Of a stretch of 64,000 bases of DNA, positions 1 to 64,000 are shown piece by piece. Under the pieces are notes generated by a model, which did not search any database, was not told the origin of the DNA, and saw only the letters and a program-made list of their open reading frames with translations. The translations under genes were made by a program, and so were the position numbers. The stretch spans positions 3,019,001 through 3,083,000 of the forward strand of contig NC_134684.1 in assembly GCF_024713945.1 (NCBI RefSeq). The letters are read 5' to 3'. Position 1 is the first letter of the stretch, and each line of letters starts with the position of its first letter. The DNA comes from Dermatophagoides farinae (lineage: Eukaryota > Arthropoda > Arachnida > Sarcoptiformes > Pyroglyphidae).

Positions 1-1274
1 TGTCAAAACCTTTGAAAAGGTAAGAGTCAACTGTAACAAAGAAACAAAAAATGATGACTTTAGTATTATTATATATTTTAATTTGAAAATACAAAGAGAA
101 AAAAAAACCTTGTGATTTTTCCTGTCAGATGTTAGATGACTGAACAATTTCTTTTCATCTATTCATATGTATACCCAGTGCATATAATAAATTGTTGTTG
201 TTGTTGGTTGACATATATCGCAACATCAGCCAAAAAAAAAAATAATAATTCCAAATAATGATGCGTAAAACGAAATGAGAAGAAAAAAAAATTCCAACAA
301 TAACATTTATCGGACAAATTTTTTCTTTCTTTTCCTAATCATAAGGCAACGAAAACAAAAAGAGAATGGAAAAAAATAGAGAAAAATTCTTTTCATAATT
401 TCCAACCGGATACATTTATGAACAAGAAATATTTACCGTATGTATAGAATTACAAAACAGAAAACAAAACAACTTTTTCAATGTTATTTGTTTGTTGTTT
501 GTGTTGTTATTTGGTTTTTTTTTCTACATAATTTCCAATGTAAACATTATATATTATAGAATAGAAATTGTTTTCATGTTTGGTTGAACAACAACTTTTC
601 AAGAATGAAAATATTATTACCATTATTATCCATATACACACCGACATGTGGATAATTAAAGTTCGTTACTGTTACATGACGACACATTTCGATAATATTG
701 TTGTCGTTGTTGTTGTTGTTGTTGTTGTTGTTCATGATGTAGTTATATAAATGGCTATATTCGATATGTTGAAATTTATACATTTGGATTGACTTGTTGA
801 TACAGTTGTCTATGGAATATTCGATGATAATCTTGTCGGATTTTGTTTGTAAACATTTTCAATTTCAATTATCATTGTACACATCAGATGGATTGAAAAT
901 TCGAATCATTTTTGGCTATTTAACTACCTTACGCCATCTATTGTCATGGAATGTAAACATTTGAAAGTATTTCAAATATTTTGAAAGTTTTTTAATTTGA
1001 AAAAAAATTACAAAAAAAATGCATTGCATTGGATCCAATATGATACAAAATTTAATCGATTAATACACGATTGTATCAATAAAGAATTGGAATTTTAAAT
1101 GACAAATAAAATTGCAATAAAAGCAAAAATGAAATGAAAAAAAACAATGATCAACAACAATAAATGTGGAATGGTTATATGGAAAGGCCTATTTTTTTCA
1201 GATTAAAAAAAAAATTACATCGAAATAAATAAAATCAATGAAATTGTTTTGTTTTGTTGATGTGTGTGGCTCTA
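1..1274. other. 3' flank of the taperin-like gene, no gene seen
   Basis: AT-rich sequence downstream of the minus-strand stop codon at 1275. It holds short homopolymers and a (GTT)n run near 700-731. Open frames over the GTT run encode only poly-Val or poly-Asn and have no splice or family support. Part of it must be 3' untranslated region of the minus-strand gene, but I could not fix a poly(A) site. Confidence 0.5.
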
Positions 1275-4200
1275 TTAAAACAGTAAATCAGAAGCGGTTG
1301 CTGATCTTGAAAATGGTACCGTATCTTCAATGCTTGCCGGTTTGATTGGTATTGGCCTTAAGCTATCAAAATCACTCATACTATCACAGTGATCATTATC
1401 ATTATCATCAATATATTGTTGTTGTTGTTGGCTTTGATTGGAATGATTTTGGGCAGTTTTCGTTACACCCAATTCGAATGTAGATTCTCCGGACATTTTT
1501 GATGGTTTATATGATGCAAGATTACTGTTGCCTATTTTATAAAAAAAAATTGAGAAAAAAAAATTAACAATAAATCTGCGATACAACAACAAAAAAAAGA
1601 ATTACCAGTTGGAAATGATTTTTTCAATACACCATTAACAGTGTTTGCACCATTGATCGATTGTGATGCTACTGAATCGGATTTAGTCAATGTATTGACC
1701 AAATTGGAAACTAAATTTGATTTTTTTATCGGTTCAACATTTGTTTTATCCAGTTCATCACCATCATCATCATCTGTATCATCATCATCATCATCATCGG
1801 CCATTGGATATTCGAATATGGGCGGTCGTGAATGATCAAAACGTACAGAAAGCTAAAATGAATAAAAAAAAATGGGAAAAAAATGATGAATAAAATTAAA
1901 GACTTATTGCATTACAGAGAAAAAAACATGTATAGAATAATAATACACTATCATCTTAACCTGAGAATTGACATTGTAATAATAATAATAATAATCATCA
2001 TCACATTCATATTGTAAATGATAGTAATTATCAAAACAAAACGAACCATTAGACCATGACATGTGTAATGATTCAAAAAAAAACAAAAAAAAAATCTTGA
2101 CCCAAACAATGTTGATGATAATTATCAATGAAAAATGATGATATCATCATTATCATTTATCGTTCCATGTTCAAACAAGTGAAAGTGTTGTTGAAATCAA
2201 ACAAAACAAAACAAAAAAATTTTAATTAGTCCGGTATTTTCATCTTGATGATGAAGATGACCACGTATCAAAATATCATATTCATTCATCCATCCTTTTT
2301 CTGTGATTTTTATTTATTATTTCATTTGAAAAATCCACCATTGGTGTGAATGTGGATAATCAAATGGTTGCCATTATCATCAACAATCTTGGCAAGATGA
2401 TCAGAAGAAGAAGAAGAAAAAAAAAATATCAAATCCAATGATGATGAATGAGAGTGAGGATAATCTAAAATTATAAACAAAAAAAAAAAAATCCAATCGC
2501 GAATCAAATCAACCACACTCACACACACACACACACACACAAACCAATCGGGCGTCGTCAACAACAACAACAACAATAAATATGTTTTTTTGGTGCTTGA
2601 TTATGAAAATGATAATCAAAATGGATCAACACACAGCAACAACAACAACAGTATATATAAAGATGAGAGAGAGAGAAAAAAAAACATCAAATCAATCAGA
2701 AGCTTAAAATGGAATATATACTAGCGATCAATGAAAAAAAAACAAAACAAAAATCGGTTCACATTGACTACATGCACCACATCGATCTATCTATATTTGA
2801 AAATCATTTGTTCCAGTTCAATTTCTTTTTTTTTTTTTTTTGATCATCTCCTATTGTTTGATCGTTTTATTGATCACATGTCTTTTTTGGATTTTGAAAA
2901 AAAAAAATTTTTCATTTTTTTTTCTTGGAAGAAAAAAAAAATTGAATTGAAATTTTTTGCTCTCAATGATTGTGATGATAGAGATGAACAACAACAATCA
3001 ACACCTAATACATCATTGAACATTGGTTGCAAAAAAAAAAACAACAAAGAAGCAGTACTTGGACATTAGCATAAAAAAAAAATTTACAACAGCAAAGTAT
3101 TCACCATCACAATGATGATGATGATTGTCGACAACAATTTCAAATGACTTTCAAGATGATGATGATGATGATGGCTAAAAAAAAAATTTGACTTGTCTAG
3201 AAATTTAAGCCAAAAATGACTGAATAAGGAATCCAATTTTTTTTGTTGTTGTTGTTGTTGAAACAACGTTGTTTGTTCCAAATTTTGTTCTTTTTTAAAC
3301 AACAATCATCATCATCATCATCATCAGTATTTCAACGTAGAAAATGAAATGAAACTAAATCAGGCCAAAGAGTTTTTTTTTTTGTTTTGAAATGGGAGGT
3401 CATATAATGACGATGATGATGGTGATCATCATCATCATTTCATTGGAATTATACATATATTTTGCAAAGTAAAACTGACCATTATATAAATGAAAATTAT
3501 AAAGAAAAAAAAACAATTTTTTTCATTTTCCATATTTTGAACATATTTGGTATTCAATCATAGTCACTGTATTTCAATTTTTGAATTTATTCTCGGTAAG
3601 AAGAGAGAATATTATGGGTGAAGCAACATGTTTTTTTTACGTATGTAAAAAAAAAATTGTCAAGAACAATGACCAATATTGGTCATAAAATAAATATGTG
3701 AATGAAGCAAACATACAAATAAACAAATTATCCACAACACACACACACACAAAAGTATACACGTACAAGAACATGGTCAAATAAAAAATGATGGCAACGA
3801 ATTTTTAATCCAGTCTCGCGCGTGTGTGTGTGTGTGTGTGTGTGGATTATCATAATTATTATTATGATATGGATCCCAAGCAAGCAAACAAAAACAAAAA
3901 CAAAAAAAAAAACACGTGGGCTACCGTGAATGTAATGTGATGATACCAAAATGGCCCCTTTTAAAATATCTATTAAAACAAACATAAGAAGATTATTTTC
4001 ATATTTTGTTTTCTTCATCATCATTTTGATCATGGTCAAACAAAAAAAGTGGCATGGAGAATGAGATAACGAAAAAAATTTTACCAATCCTATATGGTTG
4101 TGATGATAATTGATGATGAATCGAAATACAACTAGGTCATTACCGTCGTCGTCGTCGTCGTTGTTGTTGTTAGGCTTGTCAACCACATTGTGCTATTTGA

Positions 4201-7200
4201 ATGATTGAAGAATCTATTCTTCCACTATCTTTTCTCATATAAATCTAAAAAAAAACAAAAACAAAATTGTTCATGAGAAAATCTTTTTCCTATTTGACAA
4301 TGATTGATTTTGGGAATTGTATTTGTAAATTTGAATAGTCGGATGGATGGAAGAGTGAAAAAAAAATTGAAATCAAATTTTTTTTTTCATCTTTACCATC
4401 TTCAAATTTCGGATTTAGGTCAACCAATATATATTATATCAATCACAAAGAGATGTTTTTTTTTGTTATATCTTTTTTTTCAATTTGTAAACTTTGAACA
4501 CATTTAAATTCAATTATTCATACACAACAATCAACAACAACATGAAAATCAATTTGGTGCTCGTGTCTGTGTGCGTGTGCTTGAGGTCAACAAATCTATC
4601 GAAAAATCGATTCACCGACTTTTTGATCCATGACTAATGTCATCATCATCATCATCATCATCTCTTGATGATCCATGATGCAAATGGATGTTGACCGTTA
4701 AAATTGAATTTTCAATTCAGTTTCTTTGATCTTGAATGTCTTTGCTGAAGTGATTACAAACAAAACAAAACAAAAAATCTGAAAATCATTTGAAAACATT
4801 TGAATCACTTACATTTTTATTACGTTTCATCATCAATGATCCATTACTGATGATTATATTTTCACCAATAAAATTAATACCACATGGTGGTGGAATTTCA
4901 GTCATTCCTGAATAATTACTATCATCTTCATCATCCGTATCATCATCATCATCATTGTTGATTGAAGTGGACAAATGATTATGATTTCGATTACCATTAC
5001 CATTTACCAATTCTTTTATAATACGTTTCGGTATCGGTTTAGCACCGAATGGTGTTGGCTGTATGGCAATATTTGGCTTTACATTTTTTGTTGTACGAAA
5101 ATCAAATACCATCGATGAACAACCATTCTGTATGGTTGATGATTTAATTGTAGAATTTGTAGCAATCGTTGATGATGAGGATTTTAGATTTGTTGTTGAC
5201 CACAGTGTACTTTTTGTTGTTAATGGTGATGATGATGATAAACTTACAATATCATTATGGCCATTTGTCAATGAATTTCTATGTTGTTGTAACAAGCTCG
5301 GTTTCAATGTTTTTATCGGTTCATCAACCAATGATGGTGGTTCATGACTATTGATTTTATTATTTGATGAGATCGATGATAATTCTTTTCGGTCATCATC
5401 ACTATTACTAGCTTCCGATTCTTTTGATTGTACATTTTTCACAATTGTTGTAGAATTAAACGGGCGAATATTGGCCACAGGTTTTTTTGAATTTGTCTGT
5501 ATTTTTGGATTCATTGAGGAATCGTTTTTTGTAACCAATGAATCAACAACATTATTATTGTCAATTTTTTCATTATTATTTTCAACTGAATCATTTTCAT
5601 CATAATGTTGACCATTTACAGGAAATGATTTGTCGTTATTTTCTTGTTGTTGTTGTTGTTCGTCATATTTTTGATTATAATCATTTTGAATGGCCATGAC
5701 GACATTATCATTAATGTTGTCAATCTTTTTGTTTTCATCATCATCATCATTATTATTATTATTGTTGTTATTGTCGTCATTGTCTTCAAGACCGGATATA
5801 TCAATGACCACACTATTGTTGTTGTCTTTTTTCGTTTGGCTATCATTATTATACAATAAATCACTTGTTGCTGTTGAATTGTTTAAATCACATAATAACG
5901 TTTTTGTCTCTGTTGTTGGAGTTGTAGATACAAGTTTCGGTGTATTGGATTTTTTTCCATTTGATTTTTGTAGATCATTTGTTACTGATGATGGTGGTCT
6001 AGGTGCTTGATAATTTTTACTACTACTAGTACTACTAGTAGTAGTAGTCAAACTTTTATTTGTCGATACACGATTCGATCCAACAACATTGTTGTTGGTA
6101 CCAACAACCACCACCACCACCACCATTCGATCGATTGATTATCGTTCCATTTACATTTCGATTCAATGTTAATTCTATGATTATGGATGAGAAAAAAAAA
6201 TGGAAAAAAATTAAAATAGATTCGATTTTCAATGTTAACAACAACAGCAGCAACAAAAGAGAACAAAAACCAGATCAAAATACCGGGTCAACAGAAAAAA
6301 ATGGGACAATTTTTTTTTTTTTTCATCACTCGATGAGAAAATTAACAAACATCATGTCTATTTTTATATGCCATATGCTAATTCATTTCCTATTCGTTAC
6401 TCTTTTTTGCTCCATTGTCATTTATCAAGCAAAAAAAAAAAAAAAATAGAATAACCCACCTGTGTGCCCACCATACACAAACATTACTTAAAACAATTTC
6501 CTTTTCAACATACAACTGTTGCAGAATTTTCTTTTAACTTTTGAAAATGGCTTTGTGAAATGAAATGTCCGAAAAAGAAAAATATCTCACGAATTATGTG
6601 TATGTGATTAATTTTTGGTTTTTATTTGAATTTTTTTTTCGTTTGTTTGTTTGTTTGTTCGTTCGTTGAATCGAATTGTTGTCTGAGCAATTTATTTTTC
6701 GCCTACTTTTTTTTGGAATTTATATATAAAAAAAAAAAAATTCATCGTTACCACGATGCCATCACATTTGGTCACACATACACACAGATACGATGGACTA
6801 TACACACACACACTAAATGACAGGTTGCGTGAGGAAATTCAATTTTCAATATAGAAAAAAAAATAAATCATGAAAAATAAACAAAAGAATCGAATGAAAT
6901 GGATGCAAACACATAGTGTGTGTATATATATTTGTGAGTTGAAAAAAGTGGAAAAAACCATCACCAAAAACTCCCATCATAAGAAAAAACTTCCATCTCA
7001 TCATCATCATCATCATCATTGTCCATCGGTCTTATTGAATGACCAAATAAGAAATTGGGCTACTTATCCAGCCATGCATGTATATGTGTGTGTGTGATTC
7101 TAAATCAGTAATTTTCCTTTCTTCAATTTCATTTCATCAATTTTTTTTCTAATTCAAAAAACATTTTCAGATCGTGATCCACGGTGGAGAAAATTGTTTC

Positions 7201-8586
7201 AAATTTTTTTTTTACTGGCTCTTTTTTCTTCATTCTTTAATTAGTTGTTTGTGTATGTGTGTGTGTGTGATTATTAGTTATTACAAACAAAAAAAAATAC
7301 CATCATGACCAAATGATGATGATGATGATATCATCGATTGATCTCTCTCTCTTGGAAATAAATTTAAAATTAATTTCATTCATTTTCTCACCTCTGTCTC
7401 CCCCTTACCCCAACCCCCAAAAAAAATGATTGCTACCATACATTATTTTCAAACTGGTCATTTTCTTAAGATTATCATCAACAAGAAAAAAAAATAAAAC
7501 TTAACGTTGCAATTATTACATTTTATTTTATGATTTTGTTTGTTTGCTTCCGATACGCATCTTTATCACAGACAGATCGATCATCACTATTGATCGAAAC
7601 TAGTGAACAGGAGAGAAAGATGGTAAGAAAGCAGAGTTGAAAACAACACACACAAAGACTTCCTGAATGAAAAATTTTTTTTGAAATCAAAAAAAAAAAG
7701 ATGAAAAACCCATAAAATTTTGTGAAATCCTGGGGAAAAAAAAAGATTTCATTCAAAAAAAAAAAAAAAAAAAATAATCCACAAGGACGTTATCGTCTCT
7801 GATCGATATAATTATTATCTTTCCATCATTGTCAAAATTGTAAACAAAATCATGTTTTTTTTTTGTTTGAAATTTTAAATTTTAAAACTTTTTTTTTCAA
7901 TTAAAAAAAAATAATTTGATGAAAACAAACAAACAAACGATTAGAAATCAGTACATATTTTTTCTTCTTCTGCTTGTTTTTTCTTGGCCATGGATGAGTC
8001 TTGGCCAGAATGAAAATTGGAATTAACGAATTTTAATGTTTTTAATGCACATGGAAAATGTTCATTATTATTACTTGTTTGGCCTTGTAAACGAATATCC
8101 ATTACAATTCCGTTTCATTGTGTTCATTAATTCAATTTTGGATTTTTATGTTGTTGTTTCGAATCGGATTTTGACTTTGAATTGGTATTTTCGTATGTTG
8201 TTTTTTTTTATTTTGTTCATAATTTCAAAACATTCAGTAAAATCATTAAAAGTGAATGAATGAATGATGAATGCTTCTGTTTGTCATTTCAACAATTGAT
8301 TATTATGAAGATGATGATGATGACAAAATATCCTTGAATAATTCAATTCATTTCTGAAGAAATGAAATAAGAGAAAACATTGGAAAAATTTTCATTAGAC
8401 TACTACCTGGAAACAACAACAACAATCTCTGTTTCATTTGTTTCATCAACACATGTATTATGAATCGCCCACACACACACACACACACACACACGCAGCC
8501 AACAAGCTATTATGTAAAATTTTGTTATTTCAAATACGATGATGGCACCCCAATCTATCTTTTACATCGATTCGAATGAATATACC

Positions 8587-8619
<33 letters not shown>

Positions 8620-10222
8620 TCAATTATTTTGCCTGCCATCATTGACATCAATGTCATCGGTAAGAAAAATCTAACGGGAAAAAAATGATCAATGATGATC
8701 CAATAATAGCCAGAAACAAAAAAAAAACAAAAAAAAATCCTTTTTTTCTCTTTTCATCATTTTTAATCATCTAAATAATGAATAAGGAGAAAACGACGAT
8801 GGTGATGATGATGATGACGATAATAATCGACCGATAAACCGAAACAAAACACACACACACACACACACACTAAACAAAATGAACAAAATAGATCGTGAAT
8901 AAAATTCGTATAATTGAAATCTTCTTATTACCTGCTTATTATTATCATTGATCGAAAGATCAATCAATCAAATCAATGGATAAAATGAGTGAGAGAGAGA
9001 GAGAGAAAAAAAATTGATCGTTTTGCAATGAAAACAACAATTGCAACTCAAAAAAAAATCTCATCAATTAACCGGATGGATTTTTTCACATCATCATCAT
9101 CATCATCATCAAAATAATAATCATCTGTCTAGATGTAACAGTAACAGAATGAGTTCAGGCCAAAATGGAATCCTATTCATATGACAACTATTTTCAACGA
9201 ACAAACAAACTAATTAAAACACACACACACACATATTGCAAACTACCAATAAATAAAAAAAAATCGATTATAATCGAACAGAACGGAAAACAAAACAAGT
9301 CAAATTAGATATAATGTAACAAAAAGGTGGCCGAATTTTTCTTTTTCTATTTCATTTTATCAAACTTTTGATGATAATTCGAACGATTCTAACTGTAATA
9401 TAAATGTATTATATGTAAATTTCATGAATTTGAATAAATTACCTGTTGATTCACGTTGTTGTTGTTGTTGTTGTTGTTGCTGCTGTAAACGTTGTTTAGC
9501 AATAATATTCGATGTTTGTGAAAGATTTTGTCTAGTTGCTATTGCTGGTTTGGTCACGGCATTCGTTTTGGTCACTGTTTTTGCAATTGATCGTGATGAT
9601 GTTGTTGTTGTTGTGGCTACACTATTAGATGATGATTTATTCAAAATAATTGGCTTTCGTACATTCATCAATGATGACGATGATGATGATGATGATAATG
9701 ATTTTGATGGATTTATAATTCGTTGATTAGAATCACTAATTGTTTCGGATGTTGTTGAAAGACTAGATGTTGACTTATGATGATGATTAGCATTATTATT
9801 ATTATTATTATGATGTTCAAATATACGTTTAACTGTTTTTACTGTATCCGGTTTCGGTAATTCATTTGATGATGATGATGATGATGATCGTGTTGTCATT
9901 GTCTTTGTTTTTGCTGAAATCATTGTTGCCATTTTCGATTGTTCTGGTGATCTGATACGTATGTTTTGTTTTTCAAGAATATCACTATTTTCTTGTTCAC
10001 TATTGTTGATTATCGTTGATGTTATCAGACATTTATCCAATAAATCAGAATGATTTTCAACAATTGGATTTGTAACATGTTGTTTTTGTTGAATGTTGTG
10101 TAAACAATCATCATCATTGTTATTATCGACAATATTTGATATATTTGATTGTTTTTGTTGTTGTTGTTGTTGTCGCTGTTCAAGTTGTCGAGTTTGAGTT
10201 TCTTCAAGAACTAGTTTGTTAA

Positions 10223-10255
<33 letters not shown>

Positions 10256-13200
10256 GATCAGCGCTACAATTTGTTGTTGTTTGTAAAGCAGTAGTATTAT
10301 GATCAACAACTGGATTCAAATTTAAAGTCGAACTAGTTGTTGACGCTAAAACAGAACAAGTATTATTATTGTATATGGCTGCTGTTAATGATGTCGATGA
10401 AATCATTGCCAAATCTTTTACTACATTCGTTGTAATTTGTTTTTCATCATGATCATCAATGAATATTTGCCGTTGCTGAATATTATCGTTGTCGAAGTCG
10501 TCGTCGTCATCATCGTCATCGTCATCGACATCAGCTTTTTTATTTTGTTGTTTTACTAGTTGATTATCATTATCATCATTGTCGCTTTTTGCCCGATTCA
10601 GATTAAAATTATCTATGTGTTGTGATTTCAGTGAAAAGATAAAAAAAAATTTACAAAGATTCGGGAATTTAGATTTGTATATATATGAAATATAAATTGA
10701 TAATTTTAATCATCGATTTGATTTGAATGGAAGAATAATCAATGCCCATCAATCGATCAAATCAATTTATTAAACCAACCTTGTTGTTCATGATGTTGTG
10801 GATGATCAATGATTGTCAGTGATGATGATGATGATGATATCGACGTATCCTCTTTCAATGTTAATGATGGCAATGTTGAAGATTTAGAATAATCACTTTC
10901 ATTCAATAATTCTTGATCATCATCATCAACATCATCGTCATCATCATTTTTGGTTGATTTATTCAATGTTGTTGATGATAATGTTTCAGCACTTTTTGCT
11001 CGTTTAATATATGGCTGTGGTGTACTTAATAATAAAATATTTGAAGTCGCTGTCGTTGTTGATGATGTTGACGATGATAATGTGGTGCTATTTGTCGATG
11101 TTTGTAATGATTTAATATTATTGCTCGCCAATGAAGTGGTCGTCGTCGTCGTTGTTGTTGGTGTTGGTGTTGGTGTTGTTCCATTCATGTATCCATTGCC
11201 TGAATATGATGATGATATTGTAGTAACAGAAGTAGCACTATTATTATCATTATTCACACTAACACCATTTGGAATTTCATTTTTTCCTATAAAATGATGC
11301 TGTTTCATTGTTGTTGTATGAAGGTAATGTTGAGGGTGTTGTCGGCTACCTGTTTCATTCTGCTGTTGTTGTTGCTGTTGCTGACAATTCATTGATGATG
11401 AAATGGCCGCAGGTGATATTATTGTTGTCGTTGTTGCAATATTTGATGATAAAGTAGTTGCATTATTGGACATTAATGACGATGATGATGATTGACAATG
11501 ATTCGTATTGCTAGAATTGCTATTATTATTATTATTGCACAATCGTCCACTATTCATCATTGTTTTTGTCGTCGTTACCGTTGATAATGATGAATTGATT
11601 CGTTGTGGTGGTGGCGGTGGTGGTGGTTTTTTCAACTGTTTTTGTTGAACATTTTCAACAAATTTCTGTACAATATTTTTCGGATATAATGATTTTGTTG
11701 TTGTTGTTGTTGTTCGATGATTTAAATTTGTTGTTGAATACGATTTATTCACTATCGGTGCTGGCAGTAGTGGAGGTTGTGTATCATTCTTTTTATAATT
11801 ATTTGATTGTTGTGGTTTCTGATGATAATGTCCATTGGTCGTCGACACCTGTTGTTGTTGTTGCTGCTGCTGTTGTTGTTGAATAAATAATAGCTTTTTC
11901 TTCGTACCATTCACCATTTGATGATGATTATTATTATTATTATTAATTAAACGTTTATTCACGGCGGTTATTGACTCTAGTTGTTTTTGTGGTTGTTGTT
12001 TATTGTCCGTTGTTTTAATCATTGATTGTTGTTGTTGTTGTATTTGTATTTGTTGTTTAAATTGTTCAAATGTTAACTCTTCTAAACTTGAACAACGTTT
12101 TATTAATGTCGATACATTAATACTTGAAAGACATTTTTTCTGCAATCGATTCGGTTTTTGTTGCTGTTGTTTTTGATTTGATAATGTCATAAATTTATGA
12201 CGTAAACGATGTACAATTCCTGGTCCATATTCATAATCACCACTACTACTATTACTACTATCACCATCTGTATCTAATGACCAATCGATACTTTGTCCAC
12301 TACTACTACTACTGCTATTTGTATTCGAATCATTTGAAGAATAATAATATGATGATGATGATAATGAATCAGAATTTGATAATAATGATGATACTGAAGA
12401 TGGACGTTGTTTATTTGTTGACAATTTTGTTGTTGTCGTCGTAGCTGATGAATTATTATGGAATCCATTTGTTGTTGATGTTTTACTATTTATGGCCATA
12501 CCACCATTTGTATAATGTGATCGTTGAAAGGTAATTTTACCATTACTATTTATATTGGTTCCATTACGATGATAATGTCCACCACCACCACCATTGGTAA
12601 TATTATTACCATTCAATACACGTGTAACGGATTTTTCATCTACCATTTTTTCCAGATAGTTATCGTTTTCAATAGTTGTCGTTAATATACAAGGAATGGT
12701 TATAAAATGTTTACTATATTTATCACACAAAATAATCTTTGTTGAATGTAAAACGGTGGGCAATCGTATTGATTGATAGCGAATCAAATGTTTGTTGACA
12801 ACTATTACAACCTTTATCGTTTATGATTTTTAAAATTGAATATTTCTTATCATCATCATCATCAGCATCATTATTATACGACAAGAATGTTTGAAAAAGT
12901 TCATCCAACTGCAACCGATGTTGCTGTTGTTGTTGTTGTTGTTGTCGTTTCTGATGTGTTGCTATTTCGACAAACACATCATCACCATCATGACCATATG
13001 TTTGTTCATTATTTGTTTGATGAATAGCCGATGATGATGATGATGATGGCAAATGAATTTTTTGATTTGTATCAATAGTAGTAGTAGTAGATTTTAAATA
13101 TGATAAACGTAACCGTATTACCAGAACGATTCCGTTACTGTTGTCCTCTTTGTCGTCGAGGAATCTGGTTCAAATTGAAAGAAAAAAAAACAAATTCAAC

Positions 13201-16200
13201 ATGTGAGACATTTAAAAATTAAAATACGCATGTGCGTGGATGTTTGTTTGATTATTATCATTCTTTGTTGTTGAATGGATTCGCTTGGTTGATTAAGAAA
13301 AGTGGTAATATTTTTTTTTCTTTTTATCTCTATCTATTTAGTCTTAATGGATTAATGGGTTTTAAATGATAAAAATTTGATATTTATAAAAGTAATAACC
13401 CAAACAGCAACCTAAACAAACAAAAAACGGCCAAAATGACAACCACACATACTTGTTGAATGCAAAACAATGGAAAACAATATATATATATAAATGGTCA
13501 ACCTGTTGATATCAACGTATGTCGTGTAGAAAAGGCCGGATAATCTGGATCAAATGTGGTATAAATGATATAAGAAGATAAATTGCTGCTAGTGAAGAAA
13601 ATTTTTTTTTTTTGCTGTTGCTTTCACTACAATTTTTTACTTTATAAAAAAAAATTTGTCCATATTTTCAAATGGTCGATAATCATTTCGATGATGAACA
13701 AACAAAACAAAAAACAAAACAAAAAAAAAAAAAAGATTTTAATGAAAATTGAATGTTTTTGTTTTCCTGTAACCAAAAAACATTCCTATATATAAAATAA
13801 AATTAAAACTGAAAATAGCATCAACAATTGATCTTTGATCGGCCAATCAACCGAATATATAGTAGTAATGATAACAATGGATGAAATGAATGAATGAATG
13901 AAAATCGTCTTAACATTCATTATTATCGGATGATTGTCGAATATAAAGATTGTCGTCCATTAGTGTTTGTTGCTAGTTAAAACGATTATTTTTTTTTTGT
14001 CCTAATCAATTGAGGAAACTGAAATCAATAAATGATTGACTATCCTTAATGATTGTAAAATGATCAATACAATTCATCATCATCATCATCCTAATCATGA
14101 TCAGTAGAGACAATAATCATCATTTTTTTTTTAATCACATTAATTTGGATTCATGAGTTAAATACAATATAAAACAAAACGGGAAAAACAAAAACACTGA
14201 AAATAAATGATTATTCATTGAAACAATTCATTTTGGGCCAGCCAAAAACACATTGTTTGATTTTTTTCTTTAATTCAAATGATGAATATTTTTTTATTTA
14301 TATATATTGATCCTTGAATCTGATTGAATGAAGGATTGCCGATACAAATGTAACAATCATTTATCTCGTTGTTTTTTTTAAAATGGATTCAGATTGTCAA
14401 ATCTGATTTTTATTATTATACCGTTGTCATATTCAATGTTTTTTTTTTTGCATAAAGAATGATTTGACAATTTAACCATGGAGCACCAAATATACACAAA
14501 AATAAATACAGCACACACACAACACAACACACACACACACATAGAGACCAATGATTCTGGATGATGAAAAAACCAATATTTGGTAAAATCACTGATGTGA
14601 CTGGACATGTTATTATTATCATCATCATCATCATCAACAACAACAACATCGACCGACGAACTCGATATATCTGCAAACAAATTATCTTTCGATATAAATA
14701 TTGTATGCATGTATAATACAACAATTGAATTGAATAGTGGAATTTTTTACAGTATAGTTCTCTATGACAAATCATCATCATCATCATCATCAAAATGGAG
14801 GGAGGATCTCACCTGGATTGCACACATTGAAAACATTTGAATTATTATTATCATGAAAAAGGAAAAAAAAATTGTCGAATAGATCATCATTATCATCATC
14901 ATCATCATCGTCATGAAGATGAGAATGGTGATGATAGTCATTTGGTTTTTTTTTATCATATACAAAAAAATGAACATACAAACACACATCACATCATCAA
15001 CTATCATCACGATGGTTACCTTTCCATTATTATTATGATGATGATTCATATTTTTGTGTGTGTGTGTGTATATGTTCCAACAGTAAAAGTCTAAAACAGA
15101 CACACACACACACATAAACACGAATACAAAGATATGAGAAGGAATCGAATGCATCATTCATTCATTTCATCCACCTTTCTTTCTATCATTGTATATATTA
15201 CGATGATGATGATGATGGTTATGAGCTTCGTTTGTTTTTGTTCTGTTGTAGATTGACAAAAAAAAAAAAACAAAAAATATAATGCCATGCCATGACAATA
15301 ATAATACAGAAGATGAACAAAAAAAAAAAAAAAACAGAACGTTTAAACCGGATAATCCATTTGAAATGAACAAATGATCCAAACATTTAACAATTGTTTG
15401 TGTGTGTGCAATCTGAAATTGTAACAACAACAACAACAACAACAACAACAGGATTCAAAATAATAAATTGTTGTCGTTGTCGTTTTTTTATCAATGATAA
15501 TGATCACAAACTGGTTGAAATGTCGAAATTTTTTTTTTTTGATATTTTTCCCGCATAATCATGATTTTTTTTTTTGATCGATCAACCAAAATAGTCATGT
15601 TTGTGCCTATTTTCAAAACGGTTAATTTCATAGGAAAAATATTCATGACCATCATTTATTGAATGATTATTATTCAAACAAGTGATTCAAAGATTGATTT
15701 ATCAATATTAAAATAACGATATTATGATAATTGAATATGCGTGAAATGGTTATCATCATGTTCAATTTTTTTTTCTTCTCATTTTCATTTATTTCAGTCT
15801 CCTATCCAATATATAATCTGATCGATCATTATTGATTTATCTATATTGATCCTTTTTTTTTCTTCGGCTCATTCATTCATCATTCTAATTTGATTGTAAA
15901 TCTAAAAATATACAATGATAGATTATCCCCACATTCAAATATCAATATGGCTAATGCAACAGGTTGTTGGTCTGGTTTTTCTCCTAAATCCATTGCCTAA
16001 ATCGATGAATATTGGCTATATTCAGATGAACAACAACAACAACAACAACAATTACAATAGACTATGGAAATTGTATTAAAATAAAAAATAAATTAATCAG
16101 AGGAAAAAAAATGACATCCAACCATCATTCTGGTGATCAATTGATTTTTTGCAGATCAAAAATCGATATACGATCAAAATAACTTATAGTTTATGGGGTT

Positions 16201-19200
16201 TAACAAATAATAAATCATTCGAATCATGTATCATCATCATCATCATCATGGTTTGTTTATTTCATTTGTTTGAAATAATAGTAAAACAAAAAATTGGGTC
16301 GCCAAATGACCAAACAACAACAACAACTGCAACAAGAACCACATCAGCAGTAGATTTTGATGGTTTTTTTTTTAAATTTCGATGATGGATGCGGTCAAGG
16401 ATGAAACAAAAACCAAAACAGAAAACCAACCGTTCGTGACGTGACCATTGTCGTGATAGGTTGAAGACAAAAAAAAATAAAATAAAATAACAAACAAACA
16501 AACAAGCCCAATACATCATCATCATCATCAGATGTATGAAAATTCAAAATCAAGATCATAAATTGTTAAGATCATCATACACAATTCTTGAATGCTATGT
16601 TTTACCTTTTATTTTGGCTAATTTGTTTAAGAAAGAATTTTTTTTATACACCTATGTATTTGATCAAAAGTAAAATAAAATATAATCTGGTACCAGTCTG
16701 CTACCAGTTTTTTTTTTCGTTTAATACCATCATCACATAAAACGGATTGATTCAATCAATCATTTTATGGTACACATTGTTTGTTAAATATCTGGACAAA
16801 TGAAAACTGAAAAATTTTTTTTTTCTTCAAAAGTTCATTCATTTATTTCATGGTAATAATTGGATTTAGGTTTTGCAACCAGCGAAAACAAACAACAACA
16901 ACGTGTATCAATGTTTGTTTGTTTTTTTTCTTACTGGTTTGATTTGTGAGAACTTTTTTTTTTTTTTTTGGTTAAACTAATAAAATTGTGTACCTAAGCA
17001 TACAAGTATGGTATGTGTTCATTTGTAAATTATAGCAAATATATTTCTTTTAACCCAAACTTGACTTTACGTTATAATAATGATATTATTATTATTATCA
17101 TGATGATGAAAAAGAAATGAGGACATTTTCAATGGTGGTTGTTTTAGAAACAACAACCAACCAAAAAAAAAAACTTTGTCACTCTGTGTCTGAGTGGATT
17201 AAGAGAAAAAAAGAAAAAAAAGAAAGAGAAACAAGAGCTAAAGTCATTTGGTGGCTGATGGATCGTTATCTGGATAATAATAATAATGAAACAAAATGAA
17301 ATTAACAAACACACACACACATGCACATGTACATTGTACAATGATAAAACGAAACAAAACAAAAAAAAACACCAAATAAAATTGGTGCCATTTTCATGGT
17401 GGTTAGTGATTCGTTAATTTCCTTTTTCAATCATTTCACAATTTAAAAAAAAATGAATACAGAATAATAATCCCGGTGTTTAATTCAAAATCATACAAAC
17501 AATCGTACAAATGGTGATGATAGCACCATGTATCAGAATGTTTCAGAAAATTATTTTTCTCATTACCATTATATTGAAACTTACATTTCTTTGGATTTGT
17601 TTTCCGGTTCTATTTGATAATAATGATTTGCAGCTAAACATTCATTACATTCATATGAATCAAATTCAATGATGTAATCATCGATTTGATTATCAATTAT
17701 CGAAATTTGATTATTATCATTATTATTTTGACATTGATTATGTTTATGTTTGGTATTTGTTGCAGCTATTTCATGATGACCGAGGTTATCGTCGATATTG
17801 ATGGCAGAATTTGATGAGATTTTTTTCGATTTCGTTGATTGATGATAATGTTGATGATAATTAAATTTATTTCCACATAAACTATTGTCGTTATCGTTGT
17901 TGTTGTTGTTGTTGTTGTGGTGATGTTTATAATTATCGTTTGGCTGTTTATGATAATCAAATTTATTTATATCATCATCACCATTATTATTATTGGCACT
18001 GATTGAATTTTCAATCATAACATTATCACCACCATAATCATCACAATTATAAGGACAACATGAATGGCGATGATCTATTCGTATTAGATTAGCCAATTGT
18101 TTTATCGTTGGTGTCGTCGTTGTTGTTGTTGTTGTTGCTGGAACAGTTTTGGTAAAATTTTGTAAAATCAACGACAAAGATGACGATGACGATGAATGCA
18201 GTTGCTGTTGTTGTTGTTCATTCGGCCGTTCGTACCAATCTCGGTGGCAGCTGCGGCTGTTGACTTTTAATGGCAACGATTTTGATGTCGATGGTAACCA
18301 TCGTTGTGATTGTTGTTGTCGTAGTAGTGGTGATGATGATGATGATGATGATGAAACATCCACCGTTTCAATGAATTTTTCTATGTCATCAATGTCTGTC
18401 TTATTTTTCCGTATGAAATCAACAACAACAGGTTGTCGCCATTGTTGTTTTGCTTTGGTTATTGCCTCTACTTCGGGCCATAACTCCACCTCAATGTTCT
18501 CTACATTTTCATTTTGTTTCTGTTGGTTATATTTCCGTAATAATAATGGTGTTTCGTCGTCGTCGTCGTCGTTGTCGTCGTTGACGAAGACGACTTGGAA
18601 ATTTTTGCTTTTGTTATCATTATTATTGCCATTTTCTTTGGGATGGCCAGATTCATTGTGTTGTTGATCAATGTTGTTATCGTTGTCTTTATTGTAATGG
18701 TCCAATGCATTTGATAACTTTGAATTATTATTTTGAACAAAAAAATTTTGATGATGGCCACTACTACCATTTTGTGGCTTCTTTTGTTGTTCATATAATA
18801 GATCCTGAATAAATGTCCGTCGATTTTCATTCAACAATGATGATGATGATGATAGTGGTAGTGGCTTCACAGGTTGATATTGTTTATTCTTAATTTCAAC
18901 TGACCATGGTAGTGGACAATCATGTTTTGTTGAAATTTTGATCATTGTTTCTGGTGGTGTTTTAATTTCCATTTCATTACATTCATTTGAATATTCAGAT
19001 TCTTCTGGCATTTTTTCTGTTTGATTACTATAAATAGCCAAAAGAAAAAAAAAAGAAGAATTGAGATTAGATTCTTTCTCTCATCTATCATAAGTGTCAA
19101 CCAAGTTCATTCATCCACATATTCAAACAGAATCTGGTTCATAATTTTAATAGCAACAACAACAACAACAACAACAACAAAATTGAAAATCATCCATCCG

Positions 19201-22200
19201 TTAATCATCAAATGGCTATAGTTTAGAATTTATTCACATTCACATTCACATTATTCTGCAAAATGGTCAAATTCACATTGAAATGGCATAATATCCTGTA
19301 AAATAGAAACCAATGTCTATGAAAATTCTAATTAACCTTTTACTGCATCAATGATTCTTTATCATTTCATATTTTTGATTCATTTTTTTTTCTATTATTC
19401 TCATTGAGATTATAATAACTTTTTGTCTATTCATTGATCCATGGATTGTTTTTTATTTTGCACATTTATGGAGATCAAAAACAAAAAAAAATCTGTCCAT
19501 TCAACATGATATATATATATATGTCATGTACTAGATCCTTTCTAGATTTCACTGTATTTGTGAATGTCACTCAATACAGGATTCTAGGGTGCAGCTGATG
19601 GGGATTTTCATGACACTGGAAATGAATATTAAGTCGCCAACCTCACTAATAACAAGGAAATTTATTTAACGATTAAGGATGAATGTTCGATAAATTATTT
19701 TATTTATTTGTGGATATAAATCATTCGATTGAAAATACAATAGATTAAATAGAATTTATATGATGAAAGTGTCGATTAGTTTTGTGAAAAGAAAAGGGAT
19801 TGTTGAGTCGAATGTTGAAGATGAAATGAGATGGTCAATAAATTCTATAGAGATAGAATTTATCGAAATGCGTCAACCATGGAGGTCGAAGAAAGTGATT
19901 AGTCGAATATTGAAGATGAAGTGAGATGGTCAATAAATTCTATAGAGATAGAATTCATCGAAATGCGTCAACCATGGAGGTCGAAGAATAATTAGTCGAA
20001 AATTGAAGATGAAGTGAGATGGTCAATAAATTCTATAGAGATAGAATTCATCGAAATGCGTCAACCATGGAGGTCGAAGAATAATTAGTCGAAAATTGAA
20101 GATGAAGTGAGATGGTCAATAAATTCTATAGAGATAGAATTCATCGAAATGCGTCAACCATGGAGGTCGAAGAATAATTAGTCGAAAATTGAAGATGAAG
20201 TGAGATGGTCAATAAATTCTATAGAGATAGAATTCATCGAAATGCGTCAACCATGGAGGTCGAAGAATAATTAGTCGAAAATTGAAGATGAAATGATGAG
20301 ACGATCTAGCCGATGGCGATCTTGGTATTTAGTCGCTCGACTTCAGCTAGACGGGCACTCGAGTTGGATTTTAATAGTGATCTTGATGCAACAAGCACTA
20401 AATTCCAAATGAGATTCGAAGGCCTCGATTGGCGATTTGCCAATCGTTTTTATACTTTCGGTCGTTTCAAATGACATTTCGGGACAGATGGTTGGCAGAC
20501 CAGGTGCGGACGCTGTCAGTTTTGACAGGAAACCCATTGTTCCATTGTAACCAAGAAATCATAATGGGCTTTTGTTCCATGTTGTCCAGGTGTGTCCAAT
20601 TCCATTGTTGTTCGGGCAACAGTTTGATTCATTGCCCGTCAGTCCTTTGTTCTCGATGCCAAATGTCGTTGGTCAAGCGGATGACCATTTGTTGTTTAAG
20701 GATGACTCTCTTTTGTTCTCACTGATTTATGGCTAGGACTCTAGGTCCCGGTATCAACAGATGTCGATAATCCTGGCAGATATGTTGGATGGAAATATCT
20801 CACGGTCTCATTAACAATAGACTTCATGGCATTTCCATGCGTTTTGATTGATTATCGTTATAGCCAGGTGTTGGTCGGTTGGTACGTATCGACTCGTGAA
20901 CAATGAACAGATTAAACTGCTCCGTCCGAATGATAGCCAACCATTCCATTGTTTACGATCCATCTGTTGCTTAAAGAAAATTGACGGTTCCACGGTTGGG
21001 ATCCGTTCATAAATCAAGTGATAGAGGCCAAAGACATGACATATATATAAAGACAAGGACAAACCATTTTACATTAGAGAATAAATGAGAATGAATGTCC
21101 GACTTGTCAATTTATCAAATATAGGGTATAATAATAATGCATGCACTAATAGGAATGTGATATGTAAAGTAGTATGAAAAAAAGGCCGGAAAATATCTAT
21201 TTACAACAACAACAACAACAACAACAAAAAAAAAAAGAGAAAAAAAAATATTGTCGGTGACAGGTGAGTAATTGATGTGTGTGTGTGTGTGTAAAATGTG
21301 TATATATGTAAGAAATATAAATGGAAACATTGTTGTTGTTGTTGTTGTTGTTTTTTCATTTTGATTACCATAAATTTGAATGTTGTTGAAATGTTGTTGT
21401 CATTGATGAAATTTTCTTTTTTTCACCATTATCAGGATTATCATCATCATCATCAACATCAACATGGATCGATGACTTTTTATTTGTTACATTGTGATCC
21501 GTTGAAATAATCGTTGATGTTGTTGTTGTTGTTTGATCTTGATCTTGATCAATATTGGCATTGATCATCATCATTGATTTTGATTGTCGATGTTCATGAT
21601 GGCCAGAATGATAAACAGGTTTTATATCAGGTTCTATATTGATAGGTGTGGGGGGTGGTGGTGGTGGTTAGAAAGACAAAAAATTTGAGAAATTCTAAAT
21701 CATTTATTCATTGTTTATCATTTTGATTGATCGATAATCGATCCATATCTAAAATATTGGCAGCAACATAATTTTGTTTTGTTTCAACGAGAGAGAGAAA
21801 GGGAGGGAGAGAGAAAAAGAATAAAAGGCTACAGGCTTTAGGCCAAATAAACACATTTATTCTATTGTTTTATTCCAAAAAATCAATTGTTCAAATCTTT
21901 ACAATCAATATGAATGAATCATAAGATTTTTAATGTCCTGAAAATGATGATGATGATGTTTTTTTTCAACCAAACGATGAATCGATGACCTTTTTACGCT
22001 CAATTGAACATATGTCGATGATTGGTGGTTGCCAATCGACCAATTCTGAATTTTTTTTTTTATTTTATTTCTATTCATGATTCCTGCATTTAGCCCGTCC
22101 AATCATCTATACAATATGATTTTATTTTATTGTGATAAAATTGGAATTGATTTATGGTATTCACCACCACCAACACGAATGATGAATATAATCACTGTGT

Positions 22201-22789
22201 GGTGACCAAATAATCAATCAATACATGTATTGAGATCGATAAAATCAATAACAATCAATATATTATCAATTAATTTGAAAAGAGGCGAAAAAAAGATCAT
22301 TTGGTAATAAGTAGAGAAAAAAAATGCTGAAAAATGAACAAACAAACAACAAAAAAAAACAGCGAAAAGAAAAAAGAACTAAATAAACTAGAACAAAATG
22401 GTTAGTGTCAACATTAAAATAGAATGAATGGAACAAAAAAAAAGCGGTAAAAAAAATTTTTTGTTCCAATTTGCATCAATTTTTTTTTCTTCAATTGTTT
22501 TTCTCCATTACTGACCGTTTAATGTTGGTGAATAACCAAGTGGATGATGATGATGATGGACCTTTATATTGTTATCATCACTATCATTATTTGAATTGTT
22601 ACGAATAATTGACAATAATTTTGTCAAAGATTGTTGTCGTCGTCGTTGTTGTTGTTGTTGTTGTTGATGATGATTGTTTTTGTCTTTGTCTTGTTGTAAT
22701 TCATGAAACCATGGTGGTAATGATGATGATGATGATGATGATGGTGATGATGGGACACCATTCTCATCGTTGATTGTATTTTCATTCAT
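1275..22789 (-). CDS. Giant taperin/phostensin-like protein, nine coding exons
   Basis: Exons (minus strand, 5' to 3'): 22789-22516, 21633-21369, 19027-17585, 13164-12880, 12713-10780, 10612-9443, 5984-4813, 1852-1606, 1531-1275. They total 7,047 nt, an uninterrupted 2,348-residue frame. Most donors are strong (gtaagt at 17584 and 4812) and every phase agrees. The 12880/12713 join and the 5984 acceptor are the weakest. The protein is mostly Asn/Ser/Gln/Asp/Thr low complexity. Ordered islands are PPWFHEL (residues 25-31), GIVHRLRHKFMTLS (about 920) followed by a SSLEEL box, and a block at about 2160-2200 containing INFIGENIIIS, then LSVRFDHSRPPIFEYP, then an acidic run. The last block resembles the taperin/phostensin PP1-docking segment (KISF-type motif, then TFEYPSE and an acidic stretch). 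SVRF would be the RVxF-type PP1 site. Known family members bind PP1 and actin-rich structures; that role here is inferred. Human taperin is about 700 residues, so this one is roughly three times longer. The start is the first ATG, at 22789. Some exons could be alternatively spliced. Confidence 0.6.
1853..4812 (-). other. Intron of the taperin-like gene
   Basis: About 3.0 kb between the exons ending at 4813 (donor gtaagt) and starting at 1852 (acceptor tttag). It holds (CA)n at 2516-2541, (GT)n at 3817-3844, several (CAT)n runs and a GTC/GTT run at 4142-4172. No internal exon is supported. Confidence 0.6.
3817..3844. repeat. (GT)n microsatellite
   Basis: A pure GT run preceded by CGCGCG, inside an intron of the taperin-like gene. 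A shorter CA run lies about 80 bp upstream, so the two could pair in RNA. Confidence 0.9.
5985..9442 (-). other. Intron of the taperin-like gene
   Basis: About 3.5 kb of AT-rich, microsatellite-laden DNA, including (CAT)n at 8589-8620 and (CA)n near 8470 and 8852. An alternative acceptor at 6175/6176 is in phase with the upstream exon but runs out of frame through a (GGT)n tract, so the acceptor at 5985/5986 is preferred. No coding sequence recognised. Confidence 0.5.
8589..8620. repeat. (CAT)n microsatellite
   Basis: About eleven perfect copies of the triplet. It is typical of dozens of such runs in the window, which occur in exons as Asp/Ser/His codons and in introns and intergenic DNA alike. 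Confidence 0.9.
13165..17584 (-). other. Large intron of the taperin-like gene
   Basis: About 4.4 kb between the donor gtaagt at 17584 and an acceptor at 13165/13166. The flanking exons join in phase (AT plus A). The content is homopolymers, (CAT)n, (CA)n and (GTT)n. I see no internal exon, though another small in-phase exon cannot be excluded. Confidence 0.55.
19805..20295. repeat. 93-bp tandem satellite, five copies plus a partial
   Basis: The box gatggtcaataaattc recurs with starts near 19830, 19925, 20018, 20111 and 20204. This gives units of 95 bp (first) then 93 bp, nearly identical from the second copy on. Each unit contains AATTCTATAGAGATAGAATT, a perfect hairpin with 8-bp arms and an AGAG loop. 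In the first copy the arms extend to 11 bp (19838-19863). Units also share a GTCAACCATGGAGGTCG segment. A truncated sixth copy ends near 20295. The repeat period is not a multiple of a codon-sized coding motif and no long open frame runs through it, so it is non-coding. Confidence 0.9.
20296..21095. mobile_element. Possible decayed transposable element or solo-LTR remnant
   Basis: About 0.8 kb directly after the satellite has more balanced composition and lacks the microsatellites that fill the rest of the window. Near its right end are a TATATATAAA box (about 21039-21048) and, some 35 bp on, an AATAAA signal (about 21082-21087). That spacing recalls the promoter and poly(A) part of an LTR. 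I found no convincing terminal repeats, target-site duplication or protein domain; the short open frames (20429-20725 plus, 20811-21062 minus) match nothing I know. Confidence 0.3.
21634..22515 (-). other. First intron of the taperin-like gene
   Basis: The donor gtcagt follows 22516 and the acceptor with a strong pyrimidine tract (CCACC-rich) ends at 21634. Phase 1 joins G to AA to give Glu. The content is AT-rich with a GAGA run near 21790. No gene is seen in it. Confidence 0.65.
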
Positions 22790-23060
22790 TTTGAGAATGG
22801 AAAAAAAAATTTGTCCAAAAAATTCTATTCAATTTTGATTGGAATGAACAACAACAACAAAAACAAAATCAGACCATACTAACACTAAAATGTCCTCCTT
22901 ATTGATATTGGTAACAAAATCTTTACCATTATGAGCTACGGCACTTTTTTTTCTTTTTTAATTGAAAAAAAACTCTAATCAAATCTCAAATAAAAGTGTT
23001 ATGAAAATGTTTTTTTATGTTATCATTTCTCAATCCAGTATCACAAAAAAAAGTCAGGTA

Positions 23061-23095
<35 letters not shown>

Positions 23096-24285
23096 ATGAT
23101 AAAACAATCAATTATCATCATAGAAAATGGAAAAATGTCTGATGATGATTGACAATCTGTCGTCAAACAGCGTTGACAGATGTAATAATTGTAATCAAAC
23201 TGATAATGAAAAAAAAAAATTTTGACAGATTTAATTTAATATAATAGAGAAATTCTAAGAACTTGAGATTTATGTCAATAATAATGATTTTTTTTTTTTT
23301 TTTTGGATTTCTTGTACCATATTTTCCATTATTGTGATAGAACATATTTATTATTGTTGAATGACGTAAGCAAAAAAAAAATGAAATATATAATTTTATT
23401 GCTTTACAGAATCATTCATTCATTGATCAAGAATCCTGAAATTGAATCAATATTCATGATTTAAACGGATTCCCTAATATTCGATTGGTTAATGTGTGTG
23501 TGTATGCGAGCACAAAAAAAACATGCTCAAATAAAAAAAAAACCAGTTCAACCGGAATGGTCAGGTTGAAAATGTATGGATTACAGCCTGTGAATGGTAA
23601 TCATATATGATGATGTTGAGCAACTCTTTTATTTTATTTTATTTTTTTTTCATTTCAATGCCTGGAACAAACAAGATTTGACTAGTGATGCACCGTATAC
23701 AGTGTTATGGCTATTCTTAGAATTCAACATCATCATCATCTTGTCCATATATATGAGAAGAAGCATTGGGAAAGAAAGAAAGATGGAAAAAAACCTAAAA
23801 TCCAATAATAATGATATGGCAATAATTATTGGAAAACACCATGCACACCATCATCAAGGATATTGAGGCATGTGTTTATGGCATGTGTTTATAACAATGT
23901 GTGCATATGAAATCGAATTATTAGAATTATAAAAATGTGTGGAGAATAAGAAATTTAAACTTGTATATATTAAGAATCTTATGATTATGATGATGATAGC
24001 GATATTATTAAAAGATTTATAATATCACCAAGACAACGCAATACTCTGTTTTTCTATATACATCCAGTGAATAATCATCATCACTTATATAGAGACATCA
24101 GAATCGGACAGACTATAGAATATTCTCATTCACGATAATGTATCCATATATCGAATATCAAGAAAACTTTTATATAGAGAAAGATTCGAGGGTAAAACTT
24201 CTACCTCTTCGCTATCAACAAACAACATTGACATGTCGATGACAACGATAGTTACCAACAACAGCAGCAGCATCAGCAACAGCAA

Positions 24286-24317
<32 letters not shown>

Positions 24318-26195
24318 GAATTACTAAGAATAAGTTGTTATACTGAAAATTCAAAGCAAAACAATCAACCAACAATGAAAAAAAACATTTTCTAAATGAT
24401 AGAAACAAAAAACCTTGTCATGATTCTGTTTTCATTCTATTCTGTTTGTTGTTTTTGTTTATGTTGAAAATTCTTGTTTTTGAATTGTCATCATTTGTTA
24501 CAAGAATAATCAAACGAAAAAAAAACACACACATACACACAGACAGACAAAATACTCCTACTTAAAGAATGTGTACATTTCGGCCATCACGTCGACGACG
24601 TTTGATGACAACAACAACAACAACAACAACAATGATCAACAAAGAAAGTAATAAAAAAAAATCAAGCTATCATGATAGCTACCATCCACCACAACCATAC
24701 CACCATCAACAATACAATAACCAAAAGAAAAAACCTTGAAAAGATCAACAAAAAAAAAATATCAACATGGTAGACATTTCATTTACGAGTCAGAAAAACA
24801 ATCAACTATACTACTAAAAAAAAGCAATCAAAATTTAATTTACAATAATATAATCATCATCAACAACAACAACAACAACGACAGCGTTTATAATAGAATT
24901 CGACAATATTTCAAATGAATTTCATATATTCCTCATGATGAAATCAATAATCAATAATCGATTTTATTATTTCGTTTCATCATCATCATCATCATCATCG
25001 TTATTATGAGCTGGAAGAAAACAAAAAAATTGTCAATCATTTTATATTATAATAATGAAATTAATATATCTATAATAACTACTACAAATACAAAATGTTG
25101 ATCATAATAATAGCCAAGTCATGGTTATTTACTTTTGTTTGAAAACAAAAAAAAAATGTTCATGTGATTTCAAATTGATTGTCGTTGTTTTTGTTTGTTC
25201 GTTTGTTTGTTTGTTTGTTTGTGATCATTCATGACAACAAACCATCATATATATAGAATTATTATTTAGACAAATAGAATGACAGATATCATAATTTGTT
25301 CTTGTTTTTTGTATTTTTGAAAGATAGTCACACCTCGTACACAGAGAATATAGTATCTCATCGTCATCCTTGATCTAGTTTTTTCTTCTTTTTTTTGGTT
25401 TTGGTTTTGAGTCTGAGTTTTCTATATTTCGGTTTTGTTTTTGTTTTGTTTTTTTTTCATTTTGAATATTTGTCGTCTGTCATTTGTATATGATTTCAAA
25501 ATCAAGTCATCATCATCATCATCATCATCATCATCAACATTCATTCATTCATTCATTATTTCCTCGTGTGTTTGCCATTTGTTCATTTTGTGTACATGTG
25601 TCTCTGTTTTAAATATTTGTGAATTTCAATTTCATTTCGATGTGCACGAGAAAAAAAATGTGGTATATATAGAAAATTAAAATGAAAAGAAACAAAAAAA
25701 ACGTGAAACGTTTACATTGAGCTTTGAAAATTTTTATTTTTTACATATACACACACACATACAAGAAATGATCATCAACAAATTTTAAATGTGCCCGAAT
25801 CTGATTCAATAACGGGAATAAAATTAAATTTTTTTTTCTATGAATTTTAATCTACACACACTCTATATATACAACAACGAAAAAAAACCTGGGTACGTAG
25901 AATGTAATGATGTATTTTCACATGTGAATTATTAATTTTTGTGTTCATTGATTTTTAATACTGTTTTTTTCGGTTTTTCTTCCAAAAACAGAAAAATTGA
26001 ACACCCCCCTCCCCACATGATCAATAATCATGATCATACTGAATGAGCAATCATGATCATCATCATTTAACATTCCATTTATTTGAAATGTTTTTACTGT
26101 TATGTTCATTTATTTTTTTTAATGGAAAATTTTCCTTTTTACTACGATTTTAAATTTTCAATACGAAAAAAAAAATTGATGAGAAGATAAAAAAA
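22790..26195. other. Intergenic region between divergent genes
   Basis: About 3.4 kb between the first ATG of the taperin-like gene (minus) and the ATG of the Kelch gene (plus), so it should hold both promoters and 5' UTRs. It contains (GT)n at 23065-23094, a CAG/CAA-rich run at 24250-24320 and a (CAT)n run near 25508. The CAG/CAA run has a stop just upstream in the Gln frame, so it does not make a supported exon. Confidence 0.5.
23065..23094. repeat. (GT)n microsatellite
   Basis: About fifteen pure GT units lying upstream of the taperin-like gene's first coding exon. No function is implied. Confidence 0.9.
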
Positions 26196-28780
26196 ATGGC
26201 ATCAATCGATTGGAATGACGAAACTATTGTTATTAAAGATAATAAAGGCCAAAAAATTCATTTATTCAATGATGATCAATATCGTTCGGCCATGTTGGAA
26301 AATCTAAACATGTTACGTAAGAATCGACAATTCTGTGATGTCATTCTACAGGTAATGACTATTGTTTGAATCTATTAATAATAATAATTAATGTTCATTT
26401 TTCATGTCCACAGATTGGAACCAATCATCAAGACATACATGAAATATATGCCCATAAAGTTGTCTTGTCCAGTTCGAGTACTTATCTTTTTGAAATGTTT
26501 ATGAATCATGAATATCAGCCAAACATCACTAACAATGGCAACATGAATGGTTCATTACAATCGATCAATACTTTAAATGTACCGCAACAATTTCGTTTGG
26601 TTTCCGCTACAAATTTTGAATCCGATCCCGAAGCATTCGGTTTGATCATCGATTATGCTTATACGGCTACATTGAAAATTCCTGAATCAAAAGTACGAGA
26701 AATTTATTCCATTGCTTCACGATTGAAAATGACCAATGTGGCAAATAAATGTGGTCAAATTATTCTTTCAATGTTATCGGCTAAAAATTGTTTGGAAATT
26801 CGTAATATGAAAGCTGTTTTGAACGATGTTAGCCTTTTGCAATCAATCGATGTTTTCATACGACAACATTTTGAACAAATAGTCGAATCATCAAGTTTTA
26901 TCGATTCACAATTAACACAGATAAAAATTGAATTTTTATTAAATTCAGAACAAGAAGAACATTCCATCAATGATCGTCATATGCTTAATGAAGTTTTAGA
27001 ATGGATTCGTAGTTCATTGGAACATGATGTATTCGATTTGGATCGATTCAAAGATGGAAATACAATGTTAATGTTACATTATGATAAAACAAGAAATGAA
27101 ATTCAGGATTGTTGTCAAATTGAATCCAATTCACCGGAAGAATCAGAAATGATTGAAGATTATAAAAAATTGAACAAACGAATTGCTTTAATTCGAAAAT
27201 CATTGTCACAGGACAATATACCGAATGGTTTGGTTAAATCGTCTGTTCCATCATCAAAACCAAGGCAATTCCTTTTTACAAGATCAGATTCCGAATCATC
27301 ACTCTGTTCATCGGCAACAGATGGCATTGGTGGGACCGGTGACGACGATGTTCAAGATCATCAACACGATTGGAAAGTATTGGCCAATTGTCGATTAGGT
27401 TCAGGTAATCATACACTAGTTGGCTTGGTATCGATCACTGCTGGTCAACTTTGTCTATTGTCCATCACATTACGAATCAAAGAATCGACATCCAAACAGA
27501 ATAGCCTAAGTGAAAGTGGTCAATGTGATCAGGATGATATTACACAACAATATTGTCTAATACCACCTATGAGTTCGGCAAGATGTGCTGTTGGTACGGC
27601 CAATTTCAAGGGAAAACTTTTTGTTTGTGGTAAGTTTTTGGTTAATTTTCATTTGCAAATAACTTTTAATTCAATTTAATATAGGTGGATATGATCGTGG
27701 TGAATGTTTGAAAACTGTTGAACTTTACGATACGGTTGAGAATCGATGGCAACTATTGCAACCAATGCAAGTACCACGTGGCCGATTTTCAGTTGCGGTT
27801 GTTGATAATTGTGTTTATGCTATTGGTGGTTGTGATGGACATGATGAATTGAATTCGGCTGAAGTTTATGATAAATCACAAGGAGAATGGAAATCAATAC
27901 AGAGTGCACCGGTTGCACGGTCAAATGCCGGTGTTTGTTCAATGAATGGAAAGATCTATGTGATTGGTGGTTGGAATGGCAATCGTGGAATGACTAGATG
28001 TGATAAATATGATCCACGAAATAATCAATGGACAGATATGGCACCGCTTAATATTGGTCGATATCAAACCGGGTGCTGTTCATTGGATTCATCTACAATC
28101 TATTCGGTTGGTGGATGTGATTCGTGGTCATGTTTGAATACTGTTGAACAGTATTCAAGTTATACTGGCCAATGGCGTCTTGTTGCGCCATTACAAACGG
28201 CTAGACGTGGATGTGGTGTTGCATCCATTGGTGGTAAAATATTTGCCGTCGGTGGACATGATGGTATTCATGCATTATGTTCAGTTGAAATCTATGATCC
28301 AGAAGAAGATCAATGGACCTATGGTAAATCAATGACAATGGCTCGTGCTAATGTAGGCGTTGCTGTTATTGATAATCGACTTTATGGTAAGTTATTATAA
28401 TTATATATGGAATTTTTTACTAAATCAAAATGCCTATTTCAGCTGTCGGTGGATTCAATGGTAAAGCATTTATCAATACAATCGAATATTTTGACATGGA
28501 AAATGATCAATGGACAACATCGGTTACAATATTGGATTCAATTTGTTCAGTAAATTATTTGCTGAAAAATGGATGTGATAATGATAAACAAGAAGAAAAA
28601 GTGAAAAAAATTGACACAAATGACGGTGATTCGATGAAAGATACAAATAATAATAACAATAATAATAATAATCAAATAAATTCGAAGAATAAATTTGAGA
28701 AAAAAATGTCTGGCAACACTTCATTCAATCAATCATTGGGTTCGGTTATGGAAGTGGAAGAAACATTAAAACAGGCCTAA
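26196..28780 (+). CDS. BTB-BACK-Kelch protein, IVNS1ABP (KLHL39) orthologue
   Basis: Four exons: 26196-26351, 26414-27629, 27685-28386, 28443-28780, with short introns of 55-62 bp and gtaatg/gtaagt donors, making 803 residues. The BTB domain (about 35-150) starts at LRKNRQFCDVILQ and carries an Asn-rich insertion after FEMFMN. BACK follows at about 155-265 (WIRSSLEHD). A low-complexity linker leads to the DWKVLANC segment, then six Kelch repeats (about 460-720), each with a GG doublet and a later Y/W (VCGGYDRG, AIGGCDGH, VIGGWNGN, SVGGCDSW, AVGGHDGI, AVGGFNGK). The order, the conserved linker segment and repeats such as SWSCLNTVEQY match the vertebrate IVNS1ABP family better than other KLHL proteins. 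That protein binds and stabilises actin filaments and can serve as a CUL3 adaptor; that function is inherited by inference. The start is the first ATG, with an A-rich leader. The C-terminal 80 residues are Asn/Lys-rich. Confidence 0.9.
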
Positions 28781-29133
28781 ATAAATCCAATCATAATGAA
28801 TGATAATAATAATCACCATCATGGCCATCATGATCATCATCATCATCATCGACCCCTTTGTTTGGCACAGTTTATATTTTCGAAATTATTATTTGATAAA
28901 ATACTCAAAACACGTTGATTATTCACTCTATTTACTCAACCTCAACAGCATATATTGACGAAAATTTTGAGATCAGATAAAACAAATTTTTAACAAAAAA
29001 ACAAAACATTTGCTATCAGAAGCTATTTCTGTTTTTTTTCTTTTTTTTCAATTTATATCATGATGTTTACACACACACACACCCACGCAAAATCAAAACA
29101 TCTATATGAACTATATATTTAATTGATTGATAA

Positions 29134-29139
29134 AATAAA
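29134..29139 (+). terminator. Poly(A) signal AATAAA of the Kelch gene
   Basis: The hexamer lies about 355 nt after the Kelch stop and only 36 nt before the end of the opposing REG coding region. An ATTAAA on the minus strand (29123-29118) would suit the REG transcript, so the two 3' UTRs probably overlap. Confidence 0.5.
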
Positions 29140-29174
29140 AATATACCATTTGGATCAAGTAAAATCAATTTTTC

Positions 29175-30090
29175 TTATTGATAAAAATTTTCAAATCTTT
29201 CCTTATCAATAATGGTCATACCACCATGAATATTCTTGTATTCCATCAATTGTTCATGATTAATGGTGAATAATCGATAAATTAATATTGACCAACGATA
29301 TAAATCATCAATAATTTTATGAAACATAATTAAACAATCCTGATCAAATCGATTTAAAATGATTCGTTCATCACCATTATGAATATGACGGATATAATTG
29401 ACTATTCGATTAGCTCTACGTTCATTATAGCTCATCAACCATTCATATGCTGATTGTAAACATATATATATATCGAATACAAAAAAGAATAGGAAATGAG
29501 ATTTTTCTTTTTTGTTCGAATGAAAAAATAATGAAAATTGTTCTCGAGGAACAAAACAAAAAAAAAACATTACCCGTTTGAATTTCGCATTGAAACGATT
29601 CAATTTTATCCATCAATTGTTCAAGTAAATCAATGGCCACATATTCACCATCACGCAATTTTGGCATTATTAACTGTAATGCATAATGAACACGATCAAT
29701 ATCTTTGTCAATATCGATCATAACAGGTAAAATTTGTTCAATCAATTTAACAATACAATCATTTGTATTAATGTAATTACAATTCATCAATAACAGTGGC
29801 TGTTTATCCAATCGATAGCATTGTAATGATGGATTTATCATTGGCCATTGATCCAATGGTGTTTTCCGTATTTTATTGGCCACTTGTTTTATTGAACATG
29901 GAATCGGTATCAAATTATCCGTTTGATTCGTACTACGAAATGTTTCGGATATATTACCAAAGATAATTTGATCAAGATTTTTTATTCGTTGTATATAATT
30001 GTTAAATTGTTTCGATATTTGATCCATTTCAAGAAAATCAATATACAATAATTTCAATTCATTTAGTCGTTTTTCATTAGGGTTATTCAT
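29175..30090 (-). CDS. PA28/REG family proteasome activator subunit, divergent
   Basis: Two exons, 30090-29574 and 29449-29175, joined in phase 1 (donor gtaatg, acceptor aatcag), give 263 residues; PA28 subunits are usually 240-255. The helix-rich C-terminal half is the recognisable part: LMPKLRDG-type segment, then ELQ-like helices, YNERRANRIVNYIRH, and the HNGDERIILNRFDQDCLIMFHKIIDDLY block. It lines up with PSME3 (RAKLVSKIAKYPHVEDYRR, then EIDEKEYISLRLII). PA28 rings cap the 20S proteasome and open its gate. The activation loop, DGNNFGV in PA28, reads DGEYVAI here, so the key Asn is replaced by Glu. The N-terminal third is poorly conserved. The start is the first ATG, after a short A/T leader. 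The gene lies head-to-tail with the chitin-binding gene upstream and converges on the Kelch gene. Confidence 0.78.
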
Positions 30091-30486
30091 TTTATCTTTA
30101 TCGATCAGAAAATGAATCGATTCAATTATGAATAAATATCGATTGTAATCGAATTCAAATGATTCGATTATTATAACTTAACTTTTTTCGAATAAAATCT
30201 AAAAAAAAATCAAAACAAAACAAACTTTAATTCAATATAAAATAACACATGTTGTTGTTGAATATTAAATGGAAAAAAACTGATTATTGTTTTTTTGGAC
30301 ATTAGAAAAAAAAAATTGACAAATGACAAATGTACATAAATAAAAAATGGGTAAATCCATGTAAATTACAGCCATGTATAAAAGATTATGAAATTTAATA
30401 ATTATTGATTGATGGATAATTGATGTAGCTTTGTATGTCATGTTCGAAAAAAAATGTCCAATCGATAACAACAGAAAAATCGATCA

Positions 30487-31439
30487 TCAATGATCATTAT
30501 TTAGAATTAACGGTGTTGTCGTTGATGTTGAATGTAATTGTATGGTTGTTTTAGCTGGTACGGATGCTGCAGCGGCTCTTTCCGTTGATTCATTTGTATT
30601 ACCATGATTATTTGAATTAACATGATACCATGATTTAGATGATGGACAATCAACATTATAATCCCAATCACAAACACGATACATTTGATTAAACATTGTA
30701 TGCGGTGGACAATGCATTGGAATACGGCGGCCAAAATTATCGCATATATGAAATATACGGCATTCAAAATCAGGATCAGCATAATAACCTAATGGTCGTC
30801 CTGAACAGGTGAATTTTATTGCCACACCTCTACTTTTTCGATTAATTGATGTCAATGATGATGATGTTCTATGATATCTACGTGACTGGAAAAAAAAATT
30901 TCACCATTCGACCATATCACAACAACAACAACAAAAAATCGTTTAAAACATTAATAAATTGGTAAAATGACCAGAGAAAAAAAACACCATTGATGTGACT
31001 TACCTTTCGTAGTCTACAATCTAATCATTAAGTCATTGTCACGCAATAAATGTTTAAATCATGGTGGAAAAAAAAACATCGGGAATGAATAAAATAATCA
31101 TGAAAAGTGGAAAGAAATTATGAAAAAAAAACAATGAATAAATGAATAAATACCGGCAATGGATGTGGCCATAATGGCCAACAATAATAACATTATGGCA
31201 AATGATTTTGTTGACCACCATTGATATTGATAATTATGATGATGATGATGATGATGATTAGGGTAATGTCCACCATTTTTATCGCTACTATTGTTGTTGA
31301 TCATCAAAGCTCGATTTCTTTTATAATTATTATTCTTATTATCATTATTATTAAATGATTGATCAGAACAGGAAAAGGAGGTGGATGATGATGATGATGA
31401 TGACCAAACGGATAATGGAATGAATATCATAGACATCAT
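30487..31439 (-). CDS. Single chitin-binding (peritrophin-A/CBM14) domain protein, CPAP1-like
   Basis: Three coding exons, 31439-31154, 31020-31004 and 30885-30487, give 233 residues in frame. Residues 1-70 are Ser, Asn and His rich; a hydrophobic stretch (SFAIMLLLLAIMATSIA, about 79-95) is either a late signal peptide or a type II membrane anchor. A basic linker encoded partly by the micro-exon (DCRLRK) follows. One CBM14 domain with six cysteines then runs from FTCSGRPLGYYADPDFEC to CDWDYNVDC. The aromatic-rich spacing (GYYADPDFEC, FHICD, CDWDYNVDC) is that of cuticular proteins analogous to peritrophins with one domain (CPAP1), which bind chitin in the cuticle. The tail is Thr/Ser-rich. 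The start at 31439 is the first of clustered ATGs (MMSM); an internal Met nearer the hydrophobic segment is possible. Confidence 0.82.
31004..31020 (-). other. 17-nt micro-exon of the chitin-binding gene
   Basis: Bounded by gattag upstream and a perfect gtaagt donor downstream. It takes one base (G) from the upstream exon and supplies seventeen more, giving six codons (DCRLRK) and ending exactly in phase 0 for the chitin-binding exon. Skipping it would break the frame. Confidence 0.75.
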
Positions 31440-33820
31440 TTTTATGTGTGTGTGTGTGTGTATGTGTGCGTGTTTGTGTATGAAAGCGAAATTTTCTTTG
31501 AAATTTTTTTTGTTTTGTTTTGTTTTCACTTTTTATTATTTGTATATACCGTCGTATATATCATTCGATTCTCAAAACAAATATGGTTTTCGATTTTTTG
31601 CTCTTTCTTTCTTTTTTTTCTTATTTTGATGAATCGAATCAATTGATAATGATGATGATGATGATGATGATTATGATCAATGAATGATTGATGATTATCG
31701 TTGTTCCGGAAACGAGCAGCCAGACAAATAAACAAACAAACAAAAAATAACGAGAAAAAAACGATGTAATAAAGCTAAGAAATAACAACAACAACAACAA
31801 AAAAGAATGAAAACCGTATCCTTTCTGTTTTTTTCCAATTGACATTAATTTTTCATTTTTGATGTTGTTTTTTTTATGTTGAGAATAATAATAACCGATG
31901 ACGATGATGATGATGATGATTATGATGATGGTAACACCAATAGAGACAGGAAAACGCCCTAAAAGATGATTTCAAAAAAAAATGAAAAATAAATCATAAA
32001 AAAATACAACAAATTAGTATCGATTGTCATGCAAAAAAAAAACATTTATACGGTCCGGGTATGGGCAAATGAAAGCAAAAAAAATTGACCATTCATTCAT
32101 TTATTTATCCGGAAGTTTTGGGTTCAGAGTTACCCAATTTGAATTTTTTTTTTTAAATTTAAATTCAAATGTGTAACTAAATTTTAATTTATACCTTTTT
32201 TTCATATATTTATGAAACAAAACAAAAATATTCATGGATCCAATACAAAATCAAAAAATGATCATCAAAATAATATATCTCTAATCGATTTGATCTACAC
32301 AATCAAAAAAAAAAGATGGAGTTCTTGACAACATAATTGTAATGTTTTGAATAATTTTTTTTTTGTGTGTGTGTGCCAATCCATCATCAATATTATTATT
32401 GTCATCAAGATATGTTTCATGTTTCACCAGGTAAAACGAACATCATCGAAACGTTTACATTAATGATAAGTAAATTGAATAATTTTCAATATAAATCAAT
32501 AAATTGACAATGAAAATGAGATAATAATCAAGTCATCATCATCATCATGATTGTGTCCGGTGAAAACACATTATCGTGATGTTGTTTTCGACTTTGACAT
32601 TGTTTTTTGTTGTTGTTGTTGATCGAATACAATTACCTGATTCTATGCAAAATCGATTGCAGACAAATTTTTTTTTGCATAATTTGACAAAGCCGAAAAA
32701 TTGGCTGCAAAATAAAATGGAAAAAATTTACGAAAAAAAATAAATAAAAAATAATTTTTTCGGCTACAATTTGTTTGTTTATTATTTTGGAGAACACAAC
32801 GACCGGATGATTTCCGGATGTTGAATTTTTTTTTCAATTTTTTATTGCTTAAAAAAAATTGGAAAAAATGATTTTCCATTTGATATGAAATTGATCCTGG
32901 ATGAATGTGTTTTGATTTACACTTCAATGATGACGATGATGATTAGAAATAGTTGATTGATTTGACACTTGTTTGTAGCATAAAATGATGAGCATAATAA
33001 TAATCACATGAACACATGTAATCATCAACAAAACTAACACATCTTCACATATTCATTGATCATCATATACATTATTATTCAATAACAGGTTTGACATATT
33101 CTATCAAGTGATGTCATCGGTCATGAACATTTTCTAAAAAAAAAAAATTTCATTTTGTCTTGATATAATTTTCTAAATCACAATTCTATACAATATCGTG
33201 ATATCAACAAATGATAATCCACATTGAACAGAAAGGAAATCATTGAAAATCAAATCATTTTTTTCCATTTAGTGTTCCATTTTTGATCATCATTCAAAAT
33301 GGTGGTGGATTTATTTTATACAACTATTATTATTTAATTTGGAATTTTTGTGTTCAGGAGAGGAGGGGGGAAAAATAAAATTTTTTTTGATTGTAAAATA
33401 TAAAATTGAATGATCAATGAATTGTATTGTGTAGCGTTGTTAATCAAACGAATACAATTGTTAAGCTGTAAATTCTAAATTTAACTGGATGAAAACTGAT
33501 TTTTCGCGCCTCAAATTTTTCCACATTTTATTTGCCATTTGCCTGCCAGGTATATCATCATCATCATTTTCATGAATTAAAGTCAAACCAAACCTATTAT
33601 CATCGGATTTGATTGTTTTTTTTTTTTTTTTTGGTTGGATTTAAATTCAAAAAATTTTTTTTTTGTTGATTTATGAGAGATAAATTTTCCAAACTACTCA
33701 TCTGATGGTCAATGGAAAATCAAAAAAAAAGACCACCGTGTTGAAAAAAAAAAAATTTTTTTTTTGGGCATCAACAATATTATCGTTCTAAATTTTTTTT
33801 TCATTCCATACTTATTACTG

Positions 33821-33860
33821 TCAATCGATCAATCGATCAATCGATTGATTGATTGATTGA
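33821..33860. repeat. Quasi-palindromic TCAATCGA/TTGA repeat
   Basis: A left half of TCAATCGATCAATCG-type units faces a right half of TTGATTGA units around a central ATCGAT. The block is a near-inverted repeat able to form a hairpin or cruciform. Confidence 0.75.
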
Positions 33861-34798
33861 ACCGATAAATCTATCAGAGAGAAAAAAAAATCCTAAAGCA
33901 ATGACATCATTATAATCGAGAAAAAAAACCAACAATAATCATCAATGATGATTGATTTGATGTGATGTGATTTCTGGTTTATTTTAATACCTACAATGTA
34001 AATATGTTGATTTGAAGTGAGAAAAAAAAAATGACAATCATCCACCATTTTATATATGTGTAAATTATTATTAATTTGAATGACCATGCAAAAAAAAAAA
34101 ATTAATCACGTGATTGTTTTCAATTGATTACAAAAAAAAATTGGTTCAAATGGAACAAATTACAAAGCATCATCATTTGTTTTTTATCCAACCAAAAAAC
34201 ATTCACTTGTTCATTTATATATATATGTGTGTTCGCCCAATCCATTATAATGGCTATTAAAAATTACACACACACACACACACAAAAAAATAGTAAATTA
34301 TGACGGGCGTCGTTATGTCGGTATGTGTACTTCTCATCCATTTCAGAATGGCAAAATAAAAATAAAAAAAATTTTTTTTGGCTGTCGAACAAAAATACGA
34401 AAATCTTTTTCCAATTTGAATAATGATTTTTTTTTTCGTATACGAGCTCATCATCAACAACAACAACAAATGATAACGACAACATTCATATCATCATCAT
34501 CATCATCATTGGTATATTAATGCTTGTTGTTACATGTCATTTGATGTTGTTGTTGTTGTTGTTGTGAAGCAAAAACCACCCGATGAATATATATCATAAT
34601 ATAGCCATGCACGGTGTATAATATATCATGATGATGATGATGGGAATGAATGTAATCGTGTGTTCCGTTTCTTATTATATATATATTCGTTTAAGAAGCA
34701 AACGATGATGATGATGATGAGGAATGTAACAAACGAAATTTTTCGTTTTTTTTTCTCGTTCATTCATTCATAATTTTTGTATCAAACTAACCATATAA

Positions 34799-34820
34799 AA
34801 CCAGCCAGCCAGCCAGCCAG
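34799..34820. repeat. (CCAG)n tetranucleotide repeat
   Basis: About five CCAG units, followed by degenerate CTAG/TTAGCC copies. This is one of the few GC-richer simple repeats in the window. Confidence 0.85.
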
Positions 34821-36810
34821 CTAGTTAGCCAACCGACAACGGTGTTATTTTTTTTTATTTTTCTTCTTCTAATGAAATGAAATGGAAATTATTCAACTAC
34901 TCATGTCATGATCATCATCATCACCATTATAGTCATTTTTATTATTATTATTGAAAAAAAACACATACATTGATTGATTGATATATGCATGATAGAATAT
35001 AATTGTAGAATTAGATTTTTTTTTCCATAAACACACAACAATCGGTTAATGTATGTAATGTGTGTGTGTGTTTATTTTATTAACAATCATCATTATCATT
35101 ATGACTCGTTCATCTTCAATGATCACTGATCATTTTTCTTCTCTTTCTCTCCGGTAATTTTAACATTGAACGAACAGGAAATGGTCAATTTTTTTCCAAA
35201 AAAAAAAATACTTACAGATGATTATAATGATGAAAATTGAATCATTCTGATGATAGATTGATAAGTATTTGAAATGAATAAATAAATGAAAATTTTGGGC
35301 AAAAAAAAACACACACAAAACACGTTACGGGTGCGAAATATTATGGCGATGAAAACATAACACAACAGAACGGAAAGAAAAAAATTTTTTTTTTTCATTT
35401 AAAATGATATCATCACGAATCATAATAGGAAAAACATTTTGATTTTGTCGATTTTATTTTCAAATACACACCATCATCATCATCATCATCATCATCGACA
35501 TGTATGACATATACACATGCAACCAAAAACGAATGATTATATCATTTGACACTGTCGTTGTTCGTTGTTGTAATGGAACAATTTCTGGAACACACACACA
35601 CACAACACACACACACAAACATAGCCGGTAACTGAATGATTCAAAAAAATTGAATGTGAATTTTATTTTGGAACCTTTAAAAAAAGTAAAAAAAAATTTT
35701 TTTTTTCACTTTCTCTCGGCCACACACGCACACACACACAGTCATTGAATTCACTCTCACTATTCAATATTTATTCATTTCAAAAAGTAAAACATCCGTT
35801 CTCTTCCATCATCATCATCATCATCATGTTTTCCCCCATTTTGAATCATTAAACAAAAAAAAAATTGTTCGTTCTATATGTCTGTCTGTGTTTATCTCTC
35901 TTACAGATGAATTTTTTTTTTCGTTTAAACATCTTTAAAATATTTGGCGCGCTCGTTTTAAATCCATCATTTCGTTTGTTGTCGTTGTCGTTGTTGTTGT
36001 TGCAGATTAAGGGGCGTACATGCATTTTATCATCATTAGTAACAATTTTCATTATAATGAACAAATTATGGAACACATACACACACGAAAACACAGAAAA
36101 AATGTCTTTCTGGACATTTTTCTCTCTCTCTCATTCATTGTCTGTTCATCTTGGAACATTTCTCTTCTTTTTCTCAATACCAATGTTCAAGATTTATGAT
36201 CATCATCATAAATCTTCAATTTCACTTCATCTATTATTTTACCCAAAAAAAAAAATTTCAAAAAAATTTTTCCCCGCAACTTTCTCTGTTTCACAAACCA
36301 AAAAAAAAAACATGAAAATAGGCAGCATTTTTTTTTTGTTTTGTTTTCGTTTTTATTTTAGATTTTAAAATAATTTTTTTCATTTCATTTCATATCTATT
36401 TCAATATTGAATCTTTTTTTTTCTTCTTTACATTTTTGGCATAATGATCATGATGATGATGATGATTATGTTCATTGAAAATTTTAACATCAGAACACAG
36501 GACTATATATTGAGGATTGAAACCATGTTCATAATGATGATGATGATGATGACCAAAGTATGTATGGATGTGAATAAAATGGTAAAAAAAAAATCTTTGT
36601 GTCCCAAAAAAAGATTCGGCCAACGATGATGATTTTTACAGATATTCAAATATTCATAGTAGTTGAATTGAACATACACACACACACACACACGATATGA
36701 TCATATGGAAAAAAACTTGACCAAGATTTTTTTTTGTTACATAGATCTGGAATTGATTTTAATTTTCTTATATATATAAATTTCGTTTATCGTTCTGTTT
36801 CTTATCAATC

Positions 36811-36833
36811 GAATTGAATTGAATTGAATTGAA
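36811..36833. repeat. (AATTG)n pentanucleotide repeat
   Basis: Four to five tandem AATTG units next to a GAATGACAG boundary, in gene-poor DNA. Confidence 0.8.
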
Positions 36834-36883
36834 TGACAGAAGAAAGACGATGATATATATGCAAATTATGTAGATTATCCTTG

Positions 36884-36885
<2 letters not shown>

Positions 36886-36916
<31 letters not shown>
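36886..36916. repeat. (GT)n microsatellite
   Basis: About fifteen pure GT units in gene-poor DNA. A poly(T) run follows 50 bp later. Confidence 0.9.
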
Positions 36917-36918
<2 letters not shown>

Positions 36919-39900
36919 TTGCATGCAACAATTAATTTGTTTTTTTTTATTTAAAATTTGAAATTTTTTTTTTTTTTTTTTGATTATCATCATCTCAATT
37001 GTCATGACAATGATAATTCTATTCGAATGAAAATGAAAATGATGAAATAAATTTTCTTTACCATGAAATTCTTTTCTTTTTTTTACTTCTGGACACATTG
37101 GTCATTGAGACAATGATGATGATGATGATGATAATGAAAACAAAAAAAAAAACAACAACAAAACAGTTCACCTTGAACAAGAAAATTTTTCATGATTTTT
37201 TATTCAATTTAATTCTAATTTATTAGTGAAAATCTATCTGGCTCTGGATATATATATATATATATTATCATCATCACGAATGATAATAATGATCATACAT
37301 GAAAAGAGAAAGAGAAAGAAAATTCTTCATCGTGAACGATAATTATCTTGTTGTTTGAGAATTTTAAATTAAAAAATAAACACACACACACACACACAGA
37401 CAAACATTGAAACAATGAAAATGAATAATTGGATCTGAAGGCCTGATTATTCGTGTTTTATTGCAGCAAAAAAAAAATTCAAATTATCATTTCATTCAAA
37501 TTTGAAATTTTTTTTTATGTTATGTTCCATAACGATTTTGTTTCATATCATTACAATTGAAACTTAATCACAGCTACTACATATCATCATCATATGTGCA
37601 TAACAAAACCAGGTGATGATGATGATGAAATAATGGTCAACAAATAAGATAATCTAATCATTATCATTGTGATTATAATTAACAAATTATTATTATTTCT
37701 CATCATCATCTTGACCATATGATAAGATTCAAATTCAATTTTTTCTTTCATTCCAGTGAACCAATGAACAAAAAAAAAATCTCATATTGTCCCATTGAAA
37801 AGGGGAAAAAATCCCGTGAAAATGTGTGTTTGTGGTCAACGAATGAAAACAACGAGCAAAAAAAAAATTCCCGTAAAGCAAAAAAAAAAAAATTTGATCC
37901 GAAATTATTTTTTTTGTCCTCATTCAAATGATGGATCCAAATCGATTGATTGATTGATTGAATGAGTATCGATCAGAATTCAATTTTTAAACATTCATCA
38001 ATACATTGTTTGAAAATAAATTTAAAAAAAAAATCCATGTGTGAGAAGAAAGAAAAAAATTGAACTATGATGATGATCATGATCATGATGATTATCCAAA
38101 TCATCAAATGGAAAATTGACACAAACAAAAAAAAATGAATGGCAAAATTCTTTCAATTTAAATTGAACTTGGACAATATGAAACTAGGTGAATATAATCG
38201 ATTTTAAAGATGATTTTCATCATCATCATCATCAACATATAAACAACATTGATGTGAAATGCATTTTATTAATTCAATTTAGTCGAATGAAAAAGAAGTT
38301 TATTCATCAAATTTTCACAGCACACAAGAATATCAGGTGAAAATCTGCATTTGGAAATTTTTTTTATGAAAAATGAAAAAAAATTCATCTTGTAATTGCC
38401 ATGGATGATCATTTCACATACCTGTCATATATATGTCCATGATGATAATGATGATCATCATCATCAACAAATCATCATCGAGAATGATAGGTCATGATAG
38501 TTGTCTCAATCTGCCATCTTGTTTTTTTTTGCATTCAATTATGCCATCACACTGTTATTAGATTGATTTTTTGTTGTTGTTGTTGTTGTTGTCATCAAAT
38601 TGAATCGGTTTGAATGGAATAAAATTCATTTCAATGGTAAAATATTTAATGTATGAATGTCTTGAAATAGTCATTTTTCACTTTATCGTTATATTGAATA
38701 TAAATGTCTGGGTCAAACTGAAAAAGAACAAAAAAAAAAAAAAAAAGATTCTCATCAAAAACAAGAAAAAAAAATCTCCCAAGAAATTGATGATTATGAA
38801 ATCTATACCGAATTTCAATGAGAAAAGATTTTATCGATTCATTTGATTTTTTGTTTTCTATTGGAATCAATTCAATTCAAGATGATCGATGAAATATGAT
38901 GGATAATTTTTGGCCAATAACGAACGAACTCATCACACCAGTATGTTACCAGAAATTTTTCGAATGAAAAAAATAAATAAATTACATTTTGTGGAAATAG
39001 GAACAACAACAACAACAACAAAAAATTCGACAGTGTTATTATTAGAAATCTGGTGCAAATCCAGATCTTATTCTCATCATCATCATCATCATAAGCATCG
39101 GATAATTTTAAATTCACAAACAATGATCGGCGGTTGCAGATGATGATGATGATGATTATGATCCATGGATTTAGTTCATTTTTCATGTATATAAATAATC
39201 CACCATTGTATTAATCTTTTGTGTGTTGTGATTGTTTCGTCTTTTTTTTCCATCCAGCTGCTGATCGATATATATTAGTTGCTATACTGTCATTTTTTTT
39301 TTGCAAATGATGAATTATTGTATCAATTTTTTTTTCTATATATTCAAATTTGATTGATCATCATTCATTCGTTCATATATTCGTGGCTACTGTTGTTGTT
39401 GTTGTTGTTGATGATTTGATTGATCAATTAATCTTCAACACAGTATATAGCCGGTGGTCATAATCATCATCATATGGTCAATTTTTCCACACTACTCATA
39501 TTCTTATTTCATCATCATCATGTTATTTAATATGATGATAAAGTTGTTTGTTTCCTCAATAATCCATCTGGTGGTGATCGAAATATATTTTTTTCTTCCG
39601 ATTTGTCAATCAAAGTTGAATGTTTTTTTTTCTTTAAAAAAAAAAATTAAACATTTTTTTTTCTCATTGTTTTGACTTGATTTATTTTGATTATTTTTAT
39701 TGCTGTATTCTTTCTTTTTTGCACTGCCCTCAATTGAAATAATTTCTTCATCTGGCAAACAAATTCAATGAATGGGAAAAAATCTAAATATGTCATTCAT
39801 ACTCAACAAGTTACTCGTGACATTCAAATTGTTGTTGTTGTTGTTGTTGATTTTTTTTTCTCAAAAACGATTATCAACCATGTATGATCGATTCGAACAT

Positions 39901-40390
39901 TTTTTTTTCAATCTTTCGCCATTCCAAATCCGATAAACAATAATAATCTGCAATGATTGAATATGGTGAACATGGATGTTTGAAAAAACAAAACAAAACA
40001 AAACAAAAACGTCGACACACACACGCATTTTCAAGAGATTTGTAAATGTTGAATTTTGACAATTTTTTTTTCTGTTTTGTTTTCTCTCATTCAATTTGTT
40101 CATCTAAATTTTTCATATCACCAACACATCATCATCATCATTTGGATGCATAAAAAAACAATGTAACATTTCATACAAGTAAGAAAAAAAAAACTTGAAC
40201 GTGATCCATTCGAATGATGATGTTCATTTTTGATGACTATGATGATGAATGGTTACAAACAGAACAAAAAAAAATTAGCAAATGCTCAATGGTTATAATG
40301 GTTACATTATTCAGTTAGAAACGACAAAAAAAAATTGTGATCCATATCCGGATTATTTCATAATGCATAATCTTTATAAATTAATTTATC

Positions 40391-40415
40391 AAAAAAAAAA
40401 AAAAAAAAAAAAAAA
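40391..40415. repeat. Poly(A) run of about 25 bases
   Basis: The longest A homopolymer I noticed in the window. No retroelement body is visible immediately upstream, so it is treated as a simple repeat. Confidence 0.85.
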
Positions 40416-43057
40416 CATTTCGAACAACAAAAGAAACAAGTTTTTAGAACATCACACACAAAATAAAACAAAAAAAATTTTAATTTTGCTTTGTATTCAT
40501 TGTCGAAATATACTAATATATAATAGATCAATAATAATAATTCGAATTTAATCAAATTCCACAATTTGATGACCGTGATCAATAATAATAATACTGCTGA
40601 TGACAATGACAATCATCACTCAATAAATTGGAATCGATCGATTGTTTTAATTGATTGTTGTTGTTGTTGTTGTTGTTGATTGAACTTCCTCAATCAATCG
40701 TCATATATGAATGAATGAATTTTGGTGAGTAGAAAAAAAAGGGAACAAAAAAAAATGATTTCATGACAAAAAAGATTTGTTCCATTCATGTCATAGTTAA
40801 TGACAATAAAATTCCTCAAGTACAAAATCGATTTGTCCAAGAAAAAAACTGTGGTGGTGGTGGTGGTGATGTTGAAGAGTGTGTGTTTTTTTTCTGTGAA
40901 TAGAGAAAACAAAAAAATCCTTTTTACATTGACTAATTTGTTCGTGTTTGTGTGTGTTTTTTTTTGATCTTTGTATATAATGTGTTTCGATGGAACTTGA
41001 AAGAATAAAACTTCCGATCTAAACTTTTTTTTGTTGTATGGCCACATTTTATCATCATCATCATCATCATCTTTTGTTATCGGTAAGCTGTGAGAAATAA
41101 GAAAATTGTATTTTCTTCAAATGATTTTTTAATATATATTTCATTTCTGGATCAGGGCCACCACACATTCAGACAATCAATTGATGACGATGAATTGATG
41201 AGAAATGAAAATTGGAAAAAAAAGAAGAACAAGATCATCGATATACATACAAAAGTCTAAGATCCGATAAGAGGATCTCAATAACAGCCATAACAACGAA
41301 AAGAAAAAAAAATGACAAAGACAACTATGAAGATGATATTGACAACAACAACAACAACAACGTTTAGAGTTCTTCCGCAAATAATCAACCAGGTTCTCTT
41401 TTTTTTTCTTGTTTTGTTTTGTTATGATCAATGATAAATCGAATTAATCCACTCAAATACAATGTAATTGGTCATTTTTTTTTAAATTATAAGGGCGATA
41501 ATTTTTTTTTTCATTTTCTCACAAATATTATCACTCATATATATATTGTTGAAATAATATATTCAGCTTGTTTGTTTTGTTCAATTTTCGTTTCTAGTTT
41601 AGTGGGATGATGATCATTTTTAGCCTAAATTGAGAAAAAAAAACGAATGTTGAACGATACGATACTATAGTGGTGGATAATAACACAATGAATGATTGAA
41701 ATGTATGAATTGAATGATAACAACAAGAATAACGATGCCATTTATGTGTGGCTGTTGTTGTTGAATTCAATTATACATTATTCAAATCAATATATTGAAA
41801 TTTCAAACATTTCCGATATCTTATGGATAGTTTGAAAAATTGAAGCTGACCACAATGATGATGATATCATTTCATATATGTTTATGGTGTATACAAGAAT
41901 TTAGAAAGGTAAAATGTATGAAAAGAAAAAATTTATAGTCCAAATGCACTTGTTGCTGCTGTTGTTTTAAGATCAATGACCACATCGATTCACTGATAAC
42001 ATGATTTTATTTGATTCTGATGATGTTATTTTTGGCAAAATAGTCATGAAAAAAAAGAAGAGGGAGAAAGAGAGAAAAAAAAGTGATTTTAAACTTTTAT
42101 TTTTTCCTATCAATAATCATGAATTTACAATTTTCACATTAAAATTTTTTTTTACGATTATAGATTTAAATGGTAAATGACCATTGGAGATTTAAAATGC
42201 AAATGAAAATGGCAATGACCATCATCATCATCATCATCATCATCATCACTATATTCGAATGGCGTTTGACGCCAAGATTAATGAGTTTATTGAGCTCTAG
42301 TCATAGTCATCAGTCGATCATCATTATCATTATCAATTGGTACCGTCGGGCAAAGAAATGAAATGAAAATCAAATAGAAATTCTTGAAAGTGAATTTTTT
42401 CTTCATTTTGAATGAAAGAAAAACAAAAATACATCAATGATTAGCAAAAGAAATTATTATCAGCCATGATCATTCGGTTGGATAGGTTCGGTCTCGATTG
42501 AAAGAAATAAAAAAAGAGAGATGAAAGAAAAAAGGATCGTCAACCATCAACCACCTGTTTTTGGCCATCATCATCATTTATTTTATTCTCGATTATTCTA
42601 ACTACATTACCGATTTGTCAGGGTACTCAATCATTCTATGCACACCGTAGGATTATTTCAGACAAAAAGCAAATGGTTGATAACAACGAATAATAATAAA
42701 ATTCAATGACCACAATAACATGGCAAATGTCGATGTCATCGTAATGGTGAATTTTAATTTTATTTATTTATCGTTTTTTTCAGAATAACCTTTAATGTTT
42801 TTTTTTCTCTTTAGATTATGGACGATTCTTGAAGATAATATTGACGATGATAAAGAAAAAAACTATCTGACTGACTGACCATGGTAAATAAATATTCGGC
42901 AACAACAACGAAATAGCCAACATTATTAATCCGGTTGTATATAGTTGGTTTTGTTGATTAGCAAGTGAAAAAAAATCATCCAATTTTAATTCTGGTCAAG
43001 TCACTTTTGCTCTCAAGTATTCATGATCAGTATAATCAGTATCTGAGAAAAGTCAGG

Positions 43058-43069
43058 TATATATAAAAA
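43058..43069 (+). promoter_or_regulatory. TATA-like box of the LRR gene
   Basis: TATATATAAAAA lies 144 bp before the ATG at 43213. This is a plausible core-promoter distance if the 5' UTR is about 110 nt. AT-rich background makes chance TATA matches common. Confidence 0.4.
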
Positions 43070-43212
43070 CCTAATCAACCATTTGTCAAATCTTCAAATC
43101 AGGTGTGTGTGTATCTTTTGTTCAGGTGGTGATCGGTGCTGTCGATCACTTTTCATTTTTTTCATTTTTAGTTTTTACTTTGTTTTGTGGTCAGTTTTTT
43201 TTCCTATAAACA

Positions 43213-46200
43213 ATGCTCAATATATGGTTGTTGCTTTTATTAATAATCGGATCGTCTATAGCTGATCCGATTCCATTGACATCCGATGTAAAAAATGATT
43301 CTGAACATTCAATCGTTTCGGTTGTTCCATCCGATTCGACACAACAAGTTCCGATTGTTGCTGGTCAACCAGAAAAACAACCACGAACAGCAGCTGCGGC
43401 AGCAGCAGCATCGGCCGCTGCATCAGCAGCTTCTATTGTTTCATTGGCCAATATTACATTTAATCCTGGTCCAAATTCATGTCCACCATCACATCTATTT
43501 GCACCTTGCGATTGTTTTGTTTATGAAGAACGAGCACGTATTATACGCTGTATGGGCGAATATAATATCGATTTGAATTCAATCTTTCAACGATTATCAA
43601 TATATTTACCGAAACCAGAAAAACATTTCCATATGCTGTACCTGAATAATACAAACATTTCCTATTTGGGCAATGTACTACATGATATTACATTCGAATA
43701 CATTTGTAAGTCGTTTTTCACTTGTTTTATTATCAAAAATGATCTGAATTGATAATTTACATTTATTGTGTTTGAAAAAAAAATAGATTTCGATGGCGCA
43801 TCAGCATTGGAATTTATTGATCCAAATGCATTCGATATAACAGGACCGTACGTGAAAGAAGTTCGGGCATTCAATACAAAATTGAAACAAAAATCTCTTG
43901 AAGATTCATTGATGGGTCTTTCTAGTCTACTACATTTAACCGTATCAAATGTTGGTAAATGTCCACCTGAAGAAGTGACTAGACCTTGTCGTTGTGAATA
44001 TCGTATGGATAATTGGCAATGGGTACAAGCAAGATTTACAAGATTTGTTTGTGGTGAAGATTCTGAAGAAGATCTTCGTATGCAATATGTTCTTAATGCT
44101 AATCGTACACGTGAACAATTTGCCTATTCACAAACACGACGATTACAAATTTATTTTGAACGTTTAAGTGAAAATCTAGCCAAACTTGGTTGGCAAAAAC
44201 GTTTTGATGAATTTGTCATTCAAAATTCGGCTATATCGGAAATTCCTCGAAATCTTTTTGGTGATATAATTTTTTATGGAGTTAAATTTGATAATTGTCC
44301 TGAATTGACGGCCATTCATCCACAAGCATTTCAAATAACCGAGCCATTCATTGAAGAATTGACCATACGTCGTACACGATTAGGAAATGAACGATGGAAA
44401 TTACGTGATACATTCAACGCCATTACCAGTTTAACTAATCTGCGTGCACTTTATCTTCAAAGTTCCGGACTGAATGTAAGTGATTGATCAATCAACAAAA
44501 TGAAGGAAAAACTAATTTGCAAAATTTGTATGATTTCATCCATTCAACATTATAGGCAATACCACATCACGCTTTTCGGCCATTGAAAGGACGATTCCAA
44601 CGAAAATTGGTCAAAATTTCCATCAATTATCCAAATGTTCGTGAAAATTCCATTCGTCAAATTGGAAGCTATGCCTTTTATTATCTATCCAATTTACGAT
44701 CAATAGATTTGTCCGTAAATTCGATTGAAAAAATATATAAAAATGCTTTTTCATTCCGTTGGGAATCAACTGAAATGTTGACAATAAATTTGGCTGGAAA
44801 TAATCTTACTGATAATAATATTGAATCTGGTGCATTTGTTGAACTACAACGGCCAGTGAAAGTAATTTTAGGACAAGGTGAATTCGGTAATCCTGGACTT
44901 CGACATTTGGAAGAACGTGTATTCCGGCCATTATTAAACGAAAATGAAAAGAATATAATTACATTAAGTTCATCGGAACATCCAACCAATGGTAATCGGC
45001 TACAATGTGATTGTCAATCACGATGGATTTTCAATGAAATTGGCAAAGTACGTAATGGTCTTCGTGATATTATGTGTGTAAGTAATGGTAGCTGGGAATG
45101 TTTACCACCATGTCTTGTATTTGGCCAAGATCTACTTCATTGTGGTTCGAATCAATATTTCAATATTGAAGATGTATTCTATTCATTAAATCGTAATCTA
45201 CAGCCGGAAGAAAAACATTTCAAACGATTTATGTTGTCCAATTTACAAATCGAATCGATTCCAAACAAAAGTTTTGGTGATATAACATTCGAAACATTCG
45301 AATTAGATGATTGTCCTAATCTTAAATACATCGATGAAAGGGTAAGTTATTTATTGACATTAACATTGATTATAGATGTGATCAATCAATTTTAATCGTT
45401 TTGTTTTGTTTTTTTATTAAGGCTTTTGCAATGACAAAACAAAATCTAACCAAAATTGTCATCAAAAATACACCACAATTACCTGAAATGCGTTTCTCAT
45501 CATTTCAAAATCTAAAAGAATTGGCCATTAGATTTGTTGGCAAATATCGTTTAACAGATGAATCCTTTAAATCAGATCTTCCCACAGAAACATTGCTTCG
45601 ACTTCGAATCGATGTTGATGGCCTACTACCATCATCCATCGAATCAAATGCATTAAGCTATGCTTATCGTCCGATTAATGTTCTTCTTGAACATCCAGAA
45701 AATATTAGGTAAACAAGAATGTAAACTATTGACATTGGAAGAGGAAATTTATGCACCATTTTTGGCTGTCAATCCAGAGAACAAAATTCGTATCAATAAT
45801 TGCCCGATTGTTTGTGATTGTTCCATAAAATGGCTGTTTGATGCACCGAAAGATTGGTGGATGCGTGTCGAAGCTGGTGAACCAAACATAGGTCTACAAT
45901 GTGATGATTCACGTTCATTGTATTTTTATTCGGATTATGATTTCCGTTCATGTCCAAAAACAAATCTATTGAAATATTTTATTCCGGATTCGGAGAGTAA
46001 AACTACAAGTGAAAAATCAACATCGTCTATCATAAGTCCGTCATCATCTTCAACATCGGATTCTGAAGCAATTTCAGCTTCATATGCATCAAGTGATACG
46101 ATAGCGATTACTGGTGCAACAACCGGTGTAGATAAGGTAAAAATTGACGAACAAATTCCAATTGAACCAAAACAACAGTCAACACAATCTATTGCCGAAG

Positions 46201-46433
46201 TTAGCGAATCAAAAACCTCAGATGTTGACGTCGTCGTACCGGAATCAAAAAATGAGCCGGTAATTACTGATGGTGAAGAACATCCATCAGCAGCCACAAG
46301 TGGTGTTGTCATTAAACTTGCAGATGTTTCTGGAGCAAGTGTTCCATCATCACCGGCAATTGCCACAAGCGATCCAATAGCTGCTATTCCATCGGCTGAA
46401 TCATCATCATCGTCGATCGTCAAAGATGTTTAA
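43213..46433 (+). CDS. Secreted three-module LRR protein with an apparent frameshift
   Basis: Exons: 43213-43705, 43787-44475, 44556-45341, 45422-46433; about 992 residues if one base near 45710 is skipped. It has a signal peptide (MLNIWLLLLLIIGSSIA), an Ala-rich stretch near residues 60-75, then three LRR modules. Modules 1 and 2 open with a Cys-rich cap (CPPSHLFAPCDC, CPPEEVTRPCRC) and module 3 with ECLPPC. Two LRR C-terminal caps (LQCDCQSRW, IVCDCSIKW) are visible. The architecture resembles arthropod proteins annotated as oplophorus-luciferin 2-monooxygenase non-catalytic subunit-like. The C-terminal 160 residues are a Ser/Ala/Thr-rich tail ending SIVKDV. In exon 4 the frame ends at a TAA (45710-45712) after ENIR, while homology continues one base further on (KQECKLLTLEEE, then the CDC cap). 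No plausible intron explains this. Ligand and function are unknown; an extracellular or cuticle-associated role is inferred. Confidence 0.75.
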
Positions 46434-46845
46434 CCAAAAAAAAATTAAAAAAAAAATCAACAACAGAGATCTCAATAATGAAAAAACCAAATTCCAATCT
46501 AACTATCCATTCAGTGCCATCTATCGGTACTGATTTAAAAATTTATTCAAGATTTTTTTTTTCAATCCCAGTTTCTTATTTTTTTTGTCTCCTTGATTGA
46601 TTAATGAATTTTTTTAACTTGTGACACACTACAAGCTACAACAAAATCAATCTACTTATATACACACACACAAATAGAACCTGGCCAAATAATGGGCCAA
46701 TTTAATGTGAAATGTGCCAAATTTAAGGAATGATAAGCTTATTTAAACAAAAAATTTCAAATTATACCGAAACAAAAAACAACGGCTAACGAGCTTATTA
46801 TTATATATTGCCTTGATTAATTCGATTTTTCTTTTGATTACATTA

Positions 46846-46851
46846 AATAAA
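46846..46851 (+). terminator. Candidate poly(A) signal of the LRR gene
   Basis: AATAAA about 410 nt after the LRR stop, within the 523-bp gap before the next plus-strand ATG. Confidence 0.35.
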
Positions 46852-46956
46852 ATTAACGATAATTAATATTCGATTTGATTTTGTTTGTTTGTTAAAATCT
46901 GTAAGTTGAGAATAATTTCACTGTTGTTGTTCATTTCATTTTGTATACAATTTTCA

Positions 46957-47955
46957 ATGAATTTTTTACAGATTTTTTACCTGACAATAGCTATGACTGT
47001 CGTTGTTGTTGTTGTTGTTGTTGCCATCGATCGTTATGAAGATTATTGGGGTTTATATGTAACTTGTGATGATTATCAATCATTTTTGAATCGTACCATT
47101 TCAATGGCTATTATTGATAAAGATTTATGGCTATTCACTACAAATATTCAATTAATAGTATATCCACAAGTTATTGATGATGAATCAATCAGAAATGGCA
47201 AACCAATAACATTATTATGGGGATATATTTATTCATTGAATGATACATTTCAACAGATACAATATGAAACAAATCTAACACAAATATTGAATGCATATCA
47301 AGGTTCATCAATACGATCGGCAGCTAGTTTTGGTATAAGAAAATATGGCAAGGATCCATATAATCCAAAAGATTATCTTATTCAATTGAAAATTGCAATC
47401 GATATGAATTATGCCATAACAAGTGTAATGGATCTATTCACAATAGTCAGTGCTATACCTGGTGCAGTTATATACCAACTTCGTCGATCAATGCCACGTC
47501 ATATGAATATATTTTCATTCATTGAAAATGATTATGAATATATTAAAGAAATAAATGAAGAAGATTACTTTGAACGAAAATATCGAATTGAATTACGTTT
47601 TATTTCAATTGAAAATTTCATTCTTTCATATGTTTATGAATTTTTAAGTAAAGAAAACATATTGTTACGAATTTATGATGAATCACTTAAACATTTAGTC
47701 GGACAAATGTGTCATGATCTATCGATTGATCGTATAACGACATCGAATTTTGCCACCGATTGTAATGTCTATCAAACAATACTATATCCACCATTTGATT
47801 TTGGTTTTTTTCATGATGGTTTTCTTTATCTAGTGTTTACAGCAAGACCAATGATTATAAAAATTGATAAAACTATAGAAGATTTTGCAAATAAACAACA
47901 TCGATTTGAAATACTTCAATTAGATCAACTATTCATTTGTCGACCGAAAAATTGA
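46957..47955 (+). CDS. Unrecognised secreted or membrane-anchored protein
   Basis: One intronless frame of 332 residues from the ATG at 46957 (MNFLQIFYLTIAM). I recognise no family. The N-terminus is hydrophobic and contains eight consecutive valines encoded by a (GTT)n run, so it would act as a signal peptide or membrane anchor. After it comes YEDYWGLYVTCDDYQSF and a well-mixed, non-repetitive sequence rich in Ile, Tyr and Asp. Four Cys (CDDY, MCHD, ATDCN, FICR) and sequons (FLNRT, LNDT, TNLT) suit an extracellular protein. A 71-nt gtaagt...ttacag segment (46901-46971) could be a 5' intron; if spliced, the start would be the in-frame ATG at 46993 and the protein 320 residues. The codon use and the nearby AATAAA after the stop support a real gene, possibly lineage-specific. 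Confidence 0.65.
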   Translation: MNFLQIFYLTIAMTVVVVVVVVAIDRYEDYWGLYVTCDDYQSFLNRTISMAIIDKDLWLFTTNIQLIVYPQVIDDESIRNGKPITLLWGYIYSLNDTFQQIQYETNLTQILNAYQGSSIRSAASFGIRKYGKDPYNPKDYLIQLKIAIDMNYAITSVMDLFTIVSAIPGAVIYQLRRSMPRHMNIFSFIENDYEYIKEINEEDYFERKYRIELRFISIENFILSYVYEFLSKENILLRIYDESLKHLVGQMCHDLSIDRITTSNFATDCNVYQTILYPPFDFGFFHDGFLYLVFTARPMIIKIDKTIEDFANKQHRFEILQLDQLFICRPKN

Positions 47956-47979
47956 ATATTTATAAACAAAAAAACACTA

Positions 47980-47985
47980 AATAAA
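47980..47985 (+). terminator. Poly(A) signal AATAAA of the unrecognised gene
   Basis: Lies 25 nt after the stop codon, giving a very short 3' UTR that ends before the opposing oxygenase gene. Confidence 0.6.
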
Positions 47986-48098
47986 ACACTAAAAAAACAA
48001 ATTCGAATCATTGTTTCGAGTTTAATTTTTTTCATCATCAAATTATTATGAATAAAAATCGGTTGTTCAGGTTATTGGTGGAAAATTTTAAAATTGGT

Positions 48099-49294
48099 TC
48101 AATCATTAGCATTTGAGTCCAAAACAAATGGATATGTTTCCAATGTAAAAGAAATATCTGGATATTGTTTTTTCAATTTTTTCACAATGCTTCTTTGTTT
48201 TTTTTCCGACATTGTTGTCGCTTTTTTTGAATTTCGATTAGCCAATTTTGTAAACAATGTATATTGATACATTTTTTCCATTGTAAATTTTAGCATATGA
48301 TAATTAAACCATTCTTTGAATGTTGTTAACGGATATAGACTGATGTCTAAGCCAAGAAGCGGAGCCACATAATGCATTATTGATGAATAATTGAAAGGAA
48401 ATACATGACCATAGAATGCTTTGATTATAGCACTACTCATCGGGTATCGTTCAGCACATTTTCGAATTTTTGGTAAACAATCATAATGATAGATTTGTCG
48501 ACACATCTCCACCACTTCTTCATCACTTCCATTGCAAAGATTGAATTCATCCTCAGTGCCCAGACAATAGCCAATTACACGCCAAAAATGATAAATAGCA
48601 TGAAAATCTTTTTGAGTAAATTGATGATAACCCAACTAAATGTATTATATGATTATTAATAAAAAAAATAACTTTGATTATATTACATTTGAAACCATAC
48701 CTGCTTAGGTATGTAAGTTGATATGCCAAAAAATGCACATTGTGTTAGAAACATTTCTCGTTGATTCATCCGTATTTCTATTTGACTATCAGCTGGTTGG
48801 TTGTTATTTAATTTATCGGCAACTTTCCTATGCATCGATCGTACCATTTTCAATGACTTAAAGGATTTACTTTCCGTATCAAATGGATCATAACGATACC
48901 AATCTTCAACATGTTTTGCAGTGGATAGATAACGTGTGAATAATTTATCAACAGTTTCGGATTTTCCCGTAGATAATAACACACGTAAAATATCATCATC
49001 ACACATTAAACCAAGTATTAGGCCCATAAAATTTGTGAATACCATTCTATATCATCAAATAATCAATGTATGAATGAATTAATATTTACACAAACATACA
49101 AACAAATTAACTTACATCGAATGAAAATTATCAAATAATTCTTGTGCATGTTTAAATGTTTGTGGTTCATACCATTCCGGTGGTACATTACTTGATTCCG
49201 ATTCCGGTCTAGTACCATTGAATTTACGTCCATTTTCATAAATGTAAAGTCGACGACGACGTACACGTTCGTATAGATCATCATCATCCATCAT
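48099..49294 (-). CDS. DUF2236 / mpaB-rubber-oxygenase-type oxygenase
   Basis: Three exons, 49294-49116, 49046-48701 and 48635-48099, with gtaagt/gtatgg donors and matching phases (2, then 0), give 353 residues. Family-typical segments are MGLILGLMCDDDILRVLLST (about residues 63-82), the helix VRSMHRKVADKLN with its conserved His, the FFGISTYIPKQLGYH turn, and FWRVIGYCLGTEDEFNLC. These match the ER-bound/latex-clearing oxygenase domain (DUF2236), whose characterised members are haem-dependent dioxygenases or oxidative cleavage enzymes in fungi and bacteria. The arthropod homologues I know of lack an assigned substrate, so none is given here. The N-terminus is acidic then Arg-rich and lacks a signal peptide. 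The C-terminal region is Lys-rich. The gene converges on the unrecognised gene with only 143 bp between stop codons. Confidence 0.8.
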
Positions 49295-50104
49295 TAAATC
49301 AAATCGAAAATGATTTTATTAGTTGATTTTATTTCTAGTTTGACCAATAATCATTTGATTGCCAATTGGGTTGTCAATTTCATTCGAATTAATAGGACCA
49401 CTGTTTTGTGTGAATTTATTTTATCTAATACAAAAAATAAATAAATTGATGATAACCGATGAGGGAAATCCATCAAATACGACACAAAATGCAGATTTTA
49501 TCATAAACATTAGAGATTGTAACCATTGCGACGCAAATTTTATTGACATTAATGATGATAATAATTCATAAAGCCAAAAAAATTCTCTGAAAAAATGGAT
49601 TTCATTGTCATTTTGTCAATTCGGAAGTATTTCCATTTCCATATAGCTCATCATTTTGTGTTTGTTGTTTCATGTAAAAAACACAACATAAAACACCGTA
49701 ATTTGAAATTTGATTTTTATTCAATAAAATTGATAAAAATATGAAGGAGAAGAAAAAAAAATCACATCATGAGTATATACTACTACTAAATGAGCTTGTA
49801 ATCATCATCTAAAATTGAATTTTGTTTTTTTTTCTGTGGTGAAAATATCCATCAAATCACCGTCTTTGAAAAACAAAATGAAAGAAAAAAAACATCATAA
49901 ATTAGGCAATATAAAAAAAAAGAAAATCGATCATTCATCAATGATGAATGAACAAAAAAAAAAGATGAAAAGAGGGAGAAAATGGAAATAAAATCCTATT
50001 TAGTGCAAAATATGGCCACAAATTTGTTTTTCCTTTGGAAAAAAAAGTTTATATATTATTTATGATTATATCGATAAATTCAGCTTGAATTCAATTCTTC
50101 GAGT
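49295..50104. other. Gap between two minus-strand genes
   Basis: 810 bp that must hold the 3' UTR of the protease homologue and the promoter of the oxygenase gene. The sequence is A/T homopolymer-rich, and no coding or RNA gene is seen. Confidence 0.5.
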
Positions 50105-53100
50105 TCATTTCATTTGATCATACATTTCATTTTCTAAATCATCCGCCATTGAAATGGATGTCAGATCAGTGGACTCATTTTCTGTTGTTGGGAAATCTGT
50201 ATGATAAGATGCAATCATTGAATTAACTGTATTCATTGTTGCCAATGTTTTTGTTGTCGTCGTTGTCGTTTCTGATTGATTATTATCTAGCTGTTCATCG
50301 GGTACAATTGTAGCATCATCAAAGTTTAACATTGTTTCATTTATGATATGATCAATATCAATCATTTCCATTGAAAATATTGACGTATTTGTTGCTGTTG
50401 ATGATGTTATATTTTCAATAAAATGATCAATATTTGATAATAACGTTGGTTGATTATACAAATCATTTGTTGAATTTTTCAATAATAATGATGATGAATT
50501 TTCAGTCGAATTTTCATCAATAAATAAATCTATTTCATTTGTAAAATTTAACGAACCAATTGTAGTAGTAGTTGGTATTATAGTTGTTGTAATCATTTCC
50601 TTTTCAGTATCATTCGATGATGTTATATTGGTTAGATTCAAATCATCATTATCTATGGTGGTTGTTTCAATTTTTGTAACATTCAATTGATCGGTAGAAT
50701 TCTGTACAAGAGTGGTTGCAGTTATATCGGTTTTAAGAGTCGTATGTTCATCTTCATTAATCGTATTCGTATTGTTGATATTGAAACTTTTTTGTTTTCT
50801 TGCATCCTGTTCCAATAACCATTGTTGATCTTCTACACTTCCAGAAACAATGAATACTGCACGTTTTTCTTCATTTGCATTGCTCGGTTGTTCACTAATA
50901 TTCGGTCTATCATTTTTGTTTATTTCGTTCAATTTTGATCGCTTACGACGATATGTTCCACGACCAAGTGTTTGATCAATGAATGAATGCATTGAAAATA
51001 GATTCGAGAACAATGTTGGATGTGGTGAATAACCACGAAATATTGGATGACCAGTCAATGGATCACAACCATATTGATAGGAAGAATAGCCAGCTATATA
51101 CCAATGTGATTGACTACTTAAACATATTAATGGTAAATATGGCGGTAGACAGATACCAGGTTTTGATTGGATAGCACTATTGCCACTATCTTCAGCTGCA
51201 CAAACATGACGATTTGTTAATAAACCAGCAAAATGTTCAGTTGTATTACAATAGGATGATTCTAAAACTTTAAATGCTGTATCACTATTTCGATAATTTC
51301 CAATAAAACATGTTATTTCTGGATCCAGTTTAGAACTAGGTAAACATATTGATGAATGATTTAATGAATGTTCAGGTATTAATTCACTAGTTTCAATCAA
51401 TGCCATATCATAATCGGCAAATCGGATTGTACGAAAATTTGAATATTTCGGATGAACACGTACACGTTCGATTGGCATTTCTTTGCCACCAACATTAACA
51501 GTGAGATTTTGTTTAGTAAATTCTAAAGTCCTAAAATTTGAATTAAACAAAATCATTAAATGATTCAAGTTACAAAAAAAGATGACCGAATTACTTACAT
51601 CAAACATTGTCCACTTGTGAGCAACAATTTCGGTGACAATGTATATGCAAGACATGTTTGAACATGATTGGTGGAATTATGAATAGAAATTGGAGTAGGA
51701 ATTTCTTCTGGCGTTTCAATGGCTATATTTGTTTTTTTCAATTGTGTACGAGAATCACAATGAAGTTGTTCACATTCAATCATAAGCGCCAGGTTATCGG
51801 AACAGCTGGATTCAAATGAAATAATTTTTGAAGACGATGATGATGATGATGATGAATTCGATAGAATAGCCCAAGTTGAATCATTCAAGAGACGACTAAT
51901 TTTTATGGTTGAAAAATTAACGGCATATGACATTCCCATTTTTGTACATATTTCATCAGCATCATCGTAATCGAATAATGGACTAACACATAATAATGAC
52001 CAATGATTTTTTGCTCCATTAAATGCATAAACATAATCATCCAAATCGGATTCGACTGTAAAATTGCAATTGAAAAAAATTGAAAATTGAAAAAAATCTA
52101 GAAAAAAAGTAGCAAATAAACAATACACTTACAACAACGATCCTCATCGGAATAATCAATACAATCAACATGTCCATCACAACGTTTACTACGATCAATA
52201 CATTCGGCTGAATGTTGGCAAAAAAATTTCGAATCTTCAGCTCGACAGGTTTCCGGTTTTACTGTGATTTAAATTTTTTTATTTTATTTTATTTTAAGTT
52301 ATTATCAATCTTTAACTATAAACCACTTACGGCAATCTTTTTCATCGTCACCATTAAGACAATCGGCAATACCATCACATACCAATGATTTGCTTATACA
52401 AAGTGAACTATCATCACAGTAAAATTTGCCCTTAGATTCACAACTGGATTTAGTGCCTAAATGAATTAATTTAGATTTTGTTCTCACACATATGGATTTC
52501 ATTTTATCTATAGAGCTATTCTATACTCACCACAACCGGCTTCATCAGAACGATCACGACAATTATATACACCATCACATGCTTGTTTTCCCGTTATACA
52601 GGCACTATTATCACGACATAAAACTTTACCAGCTTCACATTTATCGATATGACAATCGATTTCATCGGAACCATCATGACAATCCCAAATACCATCACAA
52701 TAATGTGATCGTGGTATACAATAAATGTTTGGTTTAGATTTTACTGAAATTGTATCCATTGCGATTGAATGATTATTCAATGGTAAAGTTTCATTCGAAT
52801 CTGATTCAGAAATCGGTGGTATCGTTCGACCACAACGGAAATTTTGTCCACAATTTTTTTCCATACAATCTAGTTCATCAAAAAGATCCTGTGGACAATC
52901 TACAATTCCATCACAGATACGAGATTTATCCAAACATTCCGATGACGTGGTATTTGGACATTGAAATTGTGCATCCAAACACAATGGTGGTTCAAATATT
53001 GGTAAATTGGTTACATTATTCATGGCCATTATTTGATTTGATCCATTTGTTACATTGAACATTGTTGTATTATTCTCATTATGAATCATATCATGTTCAT

Positions 53101-55746
53101 CAATAATTTCTCCATCTACATTATCATTATTTTCATTATGACTAAATATACGTCCAGTTCGATTAGTTTCAGGTACTAATGTAGTTGTTATGAATTCATT
53201 AGTTGGTTCTACAGTTTCGGTATAATTATCAGGAATATCCGTTTCATTAGTGATTAAATCAAAATTCGATAATTCGGTTGTAAATTCATCATCGTTATCA
53301 CTGTCGGTATTATTCAATGTTGATGTAGAATTTTCATCATCTATCGTTGTTCTTTTTGTTGTTGTGGTTGAAAAATTTGTTGTTGTCGTCGTCGTCATTG
53401 TTGTTGTTTCTGCTGAATCAGTTTGATCGTATGTATCATTTGGTATTAGCCAACTAGGTACGAGATATGAATCCGGATCAATAGAAGAATTATCATTTTG
53501 AACATCAACAGAATTTGGTATCAATTCAACTGAAGACGAAGAATTATTATTAGATGTTGTCATCATTATTGTTGATGTTATATTATCATCACTCTCATCA
53601 TCATCATCATAATTATTATCATCTAAAAATTTTATAGAATATGATTCGTAGATATTGTAATTAGAAATAAAAACATTTCATGTTTCTAAAAAACTATTTA
53701 TTTAATTTAATAATATATTATGTATCTCTAACAAAGATGACCATTCCGGGAATTGGTAGCAGATTAAAATTAAAATAAAGCTTAGAACAACACACAAATA
53801 CAAAAAAAAACTAACCTTTTGTTGAATTGAACACCAATTCTGTTGATGTTGGCGGAGCCAATGTTGTCGTTAGAATATTAGAATCATCATCAAAAATGGT
53901 TGAATTGAGAATTTGTTCATTGGAAATAATTTCCGTTTTATTTGATTCTAAAAATTCCATTGATGTCATATTGGCGGTAGGTGTGGATGAAAAATTGAAT
54001 ATAGGATAAAAAACATCACCGGCTTCATGGCTAGTCTGTTTTATTGAATCATTCAATACTTGATTATATTCATCGATTAATGTGGATAAAAAATTCGAAG
54101 ATTCACTGGTAGTTGTAGTCATCTCGGTTGCTGTTGGTGGCGTTGTTGATGGCGATGACGAAGGTGATAAAGTTTTCGATCTGGGTGTTGTATTTTCATC
54201 ATTGTTTTCAGTCATTTTTTCTTCTTCATTCGATGACGGTGCAGTAGTAAATGGTAAAGGTGTTTCCGAAGTGAATGGTTGACCACTGATTGGATTTTGT
54301 TGTTCAAAATTTCGAGTTCGATTTGAATCTTTATCAATATTTGATTCGGTCGTTGTTGTAAAATTTTGATTGATAATTGGCACAATTTTATCGTCATTAT
54401 AATGTTCTGTAATTGAATCATTTCGATCATCATTGATCGAATCAACACTATAGATGACCATTGCAATGGGTTTTACTGTTGTCGTATTAATATTCAATGT
54501 ACTATTTTCAATATTACTGCTAACATTATTTTCCGGCGTTTTCGACGTATATGACCATATATGACCAAATCGATTGAAACGTCCAATACGTTGATTTTGG
54601 CCATCATTCTCTTGTGATGATGGCTGATTATTTGATGAGATTAAATGATTTTTTTCCGATGAGATTGATGATACATCACAGTGATATTTGTAGATATCTT
54701 TTCAGTTTTTTTTGTGCAGGAATCATCATATGTATTAAGAAAACAAAAATAAAATAAAATTAACATAATCAATAATCAAAATCAATAATAAATTACTTAC
54801 ATTGTGCAGCCAAAAATCCACATACAAATGAGATACCAATAATAATCAATATGGCCAATATTGTCAAGATCCATGAACACAATATCATTTTCCAGGATTT
54901 TTTCCTATGACCATTTAATGATAGATTTGATGATAATGTTGTTTCTGTCGTCGTCGTCGTCGTGGTTGGTGTAGATGACGATGATGATGATGAACCAAAA
55001 AATTGATGAAATCGATGATTATGATGATGATGATGATGATTAGAAAGGGTAGATTTTTGATCACTTTGTTGATTATTATGGCCACCATTATTTATCGATA
55101 TGGTACATGATGGCACTGTTGTCATATTTGAATCATGTCTATTTAATAATGGTACAATACCGACACCGATACCATTGTCATTTTGTTCAATGGCATTGCC
55201 ATTATTTTGTATTGAATATTTTTTTTTTCGCTGTGGTCTTTGTTGATCATTTGGATTCATTTTGGCCACATCATTTTTATCACCAGCATTGAAACCAAAA
55301 ATTAAATCCGATGGCGATGAATTATGACCGGGAATATGTAAATGATAATGATGATTATTATCAATATTTTTATTTGGATTATGTTCAATATTGATATTTT
55401 GCGTTAGTTCACCATCGACATCATCATTCTTTTGATTATGATGATGATTAGAATGTAAATTTGTTTCATCATTCATTGGTGGTTTGATTAGAAATTTGGC
55501 CGTTGGTCCACCATTACGAGCCAATGATGGAATGGCCACACCATTCATAATCATTGTGGCCATTGATGATGATGAACTAAATGAATCATTTCGTTGGTGT
55601 TGTTGTTGTTGATGATTTATATCCAATAATGATGATGTTTTTTGTGGATAAAAAAGATAAAATTTATTAGTTAATTTAGAGAATAAATTAGTTATCATTT
55701 TTTTTGAAAAGAAATTCAATTTCGTGTGGAATTCAATTCTTGACAT
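50105..55746 (-). CDS. Type II transmembrane LDLa-SRCR serine protease homologue (inactive)
   Basis: Seven exons: 55746-54801, 54697-53816, 53622-52531, 52456-52331, 52261-52133, 52055-51599, 51530-50105; 1,685 residues with consistent phases. Residues 1-285 are a cytoplasmic Asn/His/Ser-rich tail. A transmembrane helix (ILTILAILIIIGISFVCGFL) ends near 311. A long Thr/Ser/Asn stalk with many sequons follows. Then come five LDL-receptor class A repeats (about 825-1058), four with the calcium-binding CDGxxxC...DE pattern, one broken by an insertion. A degenerate scavenger-receptor-like segment (about 1060-1165) precedes a trypsin fold. Catalytic His is Gln (LLTSGQC for TAAHC), Asp is kept (DYDMALIE), and the GDSGGP loop is CLPPYLPLIC, so the Ser is gone. 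There is no IVGG activation site. The fold is followed by a YRRKRSK basic site and a 280-residue Thr/Asn tail. The domain order recalls corin, nudel and TMPRSS proteins. The role is probably binding rather than proteolysis. The exon 2 acceptor has a weak pyrimidine tract. Confidence 0.85.
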
Positions 55747-58095
55747 TCGTTGCAATCAGCAATGATGAAGTTTTAAAATAAACTAAAATGATCACTTCAC
55801 ATATACAGAGTGTGTGTACGAGAGTCAATGGACTTGGATGAAACAAATTCCTTGAAACTATATATATATATAAAAAAAATCTTGTTGATGGCATCAACCC
55901 TTTCATCAATATCTTTTTCAAACAATTTTTTTCATTTCATTTAACAACAAAATAATCAAGAATGTAAAAGGTTAAATCACTGATTGACCATTGATAACAA
56001 GAAACGAAAACGGAATAACAAATCAAAAACAGATCAACATGTTAATCATACAGTGAAGTGAAGGATTTTCAAAAAAAAAAAAAAAATAATAATAATAATA
56101 ATAAAGTGTTCAAACACACAAAATACACACACATATATAAAAATAAAAATGCAAACATATATGGTAAGCATCGATAAACTTTTGCCTTTGTTGGATTTAT
56201 GGATAAATGACACACACACACACACACATAAAGACAAATACCGTGACCGGTATGTATGAAGCCAAAATTGGAATTGGATAGCAAAAACTAAGCTTGTAAT
56301 AAATATTATTATTATTATTATTATTCATAACACCATGATGGAGGTAGGAAAAAAAATAAGGATAATGAGAGATTCAAAATAAAAAAGAAAAAATTCAACA
56401 TATCAACCACTTGTTGTTTTCATCTCTCGCACGCTCTCTCTCTGTCTCTCTATATGCCGTTATATCTTGTCAGTTTTAGTTTTTTTTTACTCTTTCAATT
56501 TTAAATGTTTAAGCTCATCATTTTATTATTAAACAACAACAACACCGTAGAATTTAATCATCAAGACTGTTTATTAGTTTAGCTTTAATCAGTGTTTTGT
56601 AAGCGAAAGAGAGAGAAAGATATTTGTCAAACGGACGTTGACTACTTGGTGACGAATGAAGCAAAAAAAGATGAAAATGAAACAAAAAAAAAGGTGACCG
56701 AACTTGGCCGTAATGATCAAATGAAATTAAAAGAAACAAAAAAAAAATTCAATTTTTTTTCTCGATAGTCTGAGATTTAAAAATAACTGTTTTTTTTCCA
56801 CCATCGTTGATAATGACCATTGAATTTGACGCAAAAAAATATTTTTGTTGTTCACCCAAAAATATTTTTGTTTTTTGATGGCCGGTTATCAGATTGAATG
56901 ATGATTAGATATGGGGGCCAATAAATAGCAAAAAGAAAAAAAAATACCTGAAACTAATGATAAATGAAAAATTAAAAATGAAATGAACGTCAATCTTGAT
57001 AAGGTCAAAAACTTTTTTTTTATTTAGAATGATGATTCAATTTATATAAACATTGGTGTGTGTGTGTGTGGAGAAAGTTGAGATATAGCTGTATTTATAT
57101 TTATTATTTATATTATAAATATAGATTCATAATTAAATTGCCATCAAAATCCATAAATGTAAGAAAAAATGGTCATCCAATTATAATCACCATATATATA
57201 TTTATATGAAGGTAATGAAAAATGACAAAATTTTTTTCTGCACAATTTCAAATGGAAACGAGTTGATTTAAAAAAAAAAATTCACCAAGGTTCACACCAA
57301 TCGATAATCAAGTATAATTTCGAATGCACACACACACACACACAACAACAGGTTACATAATCAATATGTTTCGAATAGGAAAAATATGAATGATTTCAAC
57401 TGAATTGAAAAATTGTTGATAATTTTTAAAGAAATGAAATTTTTTTTTCTTTTCAAAATTTTCATCCCTTTCAATCTTGTTATGATGATGATGATGATGA
57501 GTTGAATGGACAGCGCACATACAGACACACACACACACTCAAAAAGCAAAAAAAAACAATGATTTTCAATTTGATGACAACAAAATTTTCGGCAAAGAAA
57601 ATGTACAAGTTTGGCAAGTAATCGTCAAAAAAAAAAAAAAAAAATTTCGTTGTTCATAATAAACACAATTTGAAAAGTACAGCTTTTTTTCCGCTTTCTC
57701 TTTCCATTTGAATTGGCTTTTTTTTCTTTCTTTCTTGTTTTGTTTTGTTTTGTTTTGTTTAGTTTGTTGAATGAATCAAAACGAAATATAATTGTTAAAA
57801 TTAAACATACCGGTGACAATGGTGACATTAATAATTGCATTTTCATTATCATTGTTCATGATATAAATATAAATAAATAAATATATTACATTATCAAAAA
57901 AAATTGAAATCATACATCATGCAAACATTGACAATTAGATAACTAATTTTTATCCAATTTGTTGGGCAATGAAAATTTGCTATTCCAGGGCCAATATAAT
58001 TTTTGGCAGGATTTTCATTTTCATTTTCATTTTTTTTTTTGCTTCAAATTTATTTTGATATTGAAAATAGAAAATGTAAAGAAAAATCTCTGTAC
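55747..58095. other. Non-coding stretch upstream of the protease homologue
   Basis: About 2.3 kb with (CA)n, (CAT)n and A/T homopolymers. It is either the 5' flank of the protease homologue or an intron of the gene whose first exon is at 58763-58096. No exon in it is convincing. Confidence 0.4.
55861..55880 (-). promoter_or_regulatory. TATA-like tract of the protease homologue gene
   Basis: On the minus strand a T-run leads into TATATATATATA about 115 bp before the ATG at 55746. This is consistent with a core promoter and a short leader, and it argues that the gene starts here rather than at the exon near 58.7 kb. Confidence 0.35.
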
Positions 58096-58763
58096 CTTTT
58101 TTGTTTTGTTTTGGTAGTTTTTTTACCATATTTTTTTAGTTTTTTCTTTTTTTGTTGTTTTAATTTTTTTGTCGATATAATTGCCGGTTGTGATGACGAC
58201 AATGGTGATGGTAGTGGCTGTTTTTGATGATGAATACCAATCGTACGATTTATTGAGAATAATGATGATGGTGGTAATGTTATATGACTTTTATGACCAC
58301 CAACAACACCATTTCCTATTAAACTATTATAACCAGGTGCAATATGATATTTACCACCAACACCGATACCACCAAAATTATTGAGATAATATTGCCGATA
58401 ATAATAGGGATAATATGGTTGTGTAAAAAAATAATCCTTTTTATTTGGATTACTATCATGATTATTGTATCGTTGTTGATGGTGATGAGAATTTTGAAAA
58501 TTTCGATTAAATTGATTAGCAGAAAATTCTACACGTGATCTTGTCCTATTGTTCGGCATTACTGATGTTGATGATGATGATGTTTGTGATTGTGTTTTTG
58601 TACGCATCGATAATGGTGGCGGTGATGGTGTTGGCGTGGATAAATGGACAACTAAATTTGATTTTTTAGTTGATAAAAAAGTTGCAGGGGGTGGCGGCGG
58701 CGGTGGTGGTGGTGGGGGTATTGGTATTGAAGTAAAAGGTTGCTTTTGACGAATTGGATTCAT
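58096..58763 (-). CDS. First coding exon of an unrecognised proline-rich basic protein (partial)
   Basis: ATG at 58763 opens 222 codons plus two bases, ending at a gtacag donor after 58096. The peptide starts MNPIRQKQPFTS, has a run of eleven prolines, then Thr/Ser, a Tyr-rich patch (QPYYPYYYRQYYL), Gly and His stretches, and ends in a strongly basic Lys-rich segment (KQQKKKKLKKYGKK). The composition suggests an intrinsically disordered or SH3/profilin-binding N-terminus; I recognise no family. The next exon must accept phase 2. The only candidate I noted, at 55739 inside the protease homologue's first exon (AG then A), has a poor pyrimidine tract. It could therefore be an alternative 5' exon of that gene, a separate gene, or a chance frame. 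Confidence 0.4.
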
Positions 58764-61700
58764 AATGACCGGTTATCAAATGTCTAAGAGGAAATTTATG
58801 TTGGCATTTTTGTTGATGAGGTAATTTCTGTTGCAAACATTTTCAATATCATTTATCTGAAAATTAATTTCATGAGAAAGTATGGAAGGTGGGTGATCGG
58901 TACAAATCAATCATTGATTGATTGTATCAATCAATCAAATATATTATCATTGATAACGAACAAAAAAAATGGGAAAAAAATCAATTTCCATCAATTATTG
59001 AATAATGAATAATGAATGAACATTGTAACGTTGAATTGATTGATCATAATGAAGGACAAATCGTTTAGAGATGATGAGAATTGGTGAAAACCCAAACAAT
59101 TGTCATGAATTCTTTGATGACGATGATGATGATGATGAAAGCATAAGAAACAAATCCACGAATACAATGGATTATCCCCAGACACAAACACACACACACA
59201 CACACAAACAGAGGAAAAATCCTTTGTATACAACAATCTATTCATTCCATAATTATAATGTCTATTATTTATCATTTACCATGTATGTATCAAAAGTCAA
59301 AGTTTCTTGGGCAAAGAAAAAAAACGTTTTGTTACATTCACCTGAAAAAAAACTGTCCACAATGTACGAAAAAAAACAACATTACAATGGATAATAAACA
59401 GACGCATACACATAGACACACACAATGGAATTGCATATGGAAGACAAACACATATATTGGACAAAAAAGAAAAATCTAGATGAAATGCAAAAAAGATTTT
59501 GATCAACGTTGTTGATTTACAAGATGACTGAATATTATGATGATGATGATCACTACATCAACGAAATAATTATAACCATGACCATATAAACAATGAATGA
59601 TAATGATAAGTATTAATAGAATGAGCTGACTAGAAATCAAACAAGTGGATATGATATTTGAATCGGAAAAAAATGAAATGAAAATTCAGGAATCAAATTC
59701 AATTTGAAAATAATGTGATTTTGTAAAAAAAAATTTCAAATCCAGAAACACACACACACACGTATGGTATGTGATGAATGAATTTCAAATAAAAAAAATT
59801 TTTTGTTTTCATTCTATCATCATCAAATGCAAAACAAAACATGTCTTGATTTTTTTTTCCATTTTTGAACCAATGGAGATTAAAAGCGACTGCACGTACC
59901 ATTTGTACGTAGTACGCATTTGATTGTCAATATATAGGAAAAGAGAAAGGATGAAAAAAAATATATATGAAAAGAGAAATACGCGCCAATTGTTGAAACA
60001 AAATTCCAATTGAACCATTATTTGGATGAAAAAAAGAGAAAATCAAAAAAAAAACATACAGAGGGAAATCCGTTGTTACATTAGGCAATATTTTTCAACA
60101 AAGTTGAAAAAATTTTAATTTATCACTAATCAACAACGATAAGACATGTTCCATGATGACATAATCAAAAGTGAATGAAATGAATGAAAATAGAAATCAG
60201 AACAAAGAATTGAAAAACAAAATAAACGAAATTGAATGAACAAAAGAACAAAAGTCTAAAAATTGAACAAATCAAACAAATGAATTCAAATCAGTACCGA
60301 CAATGTAATATTACCGTTGTTATTGGTCCAATGATTGGAAAATGTTTCAAATATCTTCATCATCAACTATGTACAATTTGATCAAAAAAACAAAACAAAA
60401 AAAACCACATGTGGTTATTGAAAAACAGAAAAATGCCGGAAAATCATAAATCACATGATATATAAAAAAAAATACAATGAACAGCAGCAGATTTAGCAAG
60501 TGGTTGCGATCAGTTTGGTACAAAAGATCAGTGATTTTTTTTGTCATAATCATATATGAAGTGGTTAAAAAAATGGATTGTAAAATTTGGTATTTTGTCC
60601 AAAATTTGGTCAATTTGGTCATCATCATCATCATCATCATCATCCACAACAACAACAACACCAGGTAGTATAGATTAAATGTTGGACAGACATTTTTTTT
60701 TAATTTCCAACTAATTGAATGGATAAAACGAAGAAAAAAAACAACTTGAAGATTGATTGAGATTAGAATTAATTGATTGAATCAATAACGGAACACCTGA
60801 GGTCTTATGAATTGCAAATTTATTCATTTTTGTTTTGTACATACATATTTCTATCTGTTTTCTTGGATAGAATGATTGTTTTTTTTGTTGTTGTTGCTGT
60901 ATCGATCATGTTCGATAATGACTGGAAACATATCCACATAGTTAATCGAGATATCATTGTACTATAGACATATGTTTTCATTTCCACTTCCTGTCTATTG
61001 AGAGGATTTTTTTTTCTTTGGATTTTTTTCTGAACACTGATTGATTGTGGCCATATGGCTAATAGTTACGATGAATATTTTCAATTTTTTGATCAAATCT
61101 TGGATGAAAAAAAAGATTGATAAAACGAAACGAATCGTTTTTCGATTTTTGAATTAAATAATAATAATGATTTATAATTATCGATAATTGATCATATTTG
61201 GCCATATACAAACAAATTAACATTCAAGATAAATGGCAGGGCATGACCTCTTGTTGATGGATTTTTACATTTCTGTTTTTTTTTCGCAGGGAATTTTTCT
61301 CCCATTTGAAACTCAAAAGTTTTTTATGTTAAAAATAATTTTTTTTTCTTTGTATATCATCACAACACATATATTCATCTTAAATTAAAGTGATGATGAT
61401 GATGATGATGATGATTTCAAATCATCAAACTCATTTAATCCAAAGGATTAAGGATCAATGTGAATATGAATAAAGTAAAAGAAAAAAAAATCAGGCCATA
61501 GATGTTCAAATCCGATACGGAAATCTATCATTTTCAGTCAATCAATTTGATCAACCAAATCAGTGAGTGAATTGAATTTGTGTGATAAAAAAAATCTAAA
61601 TTAAATTTTACTGAACTGAAAAAAAACCAGTGAACAAAAATAAAACACACACACACACATTAGATCACAAAAAAAACGTGCAAGGTCAAATTGAACAAAA

Positions 61701-64000
61701 CATTTTATCAAGCAGAAATCATTGTTATCAGAAATCATTTTTTTTATGGGAGAAAAAAAATGTATTCATTATATGCAAATTAAAAATTCACTTGAACTGA
61801 TTTTAATTATTATTATCCACTTCATAATGATCATGATGATGATGATGATGGATAAAAATGGACTTCAGGCCATAAATGATGATAATGATAATGATGTTGA
61901 TGATGACGAAAAAAAAACGGTAGCAAAATGAAATTTTTTTTTGTTATCATCTATTTTAATGGGACATTTGTTATTGTATCGAAAATGAATCTAATGATAT
62001 TGTTTGAATTCATTATGGATTCACACAGACAAACAAACACACACACTGAAAAAAACAGTGTAACAAAGAAATGAGATAAAAAGTGTTTGAATGGTGGGCG
62101 AATGAATGAATTACGGGCTCCTTGAGATTGTTTTCATTTTCCATCATTATGTGGTGGACGTGTAAAAACATTCAGAAACAAACAAAACAAAAAAAAATAA
62201 CAGATTTAATGAACGGAAATTTTTTTTTCTTTATAAAATGATAATATTTGCCAATTTGGAATTCAAATTCATATATGTACAAAACAAGTAAATGCAATAA
62301 AGAAAAAATGGAAAATATACTTCATATACTTACTTTGTTAGTTGCTTGAATCTTTGATCTTGATCTTGATCTCGATTATAATGATGATGATGATGATGAT
62401 GTGATAATTAATGATGAAAAAAAAATCTCAAATCTTGACAAGATTAAAAGAGTTTTGAATAATAAAACGAAAAATAAAAAAAAAACCAAAGACAAACATG
62501 CAATTGAATGAGCCAGTTTTGAAAAAGATAAAATGTTTAATTCAATAGCAAACAAAAAAAAAAATTTTAAACTTTAATGTCTGATGCTAAAAAATATTAA
62601 TTGGTCAAGAAACAAAAATCACATTAAAATTCAATGTTTTTTTTTCAGTGATGATTTTTATCACCAAATCAGCAATATGACGATTACTCGATAATGAAAG
62701 TTTTTTTTTGTCCATAGCAGCAATCGACGATCATTCACACAATCAAAGAATCGTTTGAATTTTCATGCACCAAGGATATGATGATGCTAATAACACAACA
62801 TCAAACAGGAAAAAAAATCACCAACAACAAAATTGCCGGTTTTTTTATGATTGGTATGGGTAAAATTTGTTGAAAAATAAAACACATAGAAACAAAAAAA
62901 ATGAAAATTTTTTGATTTTAGGTGAAAAAAAAATTTTTTTTTTAAAATCACGTTCATGTACAATGTGATTAACATACAAAAATAAAATAAAATGAAAAAA
63001 CGAATGAATATGAAATCAAATGAAACTTTCAACATTGACAACAATTAATATATAATATATCCACAGCAATTATTATGGATTGATTGATTGATTGATTGAA
63101 TGGCATCGATGAAAATGGAAAAAACACAATTGGTCGTTCGTTCGTTCGTTTGTTTTTTTTTCGCTTTCGATTTTTTTTTCTCACACATTAACATTACATA
63201 TACGAAGGCGTTTATTTGTTGTTGCTGTTGTTGTTGTTGTGGAAGAAAATGATTCATTGGAATTTACCATTGAATCATTGGCAATGTATATTCAAATTCA
63301 AATTAATTTTAATTTTTGTTCATGATCAACAGGTTTTTCACACACGTACTATATGGACGGACAAACATATCCGTCATTGAATTGTAAATATCTATCTATC
63401 TCTATATCTATGATTTCAATGTAATGAAAAATTCAACAAAAAAAAAAGTAAAATTAAATTCGGAAAAACTGATTAAAATTCAGATTACATTCATTCATCA
63501 TTTTGGAAACATTGATGATAATGTAAGTGTTCCAAAATGTTTCAATTTTTTTTTCTGTCTGTTTCATGGAAGTTGTTTTGAAATTGTTTGAATTTTAAAA
63601 TTGAAATTTTTTTTTTGTGAACATGAAACGAACAAAAAAAATTAATTCTCGTTAAAACACGATTCAATCGATTTTTTTTTTCTCTCTCTCTCTCTTTCTC
63701 TTTTACTCTCTTGATTTGTGGTGGTTACAACAGCTAATTATAGCCACCGTCACCACCACCACCACCACCGCAATCAATAGCAACAACAATCACGACAAAC
63801 TAACGAATCGTAACGAATTACGTACAAAACGGGCACCAATAATCAATGTGAAAAAAAATAAAAAAAAAATTATCGAGAAAAAAAACCATTGGCAACAAGA
63901 AACCAGAACCAGAAACCTGAATTTCTATAGAAAACAAAATGAAATGAAAAAAATCAATTGGAAAACACAACAGATGCCTGGATACAAAATAAAAGGTAAT
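58764..64000. other. Right-hand region without a supported gene
   Basis: About 5.2 kb of homopolymers and microsatellites: (CA)n near 59190 and 59750, (CAT)n near 60623, (ATG)n near 61393, (CCA)n near 63755 and a TC run near 63681. Short open frames here are products of those repeats. It could be intron or intergenic DNA of a gene lying beyond the window. Confidence 0.45.

Follow-up and report, generated by a model that had tools for sequence, protein, structure and literature searches.

A dust-mite gene for a very long protein with likely kinship to taperin

A minus-strand gene of the dust mite Dermatophagoides farinae, found in a 64,000-nucleotide stretch of DNA (the window), encodes a protein of about 2,300 residues that is probably largely disordered and that we place with fair confidence in the taperin (TPRN) lineage, in diverged form. 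Kinship with taperin is likely, short of proof: the analyses below support a resemblance of both ends of the mite protein to those of TPRN. Taperin is a vertebrate actin-bundling protein required for hearing. A 2012 paper by Ferrar et al. reportedly describes the lineage as vertebrate specific in its title, and among the papers listed in a search of the openly licensed literature there was no report of an invertebrate taperin. If the kinship is true, taperin cannot be an innovation of vertebrates bound up with hair cells, and its older role at actin structures could come to light in an arthropod.

A coding locus shaped by repeats

The locus is a real gene, and its exons look coding. From an ATG at 22789 to a stop at 1277-1275, nine exons (22789-22516, 21633-21369, 19027-17585, 13164-12880, 12713-10780, 10612-9443, 5984-4813, 1852-1606 and 1531-1275) join into exactly 2,348 codons with a single terminal stop, reproducing the nine-exon, 2,348-residue model of an earlier note on this DNA; that note gave no boundaries, and ours were inferred from its stated product length. 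The window gave no match to Rfam at the gathering threshold and none in a tRNA scan. A/T runs of at least 8 were absent from the 7,238 exonic bases, although their frequency in introns (95 in 14,277 bases) predicts 48. Dinucleotide arrays likewise numbered 0 in exons (15.7 expected at the intron rate) and 31 in introns. By a whole-codon score, for which the introns doubled as background and the codon model came from 8 of 14 chosen loci (six were skipped because of stops in frame), the proposed frame was the best of three forward frames in all nine main units. Eight of the nine outscored all 37 intron windows, the exception being exon 2 (-0.005). Exons and introns were separated by whole-codon scores only, synonymous-codon scores being uninformative, and the short pieces 6174-6102 and 12811-12726 drew no support from the codon score.

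The product had been described as mostly homopeptide and as the outcome of triplet repeats that also occupy the introns. The first description was wrong: homopeptide runs of at least 4 hold 307 of 2,348 residues (13.1%), although Ser, Asn, Thr, Asp and Gln together make up 51%. The second holds for repeat classes but not for their orientation, since (AAC)n arrays lie in the CAA sense at 14:0 in exons and 3:10 in introns (Fisher P 3.4e-5); ATC-class arrays showed no exon/intron orientation bias (P 0.33). The gene is an example of coding sequence filtering microsatellites, with the exonic AAC/GTT class in a single strand sense that yields Gln/Asn/Thr rather than Leu/Val/Cys runs, and this makes selection on repeat slippage testable. 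Mouse TPRN has 749 residues (PMC12139522), so that the mite protein is 3.06-3.13 times as long; microsatellite expansion, proposed earlier as the cause of a threefold inflation, is a candidate explanation at most, as runs of at least 4 account for only about 300 residues.

Splice joins and the number of transcripts

Splice sites were ranked among 1,001 GT and 598 AG sites with matrices built from 13 introns, found among 21 exon pairs of which 8 yielded none, so the ranks are rough. Exon 1, an open frame whose codon score exceeds that of every intron window, has its donor (acg/GTCAGT) at rank 15 and encodes LPPWFHEL at 22720-22697. Exon 2 fits exons 1 and 3 in phase, with its acceptor at rank 42 and donor at rank 22. 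Exon 3, a 499-codon open frame with a coding score of 0.096, combines a middling acceptor (rank 381) with a donor (aat/GTAAGT) at rank 20. Exon 4 fits exon 3 in phase (coding score 0.073, again a middling acceptor at rank 224) and is placed here at 12812-13164, with its end at 12880 in the earlier model. Exon 5 (coding score 0.112), which encodes GIVHRLRHKF at 12220-12191, has a middling acceptor at rank 307 and a donor at rank 9, and exon 6 fits it in phase, with a coding score of 0.148, an acceptor at rank 43 and the top-ranked donor of all 1,001 (cag/GTAATT). Exon 7 (4813-6034, coding score 0.143) has candidate 5' ends at 5984, as in the earlier model, 6034 or 6174. The acceptors of exon 8 and the last exon, 9, rank 70 and 41, and the exon 8 donor ranks 4.

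An in-phase join of 2,348 codons therefore exists, but two of its joins, exon 4/5 and exon 6/7, are doubtful, so the claim of perfect phase was overstated. The donor after 12880 in exon 4 ranks only 138 of 1,001, and the search for a convincing in-phase donor towards exon 5 found none. Because this step alone admits 50 stop-free in-phase joins, phase agreement is cheap evidence. For exon 7, the model uses an acceptor, before 5984, that ranks 417 of 598. The best one nearby, at 6174 (36 of 598), breaks the phase unless 6101-6035 is removed as a 67-nt intron, whose donor ranks 707 of 1,001.

Exon 4 is possibly an alternative last exon, read through to a TGA at 12725-12723 to give an 807-residue product. 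This bears on an unlikely reading in which exons 1-4 (807 residues) and exons 5-9 are two head-to-tail transcription units and no protein of 2,348 residues is made. The TGA lies just ahead of the exon 5 acceptor and exon 4 lacks a good in-phase donor towards exon 5, as two units would predict, but only 76 bases separate the stop from the ATG at 12646-12644, one possible start for exons 5-9, which is tight for a gene end plus promoter unless the second unit is driven by an internal promoter situated farther upstream. Moreover, exon 3 joins exon 5 directly in phase (a 2,294-residue model), the LPxWxxxL motif (exon 1) and the TPRN-like tail (exons 8-9) fall on opposite sides of the supposed boundary, and the same observations would follow if alternative splicing yielded one short and one long form.

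Resemblance to taperin at the two ends

The human TPRN and PPP1R18 (phostensin) sequences used throughout are working versions, checked only through their Pfam matches (1.5e-35 and 6.5e-25 for TPRN and PPP1R18 pieces with PF13914; 6.3e-32 and 4.9e-28 for human pieces with PF13916), and the motif and block tests, gap costs and anchoring were all chosen after the protein had been inspected. With these settings, the last 195 residues aligned to human TPRN with C-terminal anchoring at a score of 44.5. Across four shuffle widths, 0-1 of 1,000 shuffled mite tails and 0-3 of 1,000 shuffled human sequences did as well. None of 155 C-termini of other open reading frames of at least 100 codons reached this score (top 27.5); these came from the window and fetched loci without composition matching, and the gene itself (L007, L008) was excluded. 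The same held for 272 artificial C-termini taken by sliding along the mite protein (top 22.0), and reversed sequences scored -13.5 and -12.5. The tail downstream of FEYP scored 34.5 by itself, reached by 3-12 of 2,000 mite and 3-5 of 2,000 human shuffles; this part had played no role in the earlier taperin call. A local alignment within the last 330 residues pointed the same way, its score being reached by 5 of 1,000 shuffles.

The order of tail elements follows that of the TPRN sequence used here: a hydrophobic-x-F block, FEYP, an acidic run, LxSYxP, SDFxS and a C-terminal L-x-F. Exon 8 carries the block and then the acidic run, and exon 9, which the C-anchored alignment to TPRN covers, carries LASYKP (1520-1503), MSDFDS (1379-1362) and the terminal LLF (1286-1278). 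The TPRN-type tail after the block thus appears to end in a PDZ-ligand-like SDLLF, which we compared with a human TPRN C-terminus that we take to be EPALYF. In mouse TPRN a C-terminal PDZ ligand is placed at residues 744-749 (PMC12139522).

At the other end, the motif [LIMV]PxWx3[LIV], defined after seeing the mite protein and common to both human sequences used here, begins at residue 24, so that the mite N-terminus shares LPxWxxx[IL] with TPRN. It occurred anywhere in 186 of 20,000 whole-protein shuffles; when just the first 90 residues were shuffled 20,000 times, it started within the first 45 in 16 cases. Among the islands singled out as conserved from the letters alone, PPWFHEL gained support in this way. 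The TPRN N-terminal part finds its best local match in GIVHRLRHKF, which lacks statistical support (176 and 236 of 500 shuffles; 40 and 60 of 300 under heavier masking), and SSLEEL is absent from every reported alignment.

Against taperin stands a somewhat improbable reading, in which this is an unrelated, fast-evolving disordered mite protein and FEYP, LASYKP and LPPW are chance likenesses thrown up by a long, biased sequence. It draws on profile searches that found nothing: with E up to 10, PF13914 (the PP1-binding region; cut-off 25 bits) had no listed match in exon 7-9 pieces and PF13916 (the N-terminal region; cut-off 23 bits) none in exon 1 and exon 3 pieces, the search filters removing most hits with E above about 0.1. 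Scanning single exons and joined pieces against Pfam gave no relevant match, and the profile check of the C-terminal islands proposed in the earlier note fared no better with hhalign, whose alignment to a two-sequence TPRN/PPP1R18 profile was not significant (probability 0.5%, E 0.11, just 16 columns). Alignments without fixed order or anchoring were also weak. The local alignment score of the TPRN C-terminal part against the whole protein was reached by 9 and 17 of 500 shuffles, and separately by 10 and 12 of 300. Free-gap chains of both ends were matched in 25 and 16 of 500 shuffles, with a best path that misses both LPPW and FEYP, and the C part alone in 49 and 33 of 500. The chance reading can further point to the absence of RVxF at the block and of the phostensin actin motif. 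What speaks against it is that shuffles, other C-termini and reversed sequences seldom match the ordered, C-anchored alignment of the tail, and that the half downstream of FEYP is independent of the grounds on which taperin was first proposed. Aggressive low-complexity masking erased FEYP too, and the remaining scores were weak.

Between the two vertebrate relatives joined in the label taperin/phostensin, the taperin side held, through the tail and the LPxWxxxL motif, and the phostensin side did not: the C-anchored mite tail scored 44.5 with TPRN and -0.5 with PPP1R18. The mite protein shares with phostensin the F...YP core of the PP1 block, a family (PF13914) common to both human proteins, but no similarity past it. 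The actin-binding consensus L(X)7(D/E)(X)6L(X)2(E/D)L(X)3L(X)2(K/R), as given in PMC3546673, is absent from the mite protein in strict and relaxed form. A phostensin-type pointed-end capping protein is therefore highly improbable.

Searches with the tail elsewhere returned little. A query of 115 residues, covering the end of exon 7 and then exon 8, recovered its own two exons from its own genome (1.3e-49 and 5.2e-15) and no strong second copy, the next-best of 17 matches being at 5.1e-4. That locus (L009) has an in-frame stop and lacks FEYP and was judged a chance match; at another (L010), the match is the acidic run. PF13914 and PF13916 searches of the same genome gave no match, but the controls were equally silent. 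Of 10 weak matches to the 115-residue piece in the PDB, the best had E 0.54, and the three listed in full were driven by acidic runs. The 202-residue tail had no confirmed relative among 68 viral and 246 prokaryote pattern matches, as expected for an animal gene.

The PP1-docking-like block and a proposed role

The block LSVRFDHSRPPIFEYP at 1852-1805 in exon 8 aligns to TPRN and contains V-x-F, an Asp after it and an IF pair six residues past the F; alone, its score was reached by 28 and 31 of 1,000 shuffles. In PP1 regulators a hydrophobic pair follows RVxF by 5-8 residues (PMC10731240), and the mite block falls within this spacing. It differs from PNUTS, PPP1R15A/B and neurabin/spinophilin, named as RVxF and hydrophobic-pair regulators in PMC12185105, in having no K/R directly before V or one residue further. 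SVRF accordingly fails a strict RVxF, and the PP1-docking block seems spared in its V-x-F, Asp and IF pair but not in its basic anchor. Mouse TPRN has the docking motif KISF at residues 624-627 and is reported to bind and bundle F-actin (PMC12139522). The mite protein departs from TPRN in carrying SVRF where TPRN has KISF, in its S/N/T/D/Q richness and in having no listed Pfam match.

We propose that the mite protein acts as TPRN is thought to, as an actin-associated scaffold. The tail V-x-F-D-x5-IF would lie across the PP1 sites for RVxF and for the hydrophobic pair, probably binding less tightly since the basic residue that normally adjoins V is lacking. The acidic run, SYxP and SDF segments would come next, as in TPRN, and the C-terminal L-x-F carboxylate may bind a PDZ partner, which would anchor the phosphatase at an actin structure linked to the membrane. 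The intervening S/N/T/D/Q-rich stretches would serve as spacers in which microsatellite slippage is tolerated while the product stays hydrophilic. A more specific history seems doubtful to us: that the TPRN lineage predates the arthropod-vertebrate split, and that the dust mite has a form of about 2,300 residues that lost the PP1-anchor basic residue and kept the TPRN-specific tail and PDZ-like end, alongside an 807-residue form ending in exon 4 without the phosphatase and PDZ ends.

Elsewhere in the protein, the only [KR]x(0,1)[VI]x[FW] site is KITF in exon 5 (12538-12527), where 0.82-0.84 are expected by chance; allowing Leu adds KKKLLF, as two overlapping matches, with 1.31 expected.

Coding signal and exon joins

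The taperin-like gene lies on the minus strand of the window (1275-22789) in a genome of 22 contigs and 62.4 Mb, and the nine-exon model of the earlier note was rebuilt at its full length of 2,348 codons with a single terminal stop. Another locus of this genome, L045, agrees with a Der f 21 allergen chain from the PDB at 111 of 113 aligned residues, both mismatches falling where the chain begins, which makes the species Dermatophagoides farinae or a very close relative. Its sequence looks coding, because the exons are free of A/T runs and dinucleotide arrays and score favourably by whole codons. With exon 4 extended to 12812 and a short piece at 6174-6102 included, 7,238 exonic bases held no A/T run of at least 8 and no dinucleotide array, against 95 and 31, respectively, in 14,277 intronic bases. 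In a whole-codon score trained on eight loci from the same genome, the proposed frame came out best of the forward frames in all nine main units; eight of them (the exception being exon 2) scored above all 37 intron windows compared.

The claim that the exons join in perfect phase held for exons 1-2-3, 5-6 and 7-8-9, in which donors ranked 4 to 22 among 1,001 GT sites and acceptors 41 to 70 among 598 AG sites, bar that of exon 3 (381). It was not confirmed for the joins from exon 4 to 5 and from 6 to 7, for which the modelled donor ranks 138 of 1,001 and the modelled acceptor 417 of 598, respectively. Acceptors of exons 4 and 5 ranked 224 and 307 of 598, and 50 GT-AG pairs between these exons are in phase and stop-free. 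A direct join of exon 3 to exon 5 is also in phase and, with an alternative exon 7 start, yields 2,294 residues; reading through in the exon 4 frame meets a stop, giving a product of 807 residues. The exon 6 donor ranks first of 1,001. An acceptor at 6174 (rank 36) is better than that of the modelled exon 7, but its phase is wrong without an extra 67-nt intron, the donor of which ranks only 707 of 1,001, and piece 6174-6102 gave no coding score in the whole-codon test. Introns of 50-76 nt are frequent in this genome (9 of 13 found), which does not settle the join between exons 6 and 7.

Likely kinship with taperin

The earlier note expected a profile match at the SVRF/FEYP block in exon 8; a Pfam scan of the gene pieces at E up to 10, with filters that discard most weak matches, listed no Phostensin match. 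Working versions of human taperin (TPRN) and phostensin (PPP1R18) served for the comparisons, and we take them to belong to the family because pieces of both matched PF13914 (PP1-binding region) and PF13916 (N-terminal region) strongly.

Anchored tail alignments, their controls and an N-terminal LPPWFHEL motif make it likely, short of proof, that the mite protein is related to TPRN and not to PPP1R18; the permutation and motif tests were devised after the protein had been seen. Order and C-terminal anchoring gave stronger permutation support than profile comparison, in which a two-sequence profile reached E 0.11 over 16 columns of the mite tail. Aligned in this way, the 195-residue tail scored 44.5 against TPRN, equalled in 0-1 of 1,000 mite and 0-3 of 1,000 human shuffles across four shuffle widths; the region after FEYP alone scored 34.5, reached in 3-12 of 2,000 mite and 3-5 of 2,000 human shuffles. 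Neither the C-termini of 155 other open frames nor 272 artificial C-termini placed along the mite protein attained 44.5 against TPRN, reversed-sequence controls gave -13.5 and -12.5, and the anchored alignment to phostensin scored -0.5. LPPWFHEL satisfies [LIMV]PxWx3[LIV], a pattern common to both human N-termini; when the first 90 residues of the mite protein were shuffled 20,000 times, 16 of the products had such a motif beginning within residues 1-45.

Support was weaker when order or anchoring was dropped. Against the whole mite protein, the TPRN C-terminal part was matched in 9 and 17 of 500 shuffles and the N-terminal part in 176 and 236 of 500 (of 300 shuffles under heavier masking, 10 and 12 for the former and 40 and 60 for the latter). 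Free-gap chains gave 25 and 16 of 500 for both parts and 49 and 33 of 500 for the C-terminal part, and the PP1 block by itself 28 and 31 of 1,000; a local match within the last 330 residues did better, at 5 of 1,000.

The title of a 2012 paper reportedly labels taperin vertebrate specific. The literature searched yielded no invertebrate taperin, but automatically annotated gene databases may already carry such names.

Putative PP1 docking and predicted actin binding

According to passages of PMC10731240, V and F of RVxF occupy two pockets in PP1 regulators, two hydrophobic residues typically follow as a pair after 5-8 positions, and preceding basic and following acidic residues can help. The mite block, at 1852-1805 in exon 8, reads KRNKNLSVRFDHSRPPIFEYP, with V-x-F, then Asp, then IF six residues on; basic residues precede V only at -4, -6 and -7. 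The putative PP1-docking block keeps V-x-F, the Asp and the IF pair, but a motif scan found no RVxF match there; docking is thus plausible but probably weaker. Passages of PMC12139522 describe mouse TPRN as bundling F-actin, carrying KISF and ending in a predicted PDZ ligand; KISF stands at its PP1 docking site, whereas the mite block has V-x-F without RVxF. KITF in exon 5 is the sole RVxF-type site with V or I in the mite protein (0.84 expected by chance), and allowing Leu adds KKKLLF (1.31 expected altogether). Kinship with TPRN, taken by itself, would predict actin binding; the motif scan did not find the phostensin actin consensus in the mite protein.

At another locus of the genome, L009:1501-1629 reads NGSKKMKKSNNVSIRFD, a stop and then an acidic run, resembling the exon 8 block minus its intron (E 5.1e-4). 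Given the missing FEYP and the stop, the resemblance is probably chance.

Homopeptide runs, intron contents and neighbours

The product had been described as mostly homopeptide, a description that overstates its runs: 307 of 2,348 residues (13.1%) lie in runs of at least 4, the longest being 11, and S, N, T, D and Q together make up 51% of residues. Triplet arrays of at least 4 units cover 10.5% of exon bases versus 4.7% of intron bases. AAC-class arrays of exons all run in the CAA/AAC/ACA sense (14:0) and those of introns mainly as GTT (3:10; Fisher P 3.4e-5), and the exons therefore encode Gln, Asn and Thr runs, not Leu, Val and Cys runs; ATC-class arrays have no strand bias (P 0.33). In 24 of the 40 runs of at least 5 a single codon is repeated throughout, which points to recent slippage. 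When 52 open frames of at least 250 codons from the window and fetched loci were compared, four frames of this gene ranked 1, 2, 4 and 5 by run content (median of the remaining 48, 1.0%), and third place fell to a frame in L013, another locus of the genome; the gene is extreme, yet not unique.

Between exons 2 and 3 the intron contains a tandem array at 19806-20296 (93-bp unit, 5.3 copies, 97% match) and a GC-richer stretch at 20400-21000 (2-kb bin at 0.354) with a 107-codon plus-strand frame for which Pfam gave nothing at E 0.001. When 19800-21060 was compared with the whole genome, in a search that ignores common words, no second copy of the array came up; one short 97% match lies elsewhere, pairing C9:420626-420704 with about 20869-20946. 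An ordinary neighbour lies on the plus strand, with frames that match BTB (26339-27679) and Kelch (27663-28400) and, after them, one with an Asn run (28424-28780). Homopeptides are not limited to the taperin-like gene, because a minus-strand frame at 52508-53677 that combines LDL-receptor class A repeats with stretches rich in Ser, Thr and Asp also has 4.6% of its residues in runs.
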